Positions 1 through 64,000 of a stretch of DNA of 64,000 nucleotides are shown here, in pieces. Below the pieces are notes generated by a model. It ran no database searches, was not told the origin of the DNA, and saw only the letters and a program-made list of their open reading frames with translations. This DNA is from Albifimbria verrucaria (taxonomy: Eukaryota > Ascomycota > Sordariomycetes > Hypocreales > Stachybotryaceae): positions 5,642,001 to 5,706,000 of the forward strand of contig JAHREC010000018.1 of assembly GCA_020081605.1 (NCBI GenBank). Reading direction: 5' to 3'. The number at the start of each line of letters is the position of its first letter. Positions within the stretch are counted from its first letter, which is position 1. The translations under genes were made by a program, and so were the position numbers.

Positions 1-216
1 TGTACTCGAGAAATTCCCGCCATATCACCGCGGCGCAGGATGCGATGCTCATGACGACGGAGGCGACGAAAAATACGGCCAGGGCTTTCTGCAGAAGCCG
101 TTGGGTGTTTTGCAGCGAGGTGCCGTCGCGCCGCGAGAGCAGGGGAAATCGTCCTTTTCGACATCTTCGTGAATGGTGTCCAAGGGAATCGCCTCGGGCT
201 CTACCCGTGATGCCAT
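1..216 (-). CDS. N-terminal fragment of a predicted single-pass membrane protein (runs off the left edge)
   Basis: An ATG at 216 on the minus strand opens a reading frame starting MASRVEPEAIPLDTIHEDVE. After about 20 codons the frame has to move at an A run (T run 155-158 on the plus strand), after which it reads a basic stretch (LLSRRDG) followed by a hydrophobic segment ALAVFFVASVVMSIASCAAV, a likely membrane helix, and the window ends. One missing base in the run restores continuity, as in many genes here. The short cytoplasmic N terminus with a following helix suggests a type II or polytopic membrane protein. I do not recognise the family and the rest of the gene is outside the window. 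Confidence 0.55.
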
Positions 217-1729
217 GGTGAGGTGATGGTAGCCCCAGCACTGCTTGTGCTTACTGCTCGAAACGAGGGAAAGAGAAGGACGGGAGAAGGGGAGGAAGAC
301 GCTGCTCCTTTTACCCAGCTGCCGCGTTGCAGATCAGAGATGTAGGATTGTGGCTAAGCAGTGGATTGGCTACTATGGCTAGCATGCCATAGTCTGGTGT
401 TGCACAATTTACAATCCCTGCGGTGCGCCGACACTTCCGTAGCCGTAATGACTCTCCTCCCTCACATTGCCATCATCGAGCATGATTAAACCCAGGGCGC
501 TAAATAATACGGGTTCCAGCCGGTGGATGCCAAGTCTGATCCTGCCAGGGGCTCATGAGCTTGTTTCCCACACACACAGCTCGGACATATCTCTGGGCCC
601 CCTGTTATTTGCGGCCATTGGCACCGATACGAAGCTTGAATACACCACATAGTCTGCTGGCCTTGATAGGTACCTCTCCGGCCGATAATGTGAGCGGAGC
701 TACCTGTAAGCTTATCTGCCCAACGGAGTGGACTGCTTGACCAACACGTAAACCGGCTCCCCTGAGTGCTGTCCTCGTTCATTGCGCAACCTCTGGCCCC
801 AGCTGACAACAATGGCCTTGGAAACGCTGCAAGCATCCGCGTATCCTCGCCCTTGGCACCACTGCGCCTGCGATCAGCGGACTGGAGGCCTGCGTTGGGG
901 CATTCTGTGCGCTAGGCCCCCTTACCCAAGACGTCTGAACATGGCGACCCTATTATTGACGCCGTTGTGCCCGACCGTTGCTCGATTTATCTCATGGCGG
1001 AGCTAGTCGCCGTAGCGCAAAGGGACTAACCAACACAATTTAAGGACTGGTCCTCCCGTCGCACATGCGTCTGTGATTGTTTCAGATGCAGCCTGTCTTG
1101 ACGGAAACAGTTCCTCACTCTCCTGACTATGAAAAACGAATAGGCCAGATACAGTTACCTAGGTCCTCAAAAGCTTCGATAATACATCAATCAATCAATT
1201 AATCGATGAATCGACAAATTCCGACGGGGCTTGGCAATTTCATATTTGAGCAGGCCACTGTGTACGCCATAACGCTCCGTTCATAAGATGCGCGCAGCAA
1301 TGTTGGTCTTGGTTTCCCAAAACAAGCATGATCATCGCCAAGGACCAACGCTCGCCAAGCCTATATTTCGTTTCAGCACGTAATCCCCGGCAAAGCGTCA
1401 ATAGTACCTCGTCTTGCTCGCTACCTGGTGAGGTGAGCAACGCCAGACAAAGCTGTGAGCGGTAGCAGTTTGGGGTGCTGACTACCTATTCAAGACTTTT
1501 GGCGCTCAGCATTAAGATGAGATCGATCGCTTGAGCCTTGCGAGTTGGGTTGACTATAAGCGCTTGCGATTAACCACCCTCTCGTAAGCACTGGCACTGT
1601 GTCCCAAATATCACCAGGAAACGTGTCGAAGTGCTTTGAATTGAATGGTCAGTGGTTCAATGTGCGATTAAGAGCCAAGACAATCAGAACCCAGACAGGA
1701 AATTGGTTTTCTACGGTAATCCGATCTAC
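217..1729. other. intergenic, no gene seen
   Basis: About 1.5 kb upstream of the left-edge gene. Open frames are short, start mostly at non-ATG codons and show no recognisable family, signal peptide or intron structure. I see nothing supportable here beyond promoter sequence for the leftward gene. Confidence 0.5.
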
Positions 1730-2587
1730 CTATGCATTTTGTACACAAGGCATAATCCTTCCCAGCCGGCTAGTGTTCTTCAATTAAGCAACACCGTCAT
1801 ACTATGCGCCACAGGGGTATGCTTCATCCTGCTCACCTCCATACACTTGTCAACAGCCTCTGGATCCAACCGAGCCGCTCCTGTAAATAGAACTGCGTCA
1901 GATTCGGCGGTTACCCCATTCTGTTGGTACCACATATCGAAAGCTTAAGAACGATTAAAGCGAAGATGACGATCAGAATTCGCAAGTCGACTATGATCCA
2001 ATTTAGGTAAACACCGCCTTCGTGATAAACAAAAACAAAAGGTTCCTCCCAAATGAATGTCTTGATCCAATGACTTTTAGGGACCTGTGTATAACAGATA
2101 CTTGCATGGCCGCCCGCTCCCACCAGCCGCCTTTTGATAGAGAAAACCGCAACCAAGCAAACAAATCCGTTGAAGAAACACGCTAATCCACCCATAGAAA
2201 CACGACTATTTTTCATAATCATTCGTCATAAACAGTGATGAGAGGAGTGGGAGCAATATCAATACACTCGTGATCCAACAATGCAGGGCTTCATCCTCCC
2301 AGTCTTTGCGGATGTAAGCTAGTATACCATCTTCTTTCAGCGGAGGACTGGATTCCTCCACGATTAAAATCAGTCTATTTTTCCGAGTCATGTCAGTATT
2401 CTCAGATGTTACTTTGTCCTAGGAGTTGTATCTTACCAAGCCGTAACGTCACTACCAAAGTGCTCGTTACATCCCCACCGAACCAATTACCGTTAAAGCA
2501 GAGACAAATAAACGCAGAGATTAAGGCAGCCCGAACGCCGATTGCAAGATTCATAATTGTTGTTTTTAAAAAATTTTGTACTCGCAT
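1730..2587 (-). CDS. unknown multi-pass membrane protein (frameshifted, exon structure partly uncertain)
   Basis: Three overlapping minus-strand open stretches join into one protein rich in membrane helices when single bases are supplied in runs at 2209-2213, 2189-2190 and 1914-1917 (plus-strand coordinates). Helices include ITSVLILLPLLSSLF, a second one reading LACFFNGFVCLVAVFSI and a third reading RILIVIFALIVLKL. An ATG at 2587 begins the N-terminal helix-containing exon. An intron beginning GTAAGA at 2436 with an ACTGAC branch site is likely, but its phase does not close cleanly. A 3' intron starting GTGAGC near 1840 leads to a short last exon with a stop at 1730-1732. I recognise no family. 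The helices and donor sites make a real gene likely; the exact protein is uncertain. Confidence 0.5.
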
Positions 2588-2742
2588 TGCTGCTCAATAG
2601 GGATCTAAAGTGTTTTGGGGTTTAGCCGTATGCTATGTAGTGGTCAGTCACTTATTGCTTTGTCCGATCATGCTGAATATACCTCTCGAGAAAACTTGAG
2701 CCATTGGGTCTCCATGAAACCTCAAGTCCGGGCACCTTGTAT

Positions 2743-3848
2743 CTAAGGAAGCTTCGCGATAACATTGAATGGCCAACTATTATTGTTGGTGTCTGTACTT
2801 CCGTCAAGCCCAGGCCAATACCCGTCCGGCTCATAAGATGCTTCGTTTTGGGAGAGTTCTCCATTTTGGGCAACATTTTGGGCAACATTCTGGGTAACCG
2901 CTTGGTCCTGAACAAGTGCCGAAACTAAATGTGCATCAGAGAGTAGCTGAATGCCGAGGCCAGGAGCCTTTCTGTTCTGGGCTGAATTTTCAATCGAGAT
3001 TGTCCAGGGTCGACTGTTCCAAGAAGCTCGTCTTCTTGGAGCCTATAGTTTTCAAACTCGATTCCAATTGAGATAAATGAATTGGTTGAGGGGACTTCAT
3101 CCGGATAAGCTTGGAAAGGCCAGTCCGCAGATTGAGGATAGAAATCTCCCATGACTGGGTGCGCCTCTCCTACTTTAGTTCCGACATCTATTGCAGAATC
3201 GTCGTCCGTTCGAGATGGCGTTAGCCCCGAGACCGGCTCGGAAACCTCTTCGTCATCTTGCCTTCCAAGGCCTTCCTCAGTGACAGATCTCGCACCTAAA
3301 TCTGGTCACAGTTAGTTGAATGTACACGGCAAGTCTTGAGGAAAGTAGATATAGTCGACTCACACTGCGACGGGATAAGTCCTCGCGATTGAAAACCCGA
3401 TACATTGAGATCCAGTCGCATTTCTTTAGCGCATTGTAGTCTTCGTCTTCCTTCGGCGTCATCAGTTTTGCCCTTTTGCCTCGCTGGCTGCTCGTTCCGC
3501 ATTTGGCCTTGTGTTCCTCCTTGTCCAGCTCAAGCCTCTTGTCTGAACGGGCTCCGAAACGATGTCCACATGTGCTGCACCCATGCTTCAGGGTGTGGCT
3601 TCGCTTCAAGTGTTCACTGCTCACGGTTAGAAGGCATTGCACAACAGCTGGCTTCCGATGGTGTACATCCGATACTTACCCAACACGGCTTACGCTCGTA
3701 AATCCTGGGCATGAATGTCTGTCAAAGGACAGGCCAGCAATCTTACTTCGGCGGCTTTATGATCGTAGCCATTACTTGCGTCAGGCGTGTCCTCGCCTTC
3801 CATGTTGTCCTGTGAGGTCTGGGCCGCACCGGTTACTCTTCTGTCCAT
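2743..3848 (-). CDS. C2H2-type zinc-finger-like fungal protein
   Basis: About 324 aa in three exons (introns 3617-3679 and 3296-3365), ATG at 3848. The core reads CPFDRHSCPGFTSVSRVGEH, then LKRSH and a second cysteine pair CSTCGHRF with a distal H..C, followed by a W-x3-Y segment (DWISMYRVF). This arrangement matches a large uncharacterised fungal group in which atypical C2H2 fingers precede a W..IY..LF motif. The C-terminal third is acidic and Asn/Gln-rich. Two frameshifts are needed: one T missing opposite 3724-3726, which restores the zinc-finger cysteine context exactly, and one A missing opposite 2987-2990. Probable nuclear regulator or nucleic-acid binder by family; target unknown. It lies 156 bp upstream of the membrane-protein gene on the same strand. 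Confidence 0.75.
2863..2898 (-). repeat. three tandem 12-bp units inside the zinc-finger gene
   Basis: Three consecutive copies of a 12-nt unit (attttgggcaac, the last with two changes) encode a repeated Val-Ala-Gln-Asn tetrapeptide in the C-terminal tail of the zinc-finger protein. The unit length is a multiple of three, so expansion or contraction would keep the frame. Confidence 0.85.
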
Positions 3849-5763
3849 TTTTCACTACGCAAGAATGAACGAGGGGTTGGGAGTAAGTGGTCAATATGAC
3901 TGGTCAATGGTACTGTCTCAAGGGAATCCGACAATAACGGACTGGATGGGGGTTTAATATGATGAGCTTGGTCGAGGTGAAGATTGGTACGGTCTAGCAT
4001 CTAGGACGGGAGTATTGAACGGTGCCAGTTCAGTCGTCTCTTGGCTTGGGCGAATCAGTCAAATCTGAAAGGACGCAGACTCAAGACTGGAGGAGTATAT
4101 GTATCCACTTTACACGAACAGCAAAAGAATTTGTTGGATCGAGGAAGCCAACGGCCCAGATCGTCATTCCATGGTGGGGGATGCAAAAGCTTTGCGTCGT
4201 GGTTCGACCCAGCTCCATCTCTGCCCGATCAATTTCAGGTACGATCGCAATTGAGGTAAGACACCCAGGTGGGTGTGAAGATAGCCATGACAAACGCGTG
4301 TCTCTGCAGGAAGAAAAATCCAGAGGCCAATAGCGACGGATACAGGTGCGAGCAATCCCTGACGAATGGGGGCGGATCAGGCCGGTAGAGTGAGCACCGT
4401 GACTGTTCAACGCACAGGAATCATTCTGTCATATATCAACTTTCTGGCAGGCAAGTAGCTCAGTCCAAAGTGCAGCGGCTGTAGTACGTGAATGGTCGCC
4501 GGACTCGGGTGCTTGGACGCGAGGCCGGCGATGAGGTAACGGGATGCTAGAACAAGACTCTTTTCGGTGTCTCCCGCCTTGGCAATCTTCACATCAAGCT
4601 GGGGAAAAAGTGACTTGTTTCAAACAGAGTGTCTAAATGGCCTCGCGGAGTTACGGTTTCGCTCCGGTTCGCTCGTCACTTCTCACGTCGCACCTACGCC
4701 GTCATTCATATTTCCACTTTGTCAAGCCGCCTAGTGCTCAAGATCTCAAATGAGATATCGGGCAAGACCCTCGCAGATACGGCGCCATCAACGATGCGGC
4801 TGAGCTAGAAAGCACGTCGGCACTGGTGGTTTCCTGGCTATGGACCAGCCGGTGGCTCTGCTGCTGCGACTCATCGAGGGCCGTGGCTGGACTAGACTGG
4901 CCGGTCCGGGCCTGGGTCGCAAGAGGGTGGGCGAAAAAGACGGGAATGCCGGTGGCATGCCTTCTGTGGCTTGCCATCAAAGACGCATGCTACCTTGCTT
5001 CATGTGCCTCTAAAGCAGTTGGTTGTGTTTGCTACCACGGCATGTCTGCAGATGCGAAGCCAGGACGTAGGCTGTGCTCTACGGCGTCGATCTTACTGGA
5101 CGGCAAATGATGATCGATCCGTATGTGCCGGATCGTGAAGATGCGGTGACATGTCCGAATGTGACTCGTTAGGAAACAAACAAAACTGCTGAAGATTTCT
5201 CGGTTCTTGGGTTGTTGTCGATGTTGGTGGGAAATAACCCGCCCAAGCATTGTAGGGACGGACCCCTGTAAATGAATTACCTACCGGTACATAAGGTAGT
5301 AGGCACTGACAAAGTTAGCGGTATTGCCAGGTGCCCGAGGTAGTACCTAAGGGGCCCAAGCCAGGCGTTAAGCTCACAGGCCCTATCTTATCTCGCAGCG
5401 GGAACTTTTAGGCCCCTCTTCCCTAGCCTTGTCTTTACTTGCAGGTACTTACCCTACCATACCTCAAGGGGCCCTTTGCCTGGTCTCGCCTTGTCTTGTC
5501 TTGGCTTCTACCCTCCAACCTCCACCCTCTACCATCCAACATCCACCCTCCACCTAACCCACCACCACCACCACCACCCTGGAATGCAGATCACCGTCTC
5601 TCATCTCCCACCGCTACTCCTTCCTACGCGACTGCACCCATCACCCGCATGCCGTCAGCATTCTCCAGCCTGAGACCCTATTCTGCCAATTGTTCCCCGC
5701 TGCCCGACAGAAGCATCGCCATCAGCTCTGCATCGTCTCTCTACTCCTCTGAAGCTTGGTCAA
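3849..5763. other. intergenic, includes pyrimidine-rich 5' leader of NECAP gene
   Basis: No gene could be supported. A GTAAGA..CTGCAG segment at 4255-4309 looks like an intron on the plus strand, but the flanking frames do not form a recognisable protein. From about 5505 the sequence becomes strongly pyrimidine-rich (CCACC/CCATCC) and contains an (ACC)n tract near 5560-5577, typical of a fungal 5' leader of the downstream NECAP gene. Confidence 0.5.
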
Positions 5764-6546
5764 ATGGAGCTCCTTGATCCAGCCACGGGCCAGCCCCTGC
5801 CCAACGACGCCATTCAGCGTGTCCTCTTCGTCGCAAACACCGTCCACATCTACAACATCCCCCACTCTCTTCCACCCGCGGCCACAGCGCCACTGCCTGG
5901 ACTGCCGAACCCGAGCGCCACATCTTCACTGCACGCCTCCGTGTCGTCGAGACCTCGTTCGAGTCCCCTCGGCCGATAACAAGCTCAAGGTCGACCTGGT
6001 CCTCGAAGACCCCTCCTCTGGCCAGCTCTTTGCCGCCGCCCCTTACCTGACCAAGGCCTCGGTCGAGCCTGTCTACGACAGCAGCCGCTTCTTTGCTGTC
6101 ACAGTTCGCGACCCTCAGGGCCGTAAAGCCCTCCTGGGCATCGGCTTCGAGGACCGCTCTGACGCTTTCGACTTGTCCGTTGCTCTACAAGAGGCAAGGC
6201 GAGGTCTGGGCCTGGAAGGTGACCAGGGCAAGCCTGCCGCGGCCAAGAAGGAGGAGGAGACCAAAGACTACAGCCTAAAGAAGGGCGAGACCATCACCAT
6301 CAACCTCGGTGGCACGAGCTTTGGGAAGAGGCGGTCTGATCAGCAGCAGCAGCCGTCAGCTTCGTCGTCACAGGCACCAGTCAACCTGCAAGCTTTTGCT
6401 CTGGCTCCTCCGCCGGGGCATCACCCGTCTCCCCGAGTGGTGGCTTCTCACTGCCCCCGCCGCCCGGCCCCCAGAGCAACCAAGCCAGGCGGCCATCTGC
6501 CCAAGATCTTGGATTCGACGACGGCAAGTTTGGCGAGTTCTCGTGA
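5764..6546 (+). CDS. NECAP-family endocytic adaptor (DUF1681, PH-like fold)
   Basis: About 261 aa, intronless. It begins MELLDPATGQPLPNDAIQRV and contains the conserved core VLFVANTVHIYNIPP, SATAWTAEPERHIFTARLRV, then DNKLKVDLVLEDP, and FEDRSDAFDLSVALQEARR. NECAP proteins bind AP-2 and the clathrin coat and act in endocytosis. The C-terminal tail ends in FDDGKFGEFS, resembling the short WxxF-like adaptor-binding peptide of the family. Three frameshifts break the gene, each explained by one missing base: C run 5859-5863, C run 5965-5968 and T run 6394-6397. Because this is a conserved single-copy type gene, it is good evidence that these breaks are sequence errors. The stop TGA is at 6544-6546. 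Confidence 0.93.
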
Positions 6547-6760
6547 TGAATTCTTTACCTTGTAACACGTCCAGTTTTCAGAGCCTTGGGCTGTTTGGGT
6601 CAACTATAAAACCATATTAATGATTGACGTTGCTGCTCATACAACCATTTTACCTAGTATACACTTGGAGCCGTTCAATCTTGAGGCCATGCTTGAAGCT
6701 CCGCCGTCATCACGAGCTTCTTCCGTCACCCATAATGTGTAAATCAAAGACACCTGCCAC

Positions 6761-7495
6761 TTATTCACCCGGCCACATACACTGTAAACTTGGTAGGCTC
6801 GGCGAGCGACTCAGCCGAGGCTTCACCGTAGCCCCGTTCCACACGACTGGCCTGCTCTCCTCAAGCGAGTCAATACTACGATATCTGTATTTCAAGTCGT
6901 GGTTGCTGAAGAACTCTTCGCCCGCTTCTTCCACAGTGCCTAGTTCTGGTCCCAGTTCGGCCGCCCAGAAACGTGATTCTGATGAAATCGGTAGCTCGAG
7001 GAGCTCACGTTTTGAGATGAACACGGGAGACGTTGCATTCAGTGGCGTTGTACACGTTGAATGGCTGCTTGATGTATCGGATATGGTTGAGAACGAAGAC
7101 AAGGTCGGGCCGGGGCTAGGCAGAGCGCGCTGGCGCAAGCTCGCGTCATGCGCATGCGCCCACGTCTCCCGACTATCCATTTCGATCTGAAGCTCACTAA
7201 GCCTGAGGAAAACGGTCTTTTCCTGCTCCGCCGCCGCCGAGATTTTGGGTCGCAGTTGGCTCAATTTCTTACGCAGCCTGCGCCTCTGCTTGGCCGTCTC
7301 AAAGACCGAAAGCTCCTCCGCAACGGATGAGTATTGCTGGGTAAGCTGTTTTCTGATGGCGTTCTGTAAATGGAGCGCCGAAACGAGATACACGTTCTCC
7401 GCGTAGAGTTCTTCGTAGGGACGTGGTGCAAGAATGTAATTGCAGCCAAGCGACGAGCGCCTGTTGCTACCCTGGTTTCCCTGGGGATCTGTCAT
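6761..7495 (-). CDS. hypothetical fungal protein with coiled coil
   Basis: About 244 aa, intact, single exon. The open frame extends further upstream but only from a GTG; the first ATG is at 7495 (MTDPQGNQGSNRR), which I take as start. The N-terminal half contains a charged helical region with Lys/Arg clusters (KQRRRLRKKLSQLRPKISAA) followed by a heptad-like stretch, probably a coiled coil. The C-terminal half is Ser/Pro/Thr-rich and probably disordered, with SRSPSLPSL near the end. No catalytic motif or membrane segment is seen and I do not recognise a named family. It is convergent with the NECAP gene, 214 bp from its stop. Confidence 0.65.
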   Translation of the reverse strand: MTDPQGNQGSNRRSSLGCNYILAPRPYEELYAENVYLVSALHLQNAIRKQLTQQYSSVAEELSVFETAKQRRRLRKKLSQLRPKISAAAEQEKTVFLRLSELQIEMDSRETWAHAHDASLRQRALPSPGPTLSSFSTISDTSSSHSTCTTPLNATSPVFISKRELLELPISSESRFWAAELGPELGTVEEAGEEFFSNHDLKYRYRSIDSLEESRPVVWNGATVKPRLSRSPSLPSLQCMWPGE

Positions 7496-8180
7496 GGTGC
7501 GCTGGACATGCTCCTTTGTGGTCTGGGGTTTGTGGTGGAGAATCTCGGAACGATCTTGGCCTCCATGGTGGGAAGCTGGTGTTGATGATCCTACCACTTA
7601 GTCGAGCGCCCGGGTGCGGTTCCTTTCAGCTTAGACCTCTCAGTTGGCACAAACCATTGCCCAGATGATGACGTGGTCAGCTGCTACTTGGCTTGATCCT
7701 GTATAGACCAGAAGCTTGACGTGACAACACTGTCAAAGAACGAGGGACGAAGGGCCATCTTCATATACGGGGATCTGCTGGTCTCGTAGCTCAGCTCCCT
7801 CGATAATACAGTATGTAATACCAACCAAGCAAAGAAGCAAGCAAGGTACTAGTGTGTCATTCTCCTCACGGTAGGCGCGGGCCAACACCGACAGCCCGAA
7901 GCATGGATAAGTTTTGGCTCCAGAGCTGCTCCGATATGGCTAGCAGCGTTCTGTTTAATCACCGTGCCCGATCAACCTTCTTTGAAGCTAACCGTAGGGA
8001 TTTACTCCTGACATTGTTGCCCTGAGCACCAGGTATTGGGCTTGAACTGGCAAGGCTTGTGAAGCCATGACCCTGGGGGATATGTGTGGAGACCGTCGTT
8101 CAGCAATTGTTCCGTCTCCGCTGCTTGACGCCGCATGAAACTGCTAGTATACTAGTATTTCGGACAGCCAATAGCCGACG
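7496..8180. other. intergenic between coiled-coil gene and radical SAM gene
   Basis: About 685 bases: promoter side of the coiled-coil gene and downstream side of the radical SAM gene. No open frame with coding character or recognisable motif. Confidence 0.5.
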
Positions 8181-9398
8181 TTAAATGGCAAAGCCATCGT
8201 GCTTTGGAGGATCGTTGAAGCGCCAGAGGCCTGCATCCGTGGCGGCCTTTCTGACGCTCGACACCTCATCATCAGTGACTGCGCGGTTGATTTCCGCGTA
8301 TCGAACATCCTCTTGCGCTTTGCCATCTTTACTTCTACTTCGATTATTCTTCTTCCCTACGTGTGCGTCAGGGTGATACTGCTCCATGATATTGACGAAG
8401 CAGTCGGTCGACACCTCAGAAGCCAAGAAGTTCATAATCGCAGCTCCTTCAGCCTCCTTGCCCGGCATCACCAGGTGGCGCACCAAAACCCCTTCTTGGC
8501 GATCCCATCCCCAGTGAAGCACAGGTCGCCTACTTGGGCGTGCATGGCTTTGATGCTCTCCTTGGCAGTTGTGGCGTAATCGTCCGCTTTGAGCAGCCTC
8601 TTTGATGTGCTAGTCTCCCACACCTTGAAGTCGGCCAGGTAAATGTCAACCAGCCCGTCCATTAGCTGCAGTGATTCTAGGGAGTCAAAGCTAGATGTGT
8701 TGTAGACAATCGGCACGCGCAGGCCGAGATCTCGGGCATGCAGGATGCTAAGGGCAACCTGCGGGACCACATGCTCGGGCGTCACGATATTGATGTTATG
8801 GACATTGCCAACCTCCTGCAACTTCATGTACCACTCACCAAGCTCCTCCGGAGTCAAGTCTGATCCATTCCTCTGATGAGAAATGTCAAAGTTCTGGCAA
8901 AAGATGCAGCGGAGATTGCAGCCGCTCATGAAGACAGCGCCGCTGCCATTATGGCCTTGAATGCAAGGTTCTAAACTATGGCTTCAGCAAGTCGATGCAA
9001 GGGGCAGACAGAAAAGCGAACAGACCTTCACCAAAGTGGGGAGCTGTAGGGAGAGAGTTGCTCTTAGTCAATTGTCCTGTCAAGCCAAAAAGCATGGACG
9101 CTGGGGCGCATTCACCTATGACGTTGACCTTGGCTTTGTCGCCGATGAGGCACATGCCAGTCGTCTCATAGCGATTGACGCCGCAGAGGCGAGGACACAG
9201 GTTACAGTTGCGCAGGTGCGCATAGGCCTTTGAGCGCTTCAACGCTGCGTCGCGGGAGCTGAGCGTCTGGTATCTAGGGATGTAATCATCGAGTAGGAAT
9301 GGCGGCGCCAGGTGAAGCCGCCGACGCGGGACTGACAGTCTCGGCGCCTGCAAAGATTGACAAACACGCAGCGGGAGTTTTACTGAATGGGCATTCAT
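8181..9398 (-). CDS. PflX-like radical SAM protein (pyruvate formate-lyase activating enzyme-like)
   Basis: About 363 aa in three exons; introns 9044-9115 and 8971-9025, ATG at 9398. Splicing gives FGEEPCIQGHNGSGAVFMSG, immediately followed by the radical SAM cluster CNLRCIFC (CX3CX2C), which in this family carries the 4Fe-4S centre that cleaves S-adenosylmethionine. An additional N-terminal pair CNLCPRLCGVNR precedes it, as in the PflX group. Downstream are VYNTSSFDSLE, YLADFKVW and VRHLVMPG. One G is missing in the run 8489-8492 (minus-strand GGGG), joining KKG to VLVRHL. The C terminus NIMEQYHPD..G fits the family. The substrate is unknown; no glycyl-radical enzyme is visible nearby. The N-terminal 30-40 residues are basic and Ser/Arg-rich, compatible with mitochondrial import (inference). 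Confidence 0.88.
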
Positions 9399-10629
9399 GA
9401 TGAAATTCAGAAAGTCAGTACATGATCTTGAATTACTGTACTGCACTGTAGCAGTAACGGATGTCTCGTGGTGGAAGCTTGCTTCGATGATATTGTGCAG
9501 TACACGAGTGTTACGGGTTATGCAATAATCGGGTTGCACTGTGCATGAGAGCAAATCCAAGCATAACCCGCTCTCTGATCGATTTGATCATTCAGCAAAG
9601 TTTCCAGGCGCTATTCTACTGACTTTCGAATTCTGTACAGTATGAGAAAAGGCTTTTATGAAAAATCCAGGCTCATTTAATTTCTGAAATGCATTATGAG
9701 GGCTCTGAAAGTAAATGCTCCTCCGTTGCCCAGCCCATAAGTGAAGTAATCTCGTACATTGGGCTACTAACTTGAGCAGCAGGTCATGCTAAATCAATAA
9801 ATCACTTCTTTTTAAAATAAACTCATACTTAACATCTTGGCTAACATTGGCCTCATTCAGTAAGATTGCCACAGAGTGTGCGATTTCCTGGGTCTAGCCC
9901 TCTGTTTGAATCAAGACATACGAACGGACAAGCCGTCGCATGATCGAATAAACCTGATGGATGATGTACTGAATCCTTCAAGACTCTCCATGAAACATGT
10001 AGACCATCAAAATGTTTGCAGACAGATAATATTATGGCACTTCTATTGGATCAGTTTTAGTTTCTTCATATCGTCCGACACAATCCAGGACAAGAAATCG
10101 TCACACAACGTAGTAGGTCTGCGTTTGAACACCCGATGAAGGCAATGAAGTGGTAAAAGCGTTCATAAGACCAAACTAGGAAATAATTCGACCCATATAA
10201 GACCAGTTTCCTCTCATGTTGCGCCTGTTTGTTGCAGAGAATGATCCCTGGGCAACGGGTTACACCTCGTGGGGATGGTGACAAGATGGGTATATAACTG
10301 GGTTACACGAGAATATCAAGGTTAATTTGGCCCTGGACCTCCTGGGAAGGTCGAAAGCGTCAACACGGTTTGTCATTATAACTTGTTCCGTGCCTAGCAA
10401 CTCGACCGGGCCAAGACAACTCCTAAAAACAGTTCCACTTTAAGTTGATACGTTAAAGACCAGAAGACAACACCAACCAAACACGTTAATTAGTAATGTA
10501 GTGACTTGTACCCCAGCCAGTTATGACTCAAAACGTCGTTGATGCACTCCACACCAAACCCCTACATAAGGAGGGGCAGAGGCTAGACCTAAGCTTATTA
10601 TGTGAATCTGTAGACAACATATCGACAAA
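9399..10629. other. AT-rich divergent intergenic region
   Basis: About 1.2 kb between the divergent radical SAM and M20 genes. It is AT-rich, without a supportable gene. A TATATAA-like element lies near 10292 about 330 bp from the M20 start, too far to assign with confidence. Confidence 0.5.
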
Positions 10630-11744
10630 ATGGCTGCCAACATGGAGCACCCCGTAGTTCAGCTTCTGAAATCGCTCATGTCGATTGTCAGCACCAGTGA
10701 GCTTGAGCATGACATTGGTGTCTTCCTAGAACAACATCTCCAAAATCTAGGTTATACTGTCGAACGCATCCCTATTGCACCAGGATCCACTCGCCATAAT
10801 GTATACGCTTACCTTGGCTCCTCCCGCAAGACACGCGTGCTCCTCACGGCTCACATGGACACGGTGCCACCACATATCCCTCTCACTATCGATGGGGATA
10901 TCATCCGCGGAAGAGGGTCTTCTGATGACTTGGGCCCATTGGCTGCCCAGATACTAGCTGCCGAAGAACTAAGAAGTGAAGGCAAGATCCAGGCAGAGGG
11001 AGACGTCGGGTTGCTGTTCGTGGTTGGCGAGGAGAACGGTGGACATGGAATGTTTGCAGCAAATGATATGGGACTTACTTGGGAATCTGGAATTTTCGCT
11101 GAGCCTACGGAGAGTAAACTGGCAAAGGGGCATAAAGGTCAAGTAGCCTTCGAAGTCATTGCCAACGGGTTTGCGTGGTAAGTTCCCTCACACAAACGTC
11201 TTACAAACAGCCATGTTAATGAAAAGCCTTTAGTCATTCTGGATATCCTCATCTCGGCAAAAGCGCCACCTCTGCCCTTCTGGCTGTACTCAATGACCTC
11301 TCCGTGGCGGAGTGGCCTGAATCCGACCTCCTCGGTCCTTCCACATTCAACATAGGAACTCTTGAGGGCGGCGAGAAGCACAACATTGTTGCTCCGTCTG
11401 CTAAAGCGCTATGCGAAGTGCGTATGGTCTCCGATCTGCCAGGTGTCAAGGCCAAGATTGCAGACATAGTTTCACAACACCCCGACGTGGAGCTCAAATT
11501 TGTTTTCGAGTATCCCGAAGCTCTTTTGGATTGGGAGATTGATGGTTTCGAAGCTGCTCCAGTATCCTTTGGTACTGACGTCCCTCGCCTCAAGGACGAG
11601 TACTGCGATAAGAGAGTATTGTATGGACCAGGTTCAATTCTGGTAGCACATGGGCCAGATGAGTTCATTCGAATCCCAGAACTGATTGAGAGCATATCCG
11701 GATACAAGAAGTTGGTTCTGCACTTCCTTGCAGGAAACCCATAG
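10630..11744 (+). CDS. M20-family metallopeptidase / amidohydrolase (ArgE/DapE-like)
   Basis: 352 aa, two exons, intron 11178-11233, no frameshift. Metal-site motifs of the M20 zinc hydrolases are present in order: LLTAHMDTVP with His75 and Asp77, RGRGSSDDLG with the bridging Asp near 99-100, and VVGEENGGHG with the catalytic Glu134 and the next Glu135. The intron joins FAC to HSGYPHLG, the start of the dimerisation domain. The family removes acyl groups from amino acids or hydrolyses dipeptide-like substrates; acetylornithine deacetylase and succinyl-diaminopimelate desuccinylase are the named relatives, but this length and context do not decide the substrate. No signal peptide, so probably cytosolic. 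It is one of the few long genes here without a break. Confidence 0.9.
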
Positions 11745-12455
11745 ATTGCAGATTCTTGTAGAAGTAATAGGAGGTCATGATCCCAACTAGGATACACACG
11801 TCTCAGTTAATATATTGATCAGTAATAAAGGACTGCTCCAAGTTTCACGGCATTGAGAACCGCTCCTCGCAGATTGATGTCCTCAAGTTCAGAGTTCAAG
11901 ATTGGATGTGCTTCCAGTCGTCCATGCATGTTGAGGCCAGAAAATAAGTTATCACACTATTGTTGTAGTGTGTTATTGAGAGATCCATACTTCTTATAAT
12001 TGATAACAGTTTGCCGTTTATGATTCATGTGTATTCTCTCATGAAATGTGCAATTGTCATCACTGTCATGCTAGCGACAAGAACAATGAGACAACTAGGA
12101 GTAGGACTTTGATACGCTGAAGGATCAAATAACCGTTTCTTAATCATTAGAATAATTATCTAAATACCAAGCAGGGATGATATCAAGAGATGAGAGGCCA
12201 GCTGAAGAGCCTACAGCCACATATTGGAGGCTGTAAGATCACGCCTGACCACACGATTGCAACGCCACCAACCTCAGCTGTATCCATCTACTTAAAGCCC
12301 CTCCATCTCCCTCCTTCTCTTAAATGCATTAACTAATATGAGATGTATGGGCCTCCTCACAAATCAGTACAATCGTTTCATCCAATAAGTCATCTACAAT
12401 AATCACAGGTTGACTACCGATAGTATTCAATCAAAAACCTGTCTATTTCCTCACA
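11745..12455. other. AT-rich intergenic with a small hairpin
   Basis: About 710 bases, AT-rich. A perfect 7-bp inverted repeat (cacacta, 6-nt loop, tagtgtg) lies at 11953-11972, about 210 bp after the M20 stop; it may be fortuitous. No gene seen. Confidence 0.45.
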
Positions 12456-14043
12456 ATGAGGTTGATAAACACAGCAACGCTTCAACTTGAAGTGTTCTAC
12501 GGCAGTATACCGGAGTACGCCATATTATCTCACACCTGGGGTGCAAATGAGGTCACACTTCAAGACTATTCACATAATTTCCCGCATCAGAGGAGCGATT
12601 TGATAAAATTCTGGCAACTTGTCGTCAAGCCCGAGCTGATGGAATTCAATACTGCTGGGTCGATACTTGTTGTATCGACAAGACCAGCAGCGCCGAGCTG
12701 ACGGAGGCAATCAACTCCATGTTCAGTTGGTACAAGCTAGCTAAGATCTGCTACGCATATCTCGTCGATTTCGATTTGGATGTAAATCGATCTGAATCTG
12801 TTTCCTCGCGCATCGCAGGTTGCCGCTGGTTCACACGCGGGTGGTGTCTTCAAGAGCTGGTGGCTCCCAGTGAGCTTCGATTTTACGACTGCAACTGGCA
12901 TTTGATTGGAGACAAAAGCTCGTTGAGGACATCTATTTCCAATTTGACCAATATTGGTGAAGACATTTTGGCAGACAGCAACCGCATGTATTCCTGCTCG
13001 GTTGCCCAGCGAATGTCGTGGGCTTCCAAGCGAAAGACGTCTAGGATTGAAGACATTGCGTATTCTTTGCTGGGTATTTTCGATATCAATATGCCCATGC
13101 TCTATGGAGAAGGAGACAAAGCTTTTCTGCGTCTCCAAGAAGAAATTGCTAAAAGGTCTAACGACCTCTCCATCTTTGCCTGGAAAACAGGAGGCGGTAA
13201 GGGTGCCTACGTGGATATGTTAGCTAGATCCCCGGCATCCTTCGAAGGATGTCACACCATCGTGGATCCAAGTAGTTCAGATTTGCCGCTTTCAAACGGT
13301 ACCTTTGCAATCACCAACCGGGGCATACTTTTCTCATCACCAACCTTATATACCTTAAAATCACAAACAACCCAAGAAAGTGCCGACCACGTCCTCGCTC
13401 TCAATTGTTACAGGCAAGACACTGAGGGAACACAATGGAAGTACATGCTTCTTCAGAAGATTGCACCTGGGTTGTTTATTCGGGCACAATCACCAGAGAA
13501 AGGGTGTATTACAAAGTTGCCAAAAAGTCATCTTTGGACGATGGAGAAGGACTTTCATGTTCTGGCAAAAGTCACGCCTAATATACAAACTTCTTTGGAA
13601 AGCTACCACAGGCACAGTTTTGAGGTCCGCACCAATATAACAGACCTTTCTCGCTTCTCGATTCAGAGTTTAGAGCCAAGAGAAGCTTGGGATGCTCCCT
13701 GATCGAGGTTTCTAACTCAAGGTAATCCCTCATTTATGGCATACTTGAAGATCTATCCCAAGATGGAAAACGGCCAACAACTTGACTTTTTGTGGTCGTG
13801 CTTGGTTTTCAAGGCCGAGGTTCGGCTATGGTGCCTTTCGGACACTTCGTGCATCCAGACATCTGGATCAGAAATGAGGCACCAGGTCGAACCACTGCTT
13901 GGTTGGTTTCCAGCGTTGTTAATGGATTATCAGATCCCAAAGACCATCCACAAAGTGAAGGAGTCGAATTGGAACTCCCTATGTACAAATCAAGTCTCTC
14001 AATACAAACGAGGATGTCTAGGGGGTTCCTGTTCACAAGGTAA
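12456..14043 (+). CDS. HET-domain protein 1 (vegetative incompatibility type)
   Basis: About 529 aa, intronless. It starts MRLINTATLQLEVFYGSIPE and carries the HET landmarks YAILSHTWG, YCWVDTCCIDKTSSAELTEA, INSMFSWY, CRWFTRGWCLQELVAP, SRIEDIAYSLLGIFDINMPM and LYGEGDKAFLRLQEE. HET domains trigger cell death on allorecognition in filamentous fungi; the C-terminal part is the usual beta-rich tail of this subgroup. One A is missing in run 12605-12608 and one T in run 13787-13791. In addition the frame meets a TGA at 13700-13702; coding character resumes directly after it in the same frame (TQGNPSFMAYLKIYPKMENG, then VVLGFQGRGSAMVPFGHF), so this stop is either a point nonsense change or a more complex error. 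Without readthrough the protein would lack about 115 residues. Confidence 0.85.
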
Positions 14044-14672
14044 TGATAAATTGGACACTTTACAGAGTTCCTAAGAGGAAATTATGATGAGACGTATAAG
14101 CTATCAGTTACTTCAACAAGTCTTTTGGTCTCATTTAATGAATATATTGGGATCTCATTCGAAGTTTTCAGCAACTTCCTTAAAAGAAATATCACTTGCC
14201 TATAAATGCTCCCTATGCCACTAGCCATGCATGACTATTGACATATCCAAAGATCTTAACATAGCAAACTGATAGAACAAAAGTATTAACATTTTTGTCT
14301 TGTATTTCGTAACCAAGCTCCTTCTTGAGTTAATATTCAACATTACGTTATCCTTCACAGTGTGTTCTCTGTTGATGATGGTACCATATTTAGGGCAAAT
14401 AGCAACCGTAGCATCATCGATAATGCCTTCGGAAATACTGAGAAATATTCGAGCTCTCCTTATCTGCTTGATGATATTTTGAGAAGCAGCGTCACAAATG
14501 GAAAAGACCATGAACGAAATAGACTCCTCTTTTCCATAATCAACTATCTCCCTAATCCTACCATGAAGAAGCAACTCGAACCACTCAAATGACCGTATCC
14601 ATGCTAAAATTCTCAATCTTAACACTGACCATGGCCTACATAAACTATACTTCCAAACTAGAATCTTTCGTC
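14044..14672. other. AT-rich intergenic, convergent genes
   Basis: About 630 bases between the ends of two convergent genes. Long but low-complexity, AT-rich open frames exist on both strands; none has a start context or family resemblance that I can support. Confidence 0.45.
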
Positions 14673-16169
14673 TCAATCATTACTAGGCGTTCTCGAGCCA
14701 CTTTCCTGCAACAGCTCCAACAGCGCGTCTTTAGCATCCTCAGGAAGAGACTCAGCCACTTCCTTTAAGCTCGATTGACATCTAGCCCACAACTTGCGGA
14801 AGTTCTCCGCTTTGCTCTTCGCCTTGTCCTTTTCATCTGCCAGCTTGAGCACTGTCTTCTTTCTCTCTTCTCTCTCTGCGAGAAGCGCTTGCTTCATGTT
14901 AAATGCCTCGCTTCCTTCCTTGAGTTGTTCTTCGTATTTCCTCTTCAAGTCCGTGACACGTTCTGGCCATGTTGGTGTCACCAGCGAGACGATTGTTGGG
15001 CGTTCTTCGATTTTACGTGTCTGTTGAACTCCGGGATGCACTTCCGCCGCTGGAACCACAAACAGAGTCCCCTTTCCGTTTTGCCCCTTGATGCGATAGA
15101 AACGCGAAGTAAGATTGACTGATACGAGGCCGCGAGCATATTCCGCGCCATCATGACCCTCTGACCACATTCTCTCGCCACTAACACCGCTGGCGCGCCA
15201 AAGGTTCTCTCGAGCTTCCATCGCCGCCTCGTTCTTATTGAGTTCTTGGTGGATGTGATTGAACACGTCATCGCCGCTATTTACAAGCAGGAACCGGTCT
15301 TGTGGGTACGCAACCTGACGGCCAAGAGACCGCACATCAGGTCCACCGTTGCTGAGCATCTGCAATGGAACAACCGCCTCACCTGCCAGTGCATCAAGCG
15401 CATTGGCATAGTTGATCTCCAGTTCGTGCATGCGGGCCATCAGATGCTGGTGGTGAAGCAGCCATTGACCGACAAAGGGTGTTACGGGCTCCTTGCAGCT
15501 GCACCTTATCGTGCTCCGCCTCCGTAGGGAGTATGGACAAGAGGCCCCCAGTAGCACTATACTCATGATCAAGAATCTCCAAACATTCATTGGCGTGATG
15601 AAGGAGATTAGCGTGGGTCTGGTATGGCTCTCGCTGAGGCCTTGTCTTGGCTTTTTCGACGAAGGGCCCAAAGTCCATCACCGGTTGTAGCGGACAATGC
15701 AACTCGATGTTACTACTGTTAGCCGCTACAGCCTCATGCCTGACTTGGTTAGCAATTGCGTAGATTGGCGTATTATGATAGTTGTCTTCATTTTTGTATG
15801 GAACATCCAAGTCGTTGAGCCAGTCAAATGCTTCGTTCTTGTGAAAACTGCTCTGCTTGTTATCGACAGCCCCTCGGTTGAAGAGACTGATAGCCTTTTA
15901 ATGAGGTTTGTCAGGGACTGAGCATGTTGCTTCAATGCGAGAAGCGTGGGCGCCTTTCCAGAAGAGAGATACGAGCAGTTGACATGGCGGAGCAACTCGA
16001 TCTCCTCGTGACTCCAGATTCCATGCTCGGGGTCATTCCATTCACACTTCCAAGAAGTGGCGTAGTCATTCGAAGGGACTCGTGCAGCAACTGAGTCGTC
16101 CGCTGTAGGTCTTCTTGTTTCGTCCTCGATGTCGAGGAGCCATTCTACGTCTTGGGCTAGAGGCGTCAT
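14673..16169 (-). CDS. hypothetical fungal protein with C-terminal coiled coil
   Basis: About 499 aa, intronless, ATG at 16169 (MTPLAQDVEWLLDIEDE). The N-terminal region is mixed helical with IWSHEEIELLRHV; the middle contains VGQWLLHHQHLMARMHELE; the C-terminal 120 residues are strongly charged (LKRKYEEQLKEGSEAF, LAEREERKKTVLKLADEKDK) and almost certainly form a coiled coil. No catalytic motif, membrane helix or named domain is seen. One A is missing opposite 15896-15899; near 15487-15500 the frame moves by two, which two short-run deletions (GG and CCC on the minus strand) would explain. Function unknown. Confidence 0.65.
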
Positions 16170-16843
16170 GATAATGCGTCGATTTTGTGTAGTTACGTTT
16201 GCGTATGTTGGGCTGATTAGAGGGTTTACAAAATTTACAATGAAATAAAGCATTTAAATTCCAAGGTTTGGACTTAGAAACCTATTTTACTGTATCCTCA
16301 AGCCCTACAGTACAGTACCGGTACTGTACACTCTAATATCAATATCAACCAGTCTTAAGCTCCTTTGGGACATGAAAGAACTGCTCCAGGAGAGCAGTCG
16401 TCTACTTGGACACATAGTGGCTCGACCATCGGAACTAGTAAGTGCCCTTCCAAAGAACAAAGAATAGCCTTAGCAGGGGACTGGGTTTCCACAATAGGCC
16501 AGTGCCATGGCTTTCACAAGTTAGTGCCATTCAACAGTCCCTGGAGCGAATATCAGAGACGGTCGTCACAGATCAAAGATGCATACAGTATAGATATAGT
16601 AACTATGTAGGCTTGGTTCGCATGATTATACAAACTTGATGAGCTGCATTACTCTATCTATATACACTCATTGCGTATCGAGCTGGCCCACCAAATATTG
16701 ATACTGATCTTCTTCTGCTTAACATCAGTGTTCCAAATCATACTCCACAGTTGTTTTCAATCATGCTAGGGGTTTTGGTCGCCAGAGGGTTGTGGTAAGC
16801 GTAGCCCTCGAAATTAACTGTACAACGTTTCTATGACCTACCT
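16170..16843. other. intergenic, no gene seen
   Basis: About 670 bases between the start of the coiled-coil gene and the end of HET gene 2. Contains a short inverted run of GTACAGTACCGGTACTGTAC type near 16310-16328, but no supportable gene. Confidence 0.45.
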
Positions 16844-18533
16844 TTACACTAGATTTACCCATTGTTTCCTATCATTCTCATTAAATAGAGATCCATCCAT
16901 TGCCCCGTAGACATACGCATGACCAATATAGGTGTATAATCGATCAGAGGGGTTTGTTCCAGTAATTGCCCGTAATATGAATGGCATTTTCCCACCCAGC
17001 AAAAGATAGACTTCATCACCAACTTCCAATTCACAGTCGCTGGCACCAATAAAGCCCTTTTGGTCAGGAAGTGAGTGAATTCATCCCATCGGTATTCGAG
17101 TTCCTCGCTCGGTTGGAGTAGACCTTCCGAGTAAGTACCACCAAGGGGATATTGAATCGGCAGACATCCATGTAGACATTTTGTGACTAATCTGGGCATG
17201 CCATGGACTATGTATTCACACCCCCATCCTGATCACATGTAATAGTGTCCAAGAAGATGCCTAACAGCGGCAGACTTGTATAAGATGCGGTTCCAAGGAC
17301 AGCAGTACTACCTCGAGTCGCATTCGACTCCTCGTAGTAAGATAGAAGAGCTATTTCACGGCCTTCTATGGACTCTAGCTCAGCAAATCCAGTACACCAG
17401 TCTGGTACCCACGACGGCAGGTTTGAACTTCGAGTCGCCTCTCGGGTTCCTAGCAGGGATCTGAGGTCGCCTGACAGCCGTATAAGCTCAATAGATGTTT
17501 TCGCACAGATTTCGGCGCAGGTTAAGGAGTAGTCGATGGTTAGAGAAGAGCAATCTGGGAAGAGCCCTATAAGACCATAGATTTTGTCTCGTTCATTGGA
17601 GGCCAGTCGCTTTCGAAATACATGTAGTGCGAAAACGAATAACCTCCAATCCAATATGGACTCTTTCAATGTACATATTACATTTATCTTTGTTGCCAGC
17701 TCATCAAAATAATCGATAATGTCATGATTGAAAGAAGAGCAGCAAGACTTGTAGTGCTTAAGGAAGTTTCCCATCGCCTTATCCAATGTCTCTAGTGAGC
17801 TCTGTAGGTTGCCGCACTGGAACGTAGCCTTCGGAGGTAGGACGACTTCTTGTACCGTCCAGATCCTCCGCCACCATGGTAGATCCAATAACATCTTCAT
17901 AGGCAATACGTTATTCGGCTCCTCGAGTCCATTTGGCAGAAAAGAAGCAACTTCCTCACTGTTGAGGTGGATGTCCTTTGCTAAACATTCAAGGAAATCA
18001 AATGCCTTAACTGCATAGGTCCGAGGAATGAGGTTACTGGTTACTGTAGTTGCATCTGGAGTCACATCTTGAAGTATCTCGGTGCCTCCTTCAGAACAGT
18101 CTCCTAACCACATTATGCCTTCAGTCGTGGTCTCATATATCCTTCTCATCAAGATGATTTGATGTGCTTTCTCTGCTTCATCTCTTTGGTTGATGCATAT
18201 TTGGTCAGCCCATAAGTTTATATCCTCATCTTGATGGCGGATGGATCGAAGAGCGGCAAAAAGGTTGGTGGTGATGGGCATTCGCTGGCCATTGACCCTG
18301 ATGAGATGAGTAACCAAGGGATCACCCCAAGCATAAGAAAGAGCAATAAACGGTGGGCTATCTTCAAGAAATGTATTAAAAGTGGTGCAAGAAATAGGGT
18401 CTGACCATAGGCCTCGGTGCAAGCATAAAATCCGTATTTGATCGCGATGTTTCCCTAGCTGCTGGAACTGATTCAATGGGCCATCAATCAAAGACGTTAG
18501 CGAGAGTATTTTCTGTGACTGTCGACTCTCCAT
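16844..18533 (-). CDS. HET-domain protein 2
   Basis: About 563 aa, intronless, ATG at 18533. It belongs to the second common HET subgroup: RILCLHRG, PPFIALSYAWGD (residues 61-71), NLFAALRSIR, LWADQICINQRDEAEKAHQI, MRRIYETTTEGIMWLGD, and WWRRIWTVQEVVLPP. Downstream ERDKIYGLIGLFPD and SNLPSWVPDW are the usual post-HET signatures. The C terminus GDEVYLLLGGKMPFILR..YIGHAYVYGAMDGS matches the standard ending of the subgroup. Two frameshifts occur: one G missing opposite the C run 17221-17225, and one T missing opposite the A run 17051-17053; supplying both gives one continuous protein. Role: putative allorecognition or cell-death switch; the partner is not identifiable. Confidence 0.88.
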
Positions 18534-21500
18534 GACCTTTGCCCTTTGACTTAGAGGGGCTTACTGGAGCGTTGACAAAATTTCGGGGATTTCCTGGATA
18601 CGGGTTAGGAAGCAGGATCATCAAGACTATTTGTGCTCAACGGGCTTTGGCCCATGTTTTGCACTGCCCGGAAGAAAACAGCATTTGTTAGTGCTACCGT
18701 ATAACACAGGTGGGTACTGCTCCCAATCACTAACAGTCCTTTAACACGTGTTATGGCTGCACTGCCTCGCTAGCCCACAATCATTACAAACTCATCTCCG
18801 AAGATAAAGAACTACACGTAAAGAGAAACGATGATGGAGAGATTGTACCATGTAGGCGTAAGGTGTTGGGATAAACTAAAGTTCTTGCTTTGTAACTACT
18901 ATTTTGTAGAACTAGACTGACATCTAAACAACTAGCCCCTGTGATTTCTAGTTGCTTCACAATAGATGTAGACCATCACCAGGTCGCCTACCCACTACAA
19001 ATATGGCATGACATCCCGTTTCAAAACTAGAGCTGAGTGCTTAAATAGAGTCAACTAAATGCCGTAGGGCTTAAAACTTATGGCCTTGCCATTTGCCAAT
19101 TCTTGATCAGAGTTTCTTGTTTAGGGTGCCTATAGCGACACATTCTCTACGTGTGTATGTCAGCACATTATTGCAGTATGTCCAGTAAGGTACCAACAAT
19201 ACTGTTGACTACAGGTACGTTAGAAGACAATGGCCAATTCCTCTAAAACATCTTCTCCTAAGCCAGGATTGTATCATTTCCACGAAATCTGATGGAAATA
19301 CACTGTCGGCAGATCATGACCGACTATAGGGTAGGAATCTGAGAAGGGACAACGCTTTGACAATTATGCAGTATCGCGATTTGACATAGCGCCAATATGC
19401 TTCACATTCATGCCGTAAACAGTCATCCCATCTTTCCGGCAGGCCAGATGAGGAAATAAGACATGTCTTCAACAGTTGCCGAGCTCGATTAGTGGTGCAC
19501 CTCTACCGGAAACAAGGCAGGGCTTGCAGTCTCAAGCTTCATTAATGAACATCCGAGACATGGCTTGGCAGTGTTTAGGGGACAGAGCTCCAGTGTGAAA
19601 GCGCGCCAAGCGAGATTGCGGGCATATGTGTGTCGCTGTTTAGACGGAATAGTCCGTTGGGTGAGTAACCGCCCAGGTGCTTGGGGGCCCTAGTGGAGGG
19701 TCGGACATGGATAGTATTCGAAGGAGATGCAGGATCAGGTAGTTTACTTTCACTTACCATGCATGTGCCGGATTCGAATGCTTGGATTGTTTTATGTCTT
19801 GTGTCATTACCAAGGCAAGGCAACAAAGGATCCGAAACTAAGCGGACAAGGAATCGTGGTGGTGATTGCTTGCTCTGTGATACCTAACCTATGCACAGGT
19901 CGAGGACGTAATTGTCGAGCGGAGAATCTTGACCCAGATGACGATGAGATTTAGCTGAAGAGTTGTGCAGCTATCGTCGTCGACAGGCATGCATAGACAC
20001 ATACCTCACCACACGGGATCGCCGCCCGTCTCCATCACCAAGATCTGGGCAGCGCTGCTGTGGGGCGGAGTGTGCACATCTGCGCGCTAAGACATGATCT
20101 CCTTCAGCTGCGGGATGTTAGCTGGCCTGCAATGCTGTCGCGAGGGCCTGGTCACAGTTCACGGTCGAGATTGCTTCTACAGCGGTGGTGGCTTTTGGTG
20201 CAGACAATATGCAGAAAGCCATAGCACAGCATAGCCCAGCCCAGTAAAGCTCACCTGCAAGGCAGGGCATGACACCAAACAGGGGATCTGCCAGCACCGG
20301 TGAACTGGAATGTAGGAGGACAAGAAAGATAGTTTCAGGGTTCACGTTAACAAGGAGCACAGCAACCGAGAGAGAACCAGGGGTTTGGGGGGCGTGGAGA
20401 AGTTAGACAAGCAGATCCGGATGCTTGGTTTCTCTGATATGCTACCGTACGTTCAGGTAGCGCTCTGGTATAAGCCATCGGACGGTACCGAGTCATGATA
20501 AGCAAGGGGATGGGAGCTTTGGTGAGGTCACCCAAAGTCATTTCCTCATTGCAGCTATAGGTGGTTACCCAGAAGGGTTAGCAGCGCAGAGCAGACGAGG
20601 CTAGAGGAGCGCCATTGACACGGGTCCCATTCAGCTCAGGTAGTAGGGAAAGGAGTCATGATGAGACTGGTGGTGGATGGGTGGGTGGGGGTTGAAGCAA
20701 AGCAGAGCAGAGGAGAGCATCTGAGGAGACAGGACAGGACAGGACAGCACACGCGACCTCGTCGCAATCGAACAAAAAGGCCCCGATTGAGACGGAACAA
20801 TTCAGATCTCGGTTGTGCCAGGTGGAATAAGCTATGCGGGTGGTTGGGGTCCAGCGCTGATCAATGATGTCGGTGATGGGCAGTTGGATGCCCGGATTTG
20901 GGTGGTTGAGTGACATCACGAACGCAGGTGATGGATGGTGATGTATGAGGGGGAGAATCTGGCAGTGGTTTTTGGGTGAGATGCCTTGTTTTCGATTGAG
21001 GACGAGGGTGAGATAACAGGTTGGTTTGTCTGCCTGAGGCGTCTAACGTTATCCAGCCCTTTTCCCCACAGGCGTGACGTGGTTACAGCACCAAGCTTCA
21101 CCTTGGGAGCCCGTCCTGCATTTACATACACCATGATGGACGCTGGCGGCGCGCACAACTGATGACAACCGTTGACAGCTGGGAAAGGAATGCCACCAAG
21201 CTCTTCATCTACTCACCGTTGCTCCAAGAAGCCCTTGGTTCCTGAGCGAACAGGGCCGTCACGTAACGGTAACAGCCGAAGCAAATTGGACACAGCTGGA
21301 CATGGGTCCGCTGGACGGGTCTAGTCCCGTCGATAGAGGCAGAGAGGGTAGCAGTGGGTAGCAATGGGTACCACGTTAAACAAGCTCGCCGGGTAGCACG
21401 ACCGGGGGCGTAGGCCTAGATCGGTGGGAAACACGCGCGTACCCTACCTACCGCAACTAGCTTGCTGTAAGGGTGCATGCCTACTACCCTTGTCACGTCC

Positions 21501-22636
21501 GTTTCGGCTGGCACCACGCATTGAACCTGTGCGTGCCAAGGCATCGAGGAGACGGCACACGCGCTGAGGCTCGGTGATGGGCAACACGACAATGGACAAC
21601 TCAATGCCCGGGGCCATGCTGGTGTCGAACATGGAGAGCTGGGTCGTGCATGTTGTTTAGATATACAGAGTGCTGAAACTGCGTCGTCGAGGGACCAGAA
21701 CCACGGCACAGCCACCGCAACCTAGTTTCGTCCCTGGGATGTGGATGGGAATGGGGATGGGAGAGGGAGGATTTGGAAGGAAAAATAGCACAGCGATTAT
21801 TTTTACCCTCCTGTTGTTCACCGTGCTTTAGCTCATGGGTTGGTCGGTACCTGACGGTGTGCAGTAGCGCCGCCTGCTGTCCAAGTACCTCCTGGCTAGC
21901 TCCGTCCAAACTGCGTCATCTTAACTGAAACTGCCAGGTGCTGGACAAGTCAGCCAGCGCCAGTGCACTGCACGTGAAGCAAGGAGAGCTTGCTTTGCTT
22001 CTTTTGTTTTTTCCTTTCTTTACTGTACGAGAATACTGTACATCATGATTAAGAAAGAAAAAGAAAAGAGAAGGAAACATGATAGAATTAATCAAAAGTC
22101 AATTGACTGCTAACCACTTGCGGGCCGTGTTTGAAAATCTTTCCCTCTTCCAAAGCGGCCTCCGCATAAATTAAATGAAAGTGCACAGTAGCAGCAGGCG
22201 CTTTTGGTTGCTAAAGCAGAGTCCAGACCTCTGACACTGTAATTACCGGTGCCCCAGTTGGCCTGATGTCCAGCCCAGCAGGGAACAGAGACTTGGCTTG
22301 CGTCGTGACCGCTTTAGCTCCGGCCAATCCCCACCCTGCCACTCCCTCGCTCTTCTCTTTACATCACACACCCCTGCTCAGATCACAATCTCCTATTAAG
22401 ACCTCCTCGATCTACCTTTTTTCCTCGAGCCCTATTTTCCTGGTCTGTTCTCCAATTCATCGCATCGCACCGCATCGCGTCCGGCTTCACCCTCCCAAGC
22501 CCTGGTGTGTACAAAGGGGCATCATCCACCACCACCGCGGAGCACGAAGCGGGCAAACATACACCTACACCTACACTTACAACAACCAGACACCTAGCAG
22601 CAGTCGCGCTTCGGCCGCGACCCAACCTTTGCCATC
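18534..22636. other. 4.1-kb gene-free region upstream of the CSC1-like gene
   Basis: The longest stretch without a gene. Left part (18534-19600) is AT-rich, the right part (20600-22636) is GC-richer with purine- and pyrimidine-rich tracts and probably holds the promoter and long 5' leader of the CSC1-like gene. Open frames are short, overlapping on both strands and lack motifs. A non-coding RNA or a small gene cannot be excluded. Confidence 0.45.
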
Positions 22637-25583
22637 ATGGGCAGCTTCATCAGTTGGATCAAGACCAACATGCCCGACACGGGCGATGATGACCGTGTCG
22701 GCGAGGCTCGTGGTACCCAGCCAGAGTCAGTGTCGGGTCAGTATACCCTCATTCTCCTCCTTCTTCTCACCAACATGGCGACATTGTCTGCTGCGTTCAC
22801 CTTCAATTCATGCCCGCTGACGTCAAAGCAATGTAGGCATGATCTCCACGCTCGTCCCCGTCTTGGTCATTGCATTGGTCTACCTTGTCATTTTCCTATT
22901 CTTTCGGCGGTCTCAAAGGAGATACTATGCGCCCAGGACGTACCTGGGCTCCCTGCGCGAACAGTATGTCGTCTTGTCTCGCCTGACGCCTGACGGCGCT
23001 CGCGTGCCCTCTCTACGTCTAAGCCGCTGACAATCATCCCAGTGAACGAAGCCCCAGCATGTCGCCTGGCTTCTTCGGTTGGGTCTCCGACTTCTGGAAG
23101 ATCCCCGATGTCTACGCCCTCCAGCACCAGAGCATCGACGCCTACCTCTTCCTGCGATACCTCCGAGTCTGCACCGCCATCTGCTTCGTCAGTGCCTGCA
23201 TCACCTGGCCCATCCTCTTCCTGTCAATGCCACCGGCGGCAATGGCAAGACCCAGCTCGAGGCCATCTCTTACAGCAACCTTGACATTGAGAATTCTCCT
23301 AACCGCCTGTACGCGCATACCTTTGTCGCATGGCTCGTCTATGGTTTCGTCATGTACATGATTATGCGCGAGTGCATCTTTTACATCAACCTCCGCCAGG
23401 CCTTCCTCCTCTCTCCCCAGTACGCCAACCGACTCTCCTCCCGCACCGTGCTGTTCACCTCCGTCCCCGAGGAGTATCTCGACGAGGCTCGCATTCGCCA
23501 GACCTTCAGCGACTCCGTCAAGAACGTCTGGATTGCTGGTGACACCAAGAACCTGGACGAGCTCATCGAGGAGCGCGACAAGGTTGCCATGAAGCTGGAG
23601 AAGGCCGAGGTCAAGCTCCTCAAGACTGCCAACAAGGAGCACCTCAAGGCCAACAAGGGATCCGCTGCCCCGAAGGCCCCCGCGATGTCGAGACTGGCGA
23701 TGCCGCCCGCTGGGTCACGCCCAAGATGCGTCCTACTCACCGTCTTGGACCCCTTGGTCTCCTCGGAAAGAAGGTTGACACCATCGAGTGGGGTCGTACC
23801 GAGCTCCAGAGGATTCTTCCCTGGCCGAGACTGCCCAAGCTGACTGGCGCGCCGGCAACTTCAAGGCCACCGGCGCTGTCTTCGTCGAGTTCCACACCCA
23901 GTCCGATGCTCAGGCCGCTTTCCAGGTCGTTACCCATCACCAGGCCCTGCACATGTCGCCCAAGTACATCGGCGTCAAGCCCGAGGAGGTTGTCTGGAAG
24001 AGTCTATCCATTCCTTGGTGGCAGCTGGTCATTCGTCGCTATGCCGTCTATGCCTTCATCGCCGCCATGATCATCTTCTGGGCCATTCCTGTTGGTATTG
24101 TTGGTATCATTGCTCAGGTCGACACCCTCAAGCAGCTGCCTGGTCTTACCTGGATCGACGACATCCCTCCGGTAAGTTTACCTGCCTAAACTTTGCACAA
24201 TATTAAGGCACAACAGCTAACAAGTTTTCTCAGGTTATTCTCGGTGTCGTTTCTGGCCTTCTCCCTTCGGTTGCCTTGTCCATCCTCATGTCGCTGGTCC
24301 CAGTCATCATGCGCATGTGTGCCAAGCTCACCGGTGCTGTCTCTTTGTCCCAGGTTGAGCTCTTCACCCAGAACTCCTATTTCGTTTTCCAGCTCATCCA
24401 GGTCTTCCTCATCCAAACGCTCACCAACACTGCTTCCACCTCTCTCATCAGCATCGTCAACAACCCGAGCAACGTCTTCTCGATTCTGGCCACGTCTATT
24501 CCCACCTCCTCTAACTTCTACATTTCCTACTTCATCGTGCAGGGTATCACCATCGGTGTCAGTGTTCTGACCCAGGTCGTTGGTCTCTTCATCTTCAAAA
24601 TCCTCTACAAGTTCCTTGCCGGCACCCCTCGCGCCATGTACAACAAGTGGACGACCCTCAGCGCCATCATGTGGGGAAGTGTCTTGCCAGTTTATACGAC
24701 TATTGTTGTGATCAGTGAGTTACCAGTCCTGCATTGTTTCACGGTTCCAATTTATTAACGTCATGCAGGTGTCACGTACTCTGTCATCGCACCCTCATTC
24801 TGTTCTGGTCTACTCTGGCCCTTGCTTTGTTCTACCTGGCCTACCGATACAACATTCTGTTCGTGTCTGATACTCAGATCGATACCCGCGGCTTAATCTA
24901 CCCTCGCGCTCTCAAGCAGCTTTTTGCCGGTGTTTACATTGCTGAGATCTGCATGGTCGGCATGTTCGCCATCTCCAAGGCGATCGGGCCCGCCGTTCTC
25001 ATGGCTGCCTTCCTCGTCTTCTCCATCCTGTTCCACCTCAGCATCCAGAAGGCTCTGGACCCTCTCCTGTATGGGCTGCCACGCACGCTTGCAGTTGAGG
25101 AGGAGCTTATCCAGGCTCGTGCCGGCGTTACCGATGGAACTGCTGTCGAGGATGGCCAGGCCAAGAATGGACACAACGGTGCCAGCAAGTTGCTGGGCAA
25201 GGTAGCAGGCAAGGTGGCCCCGGCGGAGGCAACGCCACGGTGGAGAAGAAGGGCAACTTCATTACCAAGTTCCTCAAGCCTTGGTACTACGCTGACTACA
25301 ACACTCTGCGTGCTCTGGTTCCTCAGGACGACCACATGCATCAGCTCTACCAGTATGACGAGGAGGTCGAGGCCAACGCATACTGGCCACCTTCTGCTAC
25401 TAGCCCCACACCTATCCTCTGGATCCCAGAGGACAGACTTAGCGTTTCCAAGTACGAGATCGCCAACACGGGCAAGGTGATTCCCATTTCGGACGAGGGC
25501 TGCACTCTGGACGAGAAGAACCACATTCAGTGGGATACGGAGGGTGCTCGACCCCCATCTGGAACGAGAAGATTTACTACTAA
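22637..25583 (+). CDS. CSC1/OSCA/TMEM63-type calcium-permeable stress-gated cation channel (Rsn1/Phm7-like)
   Basis: About 885 aa, five exons; introns 22737-22836, 22964-23042, 24172-24233 and 24715-24768. The N-terminal module has three helices (STLVPVLVIALVYLVIFLFF and two more), followed by a cytosolic loop with VLFTSVPEEYLDEARIRQTF and WIDDIPPVILG, then the multi-helix channel core: LLPSVALSILMSLVPVIMRM, NSYFVFQLIQVFLIQTL, VYTTIVVISVTYSVIAPLIL. A C-terminal extension with PHM7_ext character (FLKPWYYADYNTLRALVP, ILWIPEDRLSVSKYE) ends at 25581-25583. These proteins are osmo- and mechanosensitive cation channels of plasma or internal membranes. Six C-run deletions break the frame (near 23220, 23668, 23820, 24790, 25220 and 25552). 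With all six supplied and four introns removed the frame closes exactly, which supports the model. Confidence 0.93.
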
Positions 25584-26976
25584 TTGTATGATGGATTGAT
25601 ACCCCGAAGTCGTTCTTGAATGTTTCTATGCTATGTCCTAGATGGTAAAGGACAAATTGGGAAGCACGGACAAGAGGCTTTGATATCCTTGCTAGAGGAA
25701 TTTTGCAAAACGGTTTACTTTCCTTGATTTATGACCCGCGGATAGGATGGACCGCCGCCTCGATTTATTTATTAGAATACCAAAACATTAGAAAATAATG
25801 CCACTACAATAAACAAGTACCTATTAATAATCCTCTGATCATCGTACGTTTATGCATATAGTGATGCGAGCCTACCCGCCTCACTGTCGTAATCTTATAC
25901 CAAATCGGCTTGCGGCCTCGGATTCGCCAGCCAAGGCGCGGTGCCAAGCTGGGGCGACAGCCTTGATCAAGTCCCCTCAGCGTAAGATTTGGGGTTGCTA
26001 TGAGACCAAGGAGGAGAATGGCAGCAAAAGCAACGAAAAAGGGAACCGGTGCCGTGGTTATGGCCAGGTGGGTGTGGAGCAGGGATATATCGCCTCGCCT
26101 CCCCGGAACTAGCCGCCAGAGGAGGAGGGAAGTGTCAGTTGATGTTGAGACCAGATGATCCGCATTGGATTGGGTGTGGGGACGCGGCGCGCTGTCAGAT
26201 CTGGGTAAATCTGTCAAGACTAGGGATTTTGTTTACTTGTCGTAGACAGTTCTAAGACGGGTTGGAGAGCTGTCGAACTCTTCGTTTCACTGTCCTGTAC
26301 GAGCCGAAGGAGTCGTTCCCTCGCCTGTTGGTTTTATTTCGTTCATTTCACAGAATAGATTAAGTAAAATTGACTCCATTGTCGTGCATGCGGACGCGTC
26401 GTCCCCTCCCCAGCTTGCTTCTTTGCATGTGAACCATGGCATGGATGCAAATAAGGCCGTGAACGCCCCCACAGCAGGCGGTTGTCATGGCAACGCCGCC
26501 ATAAACAAGTCTCAACCATCACACCTTATCGCCATGGCTGCGTCGTCATTGGCCCTCGTCTGTCGTTGCTGTCGAATAAGGGTCGCAGATCTGCTCGTTC
26601 GAAACCTGGCCGCCGTGAGTGGTCTTTGTGCATGCAGGAAAAGGGACTGCAGCTGATCAAAAGGCCTCCCATGCTGGTTTGACAAAACACCAGTGTGTGC
26701 CTTCTTTGAACCTGCCAGAGGGGCTCTCTTGATACCCCTCCTGCACACCCCTGGCGACCAAGTAATTTGAACTGTCTAGATCTCTTGTTTTCTGGTATAT
26801 CAACGTTCGAATTAAGTTCACTATCGAGAAGGAGTTGCGGCTGCGACGGGGTAGAGGAGCCCATCTCAAGCGCATCCACGGGCTGTCGATCATGATCTGA
26901 AAGAGCGTCGCGGGGTCATCCACCTGGGGCGCTGCGCACCGACGCAAACTTGACAATCAGAAGACAATCGCATGCG
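25584..26976. other. intergenic, no gene seen
   Basis: About 1.4 kb between two tandem genes. An AT-rich segment (25740-25860) follows the channel gene; the remainder is the probable promoter of the kelch/TM gene. No supportable open frame. Confidence 0.45.
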
Positions 26977-29900
26977 ATGAAGAGTGGAGGGCGAGAACGA
27001 GGACGAGGACGAGTAGCCCCTGGGAGGGCACACCACCAACGAAGGCCGGCTCTGCTTGCGGCCACAGCGTCGTCGCTGGCAATCATGATGGCGCCACGGG
27101 TAGCCACCGCTGCGACGGCGCCGCACTTCCCGTACGTACCCACGCAGATCCTCATGCCAGATGCCTGCTTGGACGAGACGGCTTGCGACGGGCGCGATGT
27201 CGCCTACGTCTTGTCCAAGGGCGCCGACCACCTCGAATTCCTGGCCCTCAATATCACGGGCGAGCTCAATGCCGACACCGCCCTGGAGCCCGTGACTATG
27301 GGCCTACCATTTACTGCGGACGGTGGTGACACGACAGCCGTTGGGGCCGTGCGGACGGGAGACGGCAGGGTCATGGTGTACTCGGGAGCATGCGACGGAG
27401 GGTGGGCGAGCTATGGAGGTATACTCCAACAGATGATAAATGGGAGGAGTTATCAGTCGAAGCGAGCCAAGACGGTGGCAAAGGGAAGAACACGCCTAGG
27501 GGACCGTACTTCCTGGGCGGCACGCTGGCCTTTTCATCGACGCTGGCGCCGACTATGAGTCCACCGACGATATATACGTATGGCGGTATGTGCGCCGCCC
27601 CACGAACCGACGCCGAAGGATGGCAGAGCGCGGCAAATTACACGAAGACGATGATTGGCATTGCACCATCAGACGAGCAGACAAACGACGAGAAGAGTGC
27701 GGCAACGGGATACAGCATCCGCCTTGCGTCCAGCGGCGGGCCGCGTACCGCTATCGCCGGCTTCACCCTCACGCCCTTACCGCCGTCTATGACCAACATT
27801 TCCGGCACGGTGACGCAGCAGGCGAGTTACGTGCTGCTGGGCGGCCACTCACAGCAGGCCTTTATTAACATGAGCACTGCGGCCGTCTGGAACCTACCCG
27901 CCGAGTCGTGGACGTACGTCGATGTGCAGCCACCCGCCAAGGACGGCTCGTCAGAACTGCTGCTCGCGGCTAAAAGGACACTGACCAGGCGATCGATAAC
28001 GTGTATAGCCGCTCTGGTCACACGGCTGTGTTGAGCGAGGACGGTGCGTCGGTGGTGGTGCTAGGTGGCTGGGTTGGCGATGTAAACACGCCGGCGGAGC
28101 CGCGACTAGCAGTGCTGGAGATGACACGGGCGTATAGTGGCTGGCAATGGCGGATCCCGAAGGAACAGCCCGAGGGAGATGGCGTTTATGGACACGGCGC
28201 GGCGGTTTTGCCGGGCAATGTTATGGCTGTCTATGGAGGATGGGAGATTAAGGCGGAGGAGTCGAAGACGAAGCGACAAGCTACAGGCTCCGGAGCACGA
28301 TTCCTGAATCTGACATCGATGACTTGGTCTTCGTCCTATCGAAATCCAAGCTTGAATGGGCCATCATCTGGAGAGACACCTGGCTCCAATGACTCGTCGT
28401 CCAAGCCTAGCCATCTGGGATTGAGTCTGGGCCTTGGCCTTGGGCTAGGTCTCGCATTTATTACAGCTCTCATGGTTGCCTTTTACTGTTGGCGAAAACG
28501 AAGGAACAAGCAGCGCGAATCACGCGATATGGCTGTTCGAGCCCTGTCACAGGATCTAGGCCACTTCAGCCATGACACCGACGAGATGTCGGAACGAGAC
28601 GACTTTGCTTCGTGGAACAGGGGAGGATGGTATACAGGCGGATCGGACGCATACCAGCAAGGCGAGCGGACGCTAGGATATGAAAGCCTAAGAGGGAATA
28701 GGAACTCCGCATATCGCGGTGTGCAAAGGAAAACCGTCCAAAGGCCTATGCGTGGAAGCTATGCCCCTGCTGCGTCACACCCAGGACACATCCATCCTAT
28801 TCTCGAGGACGACGAAGAAGACCATGGCCACCAGCGTCACGCCGAACCTCATTCACCTACATCGGAAGTACCTTCAGACCCGTTCATGACGCCCACTACT
28901 GGAGTCGCCCCGGTGCTGCTCCTCCGCACCGGGGTTCCACAACGCCGAGCCCCGAGGGCACGCGCCGCGACCCGGATGTCCAAGACTGGGTATCAGAAGT
29001 CGACGCCACGGACGCCTTGCTGGCAAGGATGAACTCGAGGCGTGGACGTGTTTCACCTACACGGCGCAATTCGCACCGTTCAGTTGGCACGCAGGATGAC
29101 GACTCGAGGAGCGGCTCGAACCTATCTGAGTCGAACCGCAGCGCTGCGGATAGCTTGAGGCGTTCGCCGACTGGTAGGAGGCCGAACCCTGCGGCTACGA
29201 GCAGTCTGCTGGGTGGCTCGACGTTGCTTGGTGGCTCTGAAGGGCAAAAACCTGGGAGCTCGTCGTCGAGCAGTTATAACACGGCACGGTCCTCTTTCGG
29301 CGCTCTTCAAGCTGAAGGTCCCTCGCTTTTGATGGGCAGATCTGCGCCGTCTGGCCCAGCCTACGATGATGACGATAACTCCCTGTTCCTGGTTCACCCT
29401 CCAAATCTAAGCCTCGACGCAATTGGTTAGGCTCGTTGCGCCGTGTCTTTTCTACATCTGGGTCAACATCACCAGCTACATCCAGGGATGACTCACCACG
29501 TCGTGCGTCCCTTGACAATGATCCATATAGCGGGGACTATGAACCACGACTTGTCGGTCTCAACGGCGAGCTACTTAGAAGGAAGCAGGGTCGTCACGAC
29601 TGGGAAGCTGGCGACTTAAATGAAGGACGGCTTGGTCAAGGCGATAACGAATGGGATATTGAGCGGGCGGTGGAAAATCGCCTGGTACAAGTCATGTTCA
29701 CTGTACCGAAGGAGCGGCTACGCGTGGTCAATGCGGACGAGAATGAAGGATTAGAGGAAGAGTCACAAATAGCTGAGCTGGTGGATCCTACCAACGAAAA
29801 GGAAATGAGCGAGAAGGCTGAGGAAAGAGAAGAGGTCGACGAGGATGCGCCACGAGGACAGGACCCCGAGAAGCAAGACCTGCTTTCTGTAGGGCCGCCT

Positions 29901-30090
29901 TTGACAAAGACAGACTCAGGGGTGACCCTCACAGGCTATCGCACTCAACCTTCGATTCCGCCACCATACGGTCTGATCCGGGGTGTTGCTGACAGCACAG
30001 GCGGTAACGGTGGAGAGGCCGCGGACGAAGGTATTGCAAATGGTGGACACGATCGAGACGCGAAGTCGGGAGGGCAGTCCGGCACGGTGA
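26977..30090 (+). CDS. kelch/galactose-oxidase-like ectodomain with one transmembrane helix and long cytoplasmic tail
   Basis: About 1039 aa, intronless. The reading frame is open upstream from a TTG, but the first ATG is at 26977 (MKSGGRERGRGRV). A hydrophobic Ala-rich stretch (LLAATASSLAIMMAPRVATA) acts as signal peptide. The ectodomain shows beta-propeller signatures: DGRVMVYSGACDG, GELWRYTPTDDKWEEL, YVLLGGHSQQAF, SGHTAVLSEDGASVVVLGGW and YGHGAAVLPGNVMAVYGGW. A glycine-leucine helix (28424-28490) ending in WRKRRNK crosses the membrane. The tail of about 500 residues is Ser/Arg/Glu-rich with WLGSLRRVF and ends at 30088-30090 after VLQMVDTIETRSREGSP. Six single-base losses fragment it (near 27397, 27972, 28905, 29399, 29948 and 29980). 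Likely a cell-surface sensor or polarity protein by analogy; ligand unknown. Confidence 0.8.
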
Positions 30091-32487
30091 GGGTTAAAAG
30101 ATGGAGGATGGGCGGCTATTTACTTTTGAGCACATGGGAAGGAATATCAGGATACCCAAAGGCAGGGTGTTCTCGACACCGGCAGACGCGAAGGGAAAGG
30201 AATATCAGCTTGGAGTTTTTGTGAAGCACAGGGATTCCTGGGATTATTTAGGAGCAGGCATTGTTTTTGGAAGGAAGCTTCTAGGCAGATGGTGGTTATC
30301 ATGTTGTATTTACTGCATATATAACTATGTATATCTATCACATTCGCTTCACAACGCATATTACCTACCTATGTAGCAGCATTGCTCTGCTGTATTTGTT
30401 ATCCTATCCACCACAGTGGGCCGTCAACGTAATCCACCCATCTATGAATAAGCGTAACGACTCCACGGGCCGCTAATAAACGAGCCATTGAATAAGCAGC
30501 CGCCCCGGGAGACGAGCCGCAGTGGGAAAGTCATCATGCCCGGACAAGCCGTTCTAGAAGCGTCATCAATGGATCGATTGCTGAACACTTTCCCATGGGA
30601 CAGAGACCCTGTCTCGTTGAAAATTGCCCATCTTGGAAATGGGGCCAAGCGTCAAGACATACTGTGAGAGCCGTTTAGGAAAGATTACCCAAAAGGTAAT
30701 TCTCGAAACTTATCATAGGCGCCGCCATTGCAAAGCCCACGGCTGCACCGGCGTGATCAGCAGGGCGGTGGGCTCATGGCGGCAAGCCAAAGAAAAAGAA
30801 ATGGGAGAGTGCGAAAGGGAGACCGAAGGGGGCCTTGCTTTGCAAGCGTACTTGTAAAGTTGCCTGTTGAAAGAAAAGCAGGGCAGCAGGTGACAGGGGG
30901 TCTACGTCTGGCTCTGCATCGACCTTCCTGAAGGATTTGGCTGCAACGTCGGATTCTTGAAACAGTCTCGATACATCAAGAGATCGCTAGTTCTCGATCT
31001 GCTGATCCGCGTGCTGAGTGTGATCGGATGCTTCAAGGAGTCTGCATGGCTACGGCACGGTCTGCGGCACGCTTCGAGCTGTGGTGGCTGGTTGTTTACC
31101 TGTGTCGACAATGCAACGCCCGCCAAAGAGATTGACGAGTGATCGGATGGGAGATTGCCAATTACGGGGATCTGGCCTATTCGGCGCGCGGCTCTAGGCT
31201 CGCTCGATACAACCTGCTCTCATCCCGGCTCAACTTTTGCTTTTCGGGACAGCCTAGGAAGGCTTTCCGCATAGGTCGCCAGCAAATATGTCAGACCCTT
31301 TCCTCACCTGCAACTCACAGCAAACTCCGTTGAGCGAGTGGCGGTTGCTCGTGCGATAGAGGGATGGCTGACAGCGGACGCCGTCGCCGAAAGACTAGTC
31401 TGGGATGTGGCCTGTCCGTCGTCCCGCAATTAAGCTCTCTGGCCTCAGCGCCATTCCCTGCCTGCCCCCGGTTTTTACATCCAGGGGTGACTGGAGTGCT
31501 CTCGTAGGGCGAGGAATGGATAGACATTAGGGCGGCAATTTTGGTGGTCTGCTCTAGAGAGCGAGCGAAAGGACCCACGCCTTCAGGCGCAGCATTTAGT
31601 AATAGTAGTCGAATCCGTGTTCGGAGGGGCCCCGAGCGGAAACCAAAACTCATATATCACATCGCAGACCTTCCTCCCAACGCTGACAAGGTGGCGTTGT
31701 TGCTGGAAGCCGCTCAATGAATAATCAGTAGGAGCTGAAGCCCTTATGGCGTAGTACTCATTCCGCTTCAAGGTCACCAGACGGCGCAGTCCGAGTCTGG
31801 AGGCTGTGAGAAGGCTGCAGATAATTGGGCTCAACTATAGATTTCCTAGCTAGGCACCCTTGCCGTCAGGGGTAGGATCCCTTTGGCCTACCCCTGCATG
31901 TCTAGTCGAGATACGGATGGACGGCATCCCGATCCCCATTCGCTGGCATACGCAGCATGCTGGCTGCAGATTCGTGGTAGCACAGCTCGCAGACTAGCTG
32001 ATGCGGACAGTGACAAATATATCGTGCATTCGTATCGTGCATACGTAGACTACGGCTATAGTCTATGTGCAAAGTAAGACTTTCGCTACTGTCCAAAAAC
32101 AAGTTTTAGCCTTAGCTAGGCTTCTATCTTTACACGCTTTACTTTCGTGCTCCACACATTATAGGTCATCTGTTGGTATCCACCATCTGCTGTGTTCCCT
32201 GCTAGGCCCCATTACACTTGACGCTGGCCACTATATTTGATCATCACCTGAAATTCTATGTCTGGTGTTGAAGACGGTCTAACCCCTGTCCCCTCACCCC
32301 TGCTCGATGGAACGTGGGCGTACACCCTTGTAGTAGTCAGTTCATGAAGCCCCATCTCATATAACAACTCCTCACCCGCCTAGGCCACTCAAACTTTTAG
32401 TTTGAAGGACCCTTTGACCTTTCCTTGAGCCGCAGCCAAGTTCGGTGTGTCAACATTCACTGATCCGTATCACGCCGCCAAGGAAAG
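30091..32487. other. 2.4-kb intergenic region, no gene seen
   Basis: Open frames on both strands are short and uncorrelated with intron signals. I could not support a protein or a tRNA in this stretch. Confidence 0.45.
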
Positions 32488-33754
32488 ATGCATTCTCGTG
32501 TGTTGCTCGTGGCCGCCGTGCTCGCCACGGCACTGGCTGAGCCTATACCAAGACCTGCGGATGACAAGAAGGATGATAAGAAGGACGATCCGAGCCCCGT
32601 TATTGTGCTTGTTGGAAAGGAGGCTCTCACCACTACTTTCGAACCACCTGCGACATGCACGGAAAGCCGACTTACGATGTTGGTGGATCAGGAGTTTTAC
32701 ATTTGGAACAACGAACCGATGCCGAATGACAAGACCAAGATCAAGGACTGCTTTCCTTCACAGTTCATCGATGGCTACACCAGTATCAAAGGCGCCTCGA
32801 GCTCTATCGCCCCCTCATGAGCCCCCTCGTCTGCCCGAAGGGATGGACCACGGCACAGAAGTGGGACAACGGCTACATTGCCTGCTGTATGTCTAATTAC
32901 CGATACACTCCGCCTAAAACGACGGTCGACACCGACCGACCTGCGTTTGGCGGAACCTGTTACAGCGACCTGAAAATGGGCCACATGACAACCGTTACCC
33001 AATGGAACGGCACGCAACCTCGCGCAACGCAGGAGTGGTCGGCCAGCGCGACAAATGTTCAGGCCTTTGGTCATATTATCGATGGATTTGCTTTGGACCT
33101 CATGTCTGCTACTGTAAGTCTTGATATCTCAACGTTCAGTTTCGACAGGGCTTTTACTAACATGTTTTCGCAGTCTGCTGTTACCTCCGTAAGTCCTGCC
33201 ATTTGAACAATGCGTATAAAAATACTGTCAGTGCATGTCAGCTAACCTTTGATTTTCAGAGTACCGAAACCCAGCCCGCAATGACTAGCGGTCCGGCTGA
33301 TCCCAGCACCGATGGCGACAATGAGTCGTCTTCTTCAAGTTCCATTTCAGGAGGTGCTATCGCTGGTATCGTCATTGGTGCTCTGGCAGGTGTTGCCATC
33401 ATCATCGGAGCCGCTTTCTTCTTCGTCCGCCGCCGCGCTCAGAAGCAGGGCCACGAGCAAATTGGTACTTCTCGCGACCAGCCCTCACAGCAGGGCAACA
33501 ACATCGACTATGACACCAAGCCCCTTCCTGACGTCTACCCCATGAAGGACCATCCATCTGAGTCTGTCACGTCGCCTGGTGCGACGACATGGACAGGAGC
33601 CGACGGACGAAGCGAGGTCACGATGGCTGCCAGCCCACCCACCACGTTGGCCAGCCCAGTGTCGGAACTTGGAGGCCTGCAACGACACGAGCTCGCGTCC
33701 ACGGACTACGTCGAGCTCGATAGCAACCAGTCCAGGCATGAGATGCGTGCTTGA
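32488..33754 (+). CDS. secreted-domain single-pass membrane protein with a 15-nt microexon
   Basis: About 378 aa. Signal peptide MHSRVLLVAAVLATALAEP is followed by a Lys/Asp-rich linker, an ectodomain with spaced cysteines (ATCTESRL, DCFPSQF, LVCPKGW, IACCMSNY, GGTCYSDL), a Ser-rich stalk, one helix (AIAGIVIGALAGVAIIIGAA, then FFF) ending in VRRRAQ, and a cytoplasmic tail. This is the layout of fungal wall-sensor or receptor-like proteins (Wsc/Mid2-like topology), although no WSC domain is seen. Introns 33114-33173 and 33189-33259 enclose a microexon of only 15 nt (33174-33188, Ser-Ala-Val-Thr-Ser), and the phases close perfectly across it. One C is missing at about 32812-32814, joining SSSIAP to LMSPLVCPKGW. 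Function inferred only from topology. Confidence 0.75.
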
Positions 33755-34590
33755 GTCTGAATGAGTACATAAACTAAAATAAAAGGGCCCGGTTTGGGGT
33801 GCAAACATTGGAGATTATCTTCATGTAAGGAAGCTTGATTGGAGTTCCGGCACAAACAAGGATCAAAGATCGACATATCTATGATGTTTGACTATCACCA
33901 AGGTGTTATGGCGCTTGAACGAGCGTTGGTTTTCATTTGGGTTGAAGCTTTTGCTTCCATAGGTATATAATATATCCTCGACGGAAATACGTGAGACATA
34001 TAAGTTCATATAACATATCCAAATTCTACTCAGCTGGTCTTTGTATGACCCTTTCTCTCAGATGTCGTCCGAGAAGGTGCTTGCTCGTCTGATGTAACCC
34101 AGTGAATGGCATGTGGGACAACTTACCCGGTCTAAATCACTCACAACGAAGGGAGCATTTCTGCATGCCTGCGGCTAGTTATCAAAGTCTCCAATATGTG
34201 AATAGTTCGAAGTTGGATGCCTTTTCCTTGGCCCCTGAATGTGCTGACGTGATTCAGTGTTATTGATTTTAATATAGTTAGATCCTAGTGCTATATAGTC
34301 TTCATCAGGCAGTGCGATAGCTACAAAGCTCTACAAACCCTTACCAATACGCTGACCGTGCTTATTCGATTGACTAGGTGGTCTACTCTTGATTTGCTTT
34401 CTGTTTGAAGAAAATTCTTCAAAGCAGTCATTGAGAGTCTTGACAGCGTGGGAGCAGCTAAGGTTACATCGCGTATCTGAGCAGGGAAAGTGAGTGAGGT
34501 TATAATTACCTTTCGGCCGCAACGGTTGGTAGGGGCACGACGCATCTCCGTATCTCATCACATATTAGATTCCCCGTCTTTGACATCAAG
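33755..34590. other. intergenic, no gene seen
   Basis: About 840 bases, AT-rich, between two tandem genes. Nothing supportable. Confidence 0.45.
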
Positions 34591-35657
34591 ATGACGGTTT
34601 CGACAGAGTCTTCTGCCCACAGCATGGGCTCCTCGCTGTCAACCCAAACAGGAAAAAAGAGCTCCCCAAGCAGCCTGGGCAGTTCGAGGTTCGTTCGGAC
34701 TTTCTTCGATCGTACCAAGACGTAAGTGCCAATCATTAGTACCCAATAGTGTGCAATCCACCTTTACTGAGACCATGCAACTTTTCTGTAACAGCCCCGA
34801 GCTTTCGATGATCAAGAATCCTTTCCCTTGACGGCCACAACGTTAGCTCGGCATCGGAAAGGCAACTTTGCACGCCTATAATTGCGCTCCAGTGCTATAC
34901 TACTACGGCGGGGTGAAGATTGCGCGCATTTCAAAATCTCTAGTCATTAGAGGCGGCTTGCGCGTCACGAAGAGCGAATATGAAAACACCAAATTTGCAT
35001 ACGAAGCACTGCGTTTACCAGGTCCAAAAGTGCACCGCACCTTTAAGACCCGAACCCCGATATGTCCAAAAGTCGATATGCTGAAAGGCACTTCATTGTC
35101 ATGGATTAGATTGCAGGACCAACCGTGGAGTCGTGCTGGGATTCGCTTGATGACATTTCGAAGGAGTCTGTGGTACAACAGATTGCTGATATCATCGAGA
35201 CAATGCAATCCAAAACCCTCAACAACCTTCCCGTAGGGCCAATTGGGCATGATAGGAAGGAGAAACTTGAAGGTCCATGGTTTACAGATTATGGTGCCGG
35301 TCCATTTGCCACTCTCGCGGAGCTCGAAGCCTGGTGTAATCACATGATTGATGTGTGTGCTAAGGTCAAGCAATTACCACGTGGAACCCCGAAGTTTCGA
35401 TTCACAGACATGGTGTTTACACACCAAGACATAGCGCCTCGAAATCTGATTTTGGATGCGAATAAGAAGGTCTGGCTTATCGACTGGGGCTGTGCTGGTG
35501 TGTACCCCGAGGTTTCGAGCAGGCCGTGCTACGAGCACAATCCGAGAATGACGCTTTTGCGGATATGGTCCTGACTAAGTTGCCTGATAAAAGTGACGAA
35601 TTAACGAGACAGTATGAAGCCATTGGATATGTGCTTTCTACTGGGTGGAGGGTTTGA
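34591..35657 (+). CDS. APH-like phosphotransferase (kinase-fold) with an internal TAG
   Basis: About 332 aa, two exons, intron 34722-34794. The core reads VLYYYGGVKIARISKS, SEYENTKFAYEALRLPGPKV, then THQDIAPRNLILD (Brenner motif with HxD catalytic loop) and VWLIDWG (metal-binding Asp of the aminoglycoside-phosphotransferase fold). Fungal members of this family are abundant and of unknown substrate. Five single-base losses break the frame (two near 34820-34827, then 34867-34869, 35056-35059 and 35504-35507). In addition a TAG at 35107-35109 interrupts HFIVMD-stop-IAGPTVES, where relatives usually have Tyr; both sides stay in the same frame. The stop lies before the catalytic loop, so a truncated product would be inactive. 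Either a true pseudogene, a sequence error, or a recoded stop. Confidence 0.78.
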
Positions 35658-36652
35658 AAATAGTTCAATCCCACATCAGTGTTGCTCCCGGAGCTCCTGC
35701 GACGATAATCACAAAGCCTCGTTTGAGCTCACTTGGCTGGGCTCAAGCGATGTTGGCGGTAGTATGCGCCTTCTTCTAAGCTTCGTTCGAAGTCGTGTTA
35801 ACTCTACACGAACATCAACACGCATCACACATCTCGGTCTCCATGATTTATTGACGAGAGATCAGGAGCTTGCACTTCCATCCGTAAAACAAAAAAAAAA
35901 AGACGAAGCCTGATCTTTGCATCATTGCTATAATGCAGTTCCTCCCCAATGCATATAGTCTCAACCTATAAGAATTTACTGTACTGTCCTCCTCTATCCC
36001 AGGCTTTCTCATGCAACTTTAGGGTTTGACATGGTACGAATACAGCCTTCGCCGCATTGCACAGGAGTGGTTCTTTCTTCATCCTGCAAACTCGTATAAT
36101 AGAGCTTTTATATATGATTATTGACGAGGTCTATATTAATGAGGTCTCTAGTTATAATTATTGTAGCAGATAGCAATAAAATAGGGGCTGCAAGTTCTGG
36201 TAGAATAAGAACAAGGATCGATGCATATTTATTGGAGTTATATAAGGCCTAGTTGCTGCATGGTAATTAGGGATCGGGGGTTTTTTTCCTTCAACAATAT
36301 TAGAACAGTATTCGAATAAAATTAGCATATAATCGAATAAATATATAAGTATATCCTTATATTTATATATAAATTTAAGAATTTTCTTCTAAGATTCATC
36401 GACTAGTGTTCTGAAAAGAATCCAATGTTTGCAATCTTCAGTCCTCCTTCCAACTACTGCTACCGCTGCCTTTGGCGGTCGCCACGGTTGGGTTTGTGTC
36501 GGCGCCCTTTCTTGCTACAGCGGAGTGAAGAGACCTTAGGGTGCCGTAGTAATTAGATTTATCTCTGAAGGGTTCTAGCAGCGAGGAGCAACGCCCTGCT
36601 CTTATATCGCCCGAAATCTCCCCTAATTAGCTGTCCTACAGTGCAGGATAGA
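35658..36652. other. intergenic with an AT-rich island (about 36100-36420)
   Basis: About 1 kb between convergent genes. The segment 36100-36420 is strikingly AT-rich, with runs such as aataaatatataagtatatc, and resembles a decayed, possibly RIP-mutated transposon remnant, but no element ends or coding remains can be identified. The rest shows no gene. Confidence 0.4.
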
Positions 36653-37320
36653 CTATTGTGCCTCTGACAATTTGTTATTGTTCTTCCGGCCTTCATTGCC
36701 TTTCCTCCTTGGCCGATTCTTGCCTCTATTTCTGAGGTAAGTACCATATGTTAAAGGCCATGGTCCTCTAGATGTCCCGTCCTCCCAGCACATTTTGATC
36801 ATTGATTCAAATTGGGTTTCCCACATAGACAGGAGAAGACCAGTCCTTACAAACAAATAGAACTGATCGCGAACCCAGCCACCACATCCTCTCCCTCCCG
36901 AGTAAGCTCGTATCGATGATTATCCATCTGAACAATAACATCCAGAAAACGCGCAACAGAGTATTTGCGGTCCATCGGAATAGTTAAAAATTTCTGACTG
37001 TGACGTGTCATTGCGTAAGGGTGCAAGATGATGTCAAGCCTACCCAGGTAGCCTTCAGCACCGGGGAAAGCACCGGGTATCATTTCCAAGCGAACCGATT
37101 CTTCTTTTCCGGTCTCTAAGAAGATGTTCCAATGGTTACCCCCATTTTCGAGAATAGAATAGGCAACGAAATGAACAAAGTAGACAATGCGGTTGCGAAT
37201 GTCGCTCTTTTTAGTCTCAGGCACGTAATTGAGAGGGTCCAGATAAAGCATCTCAAAGCTTGTATGAGTGGATTGTCGTCTTCTTTTTCCCTGCGTAAAG
37301 AAGCTCATACAGCTGCCCAT
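36653..37320 (-). CDS. DUF7770-family protein
   Basis: About 222 aa, intronless, ATG at 37320. Core features: IVYFVHFVAYSILENGGNHW, NIFLETGKEESVRLEMIPG, DIILHPYAMTRHSQKFLTIP, and FLDVIVQMDNHRYELTREGE followed by CGGWVRDQF. The NHW..YL and GCRxW-type signatures match a fungal family of unknown function that is common near HET genes and in accessory regions. One G is missing in minus-strand GAGGATG (near 36891), shifting the frame before CGGWV. The extreme C-terminal extension after PWPLTYGTYL is uncertain because the family usually ends near there. No signal peptide or membrane helix. Confidence 0.68.
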
Positions 37321-37584
37321 GATGAAAGCTGATGTCTGTTGGAATGGTAATGAATGAGTTCGTTAAGGAGGTAGAAGGGTGGAGTTTGAGGGCCGGCCTG
37401 AAGCTGGGAAGACATGAGAACACGTTGTCTTGGTCAGCTATCTTTGTCTGGTTAAATTTACTTCACTCCTGCAGCCGCCATCTATACGATAGTACCCTGG
37501 TCAAAATTTCCTATTAATACTCACCAAAACGCTTATATGATATGTTATAATATCATGGACCAAGCAATGACAAGTGATTGGGGT

Positions 37585-37647
37585 GTAGTCAAGTGGTTGT
37601 TGGTTGTACTCAAGCGGTTGTTGGTTGTAGTCAAGTGGTTGTTGGTT
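37585..37647. repeat. 21-bp minisatellite, three copies
   Basis: Three head-to-tail copies of a 21-nt unit (gtagtcaagtggttgttgg plus tt); the middle copy differs at two positions. It lies in a non-coding region about 270 bp upstream of the DUF7770 start codon. Unit length is a multiple of three and one strand is open, but there is no surrounding gene. Confidence 0.9.
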
Positions 37648-38925
37648 GTGATGCGAAATGGCTTTTTTCATTGGCAGGCTTAGTAGGTATTGGTAGCAAG
37701 GGTAGTCCAGGTCAACTAACGAGAGCCAAAGTTGAAGATAATGCCAGGAGCCAAAAATGGAACAAGATGGACAATGGCTGTGACTGACAAGTTCTCCTTG
37801 TGCTTGGCATCTGACAGAGGTAGTTAACTGGGATCTCGATGACATATTCAGTGGTGAACAGCTTTTGTACATTGAACCTGAAAATACGTTGCAATATGTG
37901 GTAGACCACGATATGCATTCACCACAGAAAAGAAGTTAGTGAGCAGGCAGAGTGGGTAGTAAACATTTAATGCAAAATGAAGACCGTCATCCTACAGCTC
38001 GAGACGGATGATGATCACATTAAGAAGGCATTCTTCATCCAACTTACTGAATCTATGCTTAGTCGAGGCTCAGGCTACCCCGCTAAAAGTTCAGGTCTGA
38101 AAGCGAAAATGGAGTTTAGTGAAATGGTTTTATACCGTGTATTCTGGCGAATATTATAACCTAGATGCACATATGCCACATCTAACTGCCGGCAGTAACT
38201 CATGATGCAGCGATGATTATTGCATGAACTAAGCCTTGCTGAGCTTTAATCATCGGGAAAAGTTTTAAATCACATCGGGAGGAGCATTTGTCGCGGAATC
38301 CGTGACTCTGCTGCATCAAGACCAACAATTCATCTGAGTAAACCGGAATAATTCGAACCCAATCTTGTTCCATACTGGCGATACTTAAGGACAAGTGACG
38401 GCGTTTCTTTCATCCCCATTGACAGCAAGGAGGGGTATATAACGGCATTTATTCACCCTCCATTAGGTAGTAACCGGGGATACGCCACCTAACGCCAATT
38501 GGCTTCCATCGGATAGAGGCTCTCCGTTGTGCTTTAACCTTAACTGACCAATGATCTTAGATCTGTCTGTCGAATCTACCGTGACGACGAGATGATGTTC
38601 CCAAATAGGACCGTTTCACATTGGCTCGATTGAGATTCCTATATTAGGCCGTCCCATATAGCCTTGGCTCACCTCAAATCCGTGAATAAGAATTCTACGC
38701 CAAGACGCCGCTCACCGATCACCGCCCAGATCCATGCCACTCCTACACCTCGAGTACCGCCGAAATCCACGTATGGTACATAGCAAGCCAGCTGTGGTGC
38801 TCTTCAATGGTAACAGAGTGTGACGGAACTTTATGGTTGTAACGTCGCTTGGAACGTGATACCACTTGACATGAACAGGGTCTACAGTCTACGAATGAAT
38901 AACGATCCGTCGGTGGCTGAAAAAC

Positions 38926-38933
38926 TATATAAA
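38926..38933 (+). promoter_or_regulatory. TATA box of the AA9 gene
   Basis: TATATAAA, 99 bp upstream of the AA9 start codon and followed by a pyrimidine-rich leader (ctttatccaatttgattcctc). Strong TATA boxes are usual for highly inducible secreted-enzyme genes. Confidence 0.65.
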
Positions 38934-39031
38934 GCAGTACTATTCTCAGTCTTTATCCAATTTGATTCCTCTTTGTCAAAGTCTTCTCCTAGTTTTCTAC
39001 TCGAGCCAGTTAACTGAGAACTGCTGCCATT

Positions 39032-40163
39032 ATGCACTTCAACCTCGGGAGCTTGGCCCTCTGGTGCCTCGCTGCACTGCAAACTGCAGAGGCCCATTAC
39101 CGTTTCAGTAAGTTGGTTGTCAATGGCCAACTGACTAATGATTGGGAGTACATTCGTGAGAACAGCAATGGCATCATGCCAACCAAGCAGTTTCTCCAGC
39201 CAAGCGATGACTTCCGATGCAACTCGGGCACTTTCAACAACGCCGCTCGAACCAAAGTCTACAAGGTCAATCCAGGAGATAAGATTGGTTTCCAGTTGTG
39301 GTATTATGCTACCATGAAGCACCCGGGACCGTAAGTAAGACCTAAGTGTGATCTGTGATGACACTTCAAACTTCCCTCGTCGGTGCAGAGTTGTGAGCTC
39401 TAAGCGACTTCTCCGGCCTCTCCTTGAAGAAAAATGCTAATATTGGGAGCCAGATTGACTATCCACATGTCAAAGGCACCCGGGGATGTGCGACAGTACC
39501 GTGGCGATGGAGATTGGTTCAAGGTCCACCAGATGATTATCTGCCGCCAGCCTTGTAAGTTACAGAATTCGCTGCTCTGTATTCAGGGCTGTGCCTCTAC
39601 GGTCTCTCGAAACACACACCTTGGTTCCCTTTAACACGCTCTTGCTGACATTACGGTATAGCCAACGGATATCTCCAGGATACCGATTGGTGCACTTGGG
39701 ACCAAAGCACTGTCACCTTCACGCTCCCGAAGGATACCCCGCCAGGACAGTATCTCGTGCGCGTGGAGCACATAGCCATTCATGGAGCCCAAAGTGGTGA
39801 TACTGAGTTTTACTATGAGTGCGCCCAAATTGAGGTTGGTGGCAGTGGTCAAGGCAAGCCTGGTCCACTGGTCAAAGTCCCTGGTCTTTACGACTCTAAT
39901 GACCCTGCTCTGCGCTTCTTCATCTACGGTGCCAAGTCCTACCCATACACCAATATTGGCAAACACACTGTCTGGACGGGTGGCGGCAGCGGTGGTAGTG
40001 ATGGCGGTAACAACGGTGGCAACGACGGTGGCAACAATGGCGGTAATAATGGGGTACGGCACCTCTCTACGGACAGTGTGGCGGCAAGGATTGGAAAGGG
40101 CCAACTGTTTGCGCTTCGGGGACTTGCAAGGTCAGCAATGAGTGGTACTCTCAGTGCCTGTGA
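39032..40163 (+). CDS. AA9 lytic polysaccharide monooxygenase with C-terminal CBM1
   Basis: About 300 aa, three exons; introns 39331-39453 and 39555-39661. The signal peptide ends LQTAEA and the mature protein starts with His22 (HYRFSKL), the N-terminal copper ligand. The second copper His lies in [16 protein letters not shown], and the axial Tyr in [14 protein letters not shown]9 enzymes oxidatively cleave cellulose and related glucans outside the cell. A Gly/Asn linker built from repeated GGNN/GGND units leads to a CBM1: [20 protein letters not shown] followed by NEWYSQCL. A single G is missing in the linker (GGGG at about 40050-40053), so the raw frame would lose the cellulose-binding module; with it the four-cysteine CBM1 is perfect. 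Probably induced by plant polysaccharide (inference). Confidence 0.92.
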
Positions 40164-40506
40164 GTAGTATTACTGCTGAAGAGGACTTGTCCTTTCCGAG
40201 ACTGCCCTCTTGGTCGTTAAGATATAGCGGAGGGTCACTCGGTAAACACCATCAGAAGATAAATTCGGCCAAATATATCAATCAGCTTGGCCAGTTCCAC
40301 AGGTCTCAATTGATTCAGCGCCCATATTACAAGCAGGAAACATTTCTAGAAACTTCTCCTCAACATACTTCAATTTGCTATGGTAACACTGACATTGCAG
40401 GATTTCTATTGACAATTCCGGCCATCAATTTGCAACACTGCTACCAAGCTGGATGTGCTTGAGATACCTAATAGTATACTATTTGTGAGGAGGCACCATA
40501 GTGCAT
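40164..40506. other. convergent intergenic, no gene seen
   Basis: About 340 bases between the 3' ends of the AA9 and dioxygenase genes. Nothing supportable. Confidence 0.5.
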
Positions 40507-41857
40507 TTAGAAAAAGAAGGCCCAGATTCCAGCGAGCCCAGTGATGACAGTCAAGAATCCCACAGCACCTCCGGAAGTGTAGCTAGCAGCGTTAGGAGTG
40601 CTCCTGGGAGTAACTGACGAGGTTGCAGAGGGAGAGGTTTGAGTCTCTGAGGCTGAAGCAGTGCCGTTGTCAGGGATACCAGGAGGAGCACCGCTTGGAG
40701 CAGCACCACCGGGGACCGCCACTGGGGCCAGCGCCGCCAGGGGAGCACCACCAGGGCCACCCATACCAGAGTCGGGGTTCTCAACGCCTCCAGACTCGTA
40801 AAGGAACGCAGCAGGTGTCACTTCACTAGTGTAGGTGGTGTTGATACCAAAAGCGACCCAGGCGAACAGACCATCGGTGACACTATCTCCCAGATAGGTG
40901 TAATCCATGAAGGGGTTCACTCCGTCAGTCTTGGTTTCTTCGCTGAGAATATTGTCCTCCTCGTTGGTCGTCAGCTCTTGAGTGTTGGTGTTGTATGGCT
41001 CGACCTTCTCAACAGCTGTGATGAGGTCCTGATCAAAGAATGTCTGGCCGACATGGCTGGCGTAGATCTGGTTTCCTAGGGTCTGGTTGGCGTAAAGAGT
41101 GGCATTGGTGTGAACCATGACATGAATATGTGTGGCACGACCAGTGTAATGACCGGGGAACAAGGACTTGAACTGAGCAACACCATCAGAGTCTGTTGGC
41201 TGGATTCCGCGAAGGAAGGTGTTGTCCAGGTTGGTGCTATCGGATGAATCGCCATTGCCGTTCGCGACGACACCGGAGTAAACACCAGTGGAATTGCAAT
41301 GCCATATCTCAACATAGACATCTGGAACCGGCTCACAGGTGTCAACATCGATGACTTGATAATCCAGAGTGATTTCAACACCCTTTTGAGATTCGGTGAC
41401 ATCTTGACGAACGTACTCTCCACCGACGTCTAACATTTATCAAGTCAGTACTATCTCCTGGTAGCTCGGCAAGGTCTTGCTTACAGTAAGGGCCCTGGGT
41501 CACCTCCGGTGTCAAGATGCACGACGCATTACCGGTGAAAAGCTGGGAAGCCGGTGTGTTCTCGGTGTATCCCAGATCGGTCTCGTTGTGAGAAGTGGAC
41601 AACAGCTCCTCGAGATCACGTCGATCCATTGTCTTGCGGATGCGGGCTTCTTCGGCGGCGGAGGACCTGCGAGCTATGTTGCGCTGCTCAATGCCACGAG
41701 CTCGAAGCTTCTCGGTACAGTGCGCCAACGAAGCCTGGCTGGCAGATCCAACGTAGGCGCGGCGTTCCGCAATCTCTTGGTTGATGTCATGTCCTGGGTG
41801 GGCGGAAACGAAACCTGCCGCAAGGGCGATGGTAGTAAGAAGTTTGGAGGACTGCAT
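40507..41857 (-). CDS. extracellular intradiol ring-cleavage dioxygenase, probably GPI-anchored
   Basis: 431 aa, intact, two exons with intron 41430-41484. Signal peptide MQSSKLLTTIALAAGFVSA. The catalytic domain shows EVTQGPYYVGGEYVRQDVTE (first iron-ligand Tyr region), DVYVEIWHCNSTGVYSG, TFLRGIQPTDSDG, and FPGHYTGRATHIHVMVH (second Tyr and two His ligands of Fe(III)). These enzymes open catechol-type rings between the hydroxyls; the secreted fungal group acts on lignin-derived or host phenolics. The tail is Ser/Thr/Pro-rich and ends with a hydrophobic stretch (GAVGFLTVITGLAGIWAFFF) at the very C terminus, the pattern of a GPI-attachment signal. It is convergent with the AA9 gene, giving a small plant-biomass pair. 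Confidence 0.92.
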
Positions 41858-42873
41858 CCTTCCTAGCGAGAGTGATGATTTGGAATTTGGTTAAAAAGAA
41901 GAATTGAAGTTGGTGTTGAATTAAAAGATTCTATTGACTGCGATTTACAAATTGTTATATATGAATTCATTCAATGACTTTGGACAAGGTTAGTGGAGAT
42001 ATCCGCAGGCCTCGTCATCCATTGTTGTCTCCAGAGCAGCGCCTCTGCATTCAGGGGCTGTGTTTGATTGATTTTCCTCAGATAAGGAGGAGAGGCTGCA
42101 AATTCCGTCATGGGCTTCACCTAGAACTCACAGACTCCATGGCTTGGAGACTCCATCCCATCAACCATACCCACCCAAAGAGCATGAGAACGCGTCAGCC
42201 ATAACCACATTCCCCAGGAATGTCACCAAAGCCTCCTATGTGAAGGATTATAATTAGCAAAAGACAAGATTAAGCAATCGGTGGCTATGCAGGTGAAGCA
42301 CGCCAATGTCCCCACATTCCGGGAGTTCAGACCCTAGGAACAAGCATAATGGACCGGTAGTTGCATCACAACGGCAACGCCTATCTGGATTCAGCCCAAC
42401 TCCGAGCGATGTGGGCCTAGACTCGAAACTTAGGGCGAATAGCATTTCAGCTATTAGTTGTCAGCCACGCGATATGGCCAACTATAGTCTCATGGGTGAC
42501 GACGTCTGCGCTAAGCACGTAGTAAACAGTCTGAGGCTCTTTATGGGGCTTACGACGCCGTGGATCATGAGTGTTGACTAGGAACTGCTCAGTTGGTCTA
42601 TACCGCCCCCACAGCTCCGCCGTTTCGCCTGAAGATGGTGCACCGGCCTGTGCCACCTTAGCGAAGGGTAGCATCGTCGCCTTTGGATTGCTTGATGGGG
42701 AAGGTGAGTGATTGGAGAAATTATTTATTAAGTCCGGCTTTGGTGATTCTGTGCGAGTTGACACTATTGCATATTCTCTCATTTCTGATCCCACCTTATT
42801 TCTTGTCTTATCTCCAGGTCATATTCGATTTCACCCCCATCAGCCAATTTTTAACCTGCTTTCTTGTTCAAAC
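41858..42873. other. divergent intergenic, no gene seen
   Basis: About 1 kb between the divergent dioxygenase and CDF genes. Apart from the TATA-like element, nothing supportable. Confidence 0.45.
41954..41961 (-). promoter_or_regulatory. TATA-like element of the intradiol dioxygenase gene
   Basis: TATATAAC on the minus strand, about 97 bp upstream of the start codon, at the distance seen for the AA9 gene. Confidence 0.5.
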
Positions 42874-43701
42874 ATGAGTCTATGTCAAGTAATTGAATCG
42901 GACTCCCAGCCATCTTGCGGTCCAGAGATGTACAAGAACGACGCGAATACTGCCTCGGGCCACGCCCCTAAATCCCCACAAAAGGACGAAGCGCTCTTGA
43001 TGAAAGACCCAGGAGTGTCTCTGACCCGACTGGGAATGGTATGCAATCTCGTCATCGCGCTCTCAAAAATCATCGGAGGGTGGGCGTTCAATTCATCGGT
43101 CTTAACGGCAGACGGGTGGCACAGTGTCACCGATCTAACGTCCGATGTTTTGACGCTTGCAACCTTATGTCTGGGACTCAAGGCACAGAATAACGCTCGC
43201 TTTAAGCCTGAAGATGTTGAGTTTTACGGCTCAATCGTTATTTCAACAATATTGCTTTTTGCAGCTAGCCATATGGGATGGGAGAGTCTGAACAGCTTAT
43301 ATGATTACTTCAACGCAGAGCCAACAGCGGGCCACGCAATCACTGTTTCTGCACCAAGTATATATGCCGCAGGTATAGCTTTTGCTACAGTGTTGGTCAA
43401 AGAATGGCTGTACCATGCTAGTGAGTCCACGTACATTACCCCTTGCAGGCGTTTGCTAAGTGGATACAGCAATGAAAGTCGCGAAGGAGCGCCAATCGCC
43501 TACACTTACCTCCAACGCCATTCACCATCGCATGGATGGCCTCGGAGGCATGTTTGCTGTACTAGCCATCATTGGCTCGAATCTTACAGATAGTGCTGGC
43601 TGGGTAGATCCCTTGGAGGTCTTATCACATGTATATTAGTCGTTTATGCCGGCACTCGCAATGTTGTGCGCTCCATGTTCAAGACTCCAGTCCGAACATA
43701 G
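42874..43701 (+). CDS. cation diffusion facilitator (CDF) metal transporter, short form
   Basis: About 259 aa, two exons, intron 43421-43469. Start ATG at 42874 (MSLCQVIESDSQPSCG). Helices include LGMVCNLVIALSKIIGGWAF, IVISTILLFAASHM, SIYAAGIAFATVLVKEWLY and MFAVLAIIGSNL. The zinc-site motifs of the family are visible: LTADGWHSVTDLTSD (HxxxD on helix 2) and AIHHRMDGLGG (HHRxD on helix 5). CDF proteins export Zn, Mn or Fe from the cytosol or into organelles. The product stops soon after the last helix (MFKTPVRT) and lacks the usual cytosolic domain of about 90 residues, which resembles the shorter mitochondrial-type fungal group or a truncated gene. One G is missing near 43616-43617 (DPLGGLI). 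Confidence 0.85.
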
Positions 43702-44607
43702 TGTACAGAGCTTACGATCAAATTATGTAGCAGAGCTAAAACCATAAATCGTTGCAGTCATGAACTGAGCTAGGGATGTGCCCTTGCTTCCTCTAACCAA
43801 TACCGTGAACAAGGCGCAAGAAATAGGCAGGATTGTATCTTGGTCATTTCGGCCTACCGGTTTCAATACGTATTAGCGTGTCATCTGGCCCATAACTGGC
43901 CTTCTAATAATGTAGGATCCCTGGCTGATCTCTTAGAAGGCAAATCTAGATCCAAGGGGGCTGGCAGAGCTATCTGTATCATGCATTGAGACGTGGTCTG
44001 CCATCATTCCATCGAAACTAACAAACGGTTTCTTTCCGCACTTTTTGATGCGTGATCAGTCCTATTACCCTGAGCTGCGTCAGCATCCATAATTCACCTC
44101 CTTTTTACTATCATGAGCTGCACATCTTGAAACGGGCCAATTTTTTGTTGTGCAATGCCACTACTTTTTCATGCCCCATGCTTCCTTTCATGCAGCCGCT
44201 ATTCAATATAGCTACTGCCATCACACCATCTGGATGCTCTCTTATGTATTATTGGTACAGCCTTGAAGCACTTCAGTTCCTCGCTGCGCAACAAGCCGCC
44301 ACCAACCTGTATCGATGTGAGGGGCATTTTCCAGCCGTAGCTTGGGTTCAAAACGAACGATATCAGCACTGAGTCAAACCAGGTCTCTATTCCCGCTGTT
44401 ACGTGACAAATTTGACGCGGCTGCCTGAGCGAGATGTTGCGAAGTGTTTGGTCTTGGCCCTCAAGAGCCCATTGACGAAGGATCTGATCACGTGTCCAGT
44501 TTGGATCCCTGTTCCCCATTCCCCAAGAAAATCCCTACAACTACAGTGTAGAAGGTGAAAATACCTGAAACTCTTTACCACTGTCTCATGTTCCAAACAC
44601 TCTCTAG
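43702..44607. other. intergenic, no gene seen
   Basis: About 900 bases between tandem genes. Open frames lack starts in context and any motif. It may hold the missing C-terminal exon of the CDF gene, but I could not identify one. Confidence 0.4.
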
Positions 44608-46300
44608 ATGCATCTAATAAATTCAGAGTCATTGCAATTGAAGACGTTTCTACATTCAGTACCTCGATATGCAATCCTATCACATACATGGGGTGAAGAC
44701 GAGGTCACCTTTCAGGACATGCAAAACAAATACAGACCTGCAAAGCGAGGTGACGAAAAGATTATAAACTGCTGTCGACAAGCCCGGATAGATGGAATCC
44801 AATGGATCTGGATTGATACCTGCTGCATCGATAAGAGCTCCAGCGCTGAACTTTCGGAAGCTATCAACTCCATGTACAAGTGGTATTCAGAATCAGAAGT
44901 TTGCTATGCCTTTCTCGAAGACGTTCCCGACCCAAGCCCAAATTTCTCCGAGACCAACTTTATGCGTGCTCGTTGGTTCACCCGTGGTTGGTGCTTACAA
45001 GAATTGATCGCACCACGCAAGATCGAGTTCTATTCAGCGGGGTGGTACGACATCGGCACCAGGAACAGTCTTATGGGCCTGATTGAAGATATCACAGGCA
45101 TCCCTCGGCTAGGTCTCTCCGGAAACTCCTTGAAATCATATTCAATCGCAGAGAAGATGTCGTGGGCATCAGGCCGAAGTACGACAAGAGTAGAAGACCA
45201 GGCCTACTGCCTCCTCGGTATTTTCGGAATCAATATGCCGCTACTATATGGTGAAGGACACAATGCATTTATTCGGTTACAAGAAGAACTAGTCAGACAG
45301 ACGGAAGATCTTTCTCTTCTCTTATGGTCAGATCCTGAGAGATATGTAGAGTCGAGACCTATGTCTGGGAACTTCTCGGTGTTAGCGAGCTCTTCAGCCT
45401 TCTTCGGAAAAGGAGGACCCTATGCTTCCTCAACCCAGCGCTGTGACTATCAGGACATTAAACGTCCATTAGCTATGCATGCAACGGCAAACGAATTAAA
45501 TCAGTGGGAGGCCCCCAACTCACAAGTCGTGGACTTCATGTTCAACTCTGGGCCGGTGCGTCCAGGTCTGGGAACCCAGATACATTGGTCCTGTGGACTG
45601 GGTACATGCATAAACAAAAATATGTTTGTGTTATGTTGCAGAAGTCTCCAAGGCTAGGGTTTTTGAGCTTCGGCAGATATGATCCTTCACGAATATCTCT
45701 CGTTGATGGGTCGGATTTCTTGACTTTCCAACTGACCAAGATATACCTGAACACAAGAGGCACGAGCTATGCATCGGCTTACATACGAGAAGTACCTTCA
45801 ATTATTCCGGATCTCGAGATATTGGTACCTTATGAGCAGAACACCAAGATTATCATACTTGAGACTTCACCCCCATCTCGTTCTATGGGTCTGAAGAGAA
45901 GAATCAAGGCTTTCAATCAAGCCTACCCCTAGGCTCCCAGCTATATTGTCCAGATATCCGCATGATTGGGGCACCTACGGCATTTATTCCCACAAGTCTA
46001 CTGATAAAGCTCAAGGTAAAGCAAAGTACAATGGGGCAAACTCAGGAAGACTATGTTGTCGTGGTTCTCAGATTGAGATTGGGAAATCCGTGGTGCAAAT
46101 TAATCGCAAGCTCTAGCAAGGAGATTCTGGATGACCAAGACGAAAATGACCCAGAGAATCAGATAAGTGACAGAGCAAGTCTCAAGTGTTCTGGTGGTTC
46201 TGTTGTTTTTGCGAGTGTAAAGGTATTTTTCAACCTCAGACCCTGCCAACAAATCAGCGGCGAAGAAGGCCGGCCTGTTACTCGCTTCATCTCTCTATAA
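44608..46300 (+). CDS. HET-domain protein 3
   Basis: About 564 aa, intronless. It starts MHLINSESLQLKTFLHSVPR and shows YAILSHTWGEDEVTFQDM, QWIWIDTCCIDKSSSAELSE, AINSMYKWY, RARWFTRGWCLQELIAP, TTRVEDQAYCLLGIFGINMP and LLYGEGHNAFIRLQEE, the same subgroup as HET protein 1 and clearly its paralogue. The tail contains WEAPQLTSRGLHVQLW, then after a second break GQTQEDYVVVVLRLRLGNPW. Two C-run deletions (about 45511-45514 and 45926-45929) split it; supplying them yields one frame to the stop at 46298-46300. Putative allorecognition and cell-death effector. Confidence 0.9.
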
Positions 46301-46561
46301 GGACAGGACTACAGAATGCAAGGTAGTGTTAATTCTTGGCACTTGCTATTAGAAATTCTACTCATAAAGGTTTATTATGACTTTGGATTTTGACAATGCC
46401 CAGCTTAATACCACGCTCATTCTGATAAGTTAATGATGCGGACTTGATGGTCAAATATGAAATTTGCTTGAAGTGAAATATACACTATGCTGAGAGCCAC
46501 GCGTTTCATGATGATCTTCTGCTGGGTGAGTCGTACAACCTTTACCAGACTACTTGCAGAC

Positions 46562-47007
46562 TTAACCCCAGCAGCGGAGTCCTTCCCAGTTTTCGTTGAT
46601 TTCGTCGTTGCATCGATCAGTAAATAGTTGTCGGTATCCCTGGGTACCCTCTTTGGAGAATGTGAATGAAGCACAATCTCCTTCCAGGACTGTCGCTGAC
46701 TTGGCGTCGAAGCTGTGGTTCTGTCCGATACAATCCCAGCGACCACCATCCCATGCCTGGAAATAATCACACTTCGTGACATGACCCTGCCAGGGTAAGC
46801 CGTGCCAAGGAACCACATCAAAATCACCAATGCCGCTGATCTCGTACTAAAATGAAAGACGTCAATACAATAAAAGCAAAATAAGAGTTATTTTTAAGTA
46901 GCACTTACCCAGGCAGTCTCTGATTCTGAGCACTTAGCAGCGTCCACTCTTACTTTCCAAGCTCCAACCAAGGAGCTGAGGAGGGCGACAGTCATAGCAA
47001 CCTTCAT
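46562..47007 (-). CDS. small secreted cysteine-rich protein (effector-like)
   Basis: 127 aa, intact, two exons, intron 46847-46908. A hydrophobic signal peptide (MKVAMTVALLSSLVGAWKV) is followed by a mature domain of about 108 residues with six cysteines, enough for three disulphides, and many Trp and Asp/Glu residues. No transmembrane helix, no GPI signal and no recognised domain. Such proteins are commonly candidate effectors or antimicrobial proteins in plant- or insect-associated fungi, but nothing in the sequence establishes a target. Its intact frame in a region full of breaks is explained by the scarcity of long runs. Confidence 0.82.
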
Positions 47008-48006
47008 CTTGGAAATATTTTGGTTGAGGTGAAAATGTTTTAAATGTTAATCTCAAAGAATTGAATGAGTAAAAAGAAGTAGAGAAGTAAAGGAAATAAA
47101 AAGGGGAAACGAGGCCTTGAAGTGTTGTCGAATGCTGCTTCTGGTATTAGAAGAAATGAAATATGGTAGAGACCGTAACCTTTATACTCCTATATTTATG
47201 AATTGTTTCCATAAACCAGGTTTATCTGTCATTGGTTGTTAAAGTTGTTTGATGTTTGCAAAGGGCACCAGCCACGCATGTATGTGGGACAGCAAAGTCC
47301 TACTATCCCATCCTAGCGAATGTGCGCGCATCGACATGGGCACAGCCAAGTCTCCAGTCATGGAGAAGTAGGCGCACTAGAATATAGTGCCGAGCAAGGT
47401 TCTTTTATTAGAAGCACTGGGCGCTGTGTTTTCAGCTTCTTATGAAATTCGGTTGGAGCCAAGTAGCCCTGGCCCTGAATAGGGAATCTCATTGCATGAC
47501 ACGCCTTCGCTTGACCCATTTCAATGGTGCCCCGTGCGAACATTGATGGCCTGTTTCAGCACACTACAACCATCTGACAAAAAGGGCAGTTATTACTGAG
47601 ACTTGGTGTCGTTGCCAGTGGGTTCATGAGAAGAATTACGAGGCTTGGCGAGTGACGAAGCCACATGCGCGGCATCCCACGATGAACGTCTCATCTAAGC
47701 CCTCTAGCTAGTCGGTATTCACCGTATTTTAATCCTGAAAATTTATTTTTACTCTTTGATGCTCATCAGCTTCGGCCGCCCTCCTCTTGACATGAAGCAT
47801 CCCGTCCATTCAAAACAACAACTGACTGAAGTTGTAGTCCGTTACGCTCAGTATTCACCACTGATGAGGAATGTACTAGTATCGAGTTCACGTATCCACC
47901 CTCACTGAGCTCCCCATTACTTGTCATCCGCCTCCCATCATAGAACCCGCCATGATCTGCAGTGCGATGTAAGTGTTTTACCGCAGTGATGAAAGATAGA
48001 GACGGC
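47008..48006. other. intergenic, no gene seen
   Basis: Apart from the TATA element, the 1 kb between the secreted-protein gene and the next minus-strand gene shows only short unrelated frames. Confidence 0.45.
47181..47186 (-). promoter_or_regulatory. TATA box of the small secreted protein gene
   Basis: TATAAA on the minus strand about 174 bp upstream of the start codon, leaving room for a leader of roughly 140 nt rich in pyrimidines (cttctttttactcattcaat). Confidence 0.5.
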
Positions 48007-48868
48007 CTAGAAGAGCATGCCATGATAAGATATAGTTGAAAAGATGGCCAAAGTCAGAATGGCGACTAAGATTGTTACAAAGCCAGCCAGCGCCAGTACC
48101 AACTCAAATGCCGGTGTCCATATCGCATGCTGATGCCACTCTGTAATATGCTCAAGATTGTACCACCATTCAAGGCTCACGGAACAGCATGTGTAGGGAG
48201 GGCTGTCGGCACGACGGACGCGCCATTAGGTGCTGACTGGTTTGATCTACTTCATTACTTGCCCATCGCCAGCAATGATGCCGTACGCACGAGCTTCTCC
48301 CAAGAAGAACCCGGCAACTGTGTGTTGACTAGATTTGAACAGCGTTGCAGGTCAAAGAAAAGCCAGTAGAAAAGGATGGAGTCTATGGTGCTATCATGTA
48401 CTGTGAAAGCTGGGGGATAGCACGCGGAAAGCTGAGTTTGTCATTCATCACGAAAATAACCGCGGCAACGCAGTGGTCCTTCAGGCTGAAACCACCGCGA
48501 CTTAGATATCTATGTAGTTCTAGCATTGAAAAAAACGTGCAGGAGATATGCGATGTAGATACATACTCAGATTGAGGGTAAAGAGTAGCTGCCCATGTCC
48601 ATTTGCAGCAGGTCCATCTGAATGGCTGAATAAGGCTGTTCATCCAGGTCTCATAGGCTGAGCCAAGAGAGCCCAGCGTCAGCCATAGCTGCGGGAATCC
48701 GTAATGAGACAGAGGCATGGCTAAGCTGAACATGAAACTGTTTAACTAGAAATGGACGCTGAAGGTCAGCTCATGTTCATTGACGGTACAAGAACGTGCT
48801 TGGCTTAATGATTGGGCACCTATGTCCGGATTTCCTGATCCGGTAGATCCTAAGTCACAGTCATGCAT
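48007..48868 (-). CDS. probable fungal membrane protein (gene model tentative)
   Basis: Pieces on the minus strand fit one gene. An upstream piece from an ATG at 48868 ends in GNPDI next to a GTGCCC donor with a GCTGAC branch and TTTCTAG acceptor. The middle piece (from about 48733) is open for 116 codons and contains FYWLFFDLQRCSN after one frame change near 48382. A clean intron at 48203-48258 (GTAATG..GACAG) joins phase-compatibly to the last exon, CSVSLEWWYNLEHITEWHQH and a hydrophobic helix FELVLALAGFVTILVAILTL, stop at 48007-48009. The last exon has no ATG of its own, so simple ORF calling misses it. The NPDI segment plus scattered helices recall a widespread uncharacterised fungal membrane family, but I cannot name it. 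The 5' intron phase is unresolved. Confidence 0.42.
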
Positions 48869-49155
48869 ACTAGCCAGAACGATGGAAGTATGGATGATGC
48901 GGGTAAGAATGTGACACCCGATTTGGCCAAACAAGCATGATGGCTTCCGAGACCTCTACTGGCTGCTCTAGGTGTGACATCGACTTGAATCACAATACAT
49001 TAAGCCAGGGTTCACATTGCATTCGGCCTCTCTCCTATAAAGGAAGCTTATAAATCCGTAAGTTGTTCAGTCCGAGGAACGAGCGGGAGGGGTAATCGGT
49101 GGCAGCCACAATACTACGATGTGAGTGGGACAACATGAGCAGGGTCGTCAGGTCC

Positions 49156-49162
49156 TATAAAG
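49156..49162 (+). promoter_or_regulatory. TATA box of the methyltransferase gene
   Basis: TATAAAG 99 bp upstream of the start codon. The surrounding 11-mer tcctataaagg occurs again at 49033-49043, 120 bp further upstream, so the promoter may have been duplicated or have two start regions. Confidence 0.5.
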
Positions 49163-49260
49163 GTCGTTAAGGCGATCAAATGCAATCCGTCTGTGCTTTC
49201 AAACTTAGAACAAAGTCCTTGCCTCCTCTCTATTTTCATCACACTGTCCAAAGCAACAAA

Positions 49261-50111
49261 ATGACATACGACCCGGTTCAGTACGATGCCATCGGATCAA
49301 AGTACGACAAGGTCAAAGAAACACCCTTCAACAAGTTTGAGCGGTACAATTTTCAGAAACACGTTCAACCATTCATCGAGGGAGGGATGCTACTGTGATC
49401 GACTTTGCCTGCGGCACGGGGTTCTACTCCCATTTACTTCTCCAATGGGGTGCAAAGTCCTTGACTGGAGTGGACATCTCCACCACTATGCTCAAAGGTG
49501 CTGAGGCTCGGCTTTCTCAAACGCAATACGCTGGCCAGGCAAAGTTCATCCACGGTGACGCCTGCCAACCACAATCATACACGGGACTGGAGTCTAGCGG
49601 CTTTGATGTTGCAACGGGAGTTTGGTTTCTTCCCTTCGCCTCAGAACCTGAGCATCTTGCAAACATGTTCAAATCCATTTCAATGAATTTGAAATCTGAT
49701 GGCGTCTTCGTCGGGGTATGCAATCACCCTACAGATGAGATGTCGGAGTATGTATCGGGTATGAATGCCAATGCTCCCGCGCGTAGCAAGCTCTCTTTGA
49801 TGGTCAGTTATGTGAAGGAGCTTGAGAACGACCAGGGCTATCAGACCTTGGTTCACACCACCAACGTCCCTGGGGGCATAGTGTGGGAAGAGGAAATCAG
49901 CTTCTCAGCATATCAATTTACTAAAAGTATTTATGAAGAAGCTGCTCGGGCTGGAGGTATGCGTGGAAGAATTGAATGGCATCGGCCCCAGATCCTGGAT
50001 AGCTGGCAGAAAGAGTTGGGTTTCGAGAATGATCCCCAGGGATGGGCGCAGCTCCGGGAGCCCCATTACTCAGTATTCTGGTTGCATACAAGGAATAAGA
50101 CTTCTGATTAG
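49261..50111 (+). CDS. class I SAM-dependent methyltransferase
   Basis: About 283 aa, intronless, ATG at 49261 (MTYDPVQYDAIGSKYDKVKE). Motif I is VIDFACGTGFYSHLLLQWGA, followed by LTGVDISTTML (acidic residue binding the SAM ribose), FIHGDACQPQSY and GFDVATGVWFLPFASEPEHL. One G is missing in GAGGGATG (near 49382-49385), joining EGG to DATVIDFACGTG. The Rossmann-fold methyltransferases of this type (Methyltransf_11/25-like) act on small molecules, but the substrate is not evident and no biosynthetic backbone gene is in the window. It is convergent with gene A, 407 bp away, and probably not part of the A/B/C block. Confidence 0.88.
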
Positions 50112-50518
50112 TGACTTACTCGTCCAAGTCCTCTATATTGTGTGGGCATTCCCAACATGCTATCGGTTCTAATAGCATTTCAATCTAAGACATACCCACT
50201 GCCCGGTTACTCTGATCTTTCCGTGAAATTGTAACAGCAGAGGAAGAAGACGTGGGCTGAAGAATCCTGCAAATTATGGCTGAGTTCTACGAGCCAGAAT
50301 CAAAGTGTCGGTGTGATACGAAGCTGAGGGGTTACGGTAACATGATGACCGTGTTAGGATAAAACACGCTCTCAAGCAGCGGTGAGCGGTCCAAGTATCA
50401 CGAGGGAACGTTTGGTGAAAGCGAATGGCACCATGTCATACCCTTCGTGCGGCTGAGGGAGGACTAAATTGACCCTAAACTGCGATGGGGCCATGAGATG
50501 GTCTTAATGCATCCTCAA
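50112..50518. other. convergent intergenic, no gene seen
   Basis: About 400 bases between the ends of the methyltransferase gene and gene A. Nothing supportable. Confidence 0.5.
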
Positions 50519-53500
50519 TCACGGCTTCTTGAGTGTCACCGGGATAGTATGCATTGCATCTGCAAGACCCTCGAAAAAGAAGTTACAAGGCACTTGTGAT
50601 TGCGTGCCCTGACCCCCATCCCAATCCTTCAGCTTCACGCTCTCAAGTACGAATGTAGCATCCATCGCTATCTCGGGATCATTCATTTTGTCCATGAGAA
50701 GATTGAAGATGGTCACCACCAGCAGCACCTGAAGGTCCGTCTCTGGGGCCGGATCTATTCTTATATTGTCGAAATACGCGCCCTGCTTCTCTGTTGCCGG
50801 ATAAATGCGTCCAAGCACCAATTTTGTCGAGTACTTCCACCTTTGGCCACGGTTCACAGGTCGCACTCGTGGTAGGTTCGGCGCTGCCGCAGTCCCTGGG
50901 ATGCTGATGAGGGTACCGAGAGTGCTGTTCACTCCTGAAGCTGGTCACCGTTCTCAAGCGTCACTGGGATGCGCACCTCAAGCCTTAACGGTCCTGTGTT
51001 CAGCGGTGGAGGTTCATTAAGCGGGTCGCGGAGCTCGAAGACTACATCGACAGGATTGGGACTCATTAAAAGCTCGTTTCGCTGTTGTGGCTTTGCGATG
51101 TCGAAAACTGATGTATGGCGCGGGCGCAAATAATAACGACGCGGATGTTGAATGATAGTCTCCAAGACCATATCGGGCTTTTTATCGTCCTTTAGGGGCC
51201 CTTTGCAACTGGAATGCTACTTGGGTCAATTACAACTTTCGATGGCGGTTGTCTCGAGCCCTTAGGTAACGGCGCATGTTCTGGCAAAGGACGAGTGTCC
51301 TCGTCACTGTTTTTCGGAGGAGGCGTCTCGGCCACGATGTTAGGCCGTGGTGCAACAAACAACTGCCTTGCATCTCGTCCAGGAGTGAATAGATCATCAG
51401 GAGACGAGTTTGGCGCCGAATTTACTTCGGGGGCTGGCATTTCTAGCCGCAGTTGTAAAGCAGGCTTCCCAAGTTGGGAAGCAAGTAGAGAAGATGGAAT
51501 CTGGTCTTCTTTTTCCCAAACGAAATATGTTCCGCTAGCTTCTTTCATTTCCTTCATGGCCTGCTGGGCATACTCTTGTGGATTCATCATCCTTGTATCC
51601 CAGTCATATACCGGTGTGCGGCCATCTGGGGTTTTTGTCCAGACTTGCTTTCTCTGCTGCGAAGCATCTGGCTTGATCTTTGGATCAACAGGGATGGGAC
51701 GGATCATAGCATTGAGTGTATCGGTAGACAGCTCTACGCCCAATGAGTAGCTCTGCTGGTGGTTAGGCTGTTTTATGACTATCTCAGTAAAGCCGTTCTC
51801 GCCGGGAATTCTGTCGAAAAGACACAAGAGAACATCATCAGCCACAACCTGCATGTATAGCACTTCGTTCACGGCTGCTGGTGTGCCAGCTCTCAATGGC
51901 GCCTCGACTTTAAGGTCTGGAAATGCGGTGACAGCGATACTGCGCATCAAAAAGCCCCAGCGTGGTACTTGTATCACGGTTCCTTCCTTTGGTCCTTCTT
52001 TGAGAGGCAATTTGAGGAACTCGTTGACAGCATTCTTAATTTCTCGCCGTAGAGAATCATCATCCTTAGCATGATGGTTAGCCAAGCTGAGGCCACCATC
52101 TATCATAGCATCCACCCATACGGAATCGATACAAAAGGTACGGATTGTCTCGCGTGGTAGCATGTCTGGATCTATAACGAGATAATGCAGCGGAAGGCCC
52201 GCTAAATACAGCTTATCGATGATCCACTTACGCACAGCGAGTGCATCAGGATCAATCTGCCGTGCCTCCGAGGTCCCTCTTTAGGCAGACCGAAAAGCTC
52301 AGGCATGACGCCCTCGAGTGTATCAAGATAGGCAGGCTGATTGAACTTACCGCTGTTGGCCAGGCGCATCACAGGCAGGTTCGCCCGCTGGTCTGGTGTT
52401 CGGTACCATCTTGCAGTAGCACTCTCAGATTTGATCTTATCGGCCTTGTGTGAAGTCTTCAGGTCTTGAATTGCAGCCCCTAAAGCATTCATATATGCAT
52501 TAATCGTTATAGGGTTATCATTATTCGCGCTGGCTTTGGCACGCTTAAGAGATAACGCTCGTGCTTTGCCACGCAGACGCAATAAACTTGAGCTGAAAGG
52601 GCGGTCCGCTAAGGCAAGAGTCCTGCCTAAGTTCCAGGCGCATGAGTATGAAATATCCAGCATGCCGGTCTCCTTGTCGACGGCAGATAGGCCGTTTCCA
52701 TCCAGCGAATAACCCTTAATGCCCTTCACATCTGGGAGGGTGGGAATGAATGGCCCTCGGAGCAGTGAGCTGGTTTTTTCTCCAGTCAAGACGGTATGAG
52801 GCTTCAAAGTATACCCGGTGTGTAGCCTATCATGAAGCCAAGTTTCTGAAGTTGACTTGGCCGACTCCACAAATTCCTTGAGATACTGGTCTGGCACTCG
52901 CAAGGGCTGGACGGCGGCACTCAAGGCCGCCATCACGTTTGAGAAGCTGTTGTGCTCTGGAGGGACACACATCCAATCCCAGGAGTGTAAAGATACGAGC
53001 CCAACAAAGTTTCTGTCGCCAATGTCTAAATTGGAAATGCCTTCCAAGGAGATCAAATGCGTCACGACTCGAACTGGAACGTCTGCACCAACGGGCCCTG
53101 TGCGAGGACTAATAACGACCGAGTATTGTGGCTGTGGGATCTCACTGTCCGCACTAGCCATGAATCCGCCATGTATGTCTCGGACATGGGCCATAAAGGC
53201 ATACGGGCTTACATCGTAGAGCTGCTCTCTCTTCTTGAAGATGTTCTCAAAGATGTTCTTGCGCAACAGTAGTACGCTGAGCTTGTCGTCATCCTCGTAG
53301 CTTTTCTCGATTCCTGTTGAATTGAGAGGGCAGGCGATCTTGGTTGCTTGTTGGATGTTTGCTGTCGTGGTAGACACCGACCCATAACGGCTAGGAGTCT
53401 CCTGAAGTCCCATGCCCTTTGCATCTTCGCCATCGAGAATAAGCTCATCCTCACTAAAGGACAGAACTGCTAGCCATGGACTTCGATTAAAATGGCCGGT

Positions 53501-53884
53501 GTCGTCAGTAAGTAGCCGTTCCCATGGTATTGTTGGATGTTTAAAGACGACGTGGGCCAAGGTATTGCTGTGCTCGCTTTGGCCTTGCGCCGGATACACA
53601 CTGTGAATCTCTTCCGGGGAAGGAAGCTTGAGCTGTGGTACGGGAACGTGAATGTTCTTTATCAATGTTGGAAGGTTGTGACTGGTATCGGATGCCTCTA
53701 CTTGGATGCTCTGGTGAATGTTGATCGTGTATTTCCCGGCCTGCAACTCAGGAACTTCATGTGACCAGAGCTTCAACTGGTCTGGGTCGAGTTCGTTTGC
53801 ATTCTCAGCGCTGTTACCAAGTAATCGCTCATTCCGACGTGCGGATAGGCCCGGATATCGGGCATTGGAAGAAGCAGATAACAT
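50519..53884 (-). CDS. gene A: giant uncharacterised protein, about 1122 aa
   Basis: Intronless over 3.4 kb, ATG at 53884. Frame extends a little upstream only from a TTG. Features in order: YTINIHQSIQVEA (beta-rich start), LPSPEEIHSVYPAQGQ (residues 87-102), HVVFKHPTIPWERLL (residues 111-125), YDVSPYAFMAHVRDIHGG, GLVSLHSWDW, and further down LPLHYLVIDPDMLPRETIRT with FCIDSVWVDAMIDGGLSL; the C-terminal third contains a Pro-rich linker and a final beta-rich domain. From memory, uncharacterised bacterial proteins share the pattern VHSVFPP..LPHVVL..TLPWER and LPPESIRFF..WVDALVDGALS; I could not check this. No signal peptide, membrane helix or catalytic motif is seen. Three single-base losses (near 52280, 51198 and 50934) break the frame. 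Divergent from gene B across 493 bp. Confidence 0.75.
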
Positions 53885-54377
53885 TTTGGGATAGCCCAGC
53901 CTCTGAATCAATTGCTCGAAGAGCTATGTCCAGAGTACCAGTCCGCTCGGGTGACAGAAAACTGACAATACCGAAGAAGAAGAACAAAACGATCTATAGC
54001 CTGGCTCGCCACAATGGAAGACAGCAACGATGTCAAGGCACTCCAGAGTCTAGACACTGCCGTGCTGGCAATTATGAACCCTACATTCAAAGCTATTAAT
54101 ACTAGTCTCAGCTAGCCGCATGTATTATTGCTCGTTTCCTAAAAGCGCTCCTGCATGCTGCACGATAATGGGTCAAGCCACCACAACTAGCGTCTGTAGG
54201 CGCACTCCATAGTGACATGGGTGGACGACCCAGACTCGGTCACATACTGTTGTCGCAAGATGTTGTACTCGGCAACGGCTCATTCCATCTTTCTGTTTCT
54301 TTGGATTGCTTAGATTGAAGCACCTAAACTCGCAGTCGTCGTGGCGAGCCAGCGAGTGCTCAACCGTCGACGGCACG
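53885..54377. promoter_or_regulatory. shared divergent promoter region of genes A and B
   Basis: 493 bp separate the start codons of gene A (minus) and gene B (plus). A GAAGAAGAAGAAC purine tract near 53973-53986 is a pyrimidine tract on the gene A strand about 90 bp from its start, typical of fungal leaders. No clear TATA box on either side. The compact head-to-head arrangement suggests co-expression of A and B (inference). Confidence 0.5.
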
Positions 54378-57300
54378 ATGCCTCCTCATTATGACCCCAA
54401 AACATTCTATAGGACTGACCCGGCTATTGACCGGTCAACTGTGGTCATTCCAACGGCGGTGCAGGCTTTTGTCGTTGGAGAGGATTTCAAGGACACAGCG
54501 ATACAAGTGGCGCCTCTGCTTCAGCCAGATCGAACTAAACTCCAGCCAAAGAGCGGGTATATTGCCCACGACTTGATGGATGACCTAGACATATCCGCAG
54601 TGCGATTAAAGGCCGCCCACAACACTCGTTTTACTGACGTACTCACTGGCGAGACGAGATCTGACAGAACCGGGGTTTATGTTAGCTGGTGTCTGCCCCG
54701 AGTGTACAGAACTGGTATCACAGCGACAGGTGGCATGAAGGGGAGTTCAGACTATGGGAATATCTTGCTCAGATCTGGGTACAAGAAGCCAAGTGACAAC
54801 ACAAATGATACTGATTCGGACGTACAAGTGAGTGCAGTCCTTTAAACTTTTGGTCTAACTTGCTGATCAGTGTCTCAGTTTCGTCAAGCGCCTGATCGTT
54901 GGCTGGTTTTCCGACTTAATGAATCTGGAGACGCACGCAGTTGTGTCTGGCTTCTCGAGAGCAATAGAATCCGCCGTCTCACGGATGCCGATCTCAGCTC
55001 CAAAGACGCGCCAGATGTCGAGAACATCACAAGCTCTCTCGTCGATCCACGACTGAGTGAACAGTCGCCACGATTCATGGGCAGGGCGCATTGGGCCTTC
55101 CACTATGATCAGCCTACAGGCAAGTCAAACGATCCCAACGATTATCAGCAACCATTCACGGTCATGCAGCCTGGCAATGAATTCTTCATAGACTATCAGC
55201 CAGGCAACAACAGCGTGTTTTCATTCTTTGACAATCTCGGTATTGATACCGTAGGCATCACTCAGCCGCCGGCTCAGGATGCCGTGCTATCATATCTGAT
55301 AGTGGGATACCACTCATGGCCTGCCCATGATCCGCTTTGCGTTATAGATCTGCGCTTGCTGAGCAACCCTCTGCCTAACAAAGACTTGATGGAAGCGTTG
55401 GGCTTATCGCTCGACCCAGCACAGGCTTTCATGTCTACTGACGCAAGTAAAGAAGGACGTAGCATTTGTCATGGAGTCATCCGAAATATCAAGTTCAATC
55501 GCAAGAAGACCGAACTCGAAACTCCATCAGTAACGCTACAAAATCTTATTTACGAGGCACAGCCCATCGCTGTGGGTTCGCATGCTCTCGATGCGCTGAG
55601 TGCATATTTGCACGTCGAACTCGTTAATGACAAGGCAGCACAAGACGTGCATCGGGTCCTTGACCAGCTTGTGACTCTCATCGTTAGGAATGACGATGTT
55701 GATCATCAGAGAAAAGTCGTGGATGAGGTTGCGTCTAATGATTGGAACGCAACGCCAGAAGGCACCCTATGGAAGTTTCCCGACCAGAACGATTCAAATA
55801 CCCCGGCTGGCGGCTCTCCGTCGCCGAATATCTCGCCCGATCACGTCAAACGGCTCGAAGAGCTCAACGCGAAGCAGAGCGCATTAGACACGTGTGTGCG
55901 TGAGTATCTGCAGCTCTTACAATCGCTTTACGGATGCTGGTGGAATGCTATCGGACTGAGAGCATATCCCGATGAGTTCTACGAGAGTAGACGAGAGACG
56001 ATCAAAGCTGCTACTGCTACAATCACCACAAGAATTACCGCACTCAGAAGCCAGATTGTTACAATGCAGCTCGATCTTCCCAAAGAAAGAGCCAGACTCC
56101 AGAAAGACATAAAATTGAACAAGAATCTGGTAGCATCTTCGCCTCGTGGATTCGGTATCCATCTCGATCCTACGGTTCTCTTTGCAGGTGCACCATCCGG
56201 CTGGCCTGTAGGATTTTCAGATCCTTTACCAGTAAGAATAGCATCACAAATTGGACCAGAGCGAAATTATGATGAATGGGACAAGGCTATCGCCAAAAGA
56301 GCAAACCCAAGTAACCCACACCCAGGGCTCAGTTGGTGGAATACCACAAGATTGCAGGAAGTAGCCAGCGAAATCGCCATGCCACTCATGACGATAATGC
56401 GTGAGTTTGTCGAGGATGATTCGGCCAAGGTAACATGGCCAGAATCCCCGTATAAAAGTATGGAGGATGCATCTGGTAAACAGGGCTGGTTCCCGCTTTA
56501 CGTGGAGTGGGAGGTCGAATATTATCACATTCCCTGGGATTACTGGGAATTTTTACCAAATGAGGAAACTGGACGTTGGAGGTATGCCATCAAAAGGAGT
56601 CAATCTACCAGAGACCAAGGCAGGGGCTGATTGCCGCAAGCTGAGCGGTCGAGCCGGTCTAACACCACAATCGTCCCTGACACTAAGGACAAGACTGGAG
56701 CAGCTGTTTGACCAGAGAGGTAAAGGCATGGTAGACCCATCGAACCTGCAAGAGCCACGATTTGTTCTTGACGATGACACCAAGAAAAAGATTCTCGCCG
56801 AGGTTGCGGCACTGGAGTACTTTTCTGCGCCGCTTTCTGGCCTCACGGACCATCTACTGACTCTCAGGCGCGGGCACCATCCACAACCCATAGCTGATGA
56901 TGAGAAGATTTTGGCAGCGTTGGGTACGACGAAGGAATACCTGGAACTAATCAAGTCTAGCCATGACTTTGCTCCGTACGGCGCCACCACTCTGCTGGAT
57001 CCGGGATATACAAACTTCAGTCCGTTCAAACCTGTCACTCATGGCCAAGCACGATTCACAAAGTTGGTGATTGTCGATAAATTCGGTCAGATCGTGGTTG
57101 GAATCAAGCCGGCAGGGCTCGATAATCAGGAGCATCCCTCCGCATTGTATCCATGTGTTTCTCCCACCTTTGCTTGTGAAGCGCTCCCAGAAGCATCGGC
57201 CAAATACTTTCCCAACACGGCAGTAAAGGCAGATGAGGACCACGGAGTCTGTCAATTCTTTCAAATACCTCCACGGATCAATCAGAAAACTCGGTTGAAC

Positions 57301-58415
57301 GCAAACTTCGTCATGCCGACGACAGGCGCCACTACTCCTTCAGTCGCTGGAGAGTGGGACAACCCAATATGGGGTTGGCTGCTTGCAAACTATCAGGACG
57401 ACTCAATCCAATTCTTCGATCCTGATGGACTCTTTGTGACTGAAATGCTCATTATTCGCACAAATGACACTGTAATGGTCGGAAATCGACTTGGCAAGAT
57501 GAAAACCCACACTCCTTCAGGACGACTGGTCGACTTTATCGAGGCAATGAAGGATTTTGCATTCACGCACAACCTATATAAAATGCTTGCTGAGTCTGCC
57601 GACTCGCTGATCTCCACCTCGGCCGACTTTGATTCAACGCTTTCTGCCGCCTTTGGCCGGCCGTTCTGCCTCGCCGACGTAGGGGTTTCTATAGAGCTTG
57701 CCACTCCTCCGCTCCAAGACACTTCATTGCTTACCTCGCCTGTTCGCATGCCCGAGCCGGAACTAGGTGACTACGAGTTCTCTGTGGCATTGGGCAACCA
57801 TACTGCCGCTTTTGACGGCCTAGTTGGCACATTTAATCGCAGCGGTCCCATTACGAAGATAATGACCGGCTATGGACTGGGGAGCAGATCGCTGGTGACA
57901 ACGGCAGCCACACTTTGCAACCACGGACGGTTCCACTCAGGGTCAAGCCGTACTTCAAGCCTGGCGACCTGACAGACCTGTCAAAGGAGCACGCCAAAGA
58001 GTTGCAATGTGTGAGCTGTATTCTCGACCCTGTGGTGCCACTGCATGTATACACTGGCTCGCTATTCCCCGCTCTTGAGGTGCCTCTCCCTCGGTGGGCG
58101 ACTACGGCAGCGATGGCGAAGCTACAGGCCTTCTTTACGTCTGGGCCCTTCCTGTGCCCGGAGATGCCGCCCGCAGATGAGGTGCGGATCTAGGTTGTCG
58201 ATGAGTCGAAGCGACCGACAGTGCAGATGCCGCTTGGAGTTTTGGGGACTAGCAACACAGTGCAGTGGCTGTCACCGAGGAAGGACGGCGCTGACACGGA
58301 GTGGGACGGGATCGCGGTCCGGCCCGTTGACGAGAAGCTCAAGGTGGAGTGCGCCGAGTTGACAGAGGTTGTAGAAGGCTTTGTCACGGTGCAGAAGGTG
58401 GCTCTTAAGCCTTGA
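54378..58415 (+). CDS. gene B: giant uncharacterised protein, about 1329 aa, with internal TAG
   Basis: One small intron (54828-54878), ATG at 54378 (MPPHYDPKTFYRTDPAIDR). Landmarks: TGVYVSWCLPRVYRTG (residues 98-113), APDRWLVFRLNESG directly after the intron, a helical probably coiled-coil segment at about residues 470-560 (LEELNAKQSALDT to LDLPKERARLQKDIK), LSGRAGLTPQSSLTLRTRLE, and LDPVVPLHVYTGSLFPALEV. These recall, from memory only, bacterial proteins with GVHLHWALPDALT, PNRWLVVR and DPRAPVHATTGILP signatures. Frameshifts near 56598-56601, 56624-56627 and 57856-57858 are each explained by missing bases. A TAG at 58191-58193 interrupts ADEVRI-stop-VVDESKRPTVQMPLG in one unbroken frame; Trp would fit. 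No signal peptide or membrane helix, so a cytosolic assembly is plausible. Confidence 0.75.
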
Positions 58416-59114
58416 GCGTGGTACAATGCCTCGACTCGCATGCAAGAAAGGATGGTTCCGGATAGGAATTGCTGCACGCCTATTCTATGTGAAGAATAGG
58501 TAGTAGGTAGTTATGTTAAGAATCCTGAATCGTCGGCAGTCCCAAAGTAATAAGGTACCTACTGTTTGCGTGTAGCTGTACAAACAACAGCCAGATGTCA
58601 CGTGCGTGTCATGGAACATTTCACATTGTACATTTTACACTTGACAATTCCCACTTCCATTTCATCTCTCATCAATTCAACTTCGACGGCCAGTATAGAA
58701 GCAGTCGTGAGATCCCCAAAGCCAAACAGATTTGGATGGCTGGATGTCAAGACTGCCCTGCACCGCTAATGCATCGCCTAAGCTTCTCCACAGCCGCCGT
58801 GGATCACGCTATCGACTTTCGATCCACCATGCATCAATATATCGTTTTGTTCAGGTGCAGGCTACCCCACGCTTGAGACCAGCTAATGATGCAGCCCCGG
58901 TAATGTACCGTTCTCTTTTTGTGCATTATTACCAAAAGCACTGGTAAAGCAGTTACCCTTGCACTTACGGAGCTTATGCCGCGGTTCGGTAGGGAGACCA
59001 AGGAGTTCGGTTGCAGCAAACGACCATTAATGGTCATTACTCGATCAAGCTCATGGACGCTGCTGCTCTCTTTTGAACCAAGCATCTTTCTGGACGGCTC
59101 TGTGCGGAAGGAAT
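58416..59114. other. intergenic between genes B and C
   Basis: About 700 bases between the co-directional genes B and C; enough for an independent promoter of C. No gene is seen. Confidence 0.5.
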
Positions 59115-62100
59115 ATGGCAGCTCCGGAGTACTCAATCCACTCCTACTTCATCAACGTAGACATCGGCGATGGTGCGGTTCATCTCTTGCTCCGTCACGG
59201 CGCAGTCGTCGGAGCCGTTCTGATAGACGGAGGTGAAAGAGAGGCAGGTGCTAGAGTGGCATCAGTAATTGCAGAGCTGCGCCAGCAGTATAATCACTTC
59301 GATTTCAATGCCATTGTCATTACCCACTGGGATGGCGACCATTTTCGAGGGACGATGGGGATGATCCGCGACGATTGGGTCAGAGGTGGCCTTACGTCGT
59401 CGTATATCGTTGACGGAGTCACCAAGTTCTATGCTCCAGCTACCTGGTGGAACAAAGTCCAAGATGCCGGAGATTTCTCTTTGGCCGAGGTCGGAGCCGG
59501 ATTCGAGCTGAGAATCGACCCTAAAGGCGTGAACCGTCGTCTCTGCGAGTTCGTTATCAGCACCCATTGTATTGGCTACGATGTCTTTACCGGCCTTCGT
59601 CTGGGTGGCAATAATCACGTCCAGATGCTTAATCTGAATGCCGTCTACCAGCACTCCACTACTCACAATCTCCATCTGGCGACAAGGCCCATTTTCCTCT
59701 GCGTCGGTTGTGATAAGAACTTCATAAGCAATGACAAACTACAGACTCCTCAGAAAAGCTGGTATAAAGAACCTAAGGGAAATGCCATGAATGCGTCTTC
59801 CATAATGCTAGCTGCCTTGTGGCCCAAGCTTAATCTAAACGATCCCCACGCATTGCCCTATACACGGCTGGCGATGCAGAAGAAGACGAGGAGAAAGTAT
59901 TTGTCAGGTGGATTCAAGATCCCACAACTACTATCGATGTCATCAAGCCAGGCCATCATGGATCCGGCAAGGCAACCCCAGAGACATTGCTCGTGTACAA
60001 CACAAAAGCCTTTGTTGTCTCGGCAGCGGACAGACACGGACATCCGAGTGCGTTTTTCCCTGTTAAATTAACACTATATACACCAGTTTGCTTATACCGC
60101 CATTCGGCTAACATGTTTGTATTAGGTCTGGCGCTTCTCGTCTACCTCATGGCTTATGCACATAGCCGGAGAATGGCGTTGCAGAATGTCACTGACCACC
60201 CCGTATTTACACCACAAGATACCCTTACTGGATGTACAAACTTCCAAGTTTAATGAACGACACGGACTGTAACATAAACAACCTTATGGGTTACGGAGCG
60301 GCCCATTACCAACTCGCGGCTGCACTCTTCAATCTGACTCAGGACGACTACATTAGCGGCTGGTTTTTAGATGCCGTTCGTCACTTGAAAAACTGCTATA
60401 CTATAAAAAGGAAGCTTCAAGATCTAATCAGCATGGACCAAGAGTCTATTAGACATAATAGGCGGAATCCATTGTCCGTAACACCAATACTTCCAAAGGA
60501 CCAGATAAATCCCTTAGATTTCCCTGCCCAGATGACTTTGGCAAGGGAGGCTGTCTGCAAAGTGTTGCGAGATATCTGGCCCTTGGTTGGTGAGCCCGGG
60601 AAGCACACGGAGGAACTGTTTACCTCTACGGGCGCAGTCCAGATCATTATCAGAAGTGATGGCATAGTCGGCAATACACTGAGGTTAGACTTGACACCCA
60701 ATATTCAACGAAATCAACTCACTGCTGAGGACTATGACTTCATCATACGGAGCATGACGAGAGACCCTGGTCCGGACCCTCTGGAAACTCGGCGGCCGAA
60801 AGTCATTGAAAAGGTGGAAAAGAGGAGCGAGTTTGTAAAGGCCAAAAAGCTCATCAAAGAGAAACGAGGCCTCAAGCCAGAACCCCACGACAACGAGAAT
60901 GCCCAGCCAGGACTAATAATGGCTCTCACCATGCCTTCCTCCCTAGTAGCTGATACCGTCACGGCGTCACCTATATCCTCGGCCGAAGAATGGGCTTTGC
61001 AATTCTTCACGGACGACCTGAATAAGCTACCCTCGCTTCCACAAAAGCTCGAGGGCTTTCCTCTAGTGGTGCCTACCTCTGACTGCTACCGCTGGTTTTC
61101 CACCTATCTGCAAATGCCTATTGCTCTTAAATTTGATGGCACTGCGATCTCTGGCAAAGCTCAAATCGAAGCAATCAGAATTGAGACACAGACTGGAGAT
61201 GGCAGTTCATCTTTACTCGTATTTGGCACTCATTTAACGTCCCTGCAGGATCAGTTTGGGAAAGACAATTTCCAGGGGCAGCCGATGCTCGGATTCGATA
61301 GCCGAGTAAAGGGAAACCTCTTCGCACTTGAAAGCTCTGCTCGCATCGCTTTCCCCGACTTCGTCAAATTATTTCACTTTGAGCTATCACCATGGGTTGC
61401 CAATGTTCTAAATGGGATAAAGCTCGTGCCTAGGCCCGTGACAAACACCAAGCCCACTCGATCTGGCATCTGGCTTCTCCCAGGAAGAAAGGTTCGAACA
61501 TATCTTCGCCTCGAGATGGTTCCAGACACAACGACCCCTGCTATTTCCGATTTTGAAAAACTTCTTTCAGACTTTTCTACCACTATTTCCATCACCGACC
61601 TCACATTCCGTGGTACCTCCCTCCAGGAGACGCTGGCTGCCGGAGGCATTAGCAAGGACGGCAAGAAATCGACACTCAAAACAACATCTTCACTGTGTTT
61701 CGAAGCGAATTTTAAGTTGTCATCGGACGAGTCAGCCTTATTTGACAGTCGAGTTGGCGTAACACTTGCTGACAGTGGTTTCGAACTGCGACTAAAGATG
61801 AACAAATCCTCTAAACTCCTGGAGAAGCTAATGGAGTTTATACAGGCGCGATGGGGTGGTGCGGAGAATTCCTTCAACTCGCAGACGTCGGAATCGCTTG
61901 CAAAGAAAATCCAAGAGATGATCGGCCATGTCGCTGAGGCATTCCATTTCCATTCTATCACGTTTGGTTTCTCAGCAGAAAAGAAGAAGCTAGTTTCGTT
62001 CCAGATTGACATTGAGGTGTGTCTACGATGGAGCACGGGAGGTATGGACGTCCCATTGATGGCATCGCTTTCTTGGTCTGCTGGTGTGTTTGTTCTCAAC

Positions 62101-64000
62101 GGCGAATTGTATAACCCAGTGGACTACGGACCCCTGCCATATGACCTCAACCCTCTGCGTGAGCATATTAACGAGATTCAGCCATTTACTGATCCTGCCG
62201 CTGATGCAATATCGATAACGAAGATGCTTGGCTTGGATAATGTTGTCTTTCCGGCTGGAATTCCCGATGTAATCACGACAGCACATATAGAGCTAAGCTA
62301 CGGTAACGGGCAAGTGACTGCTCTTGTAGAGGGACGTTGGAGTGTAGTCCTCCGTCTTTGACAGACGATGAGAGTGGTCCTCCCACAATATTGATCGACG
62401 AGCTCTATCTTCTGCTCAGTGTAAAGTACGGAACAGAGAAAGGCGTTCCCTCTGAATTCTTGCTACGATTCGAAGGCGATGTTAGCATAGAAAGTGCACC
62501 TGATCACCCGGCTGACAATTCCACAATTAACCTGGGCATCGGCGTCGAGTACCGGCGTGAAGGCAAAGACTTTTCTCAGTGGACTATAGCGGCGAGTGTA
62601 TCCAATGTTCGCATTGCAAACCTCTATGAGCTCTTTGCCCAGGATGGATCCAACAAGGCCATAATGGACGTGATGTCGCAAATTGTGGTTGCATCGGCCG
62701 GGGTAACGTACGAGTACCCCAAGCAGAATCCAGGACAGGGTCCGAATCAGAAAGAGAAAGAGAAGCCCAGCAAGTTAGCAATCAGTGGAACTATTCTTCT
62801 TGGACCTGTGGCACTCACCCTTGATTATCAGCACAGTAAAGATAAATGGGGATTCCGAGCAACACTGGCTGCAGATCAAAGCTCGAAGGCCGAGGACAAG
62901 GAACCCAGCCTCGGTACGCTTCTTGCCAACTTGATAGGCGACACCCAACCCATCCCGGAAGTTGTCAGGGAACTTAAGATACCTCTAGACAAAACGAGCC
63001 TGGAGCTGGGATGCTATAGTACCACCGTCAAGGGGATTGATGGCAAACCTGACAGCAAGTACATCGTCTTTTGCCTTAACATCACTGTTGACAAGTTTGT
63101 TGCTACCTTTGCGCAGATTTGCCCGTACTGCGACTCAACCAATCCCGAAGAAAATCCAATTCCAGGCAGGCTGATTCGATTCGGTTTATCTAAGCCGCCT
63201 GGAATAGAGAAAATCCCAGTGGTTGATAAAATGCCTGCGCCGTTCGACCAGCTGGGTATTGTCTGGGTCAACCGTGATATCACGGCCGAGGAGATCCTGA
63301 TTCTGAATGCAGAAGCCTTTCCCGTGGAGTTACCTCTTCTCATCAAACAGCCTTCAAATGATAGTGCCTCAAGCACAGGTACCAAGAAAAATCTACAGGT
63401 CTTGTGGCGGGATGCCACTTCCAAGTAGCACTCAATGAACAAGGCGCGCCGACTCTCATCCTGGACTATGTTCCGGGGCAAAGGAAACGTGCGGGGACAA
63501 GAACAAAAGCCAGACGACTACAGATATCAAAAGCAAAGCCGCCAACGACGATCCACAGCCACCTTCCGCATCGTCAGACTCAGCTATCGCACCCATGGCC
63601 AAGTCAATAGGCCCACTCACAATCAGAAATATTGGTCTACGAGTGGACAACATGCGTATAATTGTGGTTGTTCTCGATGCTTCTCTCCGTCTCGGTCCCA
63701 TCACATTCGATCTAATTGGCTTCAGCCTCAGCATTGATCTCAACCAAGCCAAAGCCCTACCGGACCTGCTCGAAATTCGGCCAGTCTCCGATGTGCTAGG
63801 CATGGCGGTCGCGTTCGAAAAGCCGCCAACAAGCTTAGCCGGAATGTTTATGAAAACGATGGGTACTTCACCACAGGATGTGAGCTATATGGGCGCCATA
63901 GCTGTTGCCCTTGGTGCCTGGTCCGCTATCGCTGGAGGCGTGTATGAAGAACATCCCGATTTCGAGTCGCTCTTCGTCTTTGGACTGGTGCAAGGTCCCA
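59115..64000 (+). CDS. gene C: metallo-beta-lactamase-fold domain fused to a long DUF6603-type protein (runs off the right edge)
   Basis: More than 1600 aa are visible; ATG at 59115, one intron 60048-60125 with a GCTAAC branch site. The N-terminal domain begins SIHSYFINVDIGDGAVHLLL and has the zinc-hydrolase motif ITHWDGDHFRG (THxDxDH, residues 69-79) and the late motif DVIKPGHHGS..ATPETLLV, then FVVSAADRHGHPS. This pattern fits the ComEC-like/competence-type branch of the MBL superfamily. About 1000 residues of beta-rich sequence follow (for example MLGFDSRVKGNLFALESSAR and LAISGTILLGPVALTLDYQH), and from about 63590 a DUF6603-like segment begins: IGPLTIRNIGLRVDNMRI, then LRLGPITFDLIGFSLSIDLN. 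Five single-base losses occur (59851-59853, 60200-60203, 62340-62341, 63387-63391, 63476-63479). Function unknown; hydrolase activity is plausible because the metal ligands are intact. Confidence 0.8.

What the first reader, a model, noticed from the sequence alone, without database searches (positions are those of the whole stretch)
50519..64000. Three-gene block of giant uncharacterised proteins: candidate undescribed system
Genes A, B and C are each over 1100 aa, nearly intron-free, have no signal peptide or membrane helix, and sit together with A and B head-to-head. Only C has recognisable parts: an apparently intact metal-hydrolase domain and a DUF6603-type tail. From memory, A, B and DUF6603 proteins each resemble uncharacterised bacterial families with distinctive signatures (HSVFPP..TLPWER in A; HWALPDALT..PNRWLVVR in B), and I believe these occur together in some actinobacteria and myxobacteria, but I cannot verify that. 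If true, a complete multi-protein module with a hydrolase was transferred to, or shared with, fungi. Size, beta-rich content and the coiled coil in B suggest a large cytosolic assembly.
Basis: partly seen in the sequence, partly recalled or inferred. Interest (0 to 1): 0.88.

Follow-up and report, generated by a model that had tools for sequence, protein, structure and literature searches.

The report
Bacterial nuclease module in fungi
Three giant neighbouring fungal genes turn out to be the fungal form of an undescribed bacterial multi-protein module that can carry a predicted DNA-cutting enzyme, and their bacterial relatives usually sit together in the same order.

Summary
Genes A, B and C (C runs on past the window to about 65951) have homologues in Pezizomycotina and in bacteria of many phyla. 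In bacteria they form an operon, DUF6603-A-B. In 24 loci found only by B, A directly precedes B in 22 of 22 with room, and a DUF6603 gene directly precedes A in 21 of 21 with room. In 293 genomes of the Streptomyces order, 38 of 42 A matches have DUF6603 just upstream. A metallo-beta-lactamase (MBL) gene resembling the ComEC nuclease adjoins DUF6603 in 10 of 60 loci. In fungi that MBL is fused to DUF6603, as gene C. Downstream of B, bacteria often carry a protein (Y) with variable tips. Predicted structures of bacterial A and B are fairly confident, but no convincing solved relative was found. The frame breaks in this copy are probably assembly errors: HSP70 genes of the same genome break at a similar rate. 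Most likely this is a nuclease-armed conflict complex inherited by fungi as a unit; that function is inferred, not shown. No paper in the searched library names DUF6603.

The parts
50522..53884 (-). Gene A (about 1121 aa): homologue of the bacterial A family that follows DUF6603; no Pfam family
   Evidence: P0010 95% identical over its whole length; distant relatives P0040-P0048 at 26-28% identity, of which P0042 and P0045 are named Streptomyces and the rest unnamed
53885..54377 (.). Divergent intergenic region between A and B (about 0.5 kb), presumably holding both promoters
   Evidence: read from the sequence; promoter role inferred
54378..58412 (+). Gene B (about 1340 aa; intron 54828-54878): homologue of the bacterial B family that follows A; one in-frame stop at 58191
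   Evidence: P0001 97% identical; distant relatives P0006-P0009 at 24-25% identity, of which P0007 is named Bacteroidia
59115..64000 (+). Gene C, part inside the window (MBL, middle region, start of DUF6603); runs on to about 65951 in window numbering (L004 1-2954)
59115..60047 (+). MBL domain of C with THWDGDH, AGD, GHHGS and GHP motifs in place (one frame break inside)
63598..64000 (+). Start of the DUF6603 (PF20248) domain of C; its end lies at about 65121, outside the window
   Evidence: (contig 5705598-5707121 = window 63598-65121)

Best explanation
Genes A, B and C are the fungal form of an undescribed bacterial module, (MBL)-DUF6603-A-B-(Y), inherited as a unit. In fungi the MBL gene has fused to DUF6603 to make C. 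Shown here: homology, conserved order in bacteria, joint inheritance, the fusion, and conserved metal-site motifs in the MBL. Inferred: DUF6603, A and B form a large cytosolic scaffold. In bacteria the Y protein, with a constant Ig-like-looking start and swappable ends, gives it a target. An interchangeable hydrolase, most often (where one was recognised) a ComEC-type MBL nuclease, is the weapon, held idle until the complex senses its target and then cutting DNA. In fungi the weapon is tied to the scaffold covalently, so it would act inside the fungal cell, or wherever the complex goes, as an immunity or killing device. My confidence is about 0.95 for the homologous-module part and about 0.5 for the nuclease-armed conflict mechanism.
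For: Order: A directly upstream of B in 22 of 22 B-selected loci with room, DUF6603 directly upstream of A in 21 of 21 (two of these loci, L009 and L024, are copies in one genome). Wider surveys: in 293 genomes of the Streptomyces order, all 28 with A above 80 bits have DUF6603 (44 of 293 have DUF6603; hypergeometric p 4e-28) and 38 of 42 A matches have it within 6 kb upstream on the same strand; in 235 genomes of the Kofleriaceae phylum, 7 of the 9 A loci above 75 bits have it upstream on the same contig and strand (by eye). B is present in 31 of 31 fetched D+A loci, next after A in 30 (map, by eye). Co-inheritance: tree distances of A, B and D over 51 loci correlate at 0.85-0.94, against at most 0.31 in 999 shuffles. 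Sequences labelled fungal form one clade in all three trees, local support 1.0. Weapon: MBL gene adjoining DUF6603 in 10 of 60 loci, related to solved ComEC at E 3e-18 and to the fungal MBL at hhalign probability 97.9 (this may be no more than superfamily kinship); motifs kept in the window and in most of the 11 fungal C proteins shown. Other occupants of the slot: M64 peptidase in L095, trypsin-like in L006, EEP-like motifs in L008. Ends of Y: propeller families (L007, L013, L010), F5/8C (L015); an A-Y fusion, the unnamed P0040, E 3e-34. Precedent: ComEC-like MBL nucleases are recurrently acquired by unrelated anti-phage systems, typically as the upstream gene (PMC12799240; abstract, passages and section 8 seen).
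Against: No experiment. 50 of 60 bacterial loci show no MBL with both motifs, so the MBL is optional. PADLOC gave only weak matches (MBL-type models for the window MBL and L015, LmuA for L006) and nothing for D, A, B or Y of L008. No trypsin family was found in the scanned fungal proteins, unlike the published gated nucleases. Of 8 fungal C-type proteins scanned, Pfam recognised the MBL over its cut-off in 1 and below it in 1. The window's MBL alone found no solved relative at E 0.01. Conserved neighbours can also mean a biosynthetic or structural role. The distance correlation partly reflects species relationships.
Confidence: 0.55

Rival explanations
1. A released killing particle: DUF6603, A and B build a carrier, Y is a receptor-binding fibre, and the hydrolase is cargo delivered into competitors, prey or hosts. 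It would work like toxin complexes or extracellular injection systems without being related to them.
For: Y has a constant start and variable ends, five tandem Y genes in L007 (the last cut by the end of the stretch), and fibre-like repeats in L008, L009 and L023 by eye. Hydrolases are swappable. Some DUF6603 proteins are about 3300 aa; three of those listed bear an alpha/beta-hydrolase family, one rescanned.
Against: No PHROG, Pfam or solved-sequence link of the core proteins to tails, injection systems or toxin complexes. In fungi the MBL is fused to the scaffold and no Y was detected in A extensions. No export route was looked for with a tool.
Confidence: 0.25
2. A metabolic, storage or structural assembly, such as a coat or enzyme megacomplex, with the MBL as a metabolic hydrolase.
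For: Large beta-rich proteins, patchy accessory enzymes, no known immune domain in A, B or D.
Against: Interchangeable hydrolases of unrelated folds and interchangeable ends of Y are unusual for a pathway; the bacterial MBL resembles ComEC nuclease rather than a metabolic MBL.
Confidence: 0.18
3. In this fungus the block is a dead relic: the frame breaks are real pseudogene lesions.
For: A, B and C carry 3, 2 and at least 4 frame changes plus one stop; the stop in B is a substitution, not an insertion or deletion.
Against: HSP70 genes of the same assembly break at 0.64 per kb (4 of 8 gene loci) against 0.83 per kb here. Predicted proteins of relatives at 91-97% identity run through without these breaks where they cover them, and identity stays high between most breaks.
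Confidence: 0.12

Closest known systems
Pfam DUF6603 (PF20248), function unknown
   Same: C carries the domain far above its cut-off; the bacterial genes upstream of A belong to the same family
   Different: Pfam describes one domain only; the module with A, B, Y and the MBL fusion is not described there as far as the scans show. 0 papers in the searched library hold 'DUF6603'
ComEC/Rec2 MBL nuclease domain
   Same: The profile of 7 bacterial MBLs next to DUF6603 matches solved ComEC/competence chains at E 3e-18 to 3e-8; invariant TH.D.DH and HHG columns
   Different: No ComEC channel part was reported by the scans; a separate gene beside DUF6603 or, in fungi, fused to it
Gated MBL nucleases of AVAST, Hachiman, Lamassu, DRT and Canu (PMC12799240: abstract, found passages and section 8 seen)
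   Same: MBL nuclease gene placed next to a large partner gene; weak PADLOC and NCBIfam matches to LmuA, Avs1a, RTasMBL and 6A-MBL
   Different: NCBIfam matches far below curated cut-offs; no trypsin or caspase partner recognised in the fungal proteins scanned; core proteins unrelated by these scans
Horizontal operon or immune-gene transfer into eukaryotes (PMC13142454, abstract seen; operon transfer into yeasts recalled and seen in search listings only)
   Same: Bacterial genes taken into eukaryotes
   Different: Here genes of one module are still neighbours; in PMC13142454 only the TIR domain moved, without other operon parts

Membership tests
DUF6603 (PF20248) | Match over the curated cut-off of 27 bits | tested here: met
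   249.7 and 140.9 bits in the own genome; eight fungal homologues 413-530 bits
MBL-fold hydrolase | Lactamase_B match over the cut-off and metal-site motifs | tested here: met
   23.7 bits against 22.7; THWDGDH, AGD, GHHGS, GHP present
ComEC-type nuclease | Sequence relation to the ComEC MBL domain | tested here: inconclusive
   Met for the bacterial MBL profile; the window's own piece had no solved match at E 0.01; linked only through profile comparison
ComEC-type nuclease | Metal-dependent DNA cleavage | not testable with these tools
   needs an assay
[quoted passage not shown]
   Avs1a 15.1 bits against 420; no trypsin family in the window pieces or in eight fungal C homologues
Phage-tail or contractile injection systems | Core proteins related to tail or baseplate families | tested here: not met
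   0 PHROG families for D, A, B, three Y, A' and B'; no Pfam tail family in the proteins scanned; neighbours not systematically scanned
Toxin-complex type assemblies | Recognised toxin-complex domains in the large proteins | tested here: not met
   No such Pfam family in the window pieces or homologues; by sequence only
Proposed DUF6603-A-B module | DUF6603 gene, A and B together in one locus | tested here: met
   Window 50522-65951; bacterial loci

The most novel reading that the evidence does not exclude
DUF6603-A-B is a new class of modular conflict machine with its own protein folds, whose weapon slot takes nucleases or proteases and whose recognition slot takes swappable tips. It spans many bacterial phyla and was acquired once, as a linked set, by ancestors of Pezizomycotina, where the nuclease became fused to the scaffold and now serves fungal immunity, self-recognition or killing.
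Probability: 0.4. Interest if true: 0.95.

Novelty: categorically new. Interest (0 to 1): 0.86.

Why it matters
If right, a multi-gene bacterial system whose core proteins A and B have no Pfam family, and which no paper in the searched library names by DUF6603, operates in bacteria of many phyla and in fungi, with a predicted nuclease as its active part. It would add a new type to the catalogue of biological conflict systems and give a rare case of a bacterial module kept together in a eukaryote. The conserved order, the fusion and the swappable slots make the function directly testable in laboratory strains.

Tried and rejected
Chance clustering: rejected by the wider surveys. Misses there: of 42 A matches in the Streptomyces order, 4 lacked an upstream DUF6603, 3 of them under 50 bits and one (G050) starting 46 bases from a contig end; in the Kofleriaceae phylum, G328 had A without DUF6603 and G380 had them on different contigs. 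These searches scored only the best few candidates per genome, so counts are lower bounds.

Pseudogene reading: weakened by the HSP70 control. One of its 7 breaks is a short piece nested inside another and is less sure than the rest. A second control, PF00501, was not usable because only 14 of 341 candidates, the best ones, were scored. That HSP70 genes are essential is recalled.

Idea that the C-terminal part of fungal A is the bacterial Y domain: tested by hhalign, not supported (probability 0.3-0.4%), although the unnamed P0040 is an A-Y fusion. The gene after B in L028 has Kelch repeats but does not cluster with Y; the hemopexin match in L010 is below its cut-off.

DUF6603 loci without A: 22. 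For the L009 locus and its copy this is an artefact of scoring 3 candidates in that genome (A is there). In L092-L099 an A' family (7 loci) and a B' family (8 loci) stand in the same places; A' is weakly similar to A (best E 8e-7), B' not detectably to B.

Not resolved: direction of transfer (trees unrooted, midpoint drawn), identity of the fungus, adjacency in other fungi beyond shared contig lengths, and expression. The last lines failed for the D tree, from which P0049 had been dropped; the three correlations had printed. Paper searches; one search was badly built and is not used.
Full report
WHAT IS THERE. The window is part of a 48.4-Mb genome in 41 contigs; its homologues place it among Pezizomycotina-like fungi. 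Gene A runs 53884-50522 on the minus strand. Gene B runs 54378-58412 on the plus strand with one 51-bp intron. Gene C runs from 59115 on the plus strand past the window end to about 65951 in window numbering. Pfam finds nothing in the pieces of A or B. In C it finds an MBL domain and DUF6603, most of which lies beyond the window.

THE FRAMES ARE BROKEN, PROBABLY BY THE ASSEMBLY. Near-identical relatives exist in public data: P0010 for A (95%), P0001 for B (97%), P0049 for part of C (91%). Compared with them, the window copy changes frame 3, 2 and 4 times without room for an intron, and B has one stop. That is 9 breaks in 10.9 kb. HSP70 genes of the same genome, with all 22 candidates scored, show 7 breaks in 10.9 kb of matched coding sequence, in 4 of 8 gene loci; one of the 7 is a nested piece and less sure. 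Similar rates in genes that should be essential make assembly error the likelier cause. The stop in B is a substitution and is not explained by that control.

RELATIVES IN FUNGI. A has 39 matches, with named hits in Fusarium, Lasiosphaeria, Trichoderma, Myriangium, Xylaria, Coccidioides and others, plus Streptomyces. B has 9 matches: five close ones, the named ones Lasiosphaeria and Fusarium, and four distant ones, one of them a named Bacteroidia. C has 55 matches, named fungal ones reaching Arthrobotrys, Lindgomyces, Aspergillus and Peltigera. Five lineages looked up fall in Sordariomycetes, Dothideomycetes, Orbiliomycetes, Eurotiomycetes and Lecanoromycetes; the last two are hits of DUF6603 without the MBL, and B was seen in named Sordariomycetes only. 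Five pairs share a contig of equal stated length: A+B in L. miniovina and in an unnamed 73-kb contig, A+C in L. ovina and T. citrinoviride, B+C in an unnamed 22-kb contig. Equal length is strong for the two short contigs and weak for the large ones. Of eight fungal proteins scanned, Pfam recognises the MBL over its cut-off in P0051 and under it in P0054, and not in the other six, but the alignment shows the HWDxDH motif in the window and in all 11 C proteins displayed and the later motifs in most; P0057, P0060 and P0061 align poorly or were cut in the second half. Fungal DUF6603 proteins of about 1600-1660 aa (P0058, P0062, P0063) start differently and show no MBL at their start.

THE BACTERIAL MODULE. 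A scan of one genome per species for B gave 24 loci in 23 records: Acidobacteria, Bacteroidia, SAR324, Streptomyces, Streptosporangium, Actinomadura, Methylococcaceae and Methylumidiphilus, Rhodospirillales, Nitrospira, Verrucomicrobia, Pyrinomonadaceae, Kofleriaceae, Syntrophobacteraceae, another deltaproteobacterium and Eilatimonas. A lies directly upstream of B on the same strand in 22; in the other two B begins at the edge of the stretch. A DUF6603 gene lies directly upstream of A in all 21 with room. In L006-L009 the gaps are 2-33 bases, as in operons.

WIDER SURVEYS. In 293 genomes of the order of S. olivoreticuli, DUF6603 rings in 44; A rings in 32, in 28 of them above 80 bits, and all 28 have DUF6603 (p 4e-28). 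Of 42 A matches 38 have DUF6603 within 6 kb upstream on the same strand. I then fetched 40 of the DUF6603 loci: 31 of the 38 with A and 9 without. All 31 have B, 30 of them next after A by eye; L072 has its B on the other side. A Y match is seen in 26 of 31. In the 9 without A neither A nor B is found, but seven have a homologous A' and eight a B'; L091 is a short contig. In 235 genomes of the phylum of G014 (Kofleriaceae) DUF6603 and A each ring in 9; of nine A loci above 75 bits seven have DUF6603 upstream on the same contig and strand (read by eye).

INHERITED TOGETHER. On 51 bacterial loci the tree distances of A, B and DUF6603 correlate at 0.935 (A-B), 0.849 (A-D) and 0.899 (B-D); the highest of 999 shuffles is 0.31. 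Species relatedness contributes to this. Sequences labelled fungal form one clade in each tree (30 of 90, 5 of 62, 14 of 105 tips; support 1.0, FastTree). My 'fungal' label includes unnamed metagenome rows judged fungal by similarity, and one fungal DUF6603 row was dropped as too short. One acquisition fits, but the trees are unrooted.

THE HYDROLASE SLOT. An MBL gene with both motifs adjoins or overlaps the start of DUF6603 on the same strand in 10 of 60 loci; eight of these proteins form one family. The profile of seven matches solved ComEC structures, best E 3e-18; all eight match the fungal MBL profile at probability 97.9, which may be superfamily kinship. Other occupants: an M64 peptidase in L095, a trypsin-like gene in L006 (Pfam 31.5 bits), and in L008 a gene with endonuclease/exonuclease/phosphatase motifs (by motif; no Pfam family; nearest solved chain DNase gamma at E 0.25). 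Three giant DUF6603 proteins carry an alpha/beta-hydrolase family (one rescanned). In fungi the MBL is joined to DUF6603, which links the two functionally.

THE Y SLOT. Genes after B in many loci share an N-terminal region that looks Ig-like by eye and end differently: propeller families in L007, L010 and L013, F5/8C in L015, fibre-like repeats by eye in L008, L009 and L023. L007 has five in tandem. The unnamed P0040 is an A-Y fusion (E 3e-34). No Y was detected in fungal A extensions.

STRUCTURE. Bacterial A (L008) and B (L009) were predicted with 38 and 24 aligned sequences: pLDDT 82.8 and 78.9, pTM 0.76 and 0.77. No solved structure matches convincingly.

HOW IT MOST LIKELY WORKS. Shown: a conserved module with an optional ComEC-like hydrolase, fused in fungi, catalytic motifs kept. 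Inferred: DUF6603, A and B form a scaffold, Y supplies recognition, the hydrolase is the effector. The closest published logic is the gated MBL nuclease acquired by unrelated anti-phage systems (PMC12799240; abstract, passages and section 8 seen), where the nuclease is typically the upstream gene. But the protease partner is not seen in the fungal proteins scanned, and the known systems' cut-offs are not approached. A released killing particle is the main rival.

NOVELTY. 'DUF6603' occurs in 0 papers of the searched open library. The core proteins have no PHROG or PADLOC family and, apart from DUF6603, no Pfam family in the scans made. That library lacks most subscription papers, and its search tool says no bioRxiv collection is held, so a description elsewhere is possible.

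Noticed in passing
window 12578-13702, 17208-18560, 44608-45657: Three open frames look like HET (heterokaryon incompatibility) proteins by eye; the name is recalled, not scanned. Possible fungal self-recognition genes in the same 64 kb.
   Followed up: no
window 49341-50111: Uninterrupted methyltransferase-like open frame next to the 3' end of A (by eye).
   Followed up: no
G000, HSP70 genes on C8, C10, C15 and C36: Frame breaks in conserved genes suggest that this assembly has many small insertion/deletion errors; gene models from it need care.
   Followed up: yes
L092-L099: DUF6603 loci without A or B carry an A' family (weakly like A) and a separate B' family in the same positions: a second type of the module.
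   Followed up: partly
L006 7027-14092: A and B of this locus match each other (E 6e-22); an inserted repeat segment may be shared by both proteins.
   Followed up: no
L009 and L024: Streptomyces olivoreticuli carries the same locus near both ends of its chromosome record.
   Followed up: no
P0072, L078 1344-11360, G419:C76: Giant DUF6603 proteins or frames of about 3300-3800 aa, P0072 with an alpha/beta-hydrolase segment near residue 1100.
   Followed up: partly
L014 828-2684: A DUF4135 protein (lanthipeptide-synthetase type, name recalled) directly upstream of DUF6603.
   Followed up: no
L004 7384-8085: Phospholipase-C-like open frame downstream of C, by eye.
   Followed up: no
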